From Daphnia carinata (Eukaryota > Arthropoda > Branchiopoda > Diplostraca > Daphniidae), in the NCBI RefSeq assembly GCF_022539665.2, contig NC_081331.1, forward strand, positions 13,796,638 to 13,860,637: DNA of 64,000 nucleotides, written 5' to 3'. Positions 1 through 64,000 of this stretch are shown here, piece by piece. Numbering within the stretch: position 1 is the stretch's first letter; every line of letters begins with the position of its first letter. Under the pieces are notes generated by a model. It was given only the letters and a program-made list of their open reading frames with translations. It was not told the origin of the DNA and made no database searches. The translations under genes and the position numbers were made by a program.

Positions 1-135
1 TGCTGCTAGTGCAGTGGCAATGATTGGAAAAAGAATGATCTGTTCAAATTCACAATGATCACATATTATAAGATGCATATAGTTAAGTTCAAGTAAAACA
101 GCTTTACGTTGCAATATACTTACCAAAAATTTCAT
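1..135 (-). CDS. Secreted protein gene, 5' end only (runs off window edge)
   Basis: This is the start of a gene whose complete copy lies at 9607-10344. Exon 1 (124-135) encodes MKFL, the intron is 40-123 with donor GTAAGT and acceptor CAG, and exon 2 runs from 39 off the left edge. The visible exon 2 codes IILFPIIATALAA, the hydrophobic core of a signal peptide. A minus-strand TATAAAA lies at 212-218 and a TCAGT initiator at 182-186, so the start is well supported. The sequence matches its duplicate base for base here. Function is unknown. Confidence 0.8.
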   Translation of the reverse strand, partial: MKFLVSILQRKAVLLELNYMHLIICDHCEFEQIILFPIIATALAA

Positions 136-2564
136 GGTGATTCTTGTTGTTTAAAGTATACGGGAAGATCGTTCGTTGAATACTGAATATCAAAGGGTCT
201 ACTTCTCGGGTTTTTATACACCGAGGAAGCGAATGGCAATATCACCGTAAGCATGTCATTTTATACGAATAGAATATTACTTACAATGTCTTGACCAGCG
301 TAATTGCCTCCTATACGATTTTCTTCCCCGCTCAAAACAAGATGAAAAAAAAAACTGGTTTAGAGTTCATTATATGGTTCCATCATACTGGATCCAGTCC
401 AGCTAAAATGCCCCGACTCCTTGGTCAAAGCTGAAGATCAGACAAAGGTGAACTTGCATTTTTGCATACACGATGGCATGAAGTCAGTGATCTGGGCAAG
501 TTCTCCGCCGGACCATCTGCGCATAGTATTGAGCAGCCAACCCAACTGATTCAACTTTATACCACATTCACCGCCTCATTTATAAAGATGCCCAGTTTTA
601 GAACCATTTCGTTGATCAAAAGTATGAAAAAAACAAGGCGAAAACCTTAATGCGCTAAAAAATGACACCTTGCTGTCAGGCTGTTGGCCATTTTCTGTAT
701 AAATGAAAACCTAGTCAATACTTTCCCAACATTAAGTTTTATTGAATTTACGGTACGCTTATAGAACCACACTAGGTATTATCAATATCTTTTCGTTAAT
801 TGGGACCGTCTCGAAAAGGAGGGGCGTGTGAGAAGTTTGGTCTACCGGGCAAAATTGTGTCCATGACGGATGGTTCGTGAGGCAAGGTCAGGCCAGCCAA
901 GTACATCGGATAAAATTAGCAACAGGTAAATAGCTGCCTTCAGCATTGGCTTGCTGCACGCGTGTTCACAACGCGGGGAATTTTTATTTCAAGGTTCTGC
1001 AGGGCAGGATCAAGCGTCTGGAAACAGCCGTGCTGGATCATTTACAATGGCAGACGATGTGTTAACTAGGCAGACAGACCAAGAGTATTGTAGAAATTTT
1101 TGTTTATACCAGTTTTCTGTTAAGAATAGAGTCGACAAAGATTGATGAGGTCAAGTTGAGTTGCTGCCCACCTATTCAAGTGAACTCTGGCCGAGGCATC
1201 AACATTTGTTGCTGATTTTTCCGGAACACATGCCCACGGTGGAATGCATAATCACAAATTAAATAGTATTTAATTATAGCTACATTATATATATTGCCAG
1301 ACCATACAACAGTATGGTGAGTAATGTAATTCTATACGAATTTTGATTGGTTACTAGTAAGAAACGCATAAATTTAAGGCGAAATAGGAATTGGTATTTA
1401 AATAGCAGTACAAAAAGAAACCTTACCATTCAGTTGAAAATAACAATTTACCAATGATTAACGAAAAATACTACTAAAGCTAATTAAACTTTAGTGCAAT
1501 AATAATATTTACCGAGCACTTTACGGTGGCACTTGCAGTCTTAATTGAGATGGAACACGATTCACCAATAAAACAAAATTCAAATAGGATATTTGTATGG
1601 TAATGCATACAAGGTATTCCGCACATACACAAATAGAAGAACAAAGTCTGAACCGGTTCCATAAAGCCTAGTGCCCACTAATTCAGGTTTCAATACTCTT
1701 GGAGGTATAAGCTGAAAGGTGAGAAAATGTGTTTCGAAATCGAAATGCTTTCGAATCGTTATTCGAATGCACAACACTTAAAATTCAACTGTCACATTAG
1801 AGAGGCATCTAAACCACAGAGGTAATGTACACGAACTAACTAGACATGGTAAAAAATATGTAGCTCAGTCTCAGCAGTAACCTATTGAAGTTGAGACTGA
1901 AAGGTGAGACAATACGATATGAAGAAAAAAAAAGAAAAGGAGAGAAAAATGAGATAACGGCCATTATGGATTTTTTGTGACCCTTCCCACAGCTCTCGTC
2001 GCTTACAAACCCATGACTAAAAAAATTGTCAGTTTCTCGGAAAACCGTCTAGCAAAAAACAAAAAAGAAAAAAAAAGGAAAAAGGAAAAACCAGTGACCG
2101 ATGAGAGAAAAAAACAAGAGGAGTGCACTAATTTAGAAAACGACATTATGTCGGAGCTGATTGTCGCTATCAAATTGTTTTAGTAAATTCGCTATTTGAA
2201 ACGAAGATTTATTAACAGCGGAGACTTGGACTCATGTAAAATTTTTATTGTGAATCCGAATGATGAAACTTGAAAAATAATTTGGACTGATTACTGTCTT
2301 AGACATTTTCTTAAGTGCTTATCCCTCAGTCCGTTCTCAATCAATATCCAGCATTTCACATCACGATGTACCTACACATCATTCAGTCGCATCGCAATAC
2401 TCTTCCACAGCAAATCAACGCCGAGCACCCAACATCGACGCAACAACTCAATTTCATAAAGAACTACATTAAATTTCAAACAATCACGTTTACTAGATGG
2501 TATCGGCTTTCATAGATGAAGTACATGGCTTTAAATTATTTATTCAATTGAGAGTTTCATTAAT
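136..2564. other. Intergenic, no supported gene
   Basis: The stretch is AT-rich with short open frames only, most of them starting at non-ATG codons. Around 1690-1730, 1880-1910 and 1960-2010 it contains pieces (GAGGTATAAGCTGAAAGGTG-like and GCCATTATGGATTTTTTG-like) that recur at 6565-6640 and 16655-16725, so part of it is a dispersed repeat. I see no exon with convincing splice sites. The promoter of the leftmost gene occupies about 136-230. Confidence 0.6.
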
Positions 2565-3276
2565 TTAGTAGATCTTGTAGCCTTTACCGTTGAAAGGGAT
2601 GTGGACAGGCAGTTCGTATTCGTGGACGGGAGCGACGGGCAAGTGATCACCTTTGGGTTGAAATCCGGCTTCATCAGCGGCCCAAGTGAAAGTGAACTTC
2701 TGACCCTCAGGAGAAATCCAGTAAGAAGATCCTTTGTTGGTGTTGCCAAGGACTTCGCCGTAAGATTCTTTTCCATAAGAATCATAGGTGACTCCTTGCA
2801 TCTTCTTCTGGACCTGAGACTCTTCACGGGTGGTGTAATCAGACTGGGCGTAGCTATAAATTGAAACAATTCAGTTTATTAGTATGCGAATCTTGGATCC
2901 CCATATTAAAGGGATACTGAATGAAACTGACTTACCTCCATTGGCTACTGCCATCGATGTTGCGTTCATCAGATTGGCTGGTGACGGTAATGGCAGCGTA
3001 CTTGTTATCCTTGTAGGCTGGTGCGGAGTAAGCTGGTGCGGGGTAGGCGGGCGCGGTGTAGGCTGGTGCTGGGTAGCTAGGAGTAGGGTACTTTGGAGCG
3101 GGGTAGCTTGGGGCTGGATAACTGGTAGCTTTGTATTCCGGTTTGAAGCTGGATGGTACGGCGGCAGCAACAGCCAAGAATGCGGCGACGAAGAACTATC
3201 GGAAAATGCCGTTATTAATTTTAAGTCCAAAGTTTTTTCCACTTTAAGAAGAAATAAAAAGCCTTACCAGCTTCAT
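2565..3276 (-). CDS. RR-1 cuticle protein, KIY-type (copy A)
   Basis: Structural exoskeleton protein expected to bind chitin. Three exons: 3268-3276 (MKL), 2936-3195 and 2565-2853, giving 185 aa. Exon 2 encodes the signal peptide core FFVAAFLAVAAA and a Pro/Tyr repeat (SYPAP, AYTAP, AYSAP units). Exon 3 carries the Rebers-Riddiford core with GSSYWISPEG and ADEAGFQPKGDHLP, where the canonical Tyr is Trp, after an insert holding QKKMQGVTYDSYGKESYGE. The protein ends GKGYKIY. Donor and acceptor sites are canonical and the phases agree. It is transcribed divergently from the next gene. It differs from its duplicate by FTFTW versus FTLTW. Confidence 0.93.
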
Positions 3277-3938
3277 GTTGTACAATGTTAGTTTGGTAAA
3301 CAACTGATGCTTTTTTGTTCTCCATTCTTGGGCTTTTATAGTCAAGTGAATGGTAAGTAACATGTAGTCGGGCATCTAGTTGACCTAGTTATTTTGGCTG
3401 CTAGCTTTCGTTCTAGTAACATAGGTGTGGGCGTTGTGCAAAAATTCTGCACTCTCACTTTTCACATTAGACACTTTGCAAAATGTTTCCCTTCTTTGCG
3501 ATAGCTCTATCTGCCAGACCGTCTACAATTTCACATTTCAATAGCCCAGTTTTAGACGAAAGTGCTAGAATTTGCCAAATGCATTGAATAAAAGTGCTGA
3601 ATCTCTTAAAATTGGTATATTGATTTCTTTCTACTCGTTCAAAGTGAACATCTTCGCGTAAATCAAGAGAAAGGTTATTAATTGCTCAATAAACCAAAGC
3701 AGAAGTATAAGCAAAAGTACGTAGATGTTCCTACCTATTCGCCGCATGCAATCACTGCATTGCAAGAGCCATGGCCTGGAATGCAAACCATAGATAACCA
3801 CCAAAGGACGGTGATCATCGCTTTCAAAAGTAGGTTGTTAAATGAAATAGAAACGACACACCCTTTTCTGCCGGCTACATAAGCCCGTGTGATTGTGATT
3901 CAAGTCATCAGTTGTTCAAATCATCAATAGTACTCAAC
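3277..3938. promoter_or_regulatory. Bidirectional cuticle-gene promoter, pair 1
   Basis: Shared 662-bp promoter. On the minus side there is an initiator CATCAGTTGTT (complement at 3299-3309), a TATA-like box (3333-3341) and a conserved block starting GGGCGTTGTGCAAAAA at about 3429. On the plus side there is TAACCACCAAAGGACGGTGA with its flank (3795-3826), ACACACCC (3856-3863), TACATAAG (3876-3883) and CATCAGTTGTT (3906-3916). The same blocks recur in the same order in the other four pairs. Confidence 0.75.
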
Positions 3939-4692
3939 ATGAAACTAGTAAACGGAATTTTATATTTGATTTTGATCTTAGAAGTTTCATCTCTTATTAA
4001 CAAGTTTCGATTTCTTTTCGTGTAGTTTGTCCTCGTCGCTTTCTTGGCCGTCGCTGCCGCTGTTCCATCCAGCTACAAGCCGGAATACAAAGCTCCCAGT
4101 TACCCTGCCCCAAGCTACACTACACCAAAGTACCCTACACCGAGCTACCCCGCACCGAGCTACCCCGCACCAGCCTACCCCTCACCAGCCTACCCTACTC
4201 CCAGCTACAACAAGGACAACAAATACGCTGACATTACCATCACCAGCCAATCTGATGAGCGCAACCTCGATGGAAGCAGCCAATGGAGGTAATTCAACTT
4301 AATTCTTTACGTTATTACCATAGGGTTTAATAATTCTTAAAAATAAATTTAATTCTTTCACCTATAGCTACGCCCAGTCTGACTATACTACCCGTGAAGA
4401 GTCTCAGGTCCAGAAGAAGATGCAAGGAGTCACCTACGATTCTTACGGCAAAGAATCGTACGGTGAAGTCCTTGGCAACACCAACAAAGGATCATCTTAC
4501 TGGGTTTCGCCTGAAGGCCAAAAATTTACCTTGACGTGGACTGCCGATGAAGCCGGTTTCCAGCCCAAGGGTGATCACTTGCCCGTCGCTCCCGTCCACG
4601 TTTACGAGCTTCCAGTTGCTCCCGTCCACGAATACGAACTCCCGGTCGCCCCCGCTCTCCCTTATGCGCGGCGCACTGGACTCGGCTATTAA
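3939..4692 (+). CDS. RR-1 cuticle protein, GLGY-type (copy A)
   Basis: Secreted cuticle protein of 198 aa in three exons: 3939-3947 (MKL), 4026-4288 and 4368-4692. Exon 2 carries signal peptide core FVLAFLAVAAA-like residues and Pro/Tyr repeats such as SYPAPSY and AYPSPAY, then NKDNKYADITITSQSDERN. Exon 3 has the RR-1 domain (GSSYWVSPEG, TADEAGFQPKGDHLP) followed by two VAPVHxYELP repeats and the end TGLGY. Donors are GTAAAC and GTAATT. AATAAA lies at 4765. A 3-bp difference gives ARRTGLGY here against ARTGLGY in the duplicate. Confidence 0.93.
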
Positions 4693-4884
4693 AATTTAAA
4701 CATTTCGTTAGTGATATCTATGCGATGCGACCTATGCAGGCCTAACTTATTCTAATTATGTTCAAATAAACGAATGGAAACGGAACACATTTCAAACATG
4801 AAACTTGTTGCTCCTAAAAATTATTGTTGTGATAGGGAACAAAATAAAATTACAAAAAAGATATACCTGGATTTTGTTACTCAT

Positions 4885-4898
4885 CTGCCACCTAGCGG
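4885..4898 (-). promoter_or_regulatory. CTCF-like motif upstream of RNA copy A
   Basis: The complement reads CCGCTAGGTGGCAG, one base away from the published CTCF consensus CCGCGNGGNGGCAG. Related sites lie 265-283 bp upstream of the TATA box in the other RNA copies (15093-15106, 21512-21525, 29144-29156, 32160-32172). Whether a CTCF protein binds here is inference. Confidence 0.4.
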
Positions 4899-5138
4899 CT
4901 GAACGCGGAGAAAATTCCCGATCTTTAGCGTTCCATTCACGCACGGTGATTACGTCATACAAATCTTATATTTTGCATTTCCACGCATAATTATTGTTCT
5001 TTAATGCATTCTATCTTATTAAAGCAACAATGTAAAAAGGAAAAAATAAAGTTCATTTCTTGTTTTCGTCAATTTAGTTTATTATGTTTGCGAAATCTAA
5101 CAAAAACGTGCAAAAAACACCACTTGTATTTTGTAAAC

Positions 5139-5170
5139 GATGGTTGCATCGTCTGGGAACGGTATAAAAG
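5139..5170 (+). promoter_or_regulatory. PSE-like element plus TATA box, RNA copy A
   Basis: A conserved GATGGTTGCATCGTCT block (5139-5154) is followed after 8 bp by TATAAAAG (5163-5170) and ACTTGAT. The arrangement and spacing resemble PSE+TATA snRNA promoters used by RNA polymerase III in animals. Confidence 0.55.
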
Positions 5171-5192
5171 ACTTGATAAAGCACTCCAAGGA

Positions 5193-5610
5193 TAGTAACG
5201 GTGTTAGCTCGCTAGCACCGTTACGGTGGGATGCCATAGGTTCAACTATGTGCGATGGTATACGGTGGCTAATATGGTGATGGACGTAGTCCGACCATTT
5301 GGAGATTGTCTGACGCTAATTCCAGGTCGAAATGGCTTCAAGACTATCGTAAAGATCCACATTAGCTACAGTATGCTATCACACATGGCTGCACTCATGG
5401 TAAATGGTGGCTATATGGTGATGAACGTAGTCCGACCATTGGAGATTGTCTGACGCTCATTCCAGGTCGAAATGGCTTCAAGACTGCGGTAAAGATCCAT
5501 ATAGTCTGAACAACCTTGGCTCGACTGAAAGCGAACGCTGTACCCCTAAATGGAGGAAGCTAGGAGTCAACACGGATTATCGGCCGGTAATTCGACCAAA
5601 TCCCACTTTT
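5193..5610 (+). ncRNA. Candidate Pol III-type structured RNA, copy A (long form)
   Basis: The predicted 5' end carries a hairpin (5195-5224): 13-bp stem with arm GTAACGGTGTTAG and loop CTCG. It starts 32 nt after the TATA box. GTGGGAT (5226-5232) directly after the hairpin can pair with ATCCCAC (5600-5606) directly before the TTTT at 5607-5610, which would close the molecule. The body contains a direct repeat of about 108 bp with a 141-142 bp period (5255-5362 and 5397-5504). Open frames inside are short and not conserved in the short copies. I do not recognise it as U6, 7SK, RNase P/MRP or telomerase RNA. Transcription is inferred. Confidence 0.55.
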
Positions 5611-5650
5611 GTTTTTACATTTTACCCGTTCATCCTGCAACGTACCTGCG

Positions 5651-7454
5651 TAAGTAGTATGCGTAACGCATAATATACAAGCTTTAAAATATTGATTACG
5701 CTTTATTTACCCTTGATTTCCTATGACTTAGTTCTTTAAGGCGTATTAACACTGTGTATGAAATTTATTGCCTGGCAAGAACGTGTCCTTGGATGGTTTG
5801 CTGGACATACCCCTATACGTTAAATAATAGAATGAAATTATTAATAGATTTTTGTTTTCAGGAACGCGTTAAATTCTTATATTACGGTTCTTTCAGAAAA
5901 GGCTAGACAATGGAAAACGACCGTGATGAATCATTTTTGCATAATAATTTATCTAACGCAGGAGCGAGCAGGATGGTGAAACTCTTATCTTACCTAGTGG
6001 GCTCTTGGCGATAAGTTGATAAAGATTTAATAGGTCACGGTTACTTGTTGCCAACCCGTTCAAGTCGAAACTGGTCAAAGCTTCAAATTTTGCATTTCAC
6101 TTGCTGGAATGCAGGTGAAATATTTCGGCATAACGAGGGATTAGTGGCGCACAAAATCAAGTCACAAGTGAAGTTGAATTTCAGCCTACATCATTTAGTA
6201 ATATAACAACATTGCAACAACTTGCACGATTTTATGAAATTTTTGAGAGACTAATCTGGCTCATAATTTTGAGGCCAGAGCCGACGGCCTCCTGCAAGTT
6301 TCAGGTGGAACAGGTAGTACTGATTAAATGGCAGTACCAAAAGAAAGACGTTTCCATAAAGTTAATAGTTGCATGTTGCCAATCACTAACACAAGCAAAA
6401 TTTTGCTCGAAAATTAAAACATCCACAATTTTTTTTGTTGAGAACGAGATGCACGACACGCAGTATTTGACTGTACACTATGGAATTACCGAAATTATAG
6501 AGATACAAAAGTTAAACTGTTCGCGCTGGTAAAAATGACATGTGGCATGGTTTCAGTTAATAGTTTTGGAGGTAGAGGCTGAAAAGTGAGAAAAAATTGA
6601 AAGAAAAAGAAAGGAAGCGGCCATCATGGATTTTTGATCCCCTCTTCCCCCAGTTCCAATATGCGGATGTTTTCTCTACCTTAAGAAATGCATTTTCTCG
6701 AAACTGTTGAACCAAAAAGAAAGTATAAATAATAAAAAAGTGGCGGGTGGGGTATGAGAAAAACAATCACTTGAAGGCGCTAAAATGGGTGGAGCAATGG
6801 GGATAGCGCACTCGAGCGAATCAACCACGGGAACTTGGGTGGGAAATAATAATTATATTAATGGATTATTACCGGGCAGACGGTACGCTGTCGTCATTCG
6901 CACGTACAAGAGAGAGAGACTACGTCGTAACCGAACTTGACTACATCTAAAGGCCAAGAGAAAAACGCTGTCCGCCTGTTTCAGCAATAAAACGTCTTTA
7001 CATTTCACGATCATTCACTTGGTGAGATGCTATAGTGAAAGTAAAAGAGGATCGATTCGTTGAACTGAATAAAGGGCTTTCAAATTGATGGCGCTATGGG
7101 TCGTTGTAGACGGTTGGATGCTACCCAAGCACCGCCAGTTCATCCTTAACGAGGCAGAAAACATGTGTAGCATGACGTTTGTTGGCGTGGTGAAAGGAGG
7201 TGGCTACAAATAGGCATGCCCGGCTAAAAACATTCAAAATTGGCAGCTTATAGGATCGTATAAAAGGTATTAAAGCGATACCGCTATAGGCAACAGGGAT
7301 GAATTAAGCAAAAAACTTGGACGAAATAAAAAATGATTGGTACGTTTTAACAGTACAGCGTCTCTGGCAGGACGTGCTGGACACCACAAAAGTCGATATA
7401 AGAACGCGACCCACCGAATGGGACAAACACTTGCACTCGAATCGTCTTCTTAAA
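5651..7454. repeat. Diverged homology to 15860-16900; no gene seen
   Basis: From about 5690 to 6880 this aligns with 15900-16900 in long but clearly diverged blocks with indels. It is therefore an older duplicate flanking the near-identical block. It includes the dispersed GAGGTAGAGGCTGAAAAGTG and GGCCATCATGGATTTTTGAT pieces (6568-6640). The 106-codon frame at 6212-6532 has no start context, signal or homologue here. From 6900 the sequence is unique in the window. Confidence 0.6.
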
Positions 7455-7628
7455 ATGTCGGCCTTGCCTTTCTCCTTTTGTTTCATCGCTCTCTTATGCG
7501 CACACGTGCAGGCATTTCATTATCGATGGAGCCATCTACATCCAGGTAACTTTGTCGGGGTCAACGTCGGTTTCGGCTACTGTAGCGCGTCAATAGAGCA
7601 ATGGAAATGCATAATACCTTTCGAATAG
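7455..7628 (+). CDS. Possible small secreted protein or orphan first exon
   Basis: The ATG begins a textbook signal peptide, MSALPFSFCFIALLCAHVQA, followed by FHYRWSHLHPG. TATAAAAG lies at 7259-7266. Read straight through it encodes 57 aa with two cysteines. Alternatively the CAG|GTAACT at 7545 is a splice donor and this is only exon 1, but I found no convincing downstream exon. No homologue exists in the window. Function is unknown and it may be a remnant. Confidence 0.33.
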   Translation: MSALPFSFCFIALLCAHVQAFHYRWSHLHPGNFVGVNVGFGYCSASIEQWKCIIPFE

Positions 7629-9606
7629 CGTTGTGAAGGTCTTTGTTTTGATTGAAAAACTAGAATCGGATGTGCTCGTCGAGGACACAACTATCAGAAT
7701 AATAATTGAATTAACTAGCCGAAATAATTGAATTCGTAAAAAAATTTAACTGAATTGGTAAACTGTAGCCCAGCCTGTACGTGTAGCAATCATCTTTTTA
7801 AATTTCGAACTAATTCCGAACCACAGTAGGTTGAAATTTTAGCTTGATAAACATGTGAACCCTACGCTGGTTTTCGCTTCGAGCATGAACTAAAACTAAC
7901 CTACGATTAACCAAACATTCACAGTCGATCTGAAAATCGGTTTATGCAGTAAAATCCCTTCCCTTAAGTAGCATGCGCCACGTAGCCTACCTGGGAAAGT
8001 TGAACGTTGAAGATGTCCGATGCTTCCAAATCCAAGACGTGATTCCGTACGAAGGCGAATGAAGCACTACATTTTCTTGAATCAAATACTGAAGGAAATA
8101 AAACAGAGCACCAGTCAAAGTTATTTATGATTTCATTAGAAACAGGCAATTGTAGACTATTACCTCAACATAGTTTTTCAATTGATTACAGTTTTGCACT
8201 TCATCAGCAACAAAGGGGCCTTTGTTTATCACAGAAGTATAAAATCCTAGTTATTTCTTTATTAGAAGAGCCATCACATATTGCGAGCAAGGTTTGGTGG
8301 CAATTACCTATCCAAAGTTTGATAAGTGCTGTTTCATTTTAAGATTTAAAGATAAAGTTTTCACCTGATGTTGCTTAGCTGGTAGTATTCTGAGTTTACA
8401 ATTCATTTCTCCCCATAGTACAAGACAAACTGTTTGGAATTCCATGTATCAAACATTAGGAAAAATATCCAATTAACATAGATGGGGAACATTCTGGGTG
8501 CTTTTAACTTTCACATGACTTCTTGTGCATTTGTAGCTATTTGGTAACCCTATTTCAATTCAGAATTGTATAAGAAAGTTAACTCCATAATCTAACAAAT
8601 TATTTGAATAAAATCTAATTGCCAGAAATAAGCATTACTTATTCAGCCAGCACATTTTCCCAGGTAGCATTATCAGCATATGATTTCCTAAACTCTGTTT
8701 GGAACATTGGATTAACTAGTTGTTTTGCAAAGTGGTCTTACATTTTGGTGCCCCTTCGTTCCCACGTGCCATTTTTCTGTCTAAAGGAATAATCGAAAAT
8801 GCTCTAGGTTAAAATAAGACAAAACGATCATTTGGCCATGAACTTTAGACACAACAACTCACTTGAATGCCTATTGCCAAGCACCATAGTAGAAACAAAG
8901 ATTCCAAAAACGAAACCATGAATTTCAATTATCCAAATTAGATTTGTTTGTCACACTAACACTTATTTCACAGTAAATCACACACAAAGAGGATGACGAA
9001 AGGCCGTGCTGAGTGTGTGCTACGAAGTACGAACTTCGAATTGTAATATTTTCTTGACTTTTGATTTCCCTTCCTCTCTGTCTACCTCACGTTGCCAACT
9101 TGAGCAGTTATTTAACTATGATAATTATTAGAACAAATCAAATCATTGATTCGTTGTAATATGGTATGCTGAGAAAGTAAAACGTAATGAAATACAGTAC
9201 AAGAAATTGCATTCGTCTTTGCCGAAATTTACCGATTTGAAAAGCATTGAACTTCGTGAGAAGCGGGGCAAAAGGTTTCGTGTTAGGTATGATCAAGTTT
9301 GGCTAAGAATTGCTGTTGTTATAAAAAGCTAATTACATTTTGCTGGTTGCAGGTCGTGGCTCTCTTTTTCCGTAACTCAAAAACTTTAACGATACTTAGT
9401 CTAAAGAGTTCCTTTAGTTACCTCTTAATCAGTAGGGTTGCATAAGTTGACTATCCCTTTAGAAACGACTGAACGTCGGTGGCGAATGTCAACACTTTGA
9501 TTCAAAATTGTATTTTGAAAATCAAAATATAATGCTGGTATACAAAGGGGAAAAACTACATGTTGGGTGTATTAAATAGTAGAACATCATTTACTCACTA
9601 AGAAGT
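7629..9606. other. Intergenic, nothing recognised
   Basis: AT-rich sequence of nearly 2 kb with scattered short frames, no signal peptides, no repeated blocks shared with the rest of the window and no convincing splice-flanked exons. Confidence 0.5.
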
Positions 9607-10344
9607 TTATCCCAAAAAGGTGTCGGCTGGAACGGCACCTTTTCCGTACTGGGCCAAGGTATTCATAAATGAAGGGCCACTGTAGGGGGTGAGGTTGTTT
9701 AAATATGGGATAAAACTACCAGCAGATGGTTGGGCGGCGTTGGGCATCTCGTTTTGATAGGCAACGTATGGAACATTGACGTAGGGGTTCCAAAAAGTAG
9801 GGACAGTGACGGGAAGTGGACGTTTCTGATTATTAGGGTTTACAGCAACTTTAGCAATGGAGGATACTGGAGAAAACGCAAAGCTTTCGTCAAAACCATT
9901 GATTTGTGGCATATCATAAATTCCTAACTGTTCCAGTACGCTCTTCAAGCTGTCAACCTTTGCTGTTGTGTTTTCGGAACGGAAAGGGATGGTAGGCGAC
10001 GGGCAATTAGTGGAAGTAAAGACGCACGATAAGTACATATTGATGATTCTCTGAGTACTTTCCTTACACATTCGACTTATAAGATTCAAGTTTGTGACGA
10101 GAGCATTGAATGCATTGGCATTTCGACTTTGTTTGTCGTCAGCAGCAACTGGAACTGAATTCGTCAATAATGGCTCACGAACGACAGTAGAAGTCTCAAG
10201 AGGGATAGATGCTGCTAGTGCAGTGGCAATGATTGGAAAAAGAATGATCTGTTCAAATTCACAATGATCACATATTATAAGATGCATATAGTTAAGTTCA
10301 AGTAAAACAGCTTTACGTTGCAATATACTTACCAAAAATTTCAT
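9607..10344 (-). CDS. Secreted protein of unknown function (complete)
   Basis: Two exons: 10333-10344 (MKFL) and 9607-10248, joined in phase 0, giving 217 aa. The N-terminus is a signal peptide (IILFPIIATALAA) followed by SIPLETSTVV. A central segment holds Cys residues (MCKESTQ, YLSCVFTSTNCPSP), and the C-terminal half includes VPTFWNPYVNVPYVAYQNEM and SGPSFMNTLAQYGKG. It is clearly related to the gene at 24368-25007 (VPVAADD, WNPYxNVP, GSFIPY). TATA (10421-10427) and TCAGT (10391-10395) lie upstream on the minus strand. I recognise no known domain. Confidence 0.85.
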   Translation of the reverse strand: MKFLVSILQRKAVLLELNYMHLIICDHCEFEQIILFPIIATALAASIPLETSTVVREPLLTNSVPVAADDKQSRNANAFNALVTNLNLISRMCKESTQRIINMYLSCVFTSTNCPSPTIPFRSENTTAKVDSLKSVLEQLGIYDMPQINGFDESFAFSPVSSIAKVAVNPNNQKRPLPVTVPTFWNPYVNVPYVAYQNEMPNAAQPSAGSFIPYLNNLTPYSGPSFMNTLAQYGKGAVPADTFLG

Positions 10345-12774
10345 GGTGATTCTTGTTGTTTAAAGTATACGGGAAGATCGTTCGTTGAATACTGAATATC
10401 AAAGGGTCTACTTCTCGGGTTTTTATACACCGAGGAAGCGAATGGCAATATCACCGTAAGCATGTCATTTTATACGAATAGAATATTACTTACAATGTCT
10501 TGACCAGCGTAATTGCCTCCTATACGATTTTCTTCCCCGCTCAAAACAAGATGAAAAAAAAAACTGGTTTAGAGTTCATTATATGGTTCCATCATACTGG
10601 ATCCAGTCCAGCTAAAATGCCCCGACTCCTTGGTCAAAGCTGAAGATCAGACAAAGGTGAACTTGCATTTTTGCATACACGATGGCATGAAGTCAGTGAT
10701 CTGGGCAAGTTCTCCGCCGGACCATCTGCGCATAGTATTGAGCAGCCAACCCAACTGATTCAACTTTATACCACATTCACCGCCTCATTTATAAAGATGC
10801 CCAGTTTTAGAACCATTTCGTTGATCAAAAGTATGAAAAAAACAAGGCGAAAACCTTAATGCGCTAAAAAATGACACCTTGCTGTCAGGCTGTTGGCCAT
10901 TTTCTGTATAAATGAAAACCTAGTCAATACTTTCCCAACATTAAGTTTTATTGAATTTACGGTACGCTTATAGAACCACACTAGGTATTATCAATATCTT
11001 TTCGTTAATTGGGACCGTCTCGAAAAGGAGGGGCGTGTGAGAAGTTTGGTCTACCGGGCAAAATTGTGTCCATGACGGATGGTTCGTGAGGCAAGGTCAG
11101 GCCAGCCAAGTACATCGGATAAAATTAGCAACAGGTAAATAGCTGCCTTCAGCATTGGCTTGCTGCACGCGTGTTCACAACGCGGGGAATTTTTATTTCA
11201 AGGTTCTGCAGGGCAGGATCAAGCGTCTGGAAACAGCCGTGCTGGATCATTTACAATGGCAGACGATGTGTTAACTAGGCAGACAGACCAAGAGTATTGT
11301 AGAAATTTTTGTTTATACCAGTTTTCTGTTAAGAATAGAGTCGACAAAGATTGATGAGGTCAAGTTGAGTTGCTGCCCACCTATTCAAGTGAACTCTGGC
11401 CGAGGCATCAACATTTGTTGCTGATTTTTCCGGAACACATGCCCACGGTGGAATGCATAATCACAAATTAAATAGTATTTAATTATAGCTACATTATATA
11501 TATTGCCAGACCATACAACAGTATGGTGAGTAATGTAATTCTATACGAATTTTGATTGGTTACTAGTAAGAAACGCATAAATTTAAGGCGAAATAGGAAT
11601 TGGTATTTAAATAGCAGTACAAAAAGAAACCTTACCATTCAGTTGAAAATAACAATTTACCAATGATTAACGAAAAATACTACTAAAGCTAATTAAACTT
11701 TAGTGCAATAATAATATTTACCGAGCACTTTACGGTGGCACTTGCAGTCTTAATTGAGATGGAACACGATTCACCAATAAAACAAAATTCAAATAGGATA
11801 TTTGTATGGTAATGCATACAAGGTATTCCGCACATACACAAATAGAAGAACAAAGTCTGAACCGGTTCCATAAAGCCTAGTGCCCACTAATTCAGGTTTC
11901 AATACTCTTGGAGGTATAAGCTGAAAGGTGAGAAAATGTGTTTCGAAATCGAAATGCTTTCGAATCGTTATTCGAATGCACAACACTTAAAATTCAACTG
12001 TCACATTAGAGAGGCATCTAAACCACAGAGGTAATGTACACGAACTAACTAGACATGGTAAAAAATATGTAGCTCAGTCTCAGCAGTAACCTATTGAAGT
12101 TGAGACTGAAAGGTGAGACAATACGATATGAAGAAAAAAAAAAGAAAAGGAGAGAAAAATGAGATAACGGCCATTATGGATTTTTTGTGACCCTTCCCAC
12201 AGCTCTCGTCGCTTACAAACCCATGACTAAAAAAATTGTCAGTTTCTCGGAAAACCGTCTAGCAAAAAACAATAAAGAAAAAAAAAGGAAAAAGGAAAAA
12301 CCAGTGACCGATGAGAGAAAAAAACAAGAGGAGTGCACTAATTTAGAAAACGACATTATGTCGGAGCTGATTGTCGCTATCAAATTGTTTTAGTAAATTC
12401 GCTATTTGAAACGAAGATTTATTAACAGCGGAGACTTGGACTCATGTAAAATTTTTATTGTGAATCCGAATGATGAAACTTGAAAAATAATTTGGACTGA
12501 TTACTGTCTTAGACATTTTCTTAAGTGCTTATCCCTCAGTCCGTTCTCAATCAATATCCAGCATTTCACATCACGATGTACCTACACATCATTCAGTCGC
12601 ATCGCAATACTCTTCCACAGCAAATCAACGCCGAGCACCCAACATCGACGCAACAACTCAATTTCATAAAGAACTACATTAAATTTCAAACAATCACGTT
12701 TACTAGATGGTATCGGCTTTCATAGATGAAGTACATGGCTTTAAATTATTTATTCAATTGAGAGTTTCATTAAT
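10345..12774. other. Intergenic duplicate of 136-2564
   Basis: Same content as the corresponding stretch of copy A: promoter of the minus-strand secreted gene, then AT-rich sequence with dispersed-repeat pieces near 11900-12220. No supported gene. Small frames are preserved simply because the copies are nearly identical. Confidence 0.6.
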
Positions 12775-13486
12775 TTAGTAGATCTTGTAGCCTTTACCGT
12801 TGAAAGGGATGTGGACAGGCAGTTCGTATTCGTGGACGGGAGCGACGGGCAAGTGATCACCTTTGGGTTGAAATCCGGCTTCATCAGCGGCCCAAGTGAG
12901 AGTGAACTTCTGACCCTCAGGAGAAATCCAGTAAGAAGATCCTTTGTTGGTGTTGCCAAGGACTTCGCCGTAAGATTCTTTTCCATAAGAATCATAGGTG
13001 ACTCCTTGCATCTTCTTCTGGACCTGAGACTCTTCACGGGTGGTGTAATCAGACTGGGCGTAGCTATAAATTGAAACAATTCAGTTTATTAGTATGCGAA
13101 TCTTGGATCCCCATATTAAAGGGATACTGAATGAAACTGACTTACCTCCATTGGCTACTGCCATCGATGTTGCGTTCATCAGATTGGCTGGTGACGGTAA
13201 TGGCAGCGTACTTGTTATCCTTGTAGGCTGGTGCGGAGTAAGCTGGTGCGGGGTAGGCGGGCGCGGTGTAGGCTGGTGCTGGGTAGCTAGGAGTAGGGTA
13301 CTTTGGAGCGGGGTAGCTTGGGGCTGGATAACTGGTAGCTTTGTATTCCGGTTTGAAGCTGGATGGTACGGCGGCAGCAACAGCCAAGAATGCGGCGACG
13401 AAGAACTATCGGAAAATGCCGTTATTAATTTTAAGTCCAAAGTTTTTTCCACTTTAAGAAGAAATAAAAAGCCTTACCAGCTTCAT
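12775..13486 (-). CDS. RR-1 cuticle protein, KIY-type (copy B)
   Basis: Duplicate of the gene at 2565-3276, also 185 aa. Exons: 13478-13486 (MKL), 13146-13405 and 12775-13063. It has a signal peptide, Pro/Tyr repeat (SYPAPSYPAPKYPTP), then the RR-1 chitin-binding core ending in DEAGFQPKGDHLP, and the tail VHIPFNGKGYKIY. All splice sites are intact. It reads FTLTW where copy A reads FTFTW, and the Leu agrees with the other paralogues, so copy A carries the derived change. Confidence 0.93.
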
Positions 13487-14149
13487 GTTGTACAATGTTA
13501 GTTTGGTAAACAACTGATGCTTTTTTGTTCTCCATTCTTGGGCTTTTATAGTCAAGTGAATGGTAAGTAACATGTAGTCGGGCATCTAGTTGACCTAGTT
13601 ATTTTGGCTGCTAGCTTTCGTTCTAGTAACATAGGTGTGGGCGTTGTGCAAAAAATTCTGCACTCTCACTTTTCACATTAGACACTTTGCAAAATGTTTC
13701 CCTTCTTTGCGATAGCTCTATCTGCCAGACCGTCTACAATTTCACATTTCAATAGCCCAGTTTTAGACGAAAGTGCTAGAATTTGCCAAATGCATTGAAT
13801 AAAAGTGCTGAATCTCTTAAAATTGGTATATTGATTTCTTTCTACTCGTTCAAAGTGAACATCTTCGCGTAAATCAAGAGAAAGGTTATTAATTGCTCAA
13901 TAAACTAAAGCAGAAGTATAAGCAAAAGTACGTAGATGTTCCTACCTATTCGCCGCATGCAATCACTGCATTGCAAGAGCCATGGCCTGGAATGCAAACC
14001 ATAGATAACCACCAAAGGACGGTGATCATCGCTTTCAAAAGTAGGTTGTTAAATGAAATAGAAACGACACACCCTTTTCTGCCGGCTACATAAGCCCGTG
14101 TGATTGTGATTCAAGTCATCAGTTGTTCAAATCATCAATAGTACTCAAC
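13487..14149. promoter_or_regulatory. Bidirectional cuticle-gene promoter, pair 2
   Basis: Near-identical to the pair 1 promoter, with one extra A in the run after GGGCGTTGTGC. It contains minus and plus CATCAGTTGTT initiators, the TAACCACCAAAGGACGG block (about 14006) and ACACACCC. Core elements are unchanged. Confidence 0.75.
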
Positions 14150-14900
14150 ATGAAACTAGTAAACGGAATTTTATATTTGATTTTGATCTTAGAAGTTTCA
14201 TCTCTTATTAACAAGTTTCGATTTCTTTTCGTGTAGTTTGTCCTCGTCGCTTTCTTGGCCGTCGCTGCCGCTGTTCCATCCAGCTACAAGCCGGAATACA
14301 AAGCTCCCAGTTACCCTGCCCCAAGCTACACTACACCAAAGTACCCTACACCGAGCTACCCCGCACCGAGCTACCCCGCACCAGCCTACCCCGCACCAGC
14401 CTACCCTACTCCCAGCTACAACAAGGACAACAAATACGCTGACATTACCATCACCAGCCAATCTGATGAGCGCAACCTCGATGGAAGCAGCCAATGGAGG
14501 TAATTCAACTTAATTCTTTACGTTATTACCATAGGGTTTAATAATTCTTAAAAATAAATTTAATTCTTTCACCTATAGCTACGCCCAGTCTGACTATACT
14601 ACCCGTGAAGAGTCTCAGGTCCAGAAGAAGATGCAAGGAGTCACCTACGATTCTTACGGCAAAGAATCGTACGGTGAAGTCCTTGGCAACACCAACAAAG
14701 GATCATCTTACTGGGTTTCGCCTGAAGGCCAAAAGTTTACCTTGACGTGGACTGCCGATGAAGCCGGTTTCCAGCCCAAGGGTGATCACTTGCCCGTTGC
14801 TCCCGTTCACGTCTACGAGCTTCCCGTTGCCCCCGTCCACGAATACGTTCTCCCCGTTGCCCCAGCTCTCCCTTATGCGCGCACTGGACTCGGCTATTAA
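14150..14900 (+). CDS. RR-1 cuticle protein, GLGY-type (copy B)
   Basis: Duplicate of 3939-4692, 197 aa, with exons 14150-14158, 14237-14499 and 14579-14900. Signal peptide, Pro/Tyr repeats (AYPAPAYPTPSY), RR-1 domain and VAPVH repeats are all intact. The last 30 codons differ from copy A at many sites within about 85 bp and read HEYVLPVAPALPYARTGLGY, matching the genes at 28052 and 34335 better than copy A does. This suggests a short conversion tract. Confidence 0.93.
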
Positions 14901-15346
14901 AATTTAAACATTTCGTTAGTGATATCTATGCGATGCTACCTATGCAGGCCTAACTTATTCTAATTATGTTCAAATAAACGAATGGAAACGGAACACATTT
15001 CAAACATGAAACTTGTTGCTCCTAAAAATTATTGTTGTGATAGGGAACAAAATAAAATTACAAAAAAGATATACCTGGATTTTGTTACTCATCTGCCACC
15101 TAGCGGCTGAACGCGGAGAAAATTCCCGATCTTTAGCGTTCCATTCACGCACGGTGATTACGTCATACGAATCTTATATTTTGCATTTCCACGCATAATT
15201 ATTGTTCTTTAATGCATTCTATCTTATTAAAGCAACAATGTAAAAAGGAAAAAATAAAGTTCATTTCTTGTTTTCGTCAATTTAGTTTATTATGTTCGCG
15301 AAATCTAACAAAAACGTGCAAAAAACACCACTTGTATTTTGTAAAC

Positions 15347-15378
15347 GATGGTTGCATCGTCTGGGAACGGTATAAAAG
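15347..15378 (+). promoter_or_regulatory. PSE-like element plus TATA box, RNA copy B
   Basis: Same conserved GATGGTTGCATCGTCT block, 8-bp gap and TATAAAAG (15371-15378) as in copy A. Confidence 0.55.
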
Positions 15379-15400
15379 ACTTGATAAAGCACTCCAAGGA

Positions 15401-15818
15401 TAGTAACGGTGTTAGCTCGCTAGCACCGTTACGGTGGGATGCCATAGGTTCAACTATGTGCGATGGTATACGGTGGCTAATATGGTGATGGACGTAGTCC
15501 GACCATTTGGAGATTGTCTGACGCTAATTCCAGGTCGAAATGGCTTCAAGACTATCGTAAAGATCCACATTAGCTACAGTATGCTATCACACATGGCTGC
15601 ACTCATGGTAAATGGTGGCTATATGGTGATGAACGTAGTCCGACCATTGGAGATTGTCTGACGCTCATTCCAGGTCGAAATGGCTTCAAGACTGCGGTAA
15701 AGATCCATATAGTCTGAACAACCTTGGCTCGACTGAAAGCGAACGCTGTACCCCTAAATGGAGGAAGCTAGGAGTCAACACGGATTATCGGCCGGTAATT
15801 CGACCAAATCCCACTTTT
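15401..15818 (+). ncRNA. Candidate Pol III-type structured RNA, copy B (long form)
   Basis: Near-identical to the RNA candidate at 5193-5610, with hairpin at 15403-15432 beginning 32 nt after the TATA box, the internal direct repeat, and CCCAC followed by TTTT at 15815-15818. It sits just inside the right end of the near-identical duplication, so its similarity to copy A is not independent evidence of constraint. Confidence 0.53.
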
Positions 15819-15858
15819 GTTTTTACATTTTACCCGTTCACCCTGCAACGTACGTGCG

Positions 15859-17229
15859 TATCGGGGGAAAAAATCAGATCAAGGTACGCTAAGCTTTACT
15901 GAACTGATTACGCTTTATTTACCCTTTATTTCTTATGGCTTAGTTCTTTAAGTTACTTGGTATGAAATTTATTTCCTGGCAAGGGCGTGTCCTTGGATGA
16001 TTTGCTGGACATAGCCATGCATGTTAAATAATAGAATGAAATTATTAACAGGTTTCGTTCTCAGTAACGATATCTTATATTACTATTCTTTCAGAAATGG
16101 TCAGACAATGGAAAACGAGCGTGGTGAACCATTTTTGCATAATAAATTATCTAACACAGGAACGAGCAGGATCGTGAAACTCTTGTCTTACCCAGTCTGC
16201 TGTTGGCGATATAGTCGATACAGATTTAATGGGTCACGGTTATTTTCTGCCAACACGTTCAAGTCGAAACTAGTCAAAGCTTCAAGTTTTACGTTTCACT
16301 TGCTGGAATGCACGTGAAATAATGCGGCATAGTATCGGTGGCGCACAAAATCAAGTCACAAGCGAAGTTGAAGCCGACGGCATCCTTACGTTTCAGGTGA
16401 AACAGGTAGTACTGATTAAATGGCAGTACCAAAAGAAAGACGTTCCCACAAAGTTCATAGTTACATATTGAAAACCATTTACACACATAAAATTTTATTC
16501 GCAAATGAAAATATCCACAAGCTTTCTTGTTGAGAACGAGATTCACGACACGCAGTATTTCATTTTTACACTTTAGAATTGCAGAAAACAGAGAGATAGA
16601 AAAGTCAAACTGTTCGGGCTGGGCACAAATGACATGTGGCATGGTTTCAGTTAATAGCTTTGGAGGTAGAGGCTGAAAAGTGAGAAAAATTTAAAAGAAA
16701 GGAAGCGGCCATTATGGATTTTTGATCGCCCCTTCCCTCAGCTCTGATGTGCGGATGTTTTCTCTACCTTTAAAAATAATCTTCTCTAAACTGTCGAGCC
16801 AAAAAAAGTCTAAATAATAAAAAGTGATGGATGGAATAAGAGAAAAACAATCACTTGAGGCGCTAGGGTGGAGTAAAACAAAAATAATTATCAGCTGACA
16901 TCCTGTTAGCATTTTCCAGACGTCATTCATTAATGAAATTTAATTCAATTAGTTGTTCCTCCCATTACGCCGTATCTATGCTGCGTTGTAAATATAAAGA
17001 AGTATTTAACTCTAAAACTTAAATTTAAGGCATTGGAATTACCAAATAATTGTGATTGGTGATTCTGATCGATGTAGAGCGAGAAGCAATTTTGATTAAT
17101 GAAGTAGATTAATAGTATCTTTGATAGACATCGTTTTATATTTCCTCGTATTTACACCAACAATACAAAAAGCATCAAGGCATAAAATACACGGATTTAA
17201 GTTATTTGTGCGGTCAGGTAGTCAATAAT
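15859..17229. other. Intergenic, diverged homology to 5690-6880
   Basis: Aligned blocks with 5690-6880 run to about 16900, including the dispersed repeat pieces at 16655-16725. The frames at 16021-16317 and 16289-16642 (minus) have no homologous frame in the other copy, which argues against coding. The remaining 300 bp to 17229 shows nothing. Confidence 0.55.
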
Positions 17230-17974
17230 TTAGTAGATCTTGTAGCCTTTGCCGTTGAATGGGATGTGGACGGGGGCAACGGGGAGAACGTATTCGTGGA
17301 CGGGGGCAACGGGGAGCTCGTAGACGTGAACGGGAGCAACGGGCAAGTGGGCACCCTTGGGTTGGAATCCAGCATCATCAGCGGTCCAGGTCAAAGTGAA
17401 TTTCTCGCCTTCAGGAGAAACCCAGTAAGAGGATCCTTTGTTGGTGTTGCCCATAACATCTTCGTATGTAGCCTTTCCGTAAGAATCGTAAGCGACTCCT
17501 TGCATCTTCTTCTGAACTTGGGACTCTTCGCGGGTAGTGTAGTCAGACTGGGCGTAGCTTTATCGGATAAGATTAAACATAGCATATATGAAAAATCTGT
17601 TTACTTAAGAAGGATTAATTTAAATACAAATCTTACCTCCATTGGCTGCTGCCATCAAGATTGCGGACATCAGATTGGCTGGTGACGGTGATGTCAGCGT
17701 ACTTGTTGTCCTTGTAGGATGGGGCGGAGTAGGCTGGTGCGGAGTAGGCGGGGGCGGAGTAGGCGGGGGCGGAGTAGGCTGGTGCGGAGTAGGCTGGTGC
17801 AGAGTACTTTGGTGCGGAGTAGCTGGGGGCTGAGTAGCTTGGAGCTTTGTAGCTTGAAGGAGCAGCGGCGGCAACGGCCAAGACAGCGGCGATGATAAAC
17901 TGTAAAACAAAACATTTCAGTATTAGAACAAGTGAAATGAATTTGATGATTGTGTTGTTGCTCACCAGCTTCAT
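17230..17974 (-). CDS. RR-1 cuticle protein, KIY-type, unpaired
   Basis: 199 aa in three exons: 17966-17974 (MKL), 17637-17899 and 17230-17557. Signal peptide core FIIAAVLAVAAA, then the most uniform repeat in the cluster (SYSAP and AYSAP units), KDNKYADITVTSQSDVRN, and RR-1 core GSSYWVSPEGEKFTLTW with TADDAGFQPKGAHLP. The tail has three VAPVH units and GKGYKIY. TATATAAG (complement 18027-18034) and the CATCAGTTGTT initiator (complement 17994-18004) lie upstream. It is the only RR-1 gene here without a divergent plus-strand partner. The next 1 kb upstream holds no candidate. Confidence 0.93.
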
Positions 17975-18034
17975 GTTGAATTCGGTTGAGTGAAACAACT
18001 GATGCTGTCGGTATGTGAAATCCTGGCTTATATA

Positions 18035-19029
18035 GTCGGTGAATGGAAATATTGGCCAACTATGAAGTGACCCAGATTTGAGCAACTTACATTTTCATTT
18101 GGTTGTTTTTACACCATCATATTAGTGGCCCTTCTAGTCCCTTCTCTTTGCCAATCCTTTTTAGGTAAAGTCTTGAGTATTTTTAAAAGTTACGTTTCTA
18201 TTTGCATTATCCAAACTAGCCCTTGATGCGGCACTTCATTGACTTTGCTGTTGGCTATAGATTTTGATAGTTAACTAAAATTTTAAGAGAAGGGCCGTTA
18301 CAACGCGTTATAATTAAATGAATACTTGGATACGTACAGTAGGGCTTAGTACATATATCTAATTCGTTCACGTAACGCTCGCAATTAAAATTATAGCGTC
18401 CCTTTTTAATGTGCTTTAGAATCAAACCAAAGTAGGCAATATGCCTGGTAAACGGTTACCATTTAAAATTTGGATAGTTAAAGTTTTAGATAACTACACT
18501 ATAACATTTATAATCGCATCATGGGAATTTTGGTTACTCTTAAGAGATATGCTAAGGGATTAAACAATATTTAAGATATTGTTAAGATACTGCTTGTGTT
18601 GTGTTTGTTAAGATATTTAAGGAATTAACAATACTTCAGGATGCAATACACGATTCTGAATTCCATTAACAAGAGCAGTTTGTTATGAAGAAATAATCCA
18701 GCAAAATGACAATACAGATGACAATTGTAGATGAATTATCTTGCCATTAAAACGTTGGCTAGAAAAAGTTGAAAGACAGGTTTTTCAGGTAAAAAAAAAA
18801 TCTAATATTTGTTTCTTATCTGACAGAACTAAAATACTATTAGAATATTGGCATGATGCCATGAATGTTCGATGGTTAAACTTGAATGTAACCTTCATGT
18901 GCTTGTCAAAATTTACCAAAACGCACCTGGGTAGATTGATTGCATTTATATTTACTCCGCGCTTGCGATAGACGAGATATACAGAAACTATCGGACATAC
19001 TTTAAATATTAAATCATTTGTCGGGAAAT
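18035..19029. other. Intergenic, no gene seen
   Basis: Very AT-rich. Only short frames, none with signal or splice support. This is where a divergent partner of the unpaired cuticle gene would be expected, but no RR-1 or signal-peptide remnant is visible. Confidence 0.5.
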
Positions 19030-19749
19030 CTAGTAAATCTTGTAACCCTTGCCATTGAAGGGGATGTGAACGGGGAGCTCATATTCATGGACGGGAGCAA
19101 CTGGGAGCTCGTATTCATGGACGGGGGCTACGGGCAAGTGGGCACCCTTGGGCTGGAATCCGGCATCATCAGCGGTCCAGGTCAAAGTGAATTTCTCGCC
19201 TTCAGGGGAAACCCAGTAAGAGGATCCCTTGTTGGTGTTGCCCATAACATCTTCGTAGGTGGCCTTTCCGTAAGAATCGTAAGCGACTCCTTGCATCTTC
19301 TTCTGGACTTGGGATTCTTCGCGGGTAGTGTAGTCAGACTGGGCGTAGCTGTGAATTGAAACAATTCAATTTATTAATATGTGAATCTTGGATCCCCATA
19401 TTAATGGGATAATGAATGAAGCTGACTTACCTCCATTGGCTGCTGCCATCGATGTTGCGTTCATCAGATTGGCTGGTGACGGTGATGTCAGCGTACTTGT
19501 TATCCTTGTAGGCTGGTGCGGAGTAAGCTGGTGCGGGGTAGGCAGGGGCGGAGTAGGCTGGTGCGGGGTACTTTGGTGCGGGGTAGCTTGGGGCTGGGTA
19601 GCTGGGAGCTTTGTAGCTGGATGGAACAGCGGCGGCTACGGCCAAGACAGCGGCGATGACGAACTGTCAGTCAATGTATTTATTAAATAAAGATCTAAAG
19701 TTTTTAGTTGTTCAGAAAATATAATAATAAAATGCCTTACGAGTTTCAT
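19030..19749 (-). CDS. RR-1 cuticle protein, KIY-type
   Basis: 186 aa in exons 19741-19749 (MKL), 19431-19663 and 19030-19348. Signal core FVIAAVLAVAAA, Pro/Tyr repeats (SYPAPSYPAPKYPAPAYSAP), RR-1 domain with EGEKFTLTWTADDAGFQPKG, two VAPVHEYELP units and GKGYKIY. The MGNTNKG and YGKATYEDV variants are shared with the genes at 17230 and 26660, so these three form a subgroup. Divergently paired with the gene at 20477. Confidence 0.93.
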
Positions 19750-20476
19750 GTTGTACTAGGATGACTTGATAAACAACTGATGGTTCTATTTCTACGTTTC
19801 TAAGCTTATATAGTCAAGTGAATGGTACGAAACATTCAACTGACCTAGTTGTTGTGCTGCTCAATCTGGGCGTTGTGCAAAAATAGTGCACTCTCACTTT
19901 TCACGTTAGGCAACACATAGAAAAAATTTGTCTTACTAGTAACTGCTAATTTCCTTTTTGTGCATAATTTGAGCTAATAGTGCTCTACTGGCGTTCTTTT
20001 TTTGTAACAGGATCTGATTAATTCACTATCATTCGTTTTTAAAATGATAACTCGTCAGGGGTGTTAACTTTCGCTAAGGATAGTAAATTTAATCCATGAA
20101 CTAGATGTCAACATAGCATTTGTCTGAATCGGGTATTGCTATTCCCTTCTACCAATTCAATGTTAATCTATTGGAAATATCAGGCAAATGAATTGGTGTA
20201 TGCCAATTCAAAAGCGAGCTATAAATGGAGAAAGTGAATGCTGATTTATAAAGAAAAAAAAAATCTTTTTGATTCCTACGTGTAGAAAACGATAACTACA
20301 TGATGGTCTGGCATACAAATCATAGGTAACCACCAAGGAACGGTTGATCGACGTTTTCAAAAATAGGTTAAGAAACGAAGCGAATGGAAAATGACACACC
20401 CTTTCCTGTTGGCTACATAAACCTGTTTGAAAACTATTCAAAACATCAGTTGTTTAAGTCTTCCACCATAGTCAAC
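19750..20476. promoter_or_regulatory. Bidirectional cuticle-gene promoter, pair 3
   Basis: 727 bp. Minus side: initiator complement at 19772-19782, TATATAAG complement at 19805-19812, and GGGCGTTGTGCAAAAATAGT from about 19867 followed by GCACTCTCACTTTTCACG. Plus side: a diverged TAACCACCAAGGAACGG block (20327-20359), GACACACCC near 20394, a CTACATAAAC TATA-like box and CATCAGTTGTT near 20445. Confidence 0.7.
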
Positions 20477-21130
20477 ATGAAACTCGTAAGCACAGATATT
20501 TTCATTTAGTCAGTTCACAGTTTCATTGCTTTTTGCATTTTTTTTCGTAGTTTGTCATCGCCGCTGTTTTGGCCGTTGCTACTGCCGTACCATCCAGCTA
20601 TAAACCGGAATACAAAACTTCTAGCTATTCTGCTCCTAGTTACAATAAGGATAACAAGTACGCCGACATAACAATAACCGGCCAATCCGACGAGCGCAAC
20701 ATCGATGGCAGCAGCCAGTGGAAGTAAGTGCATTTCATGTTTTACTATTGTTATCAAAGGGATTAAAGAAACTCACGTTTGAAACATTTAATTTTTTTCA
20801 ACCTAAAGCTACGCCCAGTCTGATTACACTACCCGTGAAGAATCTCAAGTTCAGAAGAAAATGCAGGGGATTACCTACGATTCTTATGGAAAAGAAACAT
20901 ACAGCGAAGTACTAGCCAACACCAACAAAGGGTCATCTTACTGGGTTTCCCCTGAAGGCCAGAAGTTCACTTTGACATGGACTGCTGACAATGCTGGATT
21001 CCAGCCTAAAGGTGAACACTTGCCCGTCGCTCCGGTCCATGTCTATGAGCTCCCAGTTGCTCCTGTTCATGAATATGAACTCCCGGTCGCACCTGCCCTT
21101 CCTTATTCACGAACTGGTCTTGGCTATTAA
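20477..21130 (+). CDS. RR-1 cuticle protein, GLGY-type, short repeat
   Basis: 167 aa in exons 20477-20485 (MKL), 20551-20723 and 20809-21130. The signal peptide is normal, but the Pro/Tyr region is reduced to SYSAPSYNKDNKY, making this the shortest RR-1 protein here. The exon 2 donor reads TGGAA|GTAAGT instead of TGGAG|GTAAGT, so the junction codon is Asn rather than Ser (SSQWNYAQSD). The RR-1 domain is intact with TADNAGFQPKGEHLP. Codon usage is more A/T-rich than in its paralogues. It ends ALPYSRTGLGY. Confidence 0.92.
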
Positions 21131-21774
21131 GAATGAAACATAAATGTACTATATAAGTTTATTTTACTGATACGAAATAAAAATAGATATGTCTTCATAT
21201 CCGTTTAGCATTATTACGGAGGGTACGAACAGTTTGAAAGATGTTACTTCTCTGTGTGAGCACAAGTTTGTCGATTTGCACACATTTCGAACGCAGGTCT
21301 CACATACAGCTTCATTTGACGCACGGCGGAGTAAAGAATACCTTTGGCTTGATTGTTGGTTAAAAGCACTCAAAGATACAATTCAAACAACAAAATAAGA
21401 GTTAAATGTTGTAAAGGCCACTAATTGTTGTTTGCTCCTGAAGAATTACTGATGTGACACTGCACAGCAGACTAAAAAACTTTTAAAAGATTTCTGTTAT
21501 GTGCGACTCATCTGCCACCTAGCGGCAAGCCGAAGAGAAGTTTTTAAATTTTGTAGCGGGATTGGTAGATTCCAGTCACGAATGATGGTTACAAGAAACA
21601 ATTCATCTATTATAACGTTTTTCACGTAAAATTGTTTTTCTTCCATGAAAATAATTCTATCAATAAAATAATACATGAAGTAACGAATAAAGTTCATTTT
21701 TTATTACCGTCAATATATTATACCTTGTTTGCGGAATTTTACATCAAGCTTCAAAATCCGAAAAAAATTGTAGT

Positions 21775-21807
21775 GATGGTTGGATCATCTGGGGAGCTGT
21801 ATAAAAG
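21775..21807 (+). promoter_or_regulatory. PSE-like element plus TATA box, RNA copy C
   Basis: GATGGTTGGATCATCT (21775-21790), 9-bp gap, TATAAAAG (21800-21807). The flanks differ from copies A and B while these two boxes are kept. Confidence 0.55.
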
Positions 21808-21829
21808 ACTTGATAAAGCACTCCAAGGA

Positions 21830-22248
21830 TAGTAACGGTGTTAGCTTGCTAGCACCGTTACGGTGGGATGCCATAGGTTCAACTACGTGCGATGGTATAC
21901 GGTGGCTAATATGGTGATGGACGTAGTCCGACCATTTGGAGATTGTCTGACGCTAATTCCAGGTCGAAATGGCTTCAAGACTGTCGTAAAGATCCACATT
22001 AGCTACAATATGCTATCACACATGGCTGCACTCATGGTAAATGGTGGCTATATGGTGATGAACGTAGTCCGACCATTTGGAGATCGTCTGACGCTCATTC
22101 CAGGTCGAAATGGCTTCACGACTGTCGTAAAGATCCACATAGTCTGAACAACCTTGGCTCGATTGAAAGCGAACGCTGTACCCCTAAATGGAGGAAGCTA
22201 GGAGTCAACACGGATTATCGGCCGGTAATTCGACCAAATCCCACTTTT
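21830..22248 (+). ncRNA. Candidate Pol III-type structured RNA, copy C (long form)
   Basis: Hairpin at 21832-21861 (loop CTTG instead of CTCG, stem unchanged) starting 32 nt after the TATA box. Same internal direct repeat, same 5' GTGGGAT and 3' ATCCCAC complementary ends, and a run of eight T at 22245-22252. The body is almost the same as copies A and B, whereas sequence on either side is much more diverged. This points to selection on, or conversion of, the RNA itself. Confidence 0.58.
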
Positions 22249-22252
22249 TTTT

Positions 22253-23282
22253 CCATGTTCCCTAAAAATAGCTTTAATTAATTTTAAAATAAAAGATTTA
22301 GAGAAGTGTGTTAGTAAATATCGATACCGGTTAAGTTAATCACTCGAATTTAGAATTTCTTCCATTGAATGCTGGCAATGATCAACTTTGTTTTTTCCCG
22401 AACGGACGTTGCACACGGACGTACACACAACGGACGATGCACGACACCAGGAATTTGGCATTTAACGCTGAGTGCACGAGTTTAAAACTCAGTTCTGCCT
22501 TCAACGAACGCTTCGGGATTTCGATTTCTTTTTCCCCGCAGCTAGAAGAAGTGCGCCATCTTGATGCCGTTAAGAGAACCTCAAAATGCTGTTAATGAAG
22601 TAGCGGCGGTAATAAGGGACCTTTTCAGAAAATAGTTAATATGGAATCAATCATTTGTGTGCTGTAACGTTAATTAAACTGTTAACGTTGGTTTACACAG
22701 AATTTATGGCGATCCTTTAAATCGTTTAAAATTTCGTCAAATAATCAAAATGACAAATAACGAGACTTACCTCGAGAGTGACTTTCCAAATAATTCCATA
22801 TCCTGCGCGGAAAATTAATGCTGGCGTGTGCTATCTCATTTCGTCAATGGCCAACGGTAACAGGCCATCAGTTTCAACGAAGATGGAGAAACAGAAAAAG
22901 CCTGTACCTGTCGAAAAGCTAACCAAAATATTTTACCGATCAATCGGTGCATGCTCAATTAGCATATTAAAATTGCATTATACATACCCGCAACATACTC
23001 ATGGCAAAACTTCGAGTCGCTTTGGAATGCTTTTCCGCTAGAAAGGTCAGACAGATTCTTACAGTGTAAGATTTTCCCTCCCGTATGAACGAATCTTCAA
23101 TGCATAATATTTGGTAATAAATCCATTTGGCTCCACACCATCACTTTCTTCCTCTCAGCAAAACCATGGCAATGAAAACTGGTTATCGACCAATTACATT
23201 AGTGAGTAAGATAACCGTTGAGCAATAATAAACGCTTACCAGAATTATAAATTTATACCTAAAAGGTGACCCATCGGCAATT
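22253..23282. other. Intergenic, nothing recognised
   Basis: Short frames only. No repeats shared with other parts of the window and no convincing exon. Confidence 0.45.
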
Positions 23283-24150
23283 TCATGTAAACAATTCATA
23301 AATCTGGTCTTCTTTGATGATGCAGCTCAAAATTGTTTTACGCATTATCCCATCACTTATTTTTGGCATAAGCAAGGGCGTCTCCCAATCTTGGCCTGCC
23401 AAGAAAAAGTGTAATGATGAATCATCGTTACAGGTGGTCCGCTGAACAGGATTAGGCCAGTCAACTGCGAAAAGGCAGGTAGGTACATGTGCACTAGAGG
23501 TAAATAGACGACTTTTTTCCCCACTGGCTTGTAACTTAAGGTTTCTTCGTGGCGAGGGCAAAAAGAAGCAATAGAAAAACAAACGCGTTGGGTCATTGGC
23601 ATCTAGAGTAGTTTTAAATTAATGCAAAATGTAGAGGAACCGAAAACTCGTTCTTACCCAATTTGCTGCTGGGGATTAACTCGAGAAAGATCAAAGAGAT
23701 CCGGGTAACTTGCTGCTGAACTGTTCAACTTGATACTGTAAGTGGTACGTATAGGACACTATCGGTAGGAATATAATGAGACAGGATTTCCGTATTTTTC
23801 CTTGGAATAAAGACGAAAATCCTTCCTATTAAGACAAAAGTAACATGTATAGCCAATCATCCTAAATTTAGGTTAACCAAACAAAAACTAGTACATTATG
23901 AATATTTACCGGCGGATGCAGTTTCAATCCCATTGGAACATTAATCGACCGAATTTTGGAGATCAAACTAAGGTCATGCAAGTAGCATTTTGAAAGAGTA
24001 TGGGGGCAACCATTTGGCTTAACAGGTTGTCCGGCATGCAAGTCTCTTTTACGTGTAATGAAATATCTTGGCATAACGCAGCTTCTGTTGTCTTCGCTTG
24101 CGCAAATCTTGTTCAGGAAACAAATTTCAATATTCGCAGTTTCAGAACAC
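23283..24150 (-). CDS. Possible two 3' exons of a Cys-rich secreted-type gene
   Basis: Two splice-flanked open segments on the minus strand have compatible phase. One is 23910-24150 (pyrimidine-rich acceptor, donor CCG|GTAAAT), encoding a segment with six cysteines (CSETANIEIC, CASEDNRSC, NGCPHTLSKC). The other is 23283-23534 (acceptor AAG), encoding a segment with VPTCLFAVDWPNPVQRTTC and ending at TGA. I found no upstream exon with a start or signal peptide, and an exon-like segment between them (near 23640-23740) does not fit the phase. It could be a real gene, a decayed gene or chance. Confidence 0.25.
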
Positions 24151-24283
24151 CTTCCGGAAAAACATAAAACAAGACAGGTAAAGTTAATGTACAAAGATTT
24201 TTTTTAAAACTTATTACTAGTTACGGTGGTTTCGATCTTGTGGCTGCCGGCATACACGGGCATCTCACCGCCGATCACGTATG

Positions 24284-24291
24284 TATAAAAG
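24284..24291 (+). promoter_or_regulatory. TATA box of secreted-protein gene
   Basis: TATAAAAG 77 bp upstream of the short coding exon 1 at 24368, the usual distance for the genes in this window. Confidence 0.6.
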
Positions 24292-24367
24292 GCCGCACTT
24301 CAACTACGTTCAATGTCCAGTGTTGAACAAGCTGTCCGCCAGTAAACTACAAACACGGAATATCAAC

Positions 24368-25007
24368 ATGAAGTTCCTGGTAAAATAAATTTCAATGTTA
24401 AGCAGTAGATTTCAGCTAAATATTGTAAGTTGTTAATTATTGATTTCATGAAAAGGTTCCTCTTTTCCCACTTATCGCCACCGCATTAGCAGCATCGATC
24501 CCTATTAATACTTACAATGCACCACTCTGGCCTTCGTTGACCCCTTTAATTCCAGTTGCTGCAGACGACATAGAAGGCCGAGATAATAGCTTGCTCGCTG
24601 AAAATGCTGCACATTTATTACTTGTGCCGCTTTATGCAAATGTGTTGAAAACTCAAATCATTTTTCAAATGGTAGATTGCATCTTCCACCCTGATGACTG
24701 CTCAGCTGGTTTTGGCGGTCTTGGCGGTTTAGTTAAATCACCCTCAGAGTTTAATGCCTTGTCCAGCATCTTGAGCAAGCTGGCAGTTAATAATCCTCAA
24801 CACAAAAACAGCATTGTCGAGGGATTGTCATTATTCCCAGCTTCCACCGGTGCCCTAAACGTTGTAAACCCAAGTAAACGAAACGATGTAGTTCCGTTCG
24901 TTGTACCTTCTTCTTGGAACCCCTATGCCAATGTTCCGCTCATCAGCAATCAAAAGGAGATGGCAAACTGGAACTATCCATCTACTAGGGGTTTCATTCC
25001 GTATTGA
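24368..25007 (+). CDS. Secreted protein of unknown function, C-terminally truncated paralogue
   Basis: Two exons, 24368-24379 (MKFL) and 24456-25007, phase 0, 187 aa. Signal peptide VPLFPLIATALAAS, then PVAADDIEGRD, a Cys pair (VDCIFHPDDC), a Gly-rich patch, VPSSWNPYANVPLISNQKEM and the end GFIPY. It matches the protein at 9607-10344 in the same order, but that relative continues about 30 residues beyond FIPY. Here a TGA follows FIPY, and the lost tail is still readable in other frames to 25129 (SNPSFIKTVAPQAKALVP), so the end was shortened by a stop and frameshift. Confidence 0.82.
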
Positions 25008-25129
25008 AAATGAACACCATCATCTGGTTCAGTAATCCTTCGTTTATAAAGACTGTAGCACCGCAAGCTAAAGCTCTGGTTCCAGTGGTTGAGCAACTGT
25101 CTACTGAGCAACTGGCGATCCCTCCTTAA

Positions 25130-26659
25130 TTTCTGTTACTTTTTTTTCCACGATTTCAATTCACGACGACAATCCAACAAGATAATGTATGTTTTCCAAA
25201 TATAGATTAAGGCAAAAGCCACAGCGCATTACACAAAATTAGAAACAACATTGACTAGTTTCTCTACCAATGAACCTCACAGCCTAGGTAAAAGTAACAA
25301 TTTAAGATGGCACATACCTATGGCTCTTGAAACATCCAAATATTTCTAACTTATCCAAACCCAAGATCCAAATCACGGTAGCACGAACGACATCACAATG
25401 CAATACCAATAAATTACCTAAAACAGATCAAAGGCAAAATGAATAAACTGAATCAAACAAAGAAAATTAGATATTGTGCAACTTACACTGTTAAACATAT
25501 CAGTTAAAGCTAGGACTAGCATTCTGGTAACTAACACTATACTAATTGATGTTTTCAATTGACATGGGAAAAGTTTCCTGCAAGCAGACCTCATAACAAT
25601 TTCTGTAGCCAAAATTTGCTTTCAATAGAGTTGTATTACGAGGTATTCCCTTTATTGTGTGTTGCCTGTGATCCTACATTGCAAAAAACTACTCCATTTG
25701 CAATTTATTAGGTTCACATTATTATGATAAATTCTGGCTTTAAGCTTAGGTGACCCTGTGGAAATAAAAATGCAGGAATGGGGTGCTGACCAACAACAAA
25801 ATTTTTACCTCAACAATATCAATAAAAGGAAATTGGTTTTGTCTTCAGTACTTTTCTGCATTAGTTCAATATGGATTCAAGCACAATTGTTTTTCCCTGA
25901 AATAGAATTTTTGCAATTCTTGGAAATTGATGAAATCCATACTTTCAGAAAATGAGGTAAATTTTAGATATCCAAACAATCTGTCAATAATTGCATTGCA
26001 CAACTTTTACCGATGCGAAAGAAATGGCATCAACTAGAATATGAGCTAATTTCAGTAACTTCTCAAGTTAACTGTAATTACACCACACTAAAAGAAAACT
26101 CTTACTTTTTACTTGACGGCTATCATAGTTTACACTTCACAGCGTCTCCTCTCACCATACACTGGCTTATGGCGTCGAAAGATAAACAACGAACCCCTTC
26201 GAGTGGCGCGTAAATTTGACACCGCTGCAATTTTAGTTAATGTTTATTGCAATGGCATCAAGAAAATCAGTCATCTTGTTAGCAAGCTAGGGGGAAAGGG
26301 GTGGAAAACTAACTTTAACTAAAATAGAAGCCAAGGTAAACAAATTTTGCCGCCTTTCCGTACCGACTACGAGCTACGGGACGGTATATTGCCATTGCCA
26401 ATTCTTAGACCACAGCTAGTGCTCAACTGCCCAAAAATAAACTAAGCGGAAGCAAGACAGAAAAAAGACCTAATATATTTTTAATTATTCTTGAATATAG
26501 CCGAGGAATATATAAATTAGTATAACGCATGACACAGATATACTCAACACGACTTTAATCAATTCATATTAACATGTATTTTTTGTACGGTAATACAAGA
26601 GATGACAGTGCGTTGCGTACATGATTTTAAATAATGTGTTCAGTCAGGATTTTAATAAT
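25130..26659. other. Intergenic, nothing recognised
   Basis: AT-rich, short frames only, no signal peptides, no shared repeats, no splice-supported exons. Confidence 0.5.
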
Positions 26660-27412
26660 TTAATAAATTTTGTAGCCTTTGCCGTTGAAAGGGATGTGGA
26701 CGGGGGCAACGGGGAGCTCGTAGACGTGAACGGGAGCAACGGGCAAGTGATCACCCTTGGGCTGGAAACCGGCTTCATCGGCAACCCAGGTCAAAGTGAA
26801 TTTTTGGCCTTCAGGGGAAATCCAGTAAGAAGATCCCTTGTTGGTGTTTCCCATAACATCTTCGTAGGTGGCCTTTCCGTAAGAATCATAAGCGACTCCT
26901 TGCATCTTCTTCTGGACCTGAGACTCTTCGCGAGTGGTGTAGTCAGACTGGGCGTAGCTGTGAATTGAAAAAATTCAGTTTATTTATATGCAAATCTTTG
27001 ATCCCCATAATAATGGGATAATGAATGAAATTGACTTTACCTCCATTGGCTGCTGCCATCGAGATTGCGCTCGTCAGATTGGCTGGTGATGGTGATATCA
27101 GCGTACTTGTTATCCTTGTAGGCTGGTGCAGAGTAGGCTGGTGCGGGGTAGGCTGGTGCGGAGTAGGCAGGTGCGGGGTAGGCTGGTGCGGAGTAGGCAG
27201 GTGCGGGGTAGGCTGGTGCGGGGTATTTTGGTGCTGGGTAGCTTGGAGCTGGGTAGCTGGGTGCCTTGTATTCCGGCTTGTAGCTGGAAGGAACAGCGGC
27301 AGCGACGGCCAAGAAAGCGGCGACGATGAACTGTCAGAAAATACCATTTTAAATATAAAGTTGTTTCTAGCTCAAAATAAGAATAAGAGATCAAATGTCT
27401 TACGAGCTTCAT
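26660..27412 (-). CDS. RR-1 cuticle protein, KIY-type
   Basis: 198 aa in exons 27404-27412 (MKL), 27041-27330 and 26660-26957. Signal core FIVAAFLAVAAA, a long Pro/Tyr repeat alternating AYPAP and AYSAP, RR-1 core (GSSYWISPEGQKFTLTW, ADEAGFQPKGDHLP), two VAPVH units and GKGYKIY. The exon 2 donor is GTAAAG. It shares MGNTNKG and YGKATYEDV with the genes at 17230 and 19030 but DEAGF with the first two pairs, a mosaic typical of conversion inside the cluster. Confidence 0.93.
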
Positions 27413-28051
27413 GTTGTACTAGGATAAGTTGATAAGCAACTGATGGTTTTAGTCCTTCCATCTTGGGCTTTTATAGTCGAGTGAGAGGCAAAGAACATTC
27501 AGTTGACCTAGTTGTTTTGGCTGCTAGATTTCGCTAGAGCAAATGAGGTTTTGGGCGTTGAATAAAATACCTTACTTTCGCTTTTTACATTGACCACAGT
27601 GCATGTTTGATTTTGTTTGGCTGGTGAAAGATTTATTTTTCTGGTCTATGATGATGAGAAATCAATATCTTGTTATAGGAGTATTCACACGCCTGTGTCT
27701 GTGAAATACAAATAATATCATTAATCTTACAAAAATCAGGTTGGGTAACGATAATTTGCTCAATTCTGAAATCATGAGTCGATGGTGATAGGTGACACTT
27801 CTGAAGGACAATCATCAGAAAAAATTGTGTTAGGTTTCTACTTATCGAAAACAATCACTGCATTGCAAGGGCCATGACCTGCAATGCAAACCAAATCATT
27901 TAACCACCACAAGGCGGTGATCGCCGCTTTCAAAAACTAAGTAAAGAAATCAAACGAAAACGAAAGACACACCCAATATTTTTTCGACTATATAAGGCCG
28001 TCTGAAGGTGATCGAAGACATCAGTTGTTCAACTCTTCAACCGCTCTCAAC
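27413..28051. promoter_or_regulatory. Bidirectional cuticle-gene promoter, pair 4
   Basis: 639 bp. Minus side: initiator complement at 27434-27444, a TTTATAG box near 27469 and a weakened GGGCGTTG block near 27552. Plus side: TAACCACCACAAGGCGGTGA (27901-27920), ACACACCC near 27968, TATATAAG (27989-27996) and CATCAGTTGTT starting at 28019. Confidence 0.72.
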
Positions 28052-28786
28052 ATGAAACTAGTAAATTTCTTTTGATTTTTCTTTTGTTCACAATTTCATA
28101 GCTTATTGAAAAACTCTTTTCGCAGTTTGTTATCGCCGCTTTCTTGGCCGTCGCTGCCGCTGTTCCATCCAGCTACAAGCCGGAATACAAGGCTCCCAGC
28201 TATCCTGCCCCAAGCTACCCTGCACCAAAGTACGCAGCACCTGCCTACTCTGCCCCAGCCTACTCCGCACCTGCCTACTCCGCACCTGCCTACTCCGCAC
28301 CAGCCTACAAGGATAACAAGTACGCTGGTATCACCATCACCAGCCAATCTGACGAGCGCAATCTCGATGGCAGCAGCCAATGGAGGTAAATCTATTTCAA
28401 TCTTTATATTCGTTAATTTAAGATTTAAAGATATTTTATAATAAATAATTCTCCCAACTCACAGCTATGCCCAGTCTGACTACACCACCCGTGAAGAGTC
28501 TCAGGTTCAGAAGAAAATGCAAGGAGTTACTTACGACTCTTATGGAAAAGAATCGTACGGTGAAGTCCTCGGCAACACCAACAAGGGATCTTCCTACTGG
28601 ATCTCCCCCGAAGGCCAGAAGTTCACTTTGACCTGGGTTGCTGATGATGCCGGTTTCCAGCCCAAGGGTGACCACTTGCCCGTTGCTCCCGTCCACGTCT
28701 ACGAACTCCCAGTTGCACCCGTTCACGAATACGTTCTCCCCGTCGCCCCGGCTCTCCCCTACTCCCGCACCGGAGCTGGTTATTAA
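28052..28786 (+). CDS. RR-1 cuticle protein, GAGY-type
   Basis: 196 aa in exons 28052-28060 (MKL), 28126-28385 and 28465-28786. Signal core FVIAAFLAVAAA, Pro/Tyr repeats (KYAAPAYSAPAYSAP), KDNKYAGITITSQSDERN, RR-1 domain (GSSYWISPEG, ADDAGFQPKGDHLP), VAPVH repeats and the end SRTGAGY. An AATAAA lies near 28853. The third position of codons is GC-rich, unlike the AT-rich flanks, as expected of a highly expressed gene. Confidence 0.93.
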
Positions 28787-29413
28787 GTTGTGAATTTTTC
28801 CGCCGTGAAATTTGAATGGCGTGAGCCATCCAAGTGTAATTTATTGATAAGAAATAAACGCAAATTATGTTTTGAATTCCGTAAAAGGCAATGATCTGAG
28901 TAGTCTAAACAAATGTTTCCTTATATAAATGGAACTTCTTTATTTGTAGAAGAATGTCGTGGCCAGCGCAGTTATCACCTTCGTTTCCACCGATTCCCGT
29001 CAATTCCATTCGTTGAAAACATAGCGACAAAGGTGTCCGGTTTCGCACCAATTAAATCAACTAAGCTGCTAATCACGTTTTCTCTAATAACATTACAGGC
29101 CCAGCTACACGAATGAGAAGGTTTAGTTAAACGTGCTAGTCACGTGCCACCTCGTGACGACCGAGGAGAAGCTTCCCGGTCTTACAGCGGTACACGGTCC
29201 AATCACGACCCGTGATTAGGTCATCCGTCTTTTCTATTATGGCTTTTTTTGCATGTAATTAATCTTTAGCATGAAAGAAATTCTATTCAAAAGACATTAA
29301 AAGAAGTAAAGAATAAAGTTCATTTATTAAAATTTTCAATTTTATTTATTTTGTTTGCTATATTTAACATTAAACGCCAGTTTGTACCATTGGGCCGTAG
29401 TTTTTTTATCAGT

Positions 29414-29446
29414 GATAGTTAGATCATCTATTGTACGGTATAAAAG
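29414..29446 (+). promoter_or_regulatory. PSE-like element plus TATA box, RNA copy D
   Basis: GATAGTTAGATCATCT (29414-29429), 9-bp gap, TATAAAAG (29439-29446) followed by ACTTGATGAAAC. Confidence 0.55.
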
Positions 29447-29468
29447 ACTTGATGAAACAATTTATGTT

Positions 29469-29711
29469 TGGTGACGGTGTTGGTTCTCTAGCGCCGTTAC
29501 TGCGTGTATGTGCGTTACTAATGAATGTTTATCTAATTGCAGGTCTGGGAATGGATGAAAAGAGTGACGCAAAGGTCGCGGCCGTTTGAACAACGTTGGA
29601 TTGTGATTACACTGGCTGGTTACATGGAAAGGAAACGCTATAAACTCTAAATGGAAATTAGATGTCCACACGGTGGATTAAAACGGATATGACGACCAAT
29701 CCCACTCTTTT
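29469..29711 (+). ncRNA. Candidate Pol III-type structured RNA, copy D (short form)
   Basis: Hairpin 29471-29500 starts 32 nt after TATA. Its arms read GTGACGGTGTTGG and CTAGCGCCGTTAC with loop TTCT. All 13 positions pair when G-U is allowed, despite four changes from copies A-C. The body lacks the internal direct repeat, so the RNA is about 240 nt. The 3' part keeps CTAAATGGA, CCACACGG and GACCAATCCCAC before CTTTT (29708-29711), all recognisable in the long copies. Confidence 0.57.
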
Positions 29712-29740
29712 GGGTAAGTTGAACTTCACAAATATTTCTA

Positions 29741-30443
29741 TTATATTTAAATCAATCACTCACATCAAAGCACAAATCAAAGTAACATAATAGAATTACG
29801 TGTTGGAAAGGGCATGATATACCCAATCGATACAGACTGAAATAATTTGAATTAAAAAAAGCTTTTTAATTTAAAAAAATATTTGCCAACAATAAAACGA
29901 TTTATCGCTCACGCGGGAAATGTCCGTGGAATGGTGGGGTGGAGAGCCGGAAGTTAAAGTAGCGTGCGATTCTATAAGATACATGTTAATATGAATCAAA
30001 GGCAATCTAAAATCACGCGAGAAAGGAGTGGGCTTGTACGTCGTATCCATATTAAATTTAATCTACATTTTATAATCGACGTGGACACCTATAGTTTCCT
30101 CCATTAGTAAGGTGTTTAATCCCAGTATCCCAGTTTAGTTTTGAATCGTTTCAATGGAACGAAAATACTTCATTTCGATTACAAAAACGAACGCAATGAT
30201 AAAAAGAACAAATGTAATTTATGCTTTGTGTATTCAGTTCCCTATTTATCTGAATAGTTTTCAAATTGGATGAATAGTTACGTATTTGTAATACATTCGA
30301 ATAGTGGGACGTGTAGGGATAATCGTGTGCCGAAAATAATAGAACGTTCACAAATCCCGGCTACTAAGGGTTTCATTATTCTCTTCGATCTACTGCTAGA
30401 TGGCTTTTGCGCAGAAGATTCAAAGAAATATTAGATTTTTCTG
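29741..30443. other. Intergenic, nothing recognised
   Basis: AT-rich, no supported gene or shared repeat. Confidence 0.5.
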
Positions 30444-30917
30444 TTAGTTGAACTGTTCGGAGATAGGAGCAGGGAAGTCGTACACGATGGTGTTCTTAAC
30501 AACCTCAATAGAAGCAGGAACTGCAATAGCAACTGGTGCAGGGGCAGGCGCCGAAATGCGAGCAGGGAAGTCATATTCCACCTTGACTGGTGCAGGTGCA
30601 GGAGCAGAGATGGGAGCAGGGAAGTCGTACTTAACTTTAACGGGGGCAGGTGCAGCGTATGCAACTGAAGAAGGAACTGCAATTTTGAAAGATGCAGAAG
30701 CAGAGATGGGAGCAGGGAAGTCACGCACAAAGTACAGAGCGGCACCGGGCACCTCAAAAGCGACCTCCTGCACGTTGACTTCGCTCGGGTGCTGGGCAGT
30801 CACCTGTAGGGTAATCTCGGAGACGCTTCCATAATCGTCAAGTGTACCAAATTTACTCCGGAAAAGGCGAGAGTACAAGCCTCTGCTTGCTCGGTTTGAC
30901 GTTTTGTAGCTTAACAA
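30444..30917 (-). pseudogene. Permuted fragment of YDFPAP-type cuticle gene, copy 1
   Basis: An open frame without a start Met or signal peptide. It reads GSVSEITLQVTAQHPSEVNVQEVAFEVPG first and then three to four [15 protein letters not shown]-like repeats. In intact relatives (40461, 50291) the order is the opposite: repeats first, SEITPQV domain last. The frame stops at 30444, where the duplicated block ends. The upstream peptide gene's last donor does not join it in frame. I read it as a rearranged, probably non-functional piece. Confidence 0.6.
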
Positions 30918-31110
30918 GCAACCGAAATAATAAAAATGTAATGCTGAAAAAGAGGTACGCTGTTACGTGAAACGGGACGTATTAATTTCAAAAAATTATA
31001 CATTTTAATGTCTAGCTTTTACGAGCTACTTGGGTGCCCAGAGGCCAATCAGTCAATAACAAGTTGGAACGTCAAAGTGTACAACAAATTTCAAAATAGA
31101 ACTGTTTTTC

Positions 31111-31403
31111 TTACTTAGATCTATGTTGAGGCATTGGTGGAGGTGTAGGTAAATGGTCACGGTTGGAGAAAACTCCTTCAGCATCAATTTCGTCCATAAC
31201 GAAATCGAGAATATTCTCCAGTTCGCGCAGGTTGATTTGAGCAGCACATGCGAAGACTAACAGACTCAGGAAAACGCTCAGCCTGCCGTACTGAATCGAG
31301 CAAAAGAACGCTTAGTAACAATGTTTTACGTATTGTACGTTCATTTGATACAAAAGAGTTGACGTATAAGTATGCAATACGTGATGGATACAAGACCTAC
31401 CAT
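31111..31403 (-). CDS. Small secreted peptide precursor, copy 1
   Basis: Exon 1 is only the ATG (31401-31403, donor GTAGGT). Exon 2 (31111-31290, acceptor TCAG) continues YGRLSVFLSLLVFACAA, a clear signal peptide, then QINLRELENILDFVMDE, an acidic helix-like segment, and the Pro-rich tail LPTPPPMPQHRSK. It is 60 aa if the TAA at 31111 is used. A donor-like AA|GTAAGA overlaps that stop, so a further exon is possible. A minus-strand TATATAAAA and TCAGT lie 80-110 bp upstream. No known family recognised. Confidence 0.6.
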
Positions 31404-32429
31404 TTTGCTTAATGTTTAACAGAAAATTCTATTTCACGTGAGTAGTGACACTGGAAGCTTCTGTTTTTGCTACTGACTGTTTACCGTTTTATATACAGAC
31501 TTCGTTTTTTAAAAAATGACGCACAGACCGAGAGCCAATGACAGAAAGTAGTGCGTGCAAAACAATGTTATTGTGTACAGTCACCTTTATGAAACGTGTG
31601 GCGCTACTGACGAGCGAAAGCCGGTGATGCATCAAAACTTTGCGTGGAATAAGGTAACACCTGTGTGAGGTGTGCGATCCAATTCCGGGATGAAATGCGC
31701 CATACGAATACAGCCTGTGTAAAATGAAATCGTTGCGATGAATCCACGAACTCATTTTGTAGATGGCTGTGCTACACACCGTCAAATTCAATGTCCAAAT
31801 ATTTTAATGATCACGTAAAACCTGGCTCAATGTTCTGGTCGGCTTCGGTACTTGCGTGCGTTGCATTGACGCACGTGCTAGGGACAAAATGTTTCAGCTG
31901 CGCCATGGACGCATCAACCGTGTGACACTTACTGAAACTTCGCTACTTGTAGAAGACTGTCGTAGCCAACGCAGTTATTACCTTCGTTTCCACCGATATC
32001 TGTCATTTCCATTCGTCGAGAACAAAGCGACGAAGGTGACTGGTTTCACACAATTAAATCAACTAAGCTGCTAATCACGTTTTCTCTAATAACATTGCCA
32101 ATGTGACAAGACAGGCCCAACTGCACGAATGAGACCGTTTAGTTAAGCGTGCTAGTCACGTGCCACCTGGCGACGACCGAGGAGAAGCTTCCCGGTCTTA
32201 CAGCGGGACACAGTCCAATCACGACCCGAGATTAGGTCATCCGTCTTTTCTATTATGGCTTTTTTTCATATTTAATTAATTTCTAGCATGAAAGAAATTC
32301 TATTCAAAATACATTAAAAGAAGTAAAGAATAAAGTTCATTTATTAAAATTCTCAATTTTATTTATTTTGTTTGCTTAATTTAACATTAAACGTCAGTTT
32401 GTGCCATTGAACGGTAGTTTTTTATCAGT

Positions 32430-32462
32430 GCTAGTTAGATCATCTATTGTACAGTATAAAAG
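32430..32462 (+). promoter_or_regulatory. PSE-like element plus TATA box, RNA copy E
   Basis: GCTAGTTAGATCATCT (32430-32445), 9-bp gap, TATAAAAG (32455-32462) followed by ACTTGATGAAAC. Confidence 0.55.
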
Positions 32463-32484
32463 ACTTGATGAAACAAATTATGTT

Positions 32485-32726
32485 TGGTAACGGTGTTGGT
32501 TCGCTAGCGCCGTTACTACGTGTATATGCCTTACTAATGAATGTTTCTCTAATTGCAGGCATGGGAATGGATGAAAAGAGTGACGCAAAGGTCGTAGGAA
32601 TTTAAACAACGATGGAGTGTGATCACACTGGCTGATTACATGGAGGGAAACGCCATAAACTCTAAATGGAAATTAGGTGTCCACACGGTGGATTAATACG
32701 GATATGGAGACCAAACCCACTCTTTT
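32485..32726 (+). ncRNA. Candidate Pol III-type structured RNA, copy E (short form)
   Basis: Hairpin 32487-32516 starts 32 nt after TATA, with arms GTAACGGTGTTGG and CTAGCGCCGTTAC and a TTCG tetraloop. Three changes from copies A-C are all pairing-neutral (G-U). Length is about 240 nt. The 3' end GACCAAACCCACTC is followed by six T (32723-32728). It differs from copy D at many positions in the body but keeps the hairpin, the CTCTAAATGGAAATTAG segment, the CCACACGGTGGATTA segment and the 3' end. Confidence 0.57.
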
Positions 32727-33044
32727 TTCACGTTACAGGTAAGTTGAATTTCCCAAATATGTTTTATGGTTATTTAATAATTTTAGAGTTGTCTCTAAAA
32801 GAAAGTTCACCGAACCAGGAGAGTTAGAGTAAGGTGCGATTCCATAAACGACGTCCACAAGCTCGTTACGACAGATATTTGCATGACCATCTATGAAAAC
32901 TAAACCTGTAAAACTGTGCAATACTTTGTAGAAATAAAAGACGTTTTCTTACGTTTTACGTTATTTATATTTACATCATGCGTTAGATATACAGATATAA
33001 ATTATAGGACATGTTTTTAAATATTCAATCATGTGTCGGGAATT

Positions 33045-33745
33045 CTAATAGATCTTATAACCCTTTCCGTTGAAGGGGATGTGAACGGGAGCAACTGGGA
33101 GCTCATATTCATGGACGGGAGCGACTGGGAGTTCGTAGACATGGACGGGAGCAACGGGCAAGTGTTCACCCTTAGGGGCGAAACCAGCCTCATCAGCAGC
33201 CCAGGTCAAAGTGAATTTCTCGCCTTCGGGGGAGATCCAGTAGGATGATCCTTTGTTAGTGTTGCCAAGGACTTCACCGTAGGATTCTTTTCCATAAGAA
33301 TCGTAGGTGACTCCTTGCATCTTCTTCTGGGCCTGGGACTCTTCGCGGGTGGTGTAGTCAGACTGGGCATAGCTGTCGATTGAAATGATTTTTCCAATGA
33401 ATATCTTAAATTCTTAAATGAATGAGCGTGAAATTGATTAACCTCCACTGGCTGCTGCCATCGATGTTGCGCTCATCAGATTGGCTGGTGACGGTGATGT
33501 CAGCGTATTTGTTATCCTTGTTGTAGGCTGGTGCGGAGTAGGCTGGTGCGGGGTACTTTGGTGCTGGGTAGCTCGGAGCTGGGTAGCTGGGCGCCTTGTA
33601 TTCCGGCTTGTAGCTGGATGGAACAGCGGCAGCGACGGCCAAGAAAGCGGCGAGGACAAACTGCCGGCAAAGTATCGTCATTCATTTAAAGTCAAAAATA
33701 TTCTGCTCAAGAATAATTAGGAATAAATTGTCTTACGAGTTTCAT
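33045..33745 (-). CDS. RR-1 cuticle protein, KIY-type
   Basis: 184 aa in exons 33737-33745 (MKL), 33443-33660 and 33045-33372. Signal core FVLAAFLAVAAA, a short Pro/Tyr repeat (SYPAPSYPAPKYPAPAYSAP), NKDNKYADITVTSQSDERN, RR-1 domain (GSSYWISPEGEKFTLTW, ADEAGFAPKGEHLP), three VAPVH units and GKGYKIY. The exon 2 donor is the weak GTTAAT. AQAQKKM replaces SQVQKKM in the linker. Divergently paired with the gene at 34335. Confidence 0.93.
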
Positions 33746-34334
33746 GTTGTACTAGGTTGATTTGATGAACAACTGATGGATATGGTTCTCCATTTTTGGG
33801 CTTATATAGTCAAGTGAATGTTAAATTACATTCAATTGACCTAGTTGTTCTGGCAGCCAGATTTCATTCAAGTAACTAGACTTGGGCGTTGTTCGAGAAT
33901 ACAGCACTCTCACTTTTCACATCAGCCACATTATAGAATTGTTTTAGAAAAACCAACTTGTAGTTATGGATAACAACTTCTGAGAAGCTTTAACCGATTA
34001 CGTTGCTACCCCAGCGCAAACGTGTATGAGCGTGAATCACGAATAAGAACTTTGTTCAATTCTATGATCGCAGGTTTGAGATGACAATGAATTATTAGGA
34101 CAAGCATATTATTTTTTGATGCTATTTGCCGAGTGCAATCACTGCATTGCAATAGCCATGGCCTGGAATGTAAACCATAGTTAACCACCAAAGGACGGTG
34201 ATCATCGCTTTCAGAACTAGGTCAAGAAAGGAAATGAAATAGAAAACGACACACCCAATTTTTTTGCCTGCTATTTAAGCCCGTCTGAAAGTGATTGAAG
34301 CCATCAGTTGTTCAACTCCTCAACAGCAGACAAC
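33746..34334. promoter_or_regulatory. Bidirectional cuticle-gene promoter, pair 5
   Basis: 589 bp, the shortest. Minus side: initiator complement 33768-33778, TATATAAG complement 33801-33808 and the GGGCGTTGTTC block from 33884. Plus side: TAACCACCAAAGGACGGTGA (from 34182), ACACACCC (34249-34256), TATTTAAG (34272-34279) and CATCAGTTGTT (34302-34312). Confidence 0.75.
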
Positions 34335-35120
34335 ATGAAATTTGTAAACGGCATTTTATTTTTGATTTTATCGTTTAACAGTTTCATTGCTTATTAAAAA
34401 GTTTCAATTTCTTTTCGTAGTTTGTCCTCGCCGCTTTCTTGGCCGTCGCTGCCGCTGTTCCATCCAGCTACAAGCCGGAATACAAGGCACCCAGCTATCC
34501 TGCCCCAAGCTACTCTGCACCAAAGTACGCAGCACCAGCCTACTCCGCACCAGCATACCCCGCACCAGCCTACTCCGCCCCAGCATATTCCGCACCAGCC
34601 TACTCCGCGCCAGCCTACTCCGCACCAGCCTACAACAAGGATAACAAATACGGTGGTATCACCATCACCAGCCAGTCCGATGTCCGCAACCTCGATGGCA
34701 GTAGCCAGTGGAGGTAAGTTAATTTCATTCTTTATATTCGTTAATTTAAGAATTAAAGATAAGCATATTGTTAAACAAATAATTCTTTCAACTCACAGCT
34801 ATGCCCAGTCTGACTACACCACCCGTGAGGAGTCCCAGGTTCAGAAGAAGATGCAAGGAGTCTCCTATGATTCTTATGGAAAAGAATCTTACGGTGAAGT
34901 CCTTGGCAACACCAACAAAGGATCATCTTACTGGGTTTCCCCTGAAGGCCAGAAATTCACTTTGACCTGGACCGCTGATGATGCCGGATTCCAGCCCAAA
35001 GGTGACCACTTGCCCGTTGCTCCCGTCCACGAGTACGAGCTCCCAGTTGCCCCCGTTCACGAATACGTTCTCCCCGTTGCCCCTGCTCTCCCTTATTCGC
35101 GCACTGGACCCGGTTATTAA
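34335..35120 (+). CDS. RR-1 cuticle protein, GPGY-type, longest repeat
   Basis: 207 aa in exons 34335-34343 (MKF), 34421-34713 and 34799-35120. Signal core FVLAAFLAVAAA, eight or so AYSAP/AYPAP units, NKDNKYGGITITSQSDVRN, RR-1 domain (GSSYWVSPEGQKFTLTW, ADDAGFQPKGDHLP), VAPVH repeats and the end SRTGPGY. Third positions are GC-rich. No RNA copy follows this gene; the nearest lies upstream of the pair. Confidence 0.93.
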
Positions 35121-35702
35121 GTTGCAAAACTTTTCCTTCGTGAAATGTGAATGGCGTGAGCCATGCAAGTCTAACTTATTGATGTCAAATAAACGCAAAT
35201 TATGTTTTGAAATCTATGCAATATTACAAGGCGAAATGGGGACGATTGGAAGACATTATATAATGCTATGAGACTGTCAAATGGGCGTGGTTGATTCCAT
35301 GTTGATTTAAGCGTCGGCCAACAAATCCGGACAGGTATTTTTGGCAATTCTTATGAATCCTACTGGCAGAGTCTGATGGCAACATCTCGATCAACAATTA
35401 ACGGACTTCTTTATTCACTCATAATGCTTACGGCAACTCATCCAATTTCTACTTGTTTTGCGTACCAAAATGTTTATTGTTCTTTGCATCGCTTCTTTTT
35501 TCATCGAACATAGTTCGATAAAAGCCGGAAAAAGCAATTGTTGTAATCACATTCAACATTTCCTTTAGAAATATCTTTATTCGCCAACGTTAAGGGATGA
35601 AACGCGACGTGTTATTTCTTGCAGCAGAGCTCGCGTCATCATTAGGATTAAACTTTGTGTCGACCGCAATTACATGGTTTCCGCATATATCCAACTACAA
35701 AA

Positions 35703-36323
35703 ATGGATAACTCAAACCCAAAATTGCGAAACGTTAACGACGAATTTACTTTGACCAACACCGACAGGATCCCAAAAATGATTCACTTTGGATTTCAGGG
35801 TTTTGCCTCCACTTCAATCACGGCCACGATTCCCAATGGCAAGATTACCGGCCAAGCATCTCAGGGTACGTCCATTCAGCAACGTCCACCCTGGAATTCA
35901 TCCTTAATACTCGAAGATGTGCATCCGGCTACCGGCAGTCCACAGGACGTCAAATATAAACATTTTAAAGCTCGGCCTGTTCCTCGAAGTCATTACGAAC
36001 CTTTCCGACCTGTTTTACCTAGCGGCAAACGTCCTCCGGCTGCCAAAGATGCGTCCGATGAAGTAAGCCAAATTCCGGAAGTCCCACATGACGATCCAAT
36101 TTTATTGAGGAATAAACTGCAATCGCTGTTTGACCCTGTTAATTATTATTTTAGTCATCGTACTTGGCATTTGAAGCCGTCAGTTGGTGAGCATGTTTTT
36201 GAAAGCAAGAACATTATGGAAACGGCGGCTGATAAGAACAAGGAGGTGATCATAATCCCGCCAATGGCCAAAGTGATAGCAGCGTCAACAACGATAACAA
36301 ATGCGGTTCAAAGGATAGAATGA
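35703..36323 (+). CDS. Hypothetical Pro-rich protein, single exon
   Basis: A 206-aa frame from ATG 35703, the longest non-repetitive open frame in this part. It starts MDNSNPKLRNVNDEF, has no signal peptide or membrane segment, and includes PRSHYEPFRPVLPSGKRPP and DPVNYYFSHRTWHLKPSVGE. AATAAA follows at 36448-36453. The frame is closed by a stop at 35649 upstream and no splice acceptor lies between, so this ATG is the likely start, although an untranslated exon may precede it. I recognise no domain. Confidence 0.5.
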   Translation: MDNSNPKLRNVNDEFTLTNTDRIPKMIHFGFQGFASTSITATIPNGKITGQASQGTSIQQRPPWNSSLILEDVHPATGSPQDVKYKHFKARPVPRSHYEPFRPVLPSGKRPPAAKDASDEVSQIPEVPHDDPILLRNKLQSLFDPVNYYFSHRTWHLKPSVGEHVFESKNIMETAADKNKEVIIIPPMAKVIAASTTITNAVQRIE

Positions 36324-36643
36324 CGTCGAATATAAAAATGTTGTGCTGGAGCAAGTGTTACGCTGTCGTGATTAATTAATCAGTTTATTAATACACACTT
36401 TCCGATTACGTTGTGTTTAAGTGTTCCATTATTCTATCCAAATAAGAAATAAATTAATTTGGCATTCAAAATCTCCAATTGCTTTATCCAAAAGATATTT
36501 TCATTTGTTAGCCAACCTGTCTAAACATTCCCAGTCCAACCAGTTGTTTGCAGTTTAATCGATGGAGGTGGCATGTTTAAAAAATATATTTCAGTTCTAA
36601 TCAACGAACCAATATTTATTTAACATCTCAATCATAATCTGGT

Positions 36644-37504
36644 TTACGCAACATAGGCATAAGGATAGCTGACATATGGTGATGGGATGGCGTGGTGGGA
36701 GACTCCGACGGGGGTGAGGACGCGCTGGACAACGGGGGCCTCGGCGTAGTGGACGCGGGTCTCAAAAGCGTGAGGGACTATGTGAACTGGAGCAACAGCT
36801 ACTTGAACTGGAGATGGAGCTTCAACCTAGACTGGTGCTGCGGGAGCAACAGCAACGGGTGCTGGGACTGGAACAGAAATGGGAGCAGGGGGGTCATACT
36901 CAACCTTGACTGGAGCAGGAGCAGCAACACGAACTGTTCCACGAGCAGGAGCTGCGATGTGAGCAGGGAAATCGTATTCGACTTTAACAGGAGCAGGGGC
37001 AGCTACAGCAACCGGAGCAACAGCGTAGGGAATGGGAATTGGTGCGGAGATGAGAACAGGAAAGTCGTACTCGATGGTGTTCTTAACAACCTCAGCGGGA
37101 GCAGCAACGGCAACAGCAACAGGGGCTGGGGCAGGTGCGGAAATGGGAGCAGGGAAGTCGTATTCCACCTTGACTGGTGCAGGTGCAGGAGCAGAGATGG
37201 GAGCAGGGAAGTCGTACTTAACTTTAACGGGGGCAGGTGCAGCGTATGCAACTGGAGAAGCAACTGCAATTTCGAAAGATGCAGAAGCAGAGATGGGCGC
37301 AGGGAAGTCACGCACAAAGTACAGAGCGGCACCGGGCACCTCAAAAGCGACCTCCTGCACGTTGACTTCGCTCGGGTGCTGGGCAGTCACCTGTAGGGTA
37401 ATCTCGGAGACGCTTCCATAATCGTCAAGTGTACCAAATTTACTCCGGAAAAGGCGAGAGTACAAGCCTCTGCTTGCTCGGTTTGACGTTTTGTAGCTTA
37501 ACAA
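36644..37504 (-). pseudogene. Chimeric cuticle gene remnant with one in-frame stop
   Basis: The frame starts without Met, reads the SVSEITLQVTAQHP domain, then four or five YDFPAP repeats, then meets TAG at 36827. Beyond it the same frame continues 60 codons: [23 protein letters not shown] as in the YDFPAP family, fused directly to APVVQRVLTPVGVSHHAIP and a YPYA..YVA end as in the small family at 38744-46838, stopping at 36644. It therefore joins two cuticle families at a shared PVV. It has no signal peptide. Copy 1 (30444) lacks the fused tail. Confidence 0.65.
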
Positions 37505-38480
37505 GCAGCCGAAATAATAAAAATGTAATGCTGAAAAAGAGGTACGCTGTTACGTGAAACGGGACGTATTAATTTCAAAAAATTATACATTTTAATGTCT
37601 AGCTTTTACGAGCTACTTGGGTGCCCAGAGGCTATTCAGTCAATAAAAAGTTGGAACGTCAAAGTGTACAACAAATTTCAAAATAAAACTATTTTTCATA
37701 CTTAGATCTATGTTCAGGCATTGGTGGAGGTGTAGGTAAATGGTCACGGTTGGAGAAAACTCCTTCAGCATCAATTTCGTCGATAACGAAATCGAGAATA
37801 TTCTCCAGTTCGCGCAGTTTGATTTGAGCAGCACATGCGAAGGCTAAAAGACTCAGGAAAACGCTCAGCCTGTCGTACTGAATCGAGCAAAAGAACGCTT
37901 AGTAAAACTGTTTTACGTGCGTTCATTCAAATAACTAATGATACAATAGAGTTGGCGTATAAGTATGCAATACGTGATGAATACAAGGCCTACCATTTCG
38001 CTTAATGTTTAACACAAAATTCTATTTCACCTGAGCAGTGACGCTGGAAGCTTCTGTTTTTGCTACTGACTGTCCTGCGTTTTATATACAATTATTTTTT
38101 TTTTTTTAAATGACGCACAGACCGAGAGCCAATGACAGAAAAGAGTGCGTGCAAAACAATGTTATTGTGTACAGTCACCTTTATGAAACGTGTGGCGCTA
38201 CTGACGAGCGAAAGCCGGTGATGCATCACAACTATGCGTGGAATAAGGCAACACCTGTTGAAGTGAGGTGAATAATCCAGATCCGATATACGAATATAGC
38301 CTATGTAAAATGAAATCGTAGAGATGAACCCACGACTTCGGTAGGTGGTTGTGCTACACACCGTCGAGTTCAATGTCCAAATATTATGCTTACGTCAAAC
38401 CTGGCTCAATGTTTTGGTCGACTTCGGTACTTGCGTGCGTTGCATTGACGCACGTGCTAGGGACAAAATGTTTCAGCTGC
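37030..38480. repeat. Tandem duplication of peptide gene and cuticle fragment, copy 2
   Basis: Second copy of 30440-31900. It differs by small indels (for example the T-run near 38094) and scattered substitutions. Confidence 0.9.
37689..37996 (-). CDS. Small secreted peptide precursor, copy 2
   Basis: Paralogue of the gene at 31111-31403. ATG at 37994-37996 (donor GTAGGC), then exon 2 at 37689-37877: YDRLSVFLSLLAFACAA signal peptide, QIKLRELENILDFVIDE, and the tail LPTPPPMPEHRSKYEK, 63 aa. The TAA of copy 1 is TAT here, so the frame runs three codons further. The alternative donor (AA|GTATGA) is also kept, leaving open a hidden last exon. TATATAAAA and TCAGT-like sequence lie upstream. Replacements are mostly conservative. 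Confidence 0.6.
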
Positions 38481-38743
38481 GAGATTTACACATGAAGCGT
38501 GTGTCCTGGACTACGTAAAAAGATTACGTGCCTGCAGTAAAGTTCTACTGTTCGTTATAACTTTCTCGATTATTTCTTTGTGATCAGTTCTTTACGAAGA
38601 TAGGTCTCGAAATTGCAAAATATACATAAAAGTATAAGGTTTACTGTTTACCTGTCGGCTAATGTCCCAAGTGCCTTATCCAAAAGATATTTTGAAGATA
38701 ATCAACAAAGCCAATATTTATTTAACAACTCATTCAATCCCAT

Positions 38744-39122
38744 TTACGCAACATAGACAGCCTGGCCAGCTTTAGCGTCGACTTGAGCCGGTGCGACGAA
38801 TTGGGTGGCATAAGGATAGCCGAAATATGGGGTGGGGATAGCGTGGTGGGAGACTCCGACGGGGGTGAGGACGCGCTGGACAACGGGGGTGATGGCGGCG
38901 TATGCGTGTCCCTCAACGGTGGAGTAAGCAAAGTTGCCACCCAAGCGGTCGGAGCGGATGATGGCGCTGTCGTGAGCGGGAGCGCGGACCAAGGTGGTGG
39001 CGGGAAGGTAGAAAGCGTTGGCGGCGGCCAAGCAAACCAAGAGGATGGCGACCTGAATTTAAAAAAACAAAAGAATAACGTTTGTTACGTTGATGAAGAA
39101 TCAAATTGACTTACAATCTGCA
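38744..39122 (-). CDS. Small cuticle-type secreted protein (HDSAII family)
   Basis: 105 aa in two exons: 39114-39122 (MQI) and 38744-39052, phase 0. Signal peptide VAILLVCLAAANA, then the family motif APAHDSAIIRSDRLGGNFAY, STVEGHAYAAITP, VVQRVLTPVGVSHHAIPTPY and the end VDAKAGQAVYVA. It may be related to CPF/retinin-like cuticle proteins (tentative). TATATAAA (complement 39191-39198) and CCACACCC (39226-39233) lie upstream. Four such genes occur in this window. Confidence 0.88.
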
Positions 39123-39359
39123 TGTTGGTTGAGAAGGGAGATTGGTGTTGAAGACAAGATGTGTGATGTTTCCCTTTCTTTCCTCTTCGCTTTATATAGC
39201 ACGAGGGCCCCGTGAGGAGAATGAACCACACCCTTTTTGGGGTGTCCTCCTCCGGGATCCCGAATTTTACAAGGACACACCACAACACGATGTCCTTACG
39301 ATGTCATTGCAATATCATGTTGCCGCGTTTCTTTTAGTTAATCATACATTAATGTAACG

Positions 39360-40383
39360 CTTGATTGCGATCATGGTGAATTATTTCGAAATGAATTGTT
39401 ATTTAAACTCAACAAATTTTAATGGGATGAACGTACGAATTCCTACGATGGGCAATATAATATTTCGGTGATTCAAATAAGTGTAGCATAGTTAAATGCT
39501 CTTTTTATTCGCTTACATTTAATTTATTATCACAGGGTTTGCTGTGGCCTTAACCTTGGAAGATCTCTCAGGTGACATCGGCCTCGCATTCTTTGTGACT
39601 GCGCAAACTGGCTCAACTCATCCGTTCATCGCTGTGCGAACAATCTGATCTTTCGTTTTGAAACAAACTCACCTTGTCATCCACGCATGCAACTTAAACA
39701 TTTCCAGCGAAAATGATTTACAATGTAAATAAATACAAGTCTGTGTGCCTGTTGCGGATGGACAGAAGACCCTACTTTCACCACTAGCATATACAATTTA
39801 AACTGGTACGTGAGACGTGTGGAACCAGTTTACGTCAAGTCCATTTCGTGAATGTTTAAAGGGCAGATAGCCGTCGGCAACATAAAAAACACAAAGGAGG
39901 AACAAGCAGATGCAACTTTTTGTTTTTTTTTTGCTTCTGTTTGAGTGATGTATCGTGAACAATTAAATGCGAAGTTTGTGCTTTGATACAACTCGGGACA
40001 CACCCAAACTAAAACCGGCTAGTTACTCTTCCTTTTCAATTCTTTGTTTTGCAATTTCGAAAAAAAGAAAAAGAGCGCAAGGATGGTTTATACATGTCGG
40101 GAATCGTGACCTTGCCATACGGGAAGACGAGGGAAGCAACGATTTCAAGATCAAGGGCGACGCCTTGGACGAATATCATTAATTGTGGAGGTGGCTTCGT
40201 CCCACCCCCTCCCTTCTATTTCGGTGGAAAACAAAAAATGTGAAAACCTGATAGCGAGGGAGTTAAGCGGAGAAGCGGAGATGGATGTGAAGTCAAATAG
40301 TAGATACGGAATGTTCGACACATTTTAATTCTTTCCGTCGTCAAGGTTAGCGTGAAGATCTACTACGCCCATCGCAACTGTTC
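39360..40383. other. Intergenic, upstream region of YDFPAP gene
   Basis: No gene seen. From about 40095 to 40230 it resembles 49940-50075 (GACCTTGCCATACGGGAAGA, AAGGGCGACGCCTTGGACGA), so the two large YDFPAP genes share a duplicated distal promoter. Confidence 0.6.
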
Positions 40384-40460
40384 GTATAAAAACAGATCGC
40401 AAGTCCATCATCAATCGTCAGTTACCGACGAGTTCTCAATACACACATCTAAACTTCAAC
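40384..40460 (+). promoter_or_regulatory. TATA and initiator of YDFPAP gene 1
   Basis: CGTATAAAAACAGA followed about 30 bp downstream by CAATCGTCAGTTACC. The same arrangement precedes the gene at 50291 (TATAAAAACGG near 50209). Confidence 0.7.
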
Positions 40461-41498
40461 ATGAACCCTTTGGTAAATAAGAAATTTGAAAATGTCGTCT
40501 TAGAAAAGGCTAAGTAAATTGTATGTTTTTAATGACAGATCTTGGTCACCCTTTTGGTTGCGGCCGCTTCGGCAGCACCTACCAATTTGGTCAATCCCGC
40601 CGTGCCATGCGCTCACGGAGTTGCCGCTGTGGCTTACGCCGCTGCACCAGTCCCGGCTGCCCTGACATACGCCGTCCCTGAGCCCGTACAGGTTGCTGTT
40701 CAACCCCAAATCACATACGACTTCCCAGCACCAGTGTCAGCTCCTGCTCCTGCCCCAGTTGCAATTGCTGCTCCAGTTGCCGTAGCTGCACCTGCACCCG
40801 TTAAAGTTGAGTATGACTTCCCTGCTCCCGTCTCGGCTCCCGCACCAGCACCAGTTGCCGTTGTTGCTCCAGCTCCTATCGTTTACGCTGCACCTGCACC
40901 AGTTCCCGTAGTTGCCCCAGCTCCCGTCAAGGTTGAGTATGACTTCCCTGCTCCCGTTTCTGCTCCAGTCCCAGCTCCCGTCGCTGTTGCTGCCCCAGCA
41001 CCACTCACTTACGCTGTTCCAGCACCAGTCCAGGTTGCAGCTCCAGCTCCAGTTCAGGTCGCTGTCGCACCAGTTCATGTTGTCCCACACGCCTTTGAGA
41101 CCCGCGTCCACTACGCCGAGACTCCCGTTGTCGTCGGACAAACTGCCCACATCATGAAGCCCAACTTGGGAGCTGGTGCCCATGTCACCAACTATGACTT
41201 TATGGGACTCGCTCAGACCAAAGGAGCCGCCCAGGAATCCTACGTCCAGAAATCGAAAGTCTTGGCCCCGGCTCGCAGCGTCTCCGAGATTACTCCACAG
41301 GTGACCGTCCAGCACCCGACCAAAGTCAACGTGGAAAAAGTGGCCGTCGATGTGCCCGTAGCCGCTCCCTACGCTCAGCCTGTCCCTGTTCCAGTGGCTC
41401 CTCAATACGAAATCCACCAATACCATCACGCCGTTGCCACTCCCGCTGTCCATATGGTCAACGGTGTTCCATGCGCGGAACACAAGAAGACCTATTAA
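40461..41498 (+). CDS. YDFPAP-repeat cuticle-type secreted protein, 3 repeats
   Basis: 323 aa in exons 40461-40472 (MNPL) and 40539-41498, phase 0. Signal peptide [13 protein letters not shown], then Ala/Pro/Val-rich sequence with three [15 protein letters not shown] repeats separated by [10 protein letters not shown]. The C-terminal half is more complex: [67 protein letters not shown] and an end near EHKKTY. No chitin-binding RR motif. Probably a structural cuticle component (inference from composition and neighbours). Confidence 0.88.
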
Positions 41499-43006
41499 TT
41501 TTCCTTTTTTGTAAACACGTCTATAATTGACTCTTTAAATCTCGTGAACGATTTCAATGGAATATGTTATGTTAACACCGGAATACACGAATCTCGAATG
41601 CATTCCCATTTTACAATGTCCCTTTTTAATGTCTCGTTGCTAACTGAATTTAAAACACGATCCGCTTCATTAGTTTAATACCGGCAACCAGTAAAACGCA
41701 CCATATGTCGAGGAGCTACTGTCATATCATCTTCGACAGATTTGATCGTTAGAATCCCTACGATTTTCTTATTAATTCAGCATAACGCCAACACATATTT
41801 TTGTGCCATTAATTATAATCGGTGATAGACGGTGATCGTGTCATCAATGCAAAGTCATAAAGAGTTGGTCAAGAACTGATTTATCAGGCTTCAAACATTA
41901 TTGACTCACGCGGCTGCTATTACTCCCGGTCATTCACATTCAACAGGCCTTTACATTGTAACGCCATCTATTGAATCACGACTTCTTCGCATAGCCAACT
42001 TTCATTTCTACACCTTCTGGGAGGTTAATTCCGAAGTCACATGATTGCCTTTCTCTTTTCATACGGAGATTTTGACTAGCACGTATCGGCAAAACCGGCT
42101 CTATCGCTGAGAACTAACGCGACTGCTAATGAGCTACAATCACGATTCCCTTATTCGGCATTGATTATTTTTTCCTACACGTTGTTGCTTATGGAACAAG
42201 GCAAAGGTTCTGTACTTGAATTACGGATTCTACGGAATACCCTCATAAAAGACGTAACTAAACGGCTAGTTGCAAAGGGTGGAACCAGTCCAAGGACAGG
42301 GCAGTGTTTAAATGTCGGTAGACGTTGATCTTGAACAATAATAATAATACGATAACACAAAACAAGGAAGTGTGAAGCTATGGAGCTTCAACAGACAAAT
42401 CCCTTCGACATAGTTTTTAGCATTTACCTCGTTGCGCACGCCATTTATGTACATCAGAAGACATACTTGAAGGTCTTTAAGTGAACGTCGTGTCCTTCTT
42501 GACTTCCACAAGCCGATAATCCTCTTACGCTGAGGAAACTCTATTAAGGAAGATGCTAAATCATTCTTTATTCTATTGTAAATAAAACTGCATCATCATC
42601 AATTGGAAGCTTAAAATAGACTAATAAACAATCGGGAATTTAAATGGGATCCCACCAAACGTGCCTCTAAGAATAGCCTTCATGTATCATCACTCATTGT
42701 AACGAATGTAAAATTAAATTTTGATGGTTGCACTGGCAATAGAATAAAATGTAATCGATTCAATGTCACGAGACATCATCGGAAACTACAGAAACAGGAA
42801 TACCTTGATGAGAACCTCCTTGTTGGTATCGAGATTTTTCATGCTGGTAACTCAAGTGAAAGACTCGCCCGGCTCTAGTCATCGTGAATCTCTACTTGGC
42901 CCGCAGAGACATTGACTTGCCCGCAGCTGATGACCACACCCGAGTTAAAGTAGCCAGTTTTGTTTCCGTTGAAGGTTAAAGTTTGCGAAGAACTAAACTG
43001 GAAGAC
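41499..43006. other. Intergenic, nothing recognised
   Basis: AT-rich, short frames without support. CCACACCC at 42934-42941 belongs to the promoter of the next gene. Confidence 0.5.
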
Positions 43007-43037
43007 ACACCCGATATACTAGTCACGGGTATAAAAG
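43007..43037 (+). promoter_or_regulatory. ACACACCC box and TATA box
   Basis: ACACACCC (43007-43014) followed by TATAAAAG (43030-43037) about 80 bp upstream of the start codon of the next gene. Confidence 0.65.
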
Positions 43038-43116
43038 AGCGTGCGGGATGATCTGAAATTCGAACAGACTCTTCCGTCTCCAACCGTTCAACGATTCTCT
43101 TCAACTCTCCATCAAC

Positions 43117-43542
43117 ATGCAAATGGCAAGTTTCATTATTCTTAAACCATTTATCTAAAATAAAAAGTTACTCATTCCTTTAAAAAAAATGTAGATCGCC
43201 GTCCTCTTGGTTTGCTTGGCCGCTGCCAACGCTTACGTTATGCCAGCCAGTTACATGGTCCGCACTCCGGCCCATGACAGTGCCATCATCAAGTCTGACC
43301 GCCTTGGAGGCAATTTTGCTTATTCCACCGTTGAAGGACACGCCTATGCCGCCGTCACTCCCGTTGTCCAGCGCGTCCTCTCACCTGTCGGAGTCTCCCA
43401 TCACGCCATCCCTACCCCATATTTTGGCTATCCTTATGCCCCCCAGTTCGTCGCTCCCGTTGAAACTGGCAAGGCCGTCGAGACCGCTAAAACTCTTCCT
43501 TTGACCTACCCTTACGCTGGATATCCCCTAGTTGTTGCCTAA
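43117..43542 (+). CDS. Small cuticle-type secreted protein (HDSAII family), extended tail
   Basis: 118 aa in exons 43117-43125 (MQM) and 43195-43542. The donor is ATG|GCAAGT, a GC-AG intron; the position equals the GTAAGT donors of its three relatives and no in-frame GT is available. Signal peptide IAVLLVCLAAANA, then VRTPAHDSAIIKSDRLGGN, VVQRVLSPVGVSHHAIPTPY. The C-terminus differs from its relatives: VETGKAVETAKTLPLTYPYA and GYPLVVA instead of VDAKAGQAIYVA. Confidence 0.86.
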
Positions 43543-43559
43543 ATTAAGACATGCCGAGA

Positions 43560-44272
43560 TGTACCGTGATTTTCTGCTGATTCGCACTACAATACAAACG
43601 TTTATCATACATTATTCAAAAGCGGTTTTGCATATGGCTGAAGGCAATGGCCGATGACTGTGCCATGAAATGTTCTATCTACGAAATCTAGGAAAGGTAA
43701 TAATTCAAATTTGCGAGTTACGCATGACAAAGAACATGAATAGATGATTCTGCAGTTTTACTAGGCATGTATACATGCCCAATTTTTTATTATTGCATCT
43801 CATTTCGTTTGAATGACAAGACGAAAGATCAACGTGAACATGTTTGCAGCACGCTTTGATTGCTTTATATAGGTATATGATAATCAATCTGTCTTGATAC
43901 CGAAAGAGATGTCTGATCTTTTTTGGGCCTAGACATCGCATGGAAATTTGGATGTCATGATGAATGATTTATAGCGGGCAGAGGTTCTGCTTTGTTTGGT
44001 TTTTTCAATACTATTAGTTAACGTTCATTTTAAATGTCCCAATCTCAGATCTTTTCATATAGATCCACAAAAATTAAACGTGATAGCATTGGTCAAATTT
44101 CACAGAATAATTTTCTGCTGAAGTTGAGGTTTGATAAAGAATTATAGCTTCACTGAAGCTTTATAGTAATGACCATTTTTGAATGCAGTTTTTTTTTTCG
44201 GAAAATTCGTGTGTATAAAAAAATCTCAATCAACAGGACAAGTTTAAATTTTACATATCAATTGCGTCTTAT
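43560..44272. other. Intergenic, nothing recognised
   Basis: AT-rich spacer between convergent small cuticle genes, no supported gene. Confidence 0.5.
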
Positions 44273-44687
44273 TTATGCAACGTAGATAGCCTGTCCAGCC
44301 TTAGCGTCAACTTGAGCGGGAGCTACGAACTGGGGGCCATAAGGATAGCCGAAATATGGGGTGGCGATGGCGTGATGGGAGACTCCGACAGGTGTGAGGA
44401 CGCGCTGAACGACGGGAGTAACGGCAGCGTATGCGTGTCCCTCAACGGTGGAGTAAGCAAAGTTGCCTCCAAGACGGTCAGACTTGATGATGGCGCTATC
44501 GTGGGCCGGAGCACGGACCACATAAGAGGCCGGGAGGTAGAAAGCGTTGGCGGCGGCCAAGCAAACCAAGAGGATGGCGACCTAACATTCGAAAAGAATA
44601 AACATTATTCTTTCTATTAAATGGTTTAGAGAAAAAAAAATCAAGTTCAATTGGGTACTTAAAGAAGAATAGACTTACAACTTGCAT
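44273..44687 (-). CDS. Small cuticle-type secreted protein (HDSAII family)
   Basis: 105 aa in exons 44679-44687 (MQV) and 44273-44581. Signal peptide VAILLVCLAAANA, VRAPAHDSAIIKSDRLGGN, STVEGHAYAAVTP, VVQRVLTPVGVSHHAIATPY, end VDAKAGQAIYVA. Upstream on the minus strand are a TATATAAA box (complement near 44770-44777) and, further out, CCACACCC (44796-44803). Very similar to the genes at 38744 and 46448. Confidence 0.88.
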
Positions 44688-44999
44688 GTTGATTGAGGAG
44701 AGAGAGAGTGATGTCCGAAAGACAGAGAGAATGTGTGTGTGTGGTGTTTTGAGTTTCTTCCCGTTCCGCTTTATATAGCGCAAATCTTGATGGGACCACA
44801 CCCACGGTTGAATCTCTTTCCGAATCCTGAATTTTCAAGGCCAGCTTTTCATGGCTGTCGTTACATCTGCACGTCTTCCCATACCCTCAAGTTCATTTCT
44901 TTTATTTTTTCCGTATCTTCTAGCCAAGCATGTTTGCTGACAACGCTGGATTTATTTGGCTTTTAATCAAATTGAAAAGCTCTTCGTTAGCAGTGAAGA

Positions 45000-46200
45000 T
45001 AAATGTTGACCAGACAAACGGTTGCTATTTTACCGCAGCTACGTTTCATCTTAGAACAATTTTTTAAGTTGCCGAAAGAAGTTGGTAAGATTGCGGTTGA
45101 TGCCGCTCAGTGTACTCAACAAGGCCATTAACATTGCGGAACCATTAGCAGGGCTATTCCGCCAATGCGGAAACCGGATGCTTTTAACTAGTTGGACAAT
45201 GTTTTTTTGCATTGTTATGCAACAAGTAATGGTGAAATGCATCAAGTGGTTCCGTACAAGCTTCACTACTTTTTGTTCATTTCCTTTTGTTAAATTGCTG
45301 GAACTTTGTAATGTTTGCTGTTGTTACATTAAAAACGTTGGACAGTTGAAGAAAATAAGCATTTATTCTGGGAAATTGTTAAGTAGCATTAGTGCTACGT
45401 GTTCAATTCTTTCTTTAAATCAGAGGCTTCTTTGAAGTCCTAAATCGAATGGAAACCTTGACAAGGGCTTATCTGCAAAGACTCACGCGAGCATTCGACG
45501 GGTTGTATTCACATTGATTATGCGTAACATCCGTCACCGCAAGGTGCCCAATTTTCACCATACATGGAACACAATAGAATATAGAAAAAATTCAAACTTA
45601 CCGATAACACGCAAAGTCACGTAAAAACCAATTTCTTTTTTTTAATTTAAATTTCGTTATCGGTTTGGATAGGGAAATGTTCGATGTCAGTCAGACAGTG
45701 AAGACGTGAATCATTGGACTAAACCGACAATCATCATCATCATCAACTGCGATCCGTTACAAGAAAAATTCAAGGTGCCTTTCAAAATTGTGATTTGTGA
45801 GTGAACTTTTGATGGCGTTTCATTTGCAACGTGGCTGACCGCGATAGAAAAACAAGGAAAATCGAATAATAATCAATGTTCGAGACGATGCCCGAGTGTT
45901 ACAAAGCACCTTAGGCAGGATGGGGAGGTTTCTGGATCGTCCAACTCGTCCCGCTCCGGGACACGAATGGCATTGAACGTGAGTGATGTGAAGACCATTT
46001 GATAACAACAACAACAAAAAAAAACAGCAAAAGTAGATAGGATGGCAAGAGAAATAAAAAAAAGTGCATTAAATTCAAATAGATAACAGCAAGCGAAAGG
46101 AAAGAAGAGCATTCACGTTTTTCTCTCGACAGCCTGCGATGCGCATCAGTTTCGTGCAACAACAAAAAAAGCAGAGCAGCGCTCTATTTTACCTATATGG
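45000..46200. other. Intergenic, nothing recognised
   Basis: AT-rich with an AAC/CAA-rich stretch near 46005-46030. The frame at 45082-45435 has no ATG-start or splice support worth calling. Confidence 0.5.
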
Positions 46201-46213
46201 AAATAAAACAGGA

Positions 46214-46373
46214 CCACACCCTGAGTAATATAGAGACTCTGAAAGCGAAGGTGCGAGAAGCTCCGCCTTTAGGTAGAATTTCATCTGATGCAAACGTTTT
46301 GGCTTTAGCTCTGCAAAAGGTAACAAGCGAATCTTTAAGGCCACACCCGGAAGTCGCCCTGGAGTATATAAAG
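46214..46373 (+). promoter_or_regulatory. Two CCACACCC boxes and TATA box
   Basis: CCACACCC at 46214-46221 and again at 46341-46348, then TATATAAAG at 46365-46373, 75 bp upstream of the start codon at 46448. Confidence 0.65.
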
Positions 46374-46447
46374 CGGAACTGTACACAGACGAAACACGCA
46401 TTCACGTCCTAGTTTTTTAACGTTCTTCCAAAACCTTCTCAATCAAC

Positions 46448-46838
46448 ATGCAAGTCGTAAGTACCTTCGATTTTTTCCTATTCTAATTACTCCAACATTT
46501 TTCAATGTTGAATTCATTACTTTACAAAGATCGCCGTCCTCTTGGTTTGCTTGGCCGCTGCCAACGCTTACGTTATGCCAGCCTCTTATTTGGTCCGCAC
46601 TCCGGCTCACGACAGCGCCATCATCCGCTCTGACCGTTTGGGTGGCAATTTCGCTTACTCCACTGTTGAGGGACACGCATACGCCGCCATCACTCCAGTC
46701 GTCCAGCGCGTCCTCACCCCCGTAGGAGTTTCCCACCACGCCATCGCCACCCCATATTTCGGCTATCCTTATGCCACTCAGTTCGTAGCACCCGCTCAAG
46801 TTGACGCTAAGGCTGGACAGGCTATCTACGTTGCATAA
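46448..46838 (+). CDS. Small cuticle-type secreted protein (HDSAII family)
   Basis: 105 aa in exons 46448-46456 (MQV, donor GTAAGT) and 46530-46838. Signal peptide IAVLLVCLAAANA, VRTPAHDSAIIRSDRLGGN, STVEGHAYAAITP, VVQRVLTPVGVSHHAIATPY, end VDAKAGQAIYVA. The first half resembles the gene at 43117 and the last quarter the gene at 44273, a mosaic that suggests exchange between family members. Confidence 0.88.
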
Positions 46839-48537
46839 ATGAGATGTTGACTCGCTGTCTTGTTATTGTTGTTGATTGAGATTTGCATATAAACGTTTCT
46901 TGTTATACCGAATTTTTGTCAGGATTTATTTAAATCACAAGCGTTGCGTATAAATAATTGAGTAGCTTAGCTATTGGCATAATTCTTCCTTCGACGCTGA
47001 ACATAATCGCCAATTCGTGATGTCAGACAAGACATGAGTTATAAATAAAATGAGAAAAGCCAAAGGCATTTCTGGCTATATCTTTCTTTACTCGTTTTCT
47101 ATTTTAAACATAACTAATAGCTTTTTAATGCAAAAAAAAAAAAAAAAAAAATAGTTGAGAAGATTTCTAAAAGTGGAATGACATGTATGGCCATAACCTT
47201 GAAACAAAACTCTTTTGAGATTCCTTGCGAGTTTCGAACCCGCATCGTGTGCTTTGTTTGATGACCACACCCGGACTCATCCAGCCCATCTTGTTTTCTG
47301 GCAAGGCCATTCATGTTGACGTCCAGCGATGATATCCAAAAGGAACTAGACGAATCAAATCGCACTCGTATCGAAATCATCAACAAGAATTTTTCTAAGA
47401 AGAGGAGTAAAAGAAACGCGTTTTGGCCATCCTGTTTCGTGATGCCCGCCGATTTTAATCGTCAATGCAATGCATACTTAAAAAAATTATAAGACCCTCC
47501 ATTCAAAAACCTGGAGGAATCTTTATTTTGGATGGAGAGCCGACGGCGGTATTTTTCTTGCTTTGATTTGCATACACGATGGCACAATAATTAGCCGCAG
47601 TTGTATATTATCGTGAGCACCTTTCTTCTAGCCATATGCAGAACTCTAAGCTCGTCCATACGAATCATTTTTAGGGATTTAACTGGGGATTTTAACAATG
47701 CCGAAAATGCCCGTGTCATCACGGTTCAGCGAACTCGTCATAAATAAGAATTTATTTTTGAAATTACCGCCTTTCTTTTCTAACGTTTACTTCGTGACGC
47801 AGCCAAAAATAAGAAAGAAGCTTAACACTTTATTTTTTGTTAGCTTCAAACGAATCACTTGCGTGACCTTGGCCCTCACCTTTTGGTACGAGGCAATCAG
47901 TGAAGGTGTCACAAACATCTTTAGACGTCAGGGTCCCGATATCACGCACGTCTCAATAGAATTTTGTGTGTATTATGAATGTACCAAAAGGTCATCGACC
48001 ACGGGCTTTAAATATTCAAATGTTTCGGGTCTTCACTTGACCCTTTGTGATGTTGCCACACGAAAGGGTTGCATTGTCCAACGGTACATTAATTACAGTA
48101 AGCCATTAGATTTTTATATACCCCCCCAATGTTGAAAGCTCGTAAATTTCTTCAGCAAACACGGAAATATGCTTATAATGTTGATGGCCATGATTATCCG
48201 TGATGATACAGCGGCTACCCAAAACATATTTTTCGATAGAAAAAAAAGGAAGAAGCGACGTGCTTGCGTCATTTTCAGCTTGCATATATAAGTCTACGTC
48301 TTGGCAGATGAACCTTGTCAGTCCACTTTCTCCGTTAAAACCAGCCACCGGTGCTACCGCATACACAAAACACAAGGTAAAAGAAGATTCACCTGTCCCT
48401 TATTTTCTTTAGTCTTGTTTCGACCGTTAGACGGAACACACACAGAGTCGATTAACTCGTTCTTTCTTTCATCGTGATTCAATTCGTTTTTCTATTTTCA
48501 ATCTGTTTTTGAACTGTTCCATTTGGACAATCGTCAG
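46839..48537. other. Intergenic, no supported gene
   Basis: Includes a 20-nt A-run near 47131, a tRNA T-arm-like palindrome at 47227-47243 and a CCACACCC at 47265-47272. A 145-codon frame at 47698-48135 is open but lacks a signal, splice sites or relatives. Confidence 0.45.
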
Positions 48538-49260
48538 ATGACATCGATTGTGATTTTCTCAACTGGACTGCTGTTGATGATGAAGCTGACATCTTCCGTG
48601 GCCTACCCAGCGCGTTATTACAGCCCACGATTGTCCCATTACGATCCGGAATTCGATTCGATGGACTATTACGTGCCGTACTACGCTCGCCCTGCGCAAT
48701 CGAGATCGTTCGAAGATCATTATTACGAGCAGCCTTACCAAGTGTCGCAATGGCCGGGTTTGCTTTATGACGAATGGTTCAAGACGCAAGGACAACGCAG
48801 GCAGGAAATTAAAATGAGGCATAACGCTGAATCCATCGTCAGTCGTCAAGGTGAACCCATTCCAGGAGCTTACCTCGTTCCAGCTAACGTCAACGGTGCA
48901 TTCGCTGGACCTTTGGCTGTCGTTCCGGCTCATTACGGAGGTGCTGGAGCTGTGACCAATAGCGGCTCACCCGGAGCTCAATATCTTGCCATCATCGACG
49001 GGCCCAATTGGCCGTTCATCGGCCGTCCGAAGGGCAACCGTGTTGCTATTAAGAAATCGCAAGCTTCAGACACTGATTACGTTCCAAGCACAGACGGCCC
49101 TAACTGGCCGTATATCGGGGTCAACTCTCCAAACGCCGAGAGCCGATCTTCCATCCCGACGGATTACGATGAGCAAGATATCGATTATGCGTCTTACTTT
49201 CCTATCGATTATCCGGTGATGTACAATCCCAAGGATAGCTACCTGTATCATAACTATTGA
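48538..49260 (+). CDS. Secreted Tyr-rich protein with DGPNWPxIG repeats
   Basis: 240 aa, single coding exon. The ATG at 48538 gives a good signal peptide (IVIFSTGLLLMMKLTSSVA); the frame extends upstream only to a non-ATG codon. The mature part is rich in Tyr and Pro (DYYVPYYARPAQSRS, HYYEQPYQVSQWPGL), with an Ala/Gly segment (GAYLVPANVNGAFAGPLAV) and two copies of DGPNWPFIG/DGPNWPYIG about 44 residues apart. Presumably an extracellular matrix or cuticle component (inference). I recognise no named family. Confidence 0.75.
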   Translation: MTSIVIFSTGLLLMMKLTSSVAYPARYYSPRLSHYDPEFDSMDYYVPYYARPAQSRSFEDHYYEQPYQVSQWPGLLYDEWFKTQGQRRQEIKMRHNAESIVSRQGEPIPGAYLVPANVNGAFAGPLAVVPAHYGGAGAVTNSGSPGAQYLAIIDGPNWPFIGRPKGNRVAIKKSQASDTDYVPSTDGPNWPYIGVNSPNAESRSSIPTDYDEQDIDYASYFPIDYPVMYNPKDSYLYHNY

Positions 49261-50205
49261 ATTTCCTTCAACCGCTAGCCATTGGTATGTTGAATCGCGT
49301 AATATGTCTTCGGATGATAGAAGAACGCTTCAAGGCTGCTGTGAAAAAATTCGCTTATCTCGGAATTGTATTTATTATTATTTAAATCTCGTGAATTTGA
49401 CATTGCATGCGGGTGATTTTTGCTTGTGAGGCCAGCTTCGCTTTATCTGATGTTGGGAAGGCTTTGTCAAATATGCGACTTATTTTTTATTTTTCGGGGT
49501 GTTATTTGTTGTCAGCAAGACATAAAAACTGTTTCCGGGATGATGCAACTTCTTTTAACTAATTATTTATTGATATTGAATTGTGGCCAAAAAAAAAAAT
49601 ACACGTTGAATCCGAAAGAAATAATGTTTTTAAGTGATTTCAGATAGAAATGTTTGAAAAGAATGGGAATTAGTTATAAAGAAAATATAAAGGAATTTTT
49701 AAAAAATGAGGAAGAAACAACGTTTGGCTTTAGTTCAATTTTGATTGATGGACGAACATATAACTATTGTTGCGATTAAGACCTGGGAACCGCCCTAAAC
49801 TAAAGAAAACCGGATAGCCACACTCTTCCTCATCCTTCCATCTCGAAGAAGAAGAAGAAAAAAAAACGAAGGTAAAACTAGAAATGGAGCGATGAAAACA
49901 AAAGTAAATGGTAACGTGAGGAACGATGGTTAACACATGGACGAGTTGACCTTGCCATGCGGGAAGACTCCAGAAGCTTCACAATTCAAGATCAAGGGCG
50001 ATGCCTTGGACGAGCGAATATCATTAATTGGGCGGGGTCCCCTCCCTTTGGTTTCCCCCCCCCCCTCTTTTCGTACGGGAGGTGGGGGAGGACGAGAGAT
50101 GGATGTGAAGACTGTGAGAAAAACATACGGAGTGTCCAGCAGAATCTATTCTTTCCGTCTCCAAGGTTAGCAACTGGAAGACTTCCTACGCCCATCGCGA
50201 CTGCT
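49261..50205. other. Intergenic, duplicated promoter region
   Basis: 49940-50150 resembles 40095-40260 upstream of the paralogous gene. It includes a C-run near 50056-50065. No gene seen. Confidence 0.55.
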
Positions 50206-50290
50206 CGTATAAAAACGGATGGCGAATCCAATTTCAATCGTCAGTTACCGACGAGTTCTCTCAGTAAAGTCTTCTCAACTCGAAAAAAAC

Positions 50291-51785
50291 ATGAACCCAT
50301 TGGTAAGAGACGCTTAGTAAATTCAACCTCGTGAAATCACTTTGATTTCACACCATAAAATCAAAAGTTTGATGAATATTTAAAGACTCAACGTTCTTCC
50401 ATCCTTTGAATTTTTCTTCTTGATAATTATTATATGATGGCGTTATGTTTCATATTTTACAGATCTTGGTCACCCTTTTGGTTGCGGCCGCTTCGGCAGC
50501 ACCTACCAATTTGGTCAATCCCGCCGTGCCATGCGCTCACGGAGTTGCCGCTGTGGCTTACGCCGCTGCCCCGGTTCCGGCTGCCCTGACATACGTCGTC
50601 CCTGAGCCCGTACAGGTTGCTGTTCAACCCCAAATCACCTACGACTTCCCAGCACCAGTGTCAGCTCCTGCTCCTGCCCCAGTTGCCGTAGCTGCACCTG
50701 CACCCGTTAAAGTTGAGTATGACTTCCCTGCTCCCGTCTCGGCTCCCGCACCCGCGCCAGTTGCCGTTGCTGCCCCAGCTCCTCTCGTTTATGCTGCACC
50801 TGCACCAGTTCCCGTAGCTGCCCCAGCTCCCGTCAAGATCGAATATGACTTCCCTGCTCCCATTTCTGCTCCTGCACCTGCCCCAGTTGCTGTTGCTGCT
50901 CCAGTTGTCTACGCTGCACCTGCTCCAACCAAGGTGGAATATGACTTCCCTGCTCCCATTTCGGCGCCTGCCCCTGCACCAGTTGCTATTGCAGTTCCTG
51001 CTCCCGTTGAGGTTGTTAAGAACACCATCGAGTACGACTTCCCTGCTCCCATCTCCGCACCAGCTCCCACTCCCTACGTAGCTGTTGCTCCAGTTGCTGT
51101 AGCTGCCCCTGCTCCTGTTAAAATCGAATACGATTTCCCTGCTCCCATCTCAGCTCCGGCTCCGGCCCCAGTTGCCGTTGCTGCTCCAGCTGTCTACGCT
51201 GCACCTGCCCCAGTCAAGGTTGAGTATGACTTCCCAGCTCCCATTTCTGCTCCAGTCCCAGCTCCCGTCGCTGTTGCTGCCCCAGCCCCAGTCACTTACG
51301 CCGTTCCAGCACCAGTCCAGGTTGCAGCTCCAGCTCCAGTTCAGGTCGCTGTTGCACCAGTTCATGTTGTCCCTCACGCCTTCGAGACCCGAGTTCACTA
51401 CGCCGAGACCCCCGTCGTCGTCGGACAACACACTCAGATCATGAAGCCCAACTTGGGTGCTGGTGCCCACGTTACCAACTATGACTTTATGGGACTCGCT
51501 CAGACCAAAGGAGCCGCCCAGGAATCCTACGTCCAGAAATCGAAAGTCTTGGCCCCGGCTCGCAGCGTCTCCGAGATTACTCCACAGGTGACCGTCCAGC
51601 ACCCGACCAAAGTCAACGTGGAAAAAGTGGCCGTCGATGTGCCCGTAGCCGCTCCCTACGCTCAGCCCGTCCCTGTTCCAGTGGCTCCTCAATACGAAAT
51701 CCACCAATACCATCACGCCGTTGCCACTCCCGCTGTCCATATGGTCAACGGTGTTCCATGCGCGGAACACAAGAAAACCTATTAA
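50291..51785 (+). CDS. YDFPAP-repeat cuticle-type secreted protein, 7 repeats
   Basis: 444 aa in exons 50291-50302 (MNPL) and 50463-51785. Same plan as the gene at 40461, but with seven YDFPAP[VI]SAPAPxP repeats; the fifth follows VVKNTIE. The C-terminal half ([47 protein letters not shown]) is nearly identical to that gene, including synonymous sites, whereas the repeat region and 3' flank differ. This points to unequal exchange in the repeats and conversion of the tail. TATAAAAACGG near 50209 and a CGTCAGTTACC initiator lie upstream. Confidence 0.9.
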
Positions 51786-52607
51786 ATGAAATCGACTAGG
51801 TTGCCATCTCGCATCTCCACGGAAGCTCATAAAATTTATGAATGATTTGATACGATCAAATTTTGCTATGTTAATACCGAAATACACGTTGTGATAGTTA
51901 TTTTCTTCTTGTTTACTGCTTTGGAACAATTTGCTGCCCCCGTCGACCTGATTTACAGTAATGCCAACTCTACAGGTAAACCGTACCGGCTGTCCTTGGT
52001 GGTAACCAGTTAACTGATTAAAAGAAAAATTGCATATAGCAACAACTGAAAGGAAAGGAACGATACGTTCCCGTTGATTGGGAGTTGTCCAGTTATTACT
52101 TGGCCTTCACAGCTTCAAGTTTTCATGACTTGTCATTTAACAATCGCAGTTCTTTACAAGCACTTCAAGCTGCAATCAAAAATCCAGTTATTCGCAACTA
52201 TTGTCTTAACCCTAAAGATTGAAAGCAACACTCACAGCAAATGAATTTTGTTTATTCTGCGGAAAATTCACGCAATGTGCACGATTATGAACGATGAAAG
52301 CTTTGCGTTTGAAGATTCGGGATTGGTGGTTTTCAAATAAACGTGACTGTATGAACATTTCCATCGTGCACTCACCGTGTATTATTACTTTTGATACGCC
52401 CTATCGAGCGCAAGAACTTCCACAAAAACAACAGCGCCGTGAGCATACACTTAGCGGGAAAAAAAATGAGTTTCGAATTGCTCGTCTGCAATAGAGCGTT
52501 CACCATCCAACGTACTGTATAATAACGATACGTGTACAAAAGAAGACGATCAGTCGGTTTCCTTAATTCTTGTCTTCCGGTTCCTTTTCTTTCACCCCGA
52601 ACAAACA
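51786..52607. other. Intergenic, nothing recognised
   Basis: No supported gene or repeat. Confidence 0.5.
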
Positions 52608-53064
52608 ATGAAAACCATTTTGGCAAGTCTATCCAACGTTCGTTTAAAATCCCACACTAATTTTTAAAAAAAAACGTATCGTGTAATTCATTTTCTAGGT
52701 GTTTGCATGGTTGACGTGCTTAATGATTTGTGTTGCATCTCCGGTAAGGAACTCACCATTGATCTACGCGTATGGAAGTGAAGCGGAATCAATGACAAGG
52801 TGGGATACTGAACGATCGAGTAAAACAGCGAAAGGTGTGCAAGACGAGCAACGGCCTGCATTTAGACACTCTCAAATTGTTAACGTGATTGCCCTACCGG
52901 AAACAGAGCATCGCCCTCAGCAAGTGACTCTTCCGCAATCGCCCTATTGGTACCAACACTATTATTACGTCAGCTATTTTCCACTTCCTAATCATAATGT
53001 ATCACCTTATTATGACTCTTATTGGCCCGGTTTATTTACATTGTCTCTCTATGATTATTTTTAA
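52608..53064 (+). CDS. Small secreted Tyr/His-rich protein, GC-AG intron
   Basis: 126 aa in exons 52608-52622 (MKTIL) and 52699-53064, phase 0. Joining them gives the signal peptide MKTILVFAWLTCLMICVAS. The intron is 76 bp with donor TTG|GCAAGT and acceptor CTAG. The mature part includes SPLIYAYGSEAESMTRW, QQVTLPQSPYWYQHYYYV, SYFPLPNHNVSPYYDSYW and ends SLYDYF. No homologue in the window. The Tyr-rich tail recalls the protein at 48538 in composition only. Function unknown. Confidence 0.62.
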
Positions 53065-54566
53065 AAAATACAAATTTAAATACTTTTACTGTCGTTGTAT
53101 TGCAAAATGAATTAATAACTAGGCCCACAAGTTCTTTCGTGCAGTGCGCTTCTGCCTTAGTCCTTTTTTTTTATTATTAAAAAAAAAAGGAAAACAGGAA
53201 GTCACCAGTGTTCGTCCGTCCATGAGCTGGTTGCGTCTGAAAAATGATGGCGGTCATCTATTTTGATAAAAACATGGCTGCTGGTACGTTTCCGAAATGG
53301 AATACAGAGCCAGTTGTTGAACAACGTAATGACCATCGCTTACAGGTGGGGAAATGAGTTTGAATAAGAACAGACTTTCTCAAGGACGCCGTGTTGGCTG
53401 AGTTGCCATCACGTCTTATTGCTTTTTGCGGTTTCAACAGCTACATGGTTTTTATTTGAAAAGAGGAAGAACACGAAACCACCGATTCCTCCATAAGCTA
53501 CAACGTTTCGATTATGTATTCTTCAGCAGTCTGACATGTACGCAATATTTTGTACGGATACAACAAAAGTTTGCGGTTTTTTAAACTAACAAGATCAAAT
53601 TTTATATATTTTTCTTACATGTTTGTTATTCTGATCTTCTTCCATCACCTGAGGAGGAACGTGAGTCGTCTTGAAGGCTCAAGGTCGACGAAGAAGAAGA
53701 AACCAAGCGCTTATTTTTTTTTTTGCGAGCGTGAATCATGCTGCTGTGTTATTGCAGTAAATGATGAGAAAAGTTGGCCAACACCCGGATGTTCTTTCCT
53801 AAGGGCGTCTTTTTTTTTTTTCACAATATAATAAGTTGATCTTCAACCTTTCTCTTTCCCAAACATCTTTTTTTATTTCTTTTATTTTTTTGCCATGTGC
53901 CCCGATTGTAAAGCGATCCGCCCTGTCTATCTTCCTCACGTCGTGCAAACGGCGTCAAGATAAACGCATCGAAAAGAAAACTCGTTTTTCAATGTATGCA
54001 AATGTCAATTGCCAAGGTTAAACGCCGGCAAACCGGTGACGATGGGTGTGGCCAAATAACGTGCGCTTCTTTCTGCACCCGCTGCGCATGTAAATAAAAA
54101 AATAATGAAATGCTTTTGTTTTGGCCTCTGTCAATGTCGATCCCTTCGGTGTTGCAATGTACAAGGTTAAATTTCGTCGCGAGTCAGTTAAAAAAAAAAA
54201 AAAGGTCTGCACGTGAATAGTCTCATATTGGCGCCGTGAAAAAAGGTAATTACCATAAAGATGATATACGTGACCATCTACCGCATAAGACTTGTTTGGA
54301 GATATGAAAATATGAAAATGTTTGGAAGAAGACGATAAAAAAACAAAGCGGGAGGTCTTCCTTCCTCTTACAAATTTAGTGTTACCAATTAAACGGGCTA
54401 TTTTGTGTTTAAACGAAAATGAAAAATTGCAAGGCTCACCTTGTCCGCTGGGAAGTAAAACGCTTGGCTGGCCGTAAAGCGTCCAGTATAAATATGGTTG
54501 GTGAGCATCTTCGAACAACGAGCCACTCTTCCAACTCACTTCGTACCGGGAATAACACCAGTGAAC
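53065..54566. other. Intergenic with homopolymer runs, no gene seen
   Basis: Contains many T and A runs (for example 53167-53190, 53807-53821, 54188-54203). The 173-codon minus-strand frame at 54018-54539 lacks a signal or splice support and is mostly low-complexity antisense. The TATA-like ATAAATAT near 54490 probably serves the next gene. Confidence 0.45.
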
Positions 54567-55339
54567 ATGAAGCTTTCAGTACATTTTTTTTGCGAACGAT
54601 AGTTAAGTATTTGGAATCAGTTTAACGTTAACTTATTTATTTGCTGTAGGTCATTGTTTTCTCTTTAATTATTGCCACTGGACTGGCCGCTCCATTGAAT
54701 GTGGTCTATCCGCACGTGCAGCCATCTCCGTTTGCTCACGCAGTCCCGGTACATATCGTTCACGCTGTTCCAGCCGTTGAGACTAGGATTCACTATGCCA
54801 AGACTCCCGTAGTAGTCGGTCATTCTACCCAAATCCTGAAGCCCAATTTGAATCCATTCGTCGTGGCTCCTCTAGTGGCTCCTTCAATTGCCGTCGCCGC
54901 ATCGTCTGATCCCGTCGTTGTCGAAGCGAAAAAAGGCGAAGGAAAATCAGAGACAAACGTAGAGACACCCAAGGAGAAAGCGGCTGAAGAAGTCAAAGGT
55001 GTTAAAGTTCCATTAACATACGTCGCCCATCCGTTTGCCTTCGCTGCTCCGGCTCCACTAGCCTTTCCGGCCGTCTTGAATGTCAAGGCATCCGTCCCAG
55101 CCGGTGATGCTCCTCCCATGGATCAACTCATTACTAAAGAAAAGGTTATCGCTCCCGTTCGTGCCATCTCCGAAGTGACTCCACAAGTTCACGTGCAACA
55201 TCCGACTAAAATTAATGTGCAGAAGGTCGCAGTCGAAGTGCCAGTGGCTACACCGTACGCTCTTCCTGTTCCTGTTGCAGTAGCGCCTCACTACGAGATC
55301 CACCACGTTCACACTCCAGCACTGACCGTTGTGGCTTAA
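54567..55339 (+). CDS. Cuticle-type secreted protein with QHPTK domain, no YDFPAP repeats
   Basis: 233 aa in exons 54567-54578 (MKLS, donor GTACAT) and 54650-55339. Signal peptide VIVFSLIIATGLAA, then ETRIHYAKTPVVVGHSTQIL and KPNLNPFVVAP, a charged Lys/Glu insert (KKGEGKSETNVETPKEKAAE) not seen in its relatives, then AISEVTPQVHVQHPTKINVQ and KVAVEVPVATPYALPVPV. It keeps the two conserved domains of the YDFPAP family but lacks the repeats, so it probably represents a separate older branch. Confidence 0.86.
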
Positions 55340-55941
55340 ACATTTGTGATTTCTTTTGTTATGTACTTCAAACGACTGTTAACCCACCTTTCGATTACAC
55401 TGTTCTATCATGGCATTGGCATTACATCGTTTTTAATCGATTTTGAAGGGTGACAGACAACGTCAAGAATGAAATGCGTTGATTGTCCTTCATTATTTAA
55501 AAATAATTTTTTAGGAATTTTTTCAAAGGGACAAATGACAAAGATCCTGATGAGAATTGCCTTCGATGGTTTACGATACCTTCTCTTTGCCTATGAGTCA
55601 CGAAACTCGCTCTCTTTCGAAGAAATGAATGGCTATAGCCGGTGAAGTACCTTGAATCCTTGAAATCCGTTATGCTTTTCTAAGACATATGTACCGAAAG
55701 GGCAGCGTAATGTATGAAGGACATATTTTTTGCTCTGCGTATCGTTTACAGTTAGCGCATTCGTAGAATTGAGTCACGTTTTTTAGAAGGGCGCTATACA
55801 ATCCCTGAACTGTCATGTTTCATGAAAACGTGTGTATTGTTTTGCTTTGCTTATAGGCAAAGAAGGACGAAATTCTCATAGAGTCATTCAAATCAGTGGA
55901 ATAGGCACCATAGGATACATAACAGGAAAATCAAGTTCCCT
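55340..55941. other. Intergenic between convergent genes, nothing recognised
   Basis: No gene or repeat seen. Confidence 0.5.
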
Positions 55942-56729
55942 TTAAGCGGTTTTCGCCGCTTCAGCGCATGGAACACCGTTGACCAAATGGACAGCGGGAG
56001 TGGCAACGGCGTGATGGTATTGGTGGATTTCGTACTGAGGAGCTACTGGAACGGGGACGGGCTGGGCGTAGGGAGCAGCAACGGGCACCTCAACAGCGAC
56101 CTTCTGCACGTTGACTTTGGTCGGGTGCTGGACAGTCACCTGTGGAGTAATCTCAGAGACGGTGCGGGCCGGGGCCAACACTTTCGATTTCTGGACGTAG
56201 GATTCCTGGGCGGCTCCTTTGGTCTGAGCGAGTCCCATAAAGTCATAGTTGGTAACGTGGGCACCAGCTCCCAAGTTGGGCTTCATGATGTGGGCAGTTT
56301 GTCCGACCACAACGGGAGTCTCGGCGTAGTGGACGCGGGTCTCAAAGGCGTGCGGGACAACGTGAACTGGCGCAGCTGCGACCTGAACCGGAGCTGGAGC
56401 TACCACCTGGACTGGCTCTGGAACGGCGTAAGTGAGTGGAGCTGGGGCAGCAACGGCGACAGGAGCTGAAATGTCATACTGGATTTGTGGTTGCACTTCA
56501 ACATGAATAGGAGCAGGTGCGGCATAAGGTACAGGTGCAACACCGTAAGCAATTGAAGCTGGATGCGTCAGGCAAGGCGTAGCGGGGATGGCAGGGGCGG
56601 CCAACGCAGCGGCAACAAACAATGGAAGAACGACCTGTTAAGCATAAAAATAATATTTCTTAAGCAATAAAATCTCTAATCGTTAAAATACTAGTATAAA
56701 TTCGAATAGCAACTTACAAGGAAATGCAT
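55942..56729 (-). CDS. Cuticle-type secreted protein, YDFPAP family with degenerate repeat
   Basis: 234 aa in exons 56718-56729 (MHFL) and 55942-56634. Signal peptide VVLPLFVAAALAA, then [20 protein letters not shown], where a single YDISAP replaces the YDFPAP array. The C-terminal half ([75 protein letters not shown]) is almost the same as in the genes at 40461 and 50291. It ends CAEAAKTA. The donor is GTAAGT. Confidence 0.88.
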
Positions 56730-57217
56730 TTTGATTGTTTATGTTGAGATTGAGCTGACACACAGTGGCTTGCTTTCGAACACAGTTTACACGCGTGTAT
56801 TTATACGAGAAAAACAGGGCGTTGGTCTTGCCAAACAACTTGAAGAATACAGTTTTTGCTACGTTCTCGTTTAATTCTTCGTCTTGGCAAAGATGCATTT
56901 TGCTCTTCTAGCTATATCCTAGAATAAATGCATGTTGGCGTGGCTCTGCAAAGCACCTCGACTAGATCGCCTTGAAATTTCATGGTCATTTCGCTAGTTG
57001 TTGTCAAGACAACATTTAAAATGTGTGCGTATGTAATACTTCCCGAAAAAATAAGTGGAAAACTAATTGTTTTAAGTTGTCTGAATAATTATAGTTGATC
57101 GTTAAATAAACGTGATATCACGTCAGCATGTTACCACATAAAACATATGCTTTAAATGGGAATGCGGAGTCATGGACATCCAGGCAATCAGGAAAGGCTC
57201 GTTGTTTCCTTCGGCTA

Positions 57218-58820
57218 TTAGTTTTGGAGGAGGATGACCATGTACGTGACAATTGCACCACTCAACTAAGAATGAAATAAAGTGTTCCGCAATGACAACA
57301 TTAGATAGCGTAACATTCTGAATTGCACTACAAGTATGCTAGAATGTTGATTAGAACAGCAAACTTACAGCCGGTATGAGATGCACACCAATCTTAAATA
57401 GTCCAGCAGCGGACAAATGGACACGATCTTCGTCAATCTGTACCAAAAAAGTCATCATCTATAGAAATATTTTAAAAATCATATTAAGTAAAATTAATTT
57501 CCGTCCTTTAGAGCCGTGAAAGTGTTGGTAGGCTAACAAAACTAACCGTCATTTTCTCGGCTATCGTTTTAGAAAATCCAGAGAGAGACATAGCTGTAAC
57601 GCGTTCGTGAAGGAGACGAACCTGACAACACAAAGTAATTTTTTTTTCCCTATTAGATGTCATGGAAGGATTAAGGTCATTCGTTTGTATTGTAAATGAA
57701 TGCCCTGTTATCTTACCTGACGAACTGGCATGTCAGCGGAAGTGAGAAGAATCAAAACGCGGATCGATTCCGCAACAATAAAGAAAGAATGAACTAGAGC
57801 TGTGTTTTCCAAAATGATGTTTGTGTGAATGAAGCTGTAGGCGAAAGCAAACGAAGTGCTGACAATTGTGAAGAATTTGATAGCCAAGATGAAAAAAACA
57901 GGAATGGCGAAAACGCTATTGAGTTCTGACGAAGCCCGACAAACGTAGTCAAATGTCAATGCATTTCTCTTCATCATTTTGATTTTATCCGTTCTAAAAA
58001 AAAACAGATCAAAATTGAGAATTAATGCTTTGTTTTCAATTTGTTTGCAGATTAAATGAATTATTAAACCTTTCGTGAGCAGTGACTTGAAGTTCATCGT
58101 TCCCTTGTTCTTTGCAACGCAATAATACCAATTGGATATAATATGCGGTGATGTAATAACACATGTGAATAAAGAGCAAGAAGCAATTAAACGTTATGTT
58201 GATGGAAACTAAAGCCACAAACAAAGCTGTAGTTGGAAAAATTCCTAAAGTGGGTGGTAGAAGTACGGCGTACATAGGCATGGCCACAACCATCGCAGCT
58301 ATAGACTGTGTTAAGATTTATTCAAATGAAAACAGCGTACTTCTTAATGAAAACTCGGTTTACCGACCGTCATTAAAACAGCAAAAAAACCAACGACAAA
58401 TCGAATCGGAATAGAACTTCTATGCTCGGTGATGAATTCCTCCCCCAAAAGCCTTTCAACATTTCGGACGGCTTCAACTGCGTTGCTTAAACGAACGTAA
58501 TGCATCGTAATCCAGCGAAATGGTAGCAATTGCACTAAGAAAAGGAACGAGGTTATCATGGTTAGGACGATCAAAGTGGTTGGGATGGTTCTATCAGCCA
58601 CTAAAATGTTTTGCAGATCGTCGCTCAAGTATCCTACCATACTCACACCACAAATTTGATACGCAAATACTAGACAAAACCAACAAGTAAAAGCACTTCT
58701 AAGAGAAAACGTGAACCGTTCAAATTTGCCAGTAGTTGAATTGCGTTCGATTGTGTAAGGAATCAAGCCACAAGCTTGGCAGAGGCTAACGAACGGTTGT
58801 AACTGTTCGAAGACGGACAT
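57218..58820 (-). CDS. Gustatory receptor-like 7TM protein 1
   Basis: 392 aa in six exons: 58368-58820, 58070-58305, 57717-57993, 57547-57621, 57369-57458 and 57218-57265. Phases are consistent (0,2,0,0,0). Seven hydrophobic segments are visible, for example CWFCLVFAYQICGV, LIVLTMITSFLFLVQLL and FVVGFFAVLMT in exon 1. The last two exons carry VHLSAAGLFKIGVHLIPA and LSGAIVTYMVILLQN, the C-terminal TYxxxxxQ signature of insect-type gustatory receptors, here without the final Phe. Expected to be a ligand-gated cation channel in chemosensory membranes (family knowledge). The first donor, GTCGGT, is weak but sits at the same position in receptor 3. Confidence 0.88.
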
Positions 58821-59401
58821 GACGCCAAATGATAGGACGTGATGGTGGGAAATGAATCGTTCGATTGGACCCTTGTTGGTTTTCAGTGGTACGTGTGTTG
58901 GTAGATATTATGTAACCATGGAAATGCAACCTTATGATTGTCAAATTGCTACTTTAACAAAATGTCACCGTTGCACAATTGTTTTTCTGCTAAATATAGC
59001 AGAAAACTCATTTCTTTTCTTACCTCTTGATTATGACCTGATGGATTAAAAAGCAACAAGATGCACATCACATTATGCAAATTGTGTTTCACTGACGTGT
59101 TATAAACGCATCAGCGTCGATAAATGCAGTTTTCCAATTTTAGTTTACTCCGCTCTATCGCCTAAACGTGTTTCGTTTAACAACGTTCAAGTTGAATTAT
59201 TTTATAGCATTTCAGGTTATGGTAGATTTGGTAAGCTTACAGTAAAAGGGCTCATTGCCCATTATAATACGCTTTTCTTTTGGCTTTTTAATGCTTGTAT
59301 TGTTAAATGACGATTCAAGAATAGCACGAGATAACAGGAGACACAAATCATCTTTAAATTCAATGCGTTTCCGGATATTTTTTCATGGGTTAATTGAGGA
59401 A

Positions 59402-60956
59402 CTAAACCAATCTCGTTTGAAGCAGGATAATTAGGTAGGTAATGATTGACGCCGTTAACTAAGAGAAGAAAAAAAAAACGTGAAAAGTAAGAAATTGACC
59501 GGTTCAGAAATTCGGCAGGTGTCAAAGAAACGTACGGATGGCAAGAGATTCAATCCGACATAAAAAAGTCCACCGGCTGACAGACGGGCACGTCCCTCCG
59601 AGATGTGTTGGAGAAAAGACAAGGCCTAAAATGTGCACAACAATTTTAAAGGCAAACATTAGCGTTCATGTCGATTTGCATAAGAACTGTGTACCTCAAG
59701 TTCATCATCCATTTGAATGTCAGCCTCTTCGTTTAAAATGCTAAAAATTCTCTGGCGAAGATTTTTGTACTATCCAAAGGTTAAATAGAGTTCTATGATT
59801 ATATTAAAAGTGATAACCGAATCTCACCTCAATTATGGGCGTTTCAATGCCTCTTAGAACAACTAAAATGCTCAAGAAGCCGGTCGTGAAACTAACAGCG
59901 CACATTGGAGCTAAAGCTTGAATGAATGCATTGCTGGTCCTTAAAGAGCCATAAATGGTGACGTACAAACTAAACGCTGACGATATTAATCTTAATGTTA
60001 AAAACACTAAAGACGGGAGGGAAAACACTTCGTTCAGTTCTGACAGTGCTTTGCATAAATGTCCGAACATTCTTTTGCTTTGTTTCAGTTTGTATTTCCA
60101 ACTCAGCACAGTCTTGGTATCATTCACTTGCATCCTGTTAATCCATGATCATATTAGTTAGAGAGTATCAACACGAATTTGTTTAAAATACCAAGCAATC
60201 GTTTTCGCTTTCGCTCCTGTAACTTTCTCTACTGACGTCAATCGAAACGGACGCTTCATATCCAAGGCTAGAAGGCGAATGTAACAAGCGACGGTATAGT
60301 AGCAGAAGTAGACGAGCAAAAATGAGCTCATTAACATCATAATCATGAAGCCTCGGTTTATCAAGATAACAACAGCCAAAATCGTCCCTTCGTGTTTCAC
60401 TTTCGATGGGAATAGACCCACATTTGAAAACAGTATAGCGCCAGTCTGTATATAAAGGGTTCGTAAATTAGACAGATAATTTATCGCATCAAATTACATA
60501 AGTACTTACACAAACCACTGCAGCGAAAATTCCAACAATTACGCGGATTTTCAAGCCGGAGAAGAATTCTGGTGGTGCATTTTCGATCGCCAATTCGTTA
60601 CTTACCTTACGTAATAAACATATGGCACGACGAATGCAAGGGTATTTTGAAATGGCGTAGCGAGTCATGACAACTAATACCATCAAAAATAAGTGCTCAT
60701 GAATAACAAAGCCGATAAACATAGTGGGCAGTTGTGTTTGACGAATGAGTGCTAAAACGCCACAGATATCCCAAACTGGAATAACTAATTGAACAGCAAA
60801 CAGGAAAAAGAACCACCAAAAGATTGGATGACGCAGAGAAAAGGAAAACTTTTTGAAACTCTTTGTGGGTGAATTTTCGTTTTCAACAAAGAAAGGAATT
60901 AATCCAAACATTTGACAGAAGAGAATGAACGGTCGGAGGTGTTCAAAACAATGCAT
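59402..60956 (-). CDS. Gustatory receptor-like 7TM protein 2 (divergent)
   Basis: 409 aa in six exons: 60510-60956, 60192-60445, 59828-60134, 59695-59769, 59536-59625 and 59402-59458. The exon pattern and phases equal those of its two neighbours, including the 25- and 30-codon exons 4 and 5. Sequence is much more diverged: MHCFEHLRPFILFCQMFGLI at the start, SELNEVFSLPSLVFL in exon 3, GRARLSAGGLFYVGLNLLPS in exon 5 and TASIITYLIILLQTRLV at the end. Membrane segments fall in the same places. No broken exon is seen, so it is probably functional. Confidence 0.86.
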
Positions 60957-61743
60957 CTTCGTTTAGATCGTGTCTGTTCTTCGTGTCGCGTGCCACTGTT
61001 CCACGTCTAACCGAATACGCGATAGTAGTATACTATTATCAATGTTTCGATCCTTTTTTCTTCGCTAATGAAATGGCTAAGAGCTTAATCGAGTCGAGTG
61101 CACTGATGAAGTGTTTGCATTCTTTTGCTTTAACTGATTAGAAGTACGACTTGATGTCGACTGTGCAAGTAGAAAGCGCCAGCCAATTGGGATAGAGCGA
61201 TGGCTGAAAGTCGCAATTCGCCTTCTGTCACAATTCGTCCAACACAAATTAGTTTGATTAACAAAGTTCAGGTAGTAATAACATTTAGTTTCACGCGTCG
61301 CGTGTCAGCCTTTTTTCATAATGAAAATGTTACTATACTAGAGGAGGAATTTCATTTGAATAACATCCAATAAACCATTGATCATAGGTTAATAAATAAA
61401 AGCAAAACGGCAGGCCCTATTTCATCTGCCAGTTGACCAACGAGATGGATTAGAACTTTAGCAATCTAAGTGGCAACTTGTACAAATAAAATTTTATATG
61501 GAGATGCGGAAAATTATTGTGTAGTGTAGTTTTGTATTTGACCGTGTTTGACAAAGGCAGATTTTATCACATTTGTACGATTGCGATAGATATTGTGTAA
61601 ATATATTAATTGATATTTTTTTTCTTGCGAGTACGATCGCAAATGATTGCGGAAGGCCTCCTATGCAATATGTGTTCTGGTCGGTGACCGACGCATCCAA
61701 ACAATCAACAGGCAGGGCTCGATGAATTTTTCATCGTACAGTA
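60957..61743. other. Intergenic between receptor genes
   Basis: AT-rich spacer, holds the promoter of receptor 2. Nothing else recognised. Confidence 0.5.
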
Positions 61744-63300
61744 CTAGTTTTGGACGAGTATAACTATATAAGTGACAATGGCACCTGCCAGCTAATAATT
61801 CATATTAAGTATTCACACATTGTAGTATTTGATAGCCAAAATAGTTGATAAAGTTTTCAAACAATAGCTCACTTACAGCCGGAATTAGATGCACCCCAAC
61901 CTTGTACAGCCCGACGGCGGACAAGTGAACACGATCTTCGTCAAGTTGAATCTGCAGAGTCATCATCTAAAATATTTTAAAATTCGTTTAATTCAAACGT
62001 TCCCCGTTATATAAAGCCATCAAGATGTCGTCGGAATAAAGAAGAAACTAACAGTAATTTTCTCAGTCAACGTTTTTGAAAATCCAGACAGAGACATGGT
62101 AGTAACGTGTTCGTGGAGGACACGAACCTGGCAAAAATAAAGCAATGGTGATTGGTATGATCAGTTTTTGTCCATGAAAATGTACGTGACGTACCTGATG
62201 AGCGGGCATATCAGCTGCAGCGAGAAAGATAAATAAGCGGATGGATTCGATTAAAAAAAGGAAAGGATATATCCAAATGGTACTATCCAAAACGGTACTC
62301 TTATAAATAAGGCGGTATGTGTAACCGAAAGCACAGCTAATGACTATGACGAATTGCAATCCCAACTGAAATAAAGCAGGTAGAGAGAAAATGCTGTTGA
62401 GTTCTGACGAGGCTCGGCACAGAAAGTCAAATATGAGCGCATTTTTTCTCATCATTTTAATTTTTTTTGCCCTAAAAAGCCATAATGATAGATTATTAGG
62501 ATTCCGTTTCAACTAAATTTAAGGATTTTTTGAAATACTATACCCTTTGTGAACACACTGTTGAAATTCATCATCATCTTCTTTTTTGAAATGCAACGAT
62601 ATCAGTTGTATGTAATGTGCGACGATGTAATAACAAAAGTGAATAAAAAGCAAAGAGGAATCAAGCATCACAGTGACGGAAGATAAAATTATGATCATAG
62701 CTGTTATTGCGGAGACAGCCATGTTTGCCGGCAAAGTCTCAGAAAATACAGGCTCCATAACAAATAGCGTGGCTACAGACTGTGTAAAAAAATATTTTAA
62801 GAATTCGAATCCTATGCATTTAATATGCACACGGCAATTGAGGTACTGACCGTTGTCATGACAGCAGCAAAACCTGCGAGAAATCGCTTCATTATGGAAC
62901 TCTTGTGCTCCAGGAGGAATCTCTCTCCGAAGAGCCTTTCAACTTCTTGTACCGCCTTCACAGCGTTGTCCAGGTGACGGTAGTTCAACGCAATCCAACG
63001 AGATGATAGCAGTTGAGCTAACCAGGAGGACGAGGTAACCCCGCTCAGAATGATAAGTGTGATTGGTACATTTTCGTTTGCCGATGAAGGATCTGGCTCA
63101 CGGCTCAAGGATCTCACCATTACCACAGCCGAAACTTGCGAAATAAAAACTAATAAAAACCACCAAGTAGAAACATTTTTAATAGAAAACGTGAATCGTT
63201 CAAATTTGCCGGTAGTTGAATTGCGCTTCATTGTGTAAGGTATCAGTCCGCAAGCTTGGCAGAGGCTAACGAATGGACGTAACTGCTCAAAGAGTGACAT
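61744..63300 (-). CDS. Gustatory receptor-like 7TM protein 3
   Basis: 391 aa in six exons: 62851-63300, 62544-62779, 62195-62471, 62053-62127, 61877-61966 and 61744-61791. Exons 2-6 have exactly the same lengths as in receptor 1. It starts MSLFEQLRPFVSLCQACGLI, has MMRKNALIFDFLCRASSELN in exon 3, VHLSAVGLYKVGVHLIPA in exon 5 and the signature AGAIVTYIVILVQN at the end. The first donor is GTCAGT. It is a close paralogue of receptor 1, with receptor 2 lying between them. Confidence 0.88.
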
Positions 63301-64000
63301 GTTGAGAATGGCAAAATATCATGTCGAGCCGAATCCATCTAATCGAATAACAAACTACGGTTTTTTGTGTTAAATTTGTTCATCGTGTAGCCATGGAAAT
63401 GGGGCTTCACCATGCCCACAGTGACGAAATATTCTGCTGTTCAAACGCACGTGTTGGATAGACGATGGATTAGAAATGTAATGAGACACGCCGCCTCGCA
63501 GTAAATTGTCTGCTAATATTACAAATTGCGCAAAAGTAATTTACAAGATATAGAATATAGAAACCTTTTTTAACACAATATATTTTTGAATATATGACGA
63601 TTTCGGCGGATGATAGTCACCGAAAAATAGAAACGCTTTCATGGAATCGACTTAATCTGAATCAAAATCTGACAGAGCCTTTAGTTTCGAAAACTGTAAC
63701 ATTTGTAGTGTACACGGTTGTTTCAGGATATGAATGAAAAGAGGGTCACTCACAGGATTTTGCAGTGAATCAATGGCCCATGGTACAATTAGCGCTAATA
63801 TTATTCTAATATGTAGGTGGAAACAATCCTATTGTTACACGTATTATATAGTCTGGTGTCAAGTATAATCTGGATTAATTATTAATAAAATAGGGTATTG
63901 TGCGTTTATTTCGTTTCAAAAAGAAAATACGACGAAATTTTCTCACGTTATTAACAAAAGTGCTGTTAGCTGTTTAATGCTTTCAGCTGTTCATAAGACA
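63301..64000. other. Intergenic, nothing recognised
   Basis: Upstream region of receptor 3, AT-rich, with no gene seen up to the window edge. Confidence 0.5.

Follow-up and report, generated by a model that had tools for sequence, protein, structure and literature searches.

The RNAs known to be made from type 3 promoters of RNA polymerase III (Pol III) are few and mostly housekeeping. Small RNAs of the Y RNA/stem-bulge type are multi-copy in nematodes. The snRNA-type Pol III promoters of arthropods consist of a PSEA and a TATA box, as described in PMC9841428. In the same source the telomerase RNA of Hymenoptera was assigned to Pol III by the match of its PSE to the snRNA genes of the species. 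For human and mouse a collection of different snRNA-like transcripts which depend on PSE and TATA was reported, and Y RNAs and nematode stem-bulge RNAs were described as small Pol III products with a U tail at the 3' end (PMC3472747 and PMC3509611, and PMC4726728 and PMC4450293, respectively).

A stretch of 64,000 nucleotides of the Daphnia carinata genome, called the window throughout, was found to carry five plus-strand copies (A to E) of an element which probably represents non-coding RNA genes of one multi-copy family, each with an external Pol III promoter of type 3 and carried along as a passenger of cuticle-gene units. With U6, U6atac, 7SK and RNase MRP the element shares a PSE followed by a TATA box at -31, a predicted purine start and a predicted end at a T-run; an internal promoter is not known in these four genes, and ARAGORN detected no tRNA in the window. 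U6 also has a hairpin at +1. In contrast to these genes, the element has no sequence or covariance-model match to them, is linked to a protein-gene family and comprises at least 52 related hairpins, whereas theirs amount to one to four among the matches listed.

The PSE and TATA box of the element fit the arthropod Pol III layout given in PMC9841428. Like the human and mouse transcripts, the element is an un-annotated unit found via a type 3 promoter; unlike them, it forms one homologous family which was amplified in the cuticle clusters of a crustacean. Assignment to Pol III by the PSE of the species' own snRNA genes is shared with the account of hymenopteran telomerase RNA. However, no TTAGG-type template was seen by eye in the alignment of class 1 copies (defined below), and 52 copies would be odd for a telomerase template RNA. 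With Y RNAs and stem-bulge RNAs the element shares its small size, predicted Pol III origin and U tail, but the 3' end of class 1 is predicted to pair internally and not with the 5' end, and there is no Rfam match. None of the titles found in the open-licence part of the literature describes this RNA gene family.

Promoter and architecture of the copies in the window

A preliminary description of the window had listed five loci with a shared promoter, hairpin and 3' end, and all five were found again (Table 1). Its upstream box GATxGTT... is present in the other copies and differs by one base in E (GCTAGTT...). The spacer between box and TATA, given before as 8-9 bp, measures 8 nt in A and B and 9 nt in C, D and E. 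In all five copies a hairpin of 13 bp begins exactly 32 nt past the first T of TATA, as had been stated; the positions given for the five loci (5193 etc.) lie 2 nt before the hairpin starts throughout. The 3' end reads CCCACTTTT in A, B and C and CCCACTCTTTT in D and E. The terminal motif common to the window copies is CCCAC(TC)TTTT, in agreement with the C(C)CAC(TC) running into TTTT noted earlier.

Table 1: Positions of the element copies, their parts and neighbouring features in the window
Feature	Position	Strand	Remark
Copy A PSE, 18-mer	5130..5147	+	at -64 from presumed +1; score 11.3, best of 100-nt upstream
Copy A TATA box inside TATAAAAGACTTGAT	5163..5177	+	
Copy A predicted RNA, class 2, 417 nt, to T-run	5194..5610	+	+1 placed at TATA+31 by analogy
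Copy A 13-bp 5' hairpin	5195..5224	+	loop CUCG
Copy B PSE	15338..15355	+	score 11.3
Copy B TATAAAAGACTTGAT	15371..15385	+	
Copy B predicted RNA, same sequence as A (recent duplication)	15402..15818	+	hairpin 15403-15432
Copy C PSE position, weak match	21767..21784	+	best position -64, score only 1.2
Copy C TATAAAAGACTTGAT	21800..21814	+	
Copy C predicted RNA, class 2, 418 nt	21831..22248	+	hairpin 21832-21861; T-run 22245-22252
Copy D PSE	29405..29422	+	at -65; score 6.5
Copy D TATAAAAGACTTGAT	29439..29453	+	
Copy D predicted RNA, class 1, 242 nt	29470..29711	+	hairpin 29471-29500; T-run 29708-29711
Copy E PSE	32421..32438	+	at -65; score 7.5
Copy E TATAAAAGACTTGAT	32455..32469	+	
Copy E predicted RNA, class 1, 241 nt	32486..32726	+	hairpin 32487-32516, loop UUCG; T-run from 32723
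Cuticle protein exon (Chitin_bind_4)	4324..4689	+	506 bp upstream of A hairpin; PF00379, E 3.4e-13
Cuticle protein exon	28445..28783	+	688 bp upstream of D hairpin; PF00379, E 3.4e-11
CTCF-like 14-mer	4885, 15093, 21512, 29144, 32160		1-2 mismatches to the consensus

The PSE was analyzed with a motif built from seven upstream regions of the same genome (U1, three U2, a 7SK candidate, U6atac and MRP); the upstreams of the element were left out of motif building. Of the 83 positions scored per upstream, the best was located at -64/-65 in 17 of 27 distinct upstreams of the element, which is the PSE position in 7SK and U6atac of the same genome. Thirteen of these 17 placed PSEs score 5.9-11.3, compared with 6.3-11.0 for left-out true genes, whose scores keep the sites chosen in a run that included two U6 genes dropped afterwards. 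Among 55 control TATA-like boxes in the window the best PSE match fell into the -64/-65 slot in four cases, and one box scored 5 or more there. A scan of the whole window for PSE plus TATA revealed 10 matches; the two with the highest scores, and two more, are copies of the element. Copy C was missed; it scores only 1.2, and agreement with the motif at this position is likewise poor in the two U6 genes.

No PSE match in place was detected in 10 of the 27 distinct upstreams. In the copies concerned the 3' half is broken or the TATA box is altered, except for C7:2270951 and C10:1206245, which retain the 3' end. The copies on contig C2 have kept a good PSE and lost the 3' half.

The distance from TATA to the presumed start is 31 nt in all five window copies and corresponds to that of U6, 7SK and U6atac of the same genome, the +1 of the copies having been set at TATA+31 by analogy with these three genes. 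MRP as modelled shows a distance of 28 nt. All five window copies carry a purine (G or A) immediately before the hairpin. The placement of the PSE, the 31-nt spacing and the block ending at the T-run all argue for the undescribed family of Pol III type 3 genes that had been suspected from the letters of the window.

Family size, classes and the conserved block

The genome searched comprises 108 Mb on 106 contigs. The 30-mer of the hairpin matched 52 times and the 34-mer of the promoter 41 times at up to three mismatches, while the reversed controls gave no match. Both numbers are far beyond chance, and both include related, non-independent copies, as do all copy counts given here, and may be inflated by the small contigs C82, C49 and C84, which possibly repeat the end of C9. 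Genome-wide, 45 of 48 distinct TATA sites are followed by the hairpin at exactly 32 nt; among the other three sites, two are without the hairpin, and at the third it contains an extra base. At least six large contigs carry members of the family, namely C1, C2, C4, C7, C9 and C10, and many copies are near-identical inside tandem arrays. The promoter pattern matched viral contigs 32 times, in no case with the hairpin, and gave no match in prokaryote genomes.

The copies fall into two classes. Class 2 contains A, B and C (about 417 nt) and a shorter relative at C9:9306040, and class 1 contains D and E (about 241 nt); D/E-like copies form the majority of the full-length copies in the genome. Both classes have common ends, and the middle of class 2 is longer and different, A-C holding an additional copy of it. 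A profile built from 17 class 1 copies matched the 5' part (E 3e-16 to 3e-18) as well as the 3' part (E 7e-9 to 1e-8) of class 2. Judged by these profile matches, class 1 and class 2 are homologous.

Positions 1-6178 and 10210-16372 of the window are a segmental duplication of 98% identity which carries a cuticle gene pair and the RNA gene. Since A and B lie within this repeat and are 100% identical over 498 bp, the window holds four distinct copies. A and C are identical at 430 of 440 positions (97.7%) from TATA to the T-run, at 185 of 275 (67%) in the 280 bp before TATA and at 127 of 353 (36%) downstream of the T-run. The conserved block of A and C is bounded by TATA and the T-run, and the 31 untranscribed nucleotides after TATA are as conserved as the predicted RNA. 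Gene conversion could have caused this block. In the comparison of D with E, identity does not change at the promoter; the two are alike from -480 to about +290.

Several incomplete relatives were also observed. L004-L010, which adjoin cuticle genes on C9, C49, C82 and C84, consist of a class 2 body only: promoter and hairpin are absent, and identity to A amounts to 93% across about 375 nt. On the minus strand of the window, at 30022-30099, lies an isolated and degenerate piece of the 3' end of the RNA gene, which has lost its T-run. In other broken copies (L027, L043, L046, L085-L089, L092, L093 and L097) a tRNA-like SINE, recognised by eye from A/B-box-like strings, takes the place of the 3' half.

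Predicted transcript

The hairpin consists of 13 pairs and a four-base loop, which is UUCG in E and most class 1 copies and CUCG, CUUG or UUCU in A/B, C and D. Across 14 distinct hairpins 95.6% of the cells are paired. One compensatory change (U-A to C-G at C4:9240674) was observed; it was equalled in 73 of 500 shuffles, so covariation of the hairpin is not significant. A middle helix likewise has one double change and no significant covariation. Support from covariation is weak.

None of seven class 1 bodies was clearly better folded than its shuffles (z -2.2 and -2.0, the other five near or above 0), and the fold of class 2 was stronger than that of shuffles (z -5.8). The fold predicted for class 1 has a local 5' hairpin and a 3' end that pairs inside the RNA and not with the 5' end. 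A microRNA precursor was considered for class 2 and rejected after the Rfam search at E <= 5 despite the strong fold.

No TTTT precedes the terminal one in any of 20 distinct copies with the terminal motif, a sample obtained from 22 listed bodies by removal of two C2 chimeras with internal TTTT whose 3' pattern match was spurious. From random points the first TTTT was at least 235 nt away in 23% and at least 410 nt away in 11%. Thus, the absence of internal TTTT is only a modest argument, because random stretches are often without TTTT too.

The covariance models of Rfam 15 gave no match in the window at the gathering cut-off. At E <= 5, copy E matched only RAGATH-25 (0.51) and copy A only MIR6217 (0.024, 20.9 of 110 bits), sR2 and sR14. 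This agrees with the previous impression that the body matches no recognised RNA; an Rfam hit, which had been named beforehand as speaking against a new family, was looked for and not obtained. Two other identities were tried and rejected, an antisense RNA to cuticle mRNA (longest exact complement outside the elements 11-12 nt) and a coding gene (longest ATG frame 22-78 aa).

The following course of events is proposed. The PSE at -64/-65 would be occupied by SNAPc and the TATA box at -31 by TBP/TFIIIB, and transcription by Pol III would begin at the purine that directly precedes the 13-bp hairpin. Termination at the T-run behind CCCAC(TC) would give an RNA of about 240 nt in class 1 and of 417 nt in class 2. 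The hairpin at its 5' end has the same place as in U6 and 7SK; it probably makes the RNA more stable and may permit a gamma-methyl cap, and the U tail would be bound by La or LARP7.

Linkage to cuticle genes and competing explanations

The neighbours of the copies in the window are cuticle genes of the Chitin_bind_4 type. Copies A-D lie 506-705 bp downstream of a plus-strand cuticle exon, as the preliminary description had it; for E, at 3.7 kb, "just downstream" does not apply. Genome-wide, a cuticle exon was found within 2.5 kb of at least 37 of the 52 hairpins, a lower bound because 145 of 154 cuticle matches were used. For random points, in a control in which the extents of four contigs were guessed, the value is about 0.4%. 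This supports the idea, already put forward, that copy number increased together with the cuticle cluster. Of the near copies, 36 of 37 have retained a promoter match as well as the 3' end, compared with 2 of 15 far copies (Fisher p 2e-9, the copies not being independent). The sole near copy without both lies on C4; the two far copies with both are located on C54, at the contig end, and at C7:2270951, which is without PSE.

In the favoured reading, the RNA genes would have increased in number by being carried along in tandem cuticle-gene units. That the RNA is conserved speaks for an RNA product, and a trans-acting RNP used by cuticle-producing cells appears its most likely role, which we propose tentatively. 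A bolder version, in which a Daphnia-specific Pol III RNA serves the cuticle clusters, either as a trans-acting RNP that controls cuticle transcription at moult in the manner of 7SK or as a Pol III boundary unit separating neighbouring cuticle genes, and stays intact only beside them, is doubtful. If the family is what it appears to be, a lineage-specific Pol III type 3 RNA exists in dozens of copies together with a fast-evolving cuticle family and provides an example of how type 3 RNA genes arise and spread. Confirmation by expression would establish a new RNA family multiplied together with a protein-gene cluster. Moreover, Pol III activity would be connected in a testable way with gene clusters related to moult, in a standard genus of ecotoxicology, and the Daphnia PSE derived here, with its position and motif, can be used to find further Pol III genes.

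The main sober rival regards the element as a non-functional passenger, perhaps active, which was copied with the cuticle units and is kept similar by like-with-like conversion. The many near-identical copies in tandem arrays and the decay away from cuticle genes (13 of 15 without promoter match or 3' end) are consistent with it. However, the TATA-hairpin spacing and the terminal motif persist across classes with diverged middles, and the A/C unit stands at 97.7% identity while its flanks fell to 67% and 36%. We consider absence of function unlikely, though a serious competitor.

Somewhat less probable still is an action in cis, in which Pol III transcription or the DNA itself forms a boundary between cuticle genes and the RNA matters little. 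Such a role is made possible by the genomic position and by a CTCF-like motif in about half the upstreams. All five window copies lie between an upstream plus-strand and a downstream minus-strand cuticle exon, and 28 of the 37 near copies have, on one side or on both, a cuticle gene within 2.5 kb whose 3' side is turned towards them. Yet a convergent cuticle pair within 10 kb on both sides surrounds only 12 of the 37. The 14-mer, which resembles the CTCF consensus, is found in every window copy with 1-2 mismatches, 278-295 bp before the TATA box, and at up to two mismatches in 12 of 25 distinct upstreams compared with 15 of 400 random segments, but it is missing in about half of the upstreams. 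Many cuticle exons (e.g., at C1:13.95-13.98 Mb and on C5) have no listed copy nearby, and the conserved RNA body and 3' end would be needless for a mere transcription event.

It is improbable that the element is a TATA promoter from which Pol II makes a long non-coding RNA or an mRNA lacking annotation. TATAAAAG could also serve as a Pol II box, and class 1 contains the strings TTGCAG/GT and CAG/GTAAGT, but the PSE is in place, the block ends at the T-run, and the longest ATG frame (22-78 aa) has unequal sizes in A and C, 59 and 78 aa, although these copies are near-identical. That the copies form a family of transposons or SINEs is highly improbable in spite of the multiple copies on at least six large contigs: homology reaches 240 bp upstream of TATA, so the copies arose at the DNA level and not from retroposed transcripts, ARAGORN detected no tRNA in the window, the tRNA-like SINE that does occur is a separate insertion in broken copies, and instead of the dispersed transposon once named as the counter-case, intact copies were found tied to their cuticle neighbours.

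Apart from the putative Pol III family beside the cuticle genes, the PSE plus TATA matches in the window include one at 46949 on the plus strand (score 6.3) and one at 43871 on the minus strand (score 7.6). Elsewhere in the genome, the candidate 7SK gene (L077, C10:6598394-6598694) reached 43.5 bits against a gathering score of 44 and possesses PSE and TATA. The U1 and U2 genes are located in shared clusters on C5, at 5.95-6.00 and 8.85-8.94 Mb.
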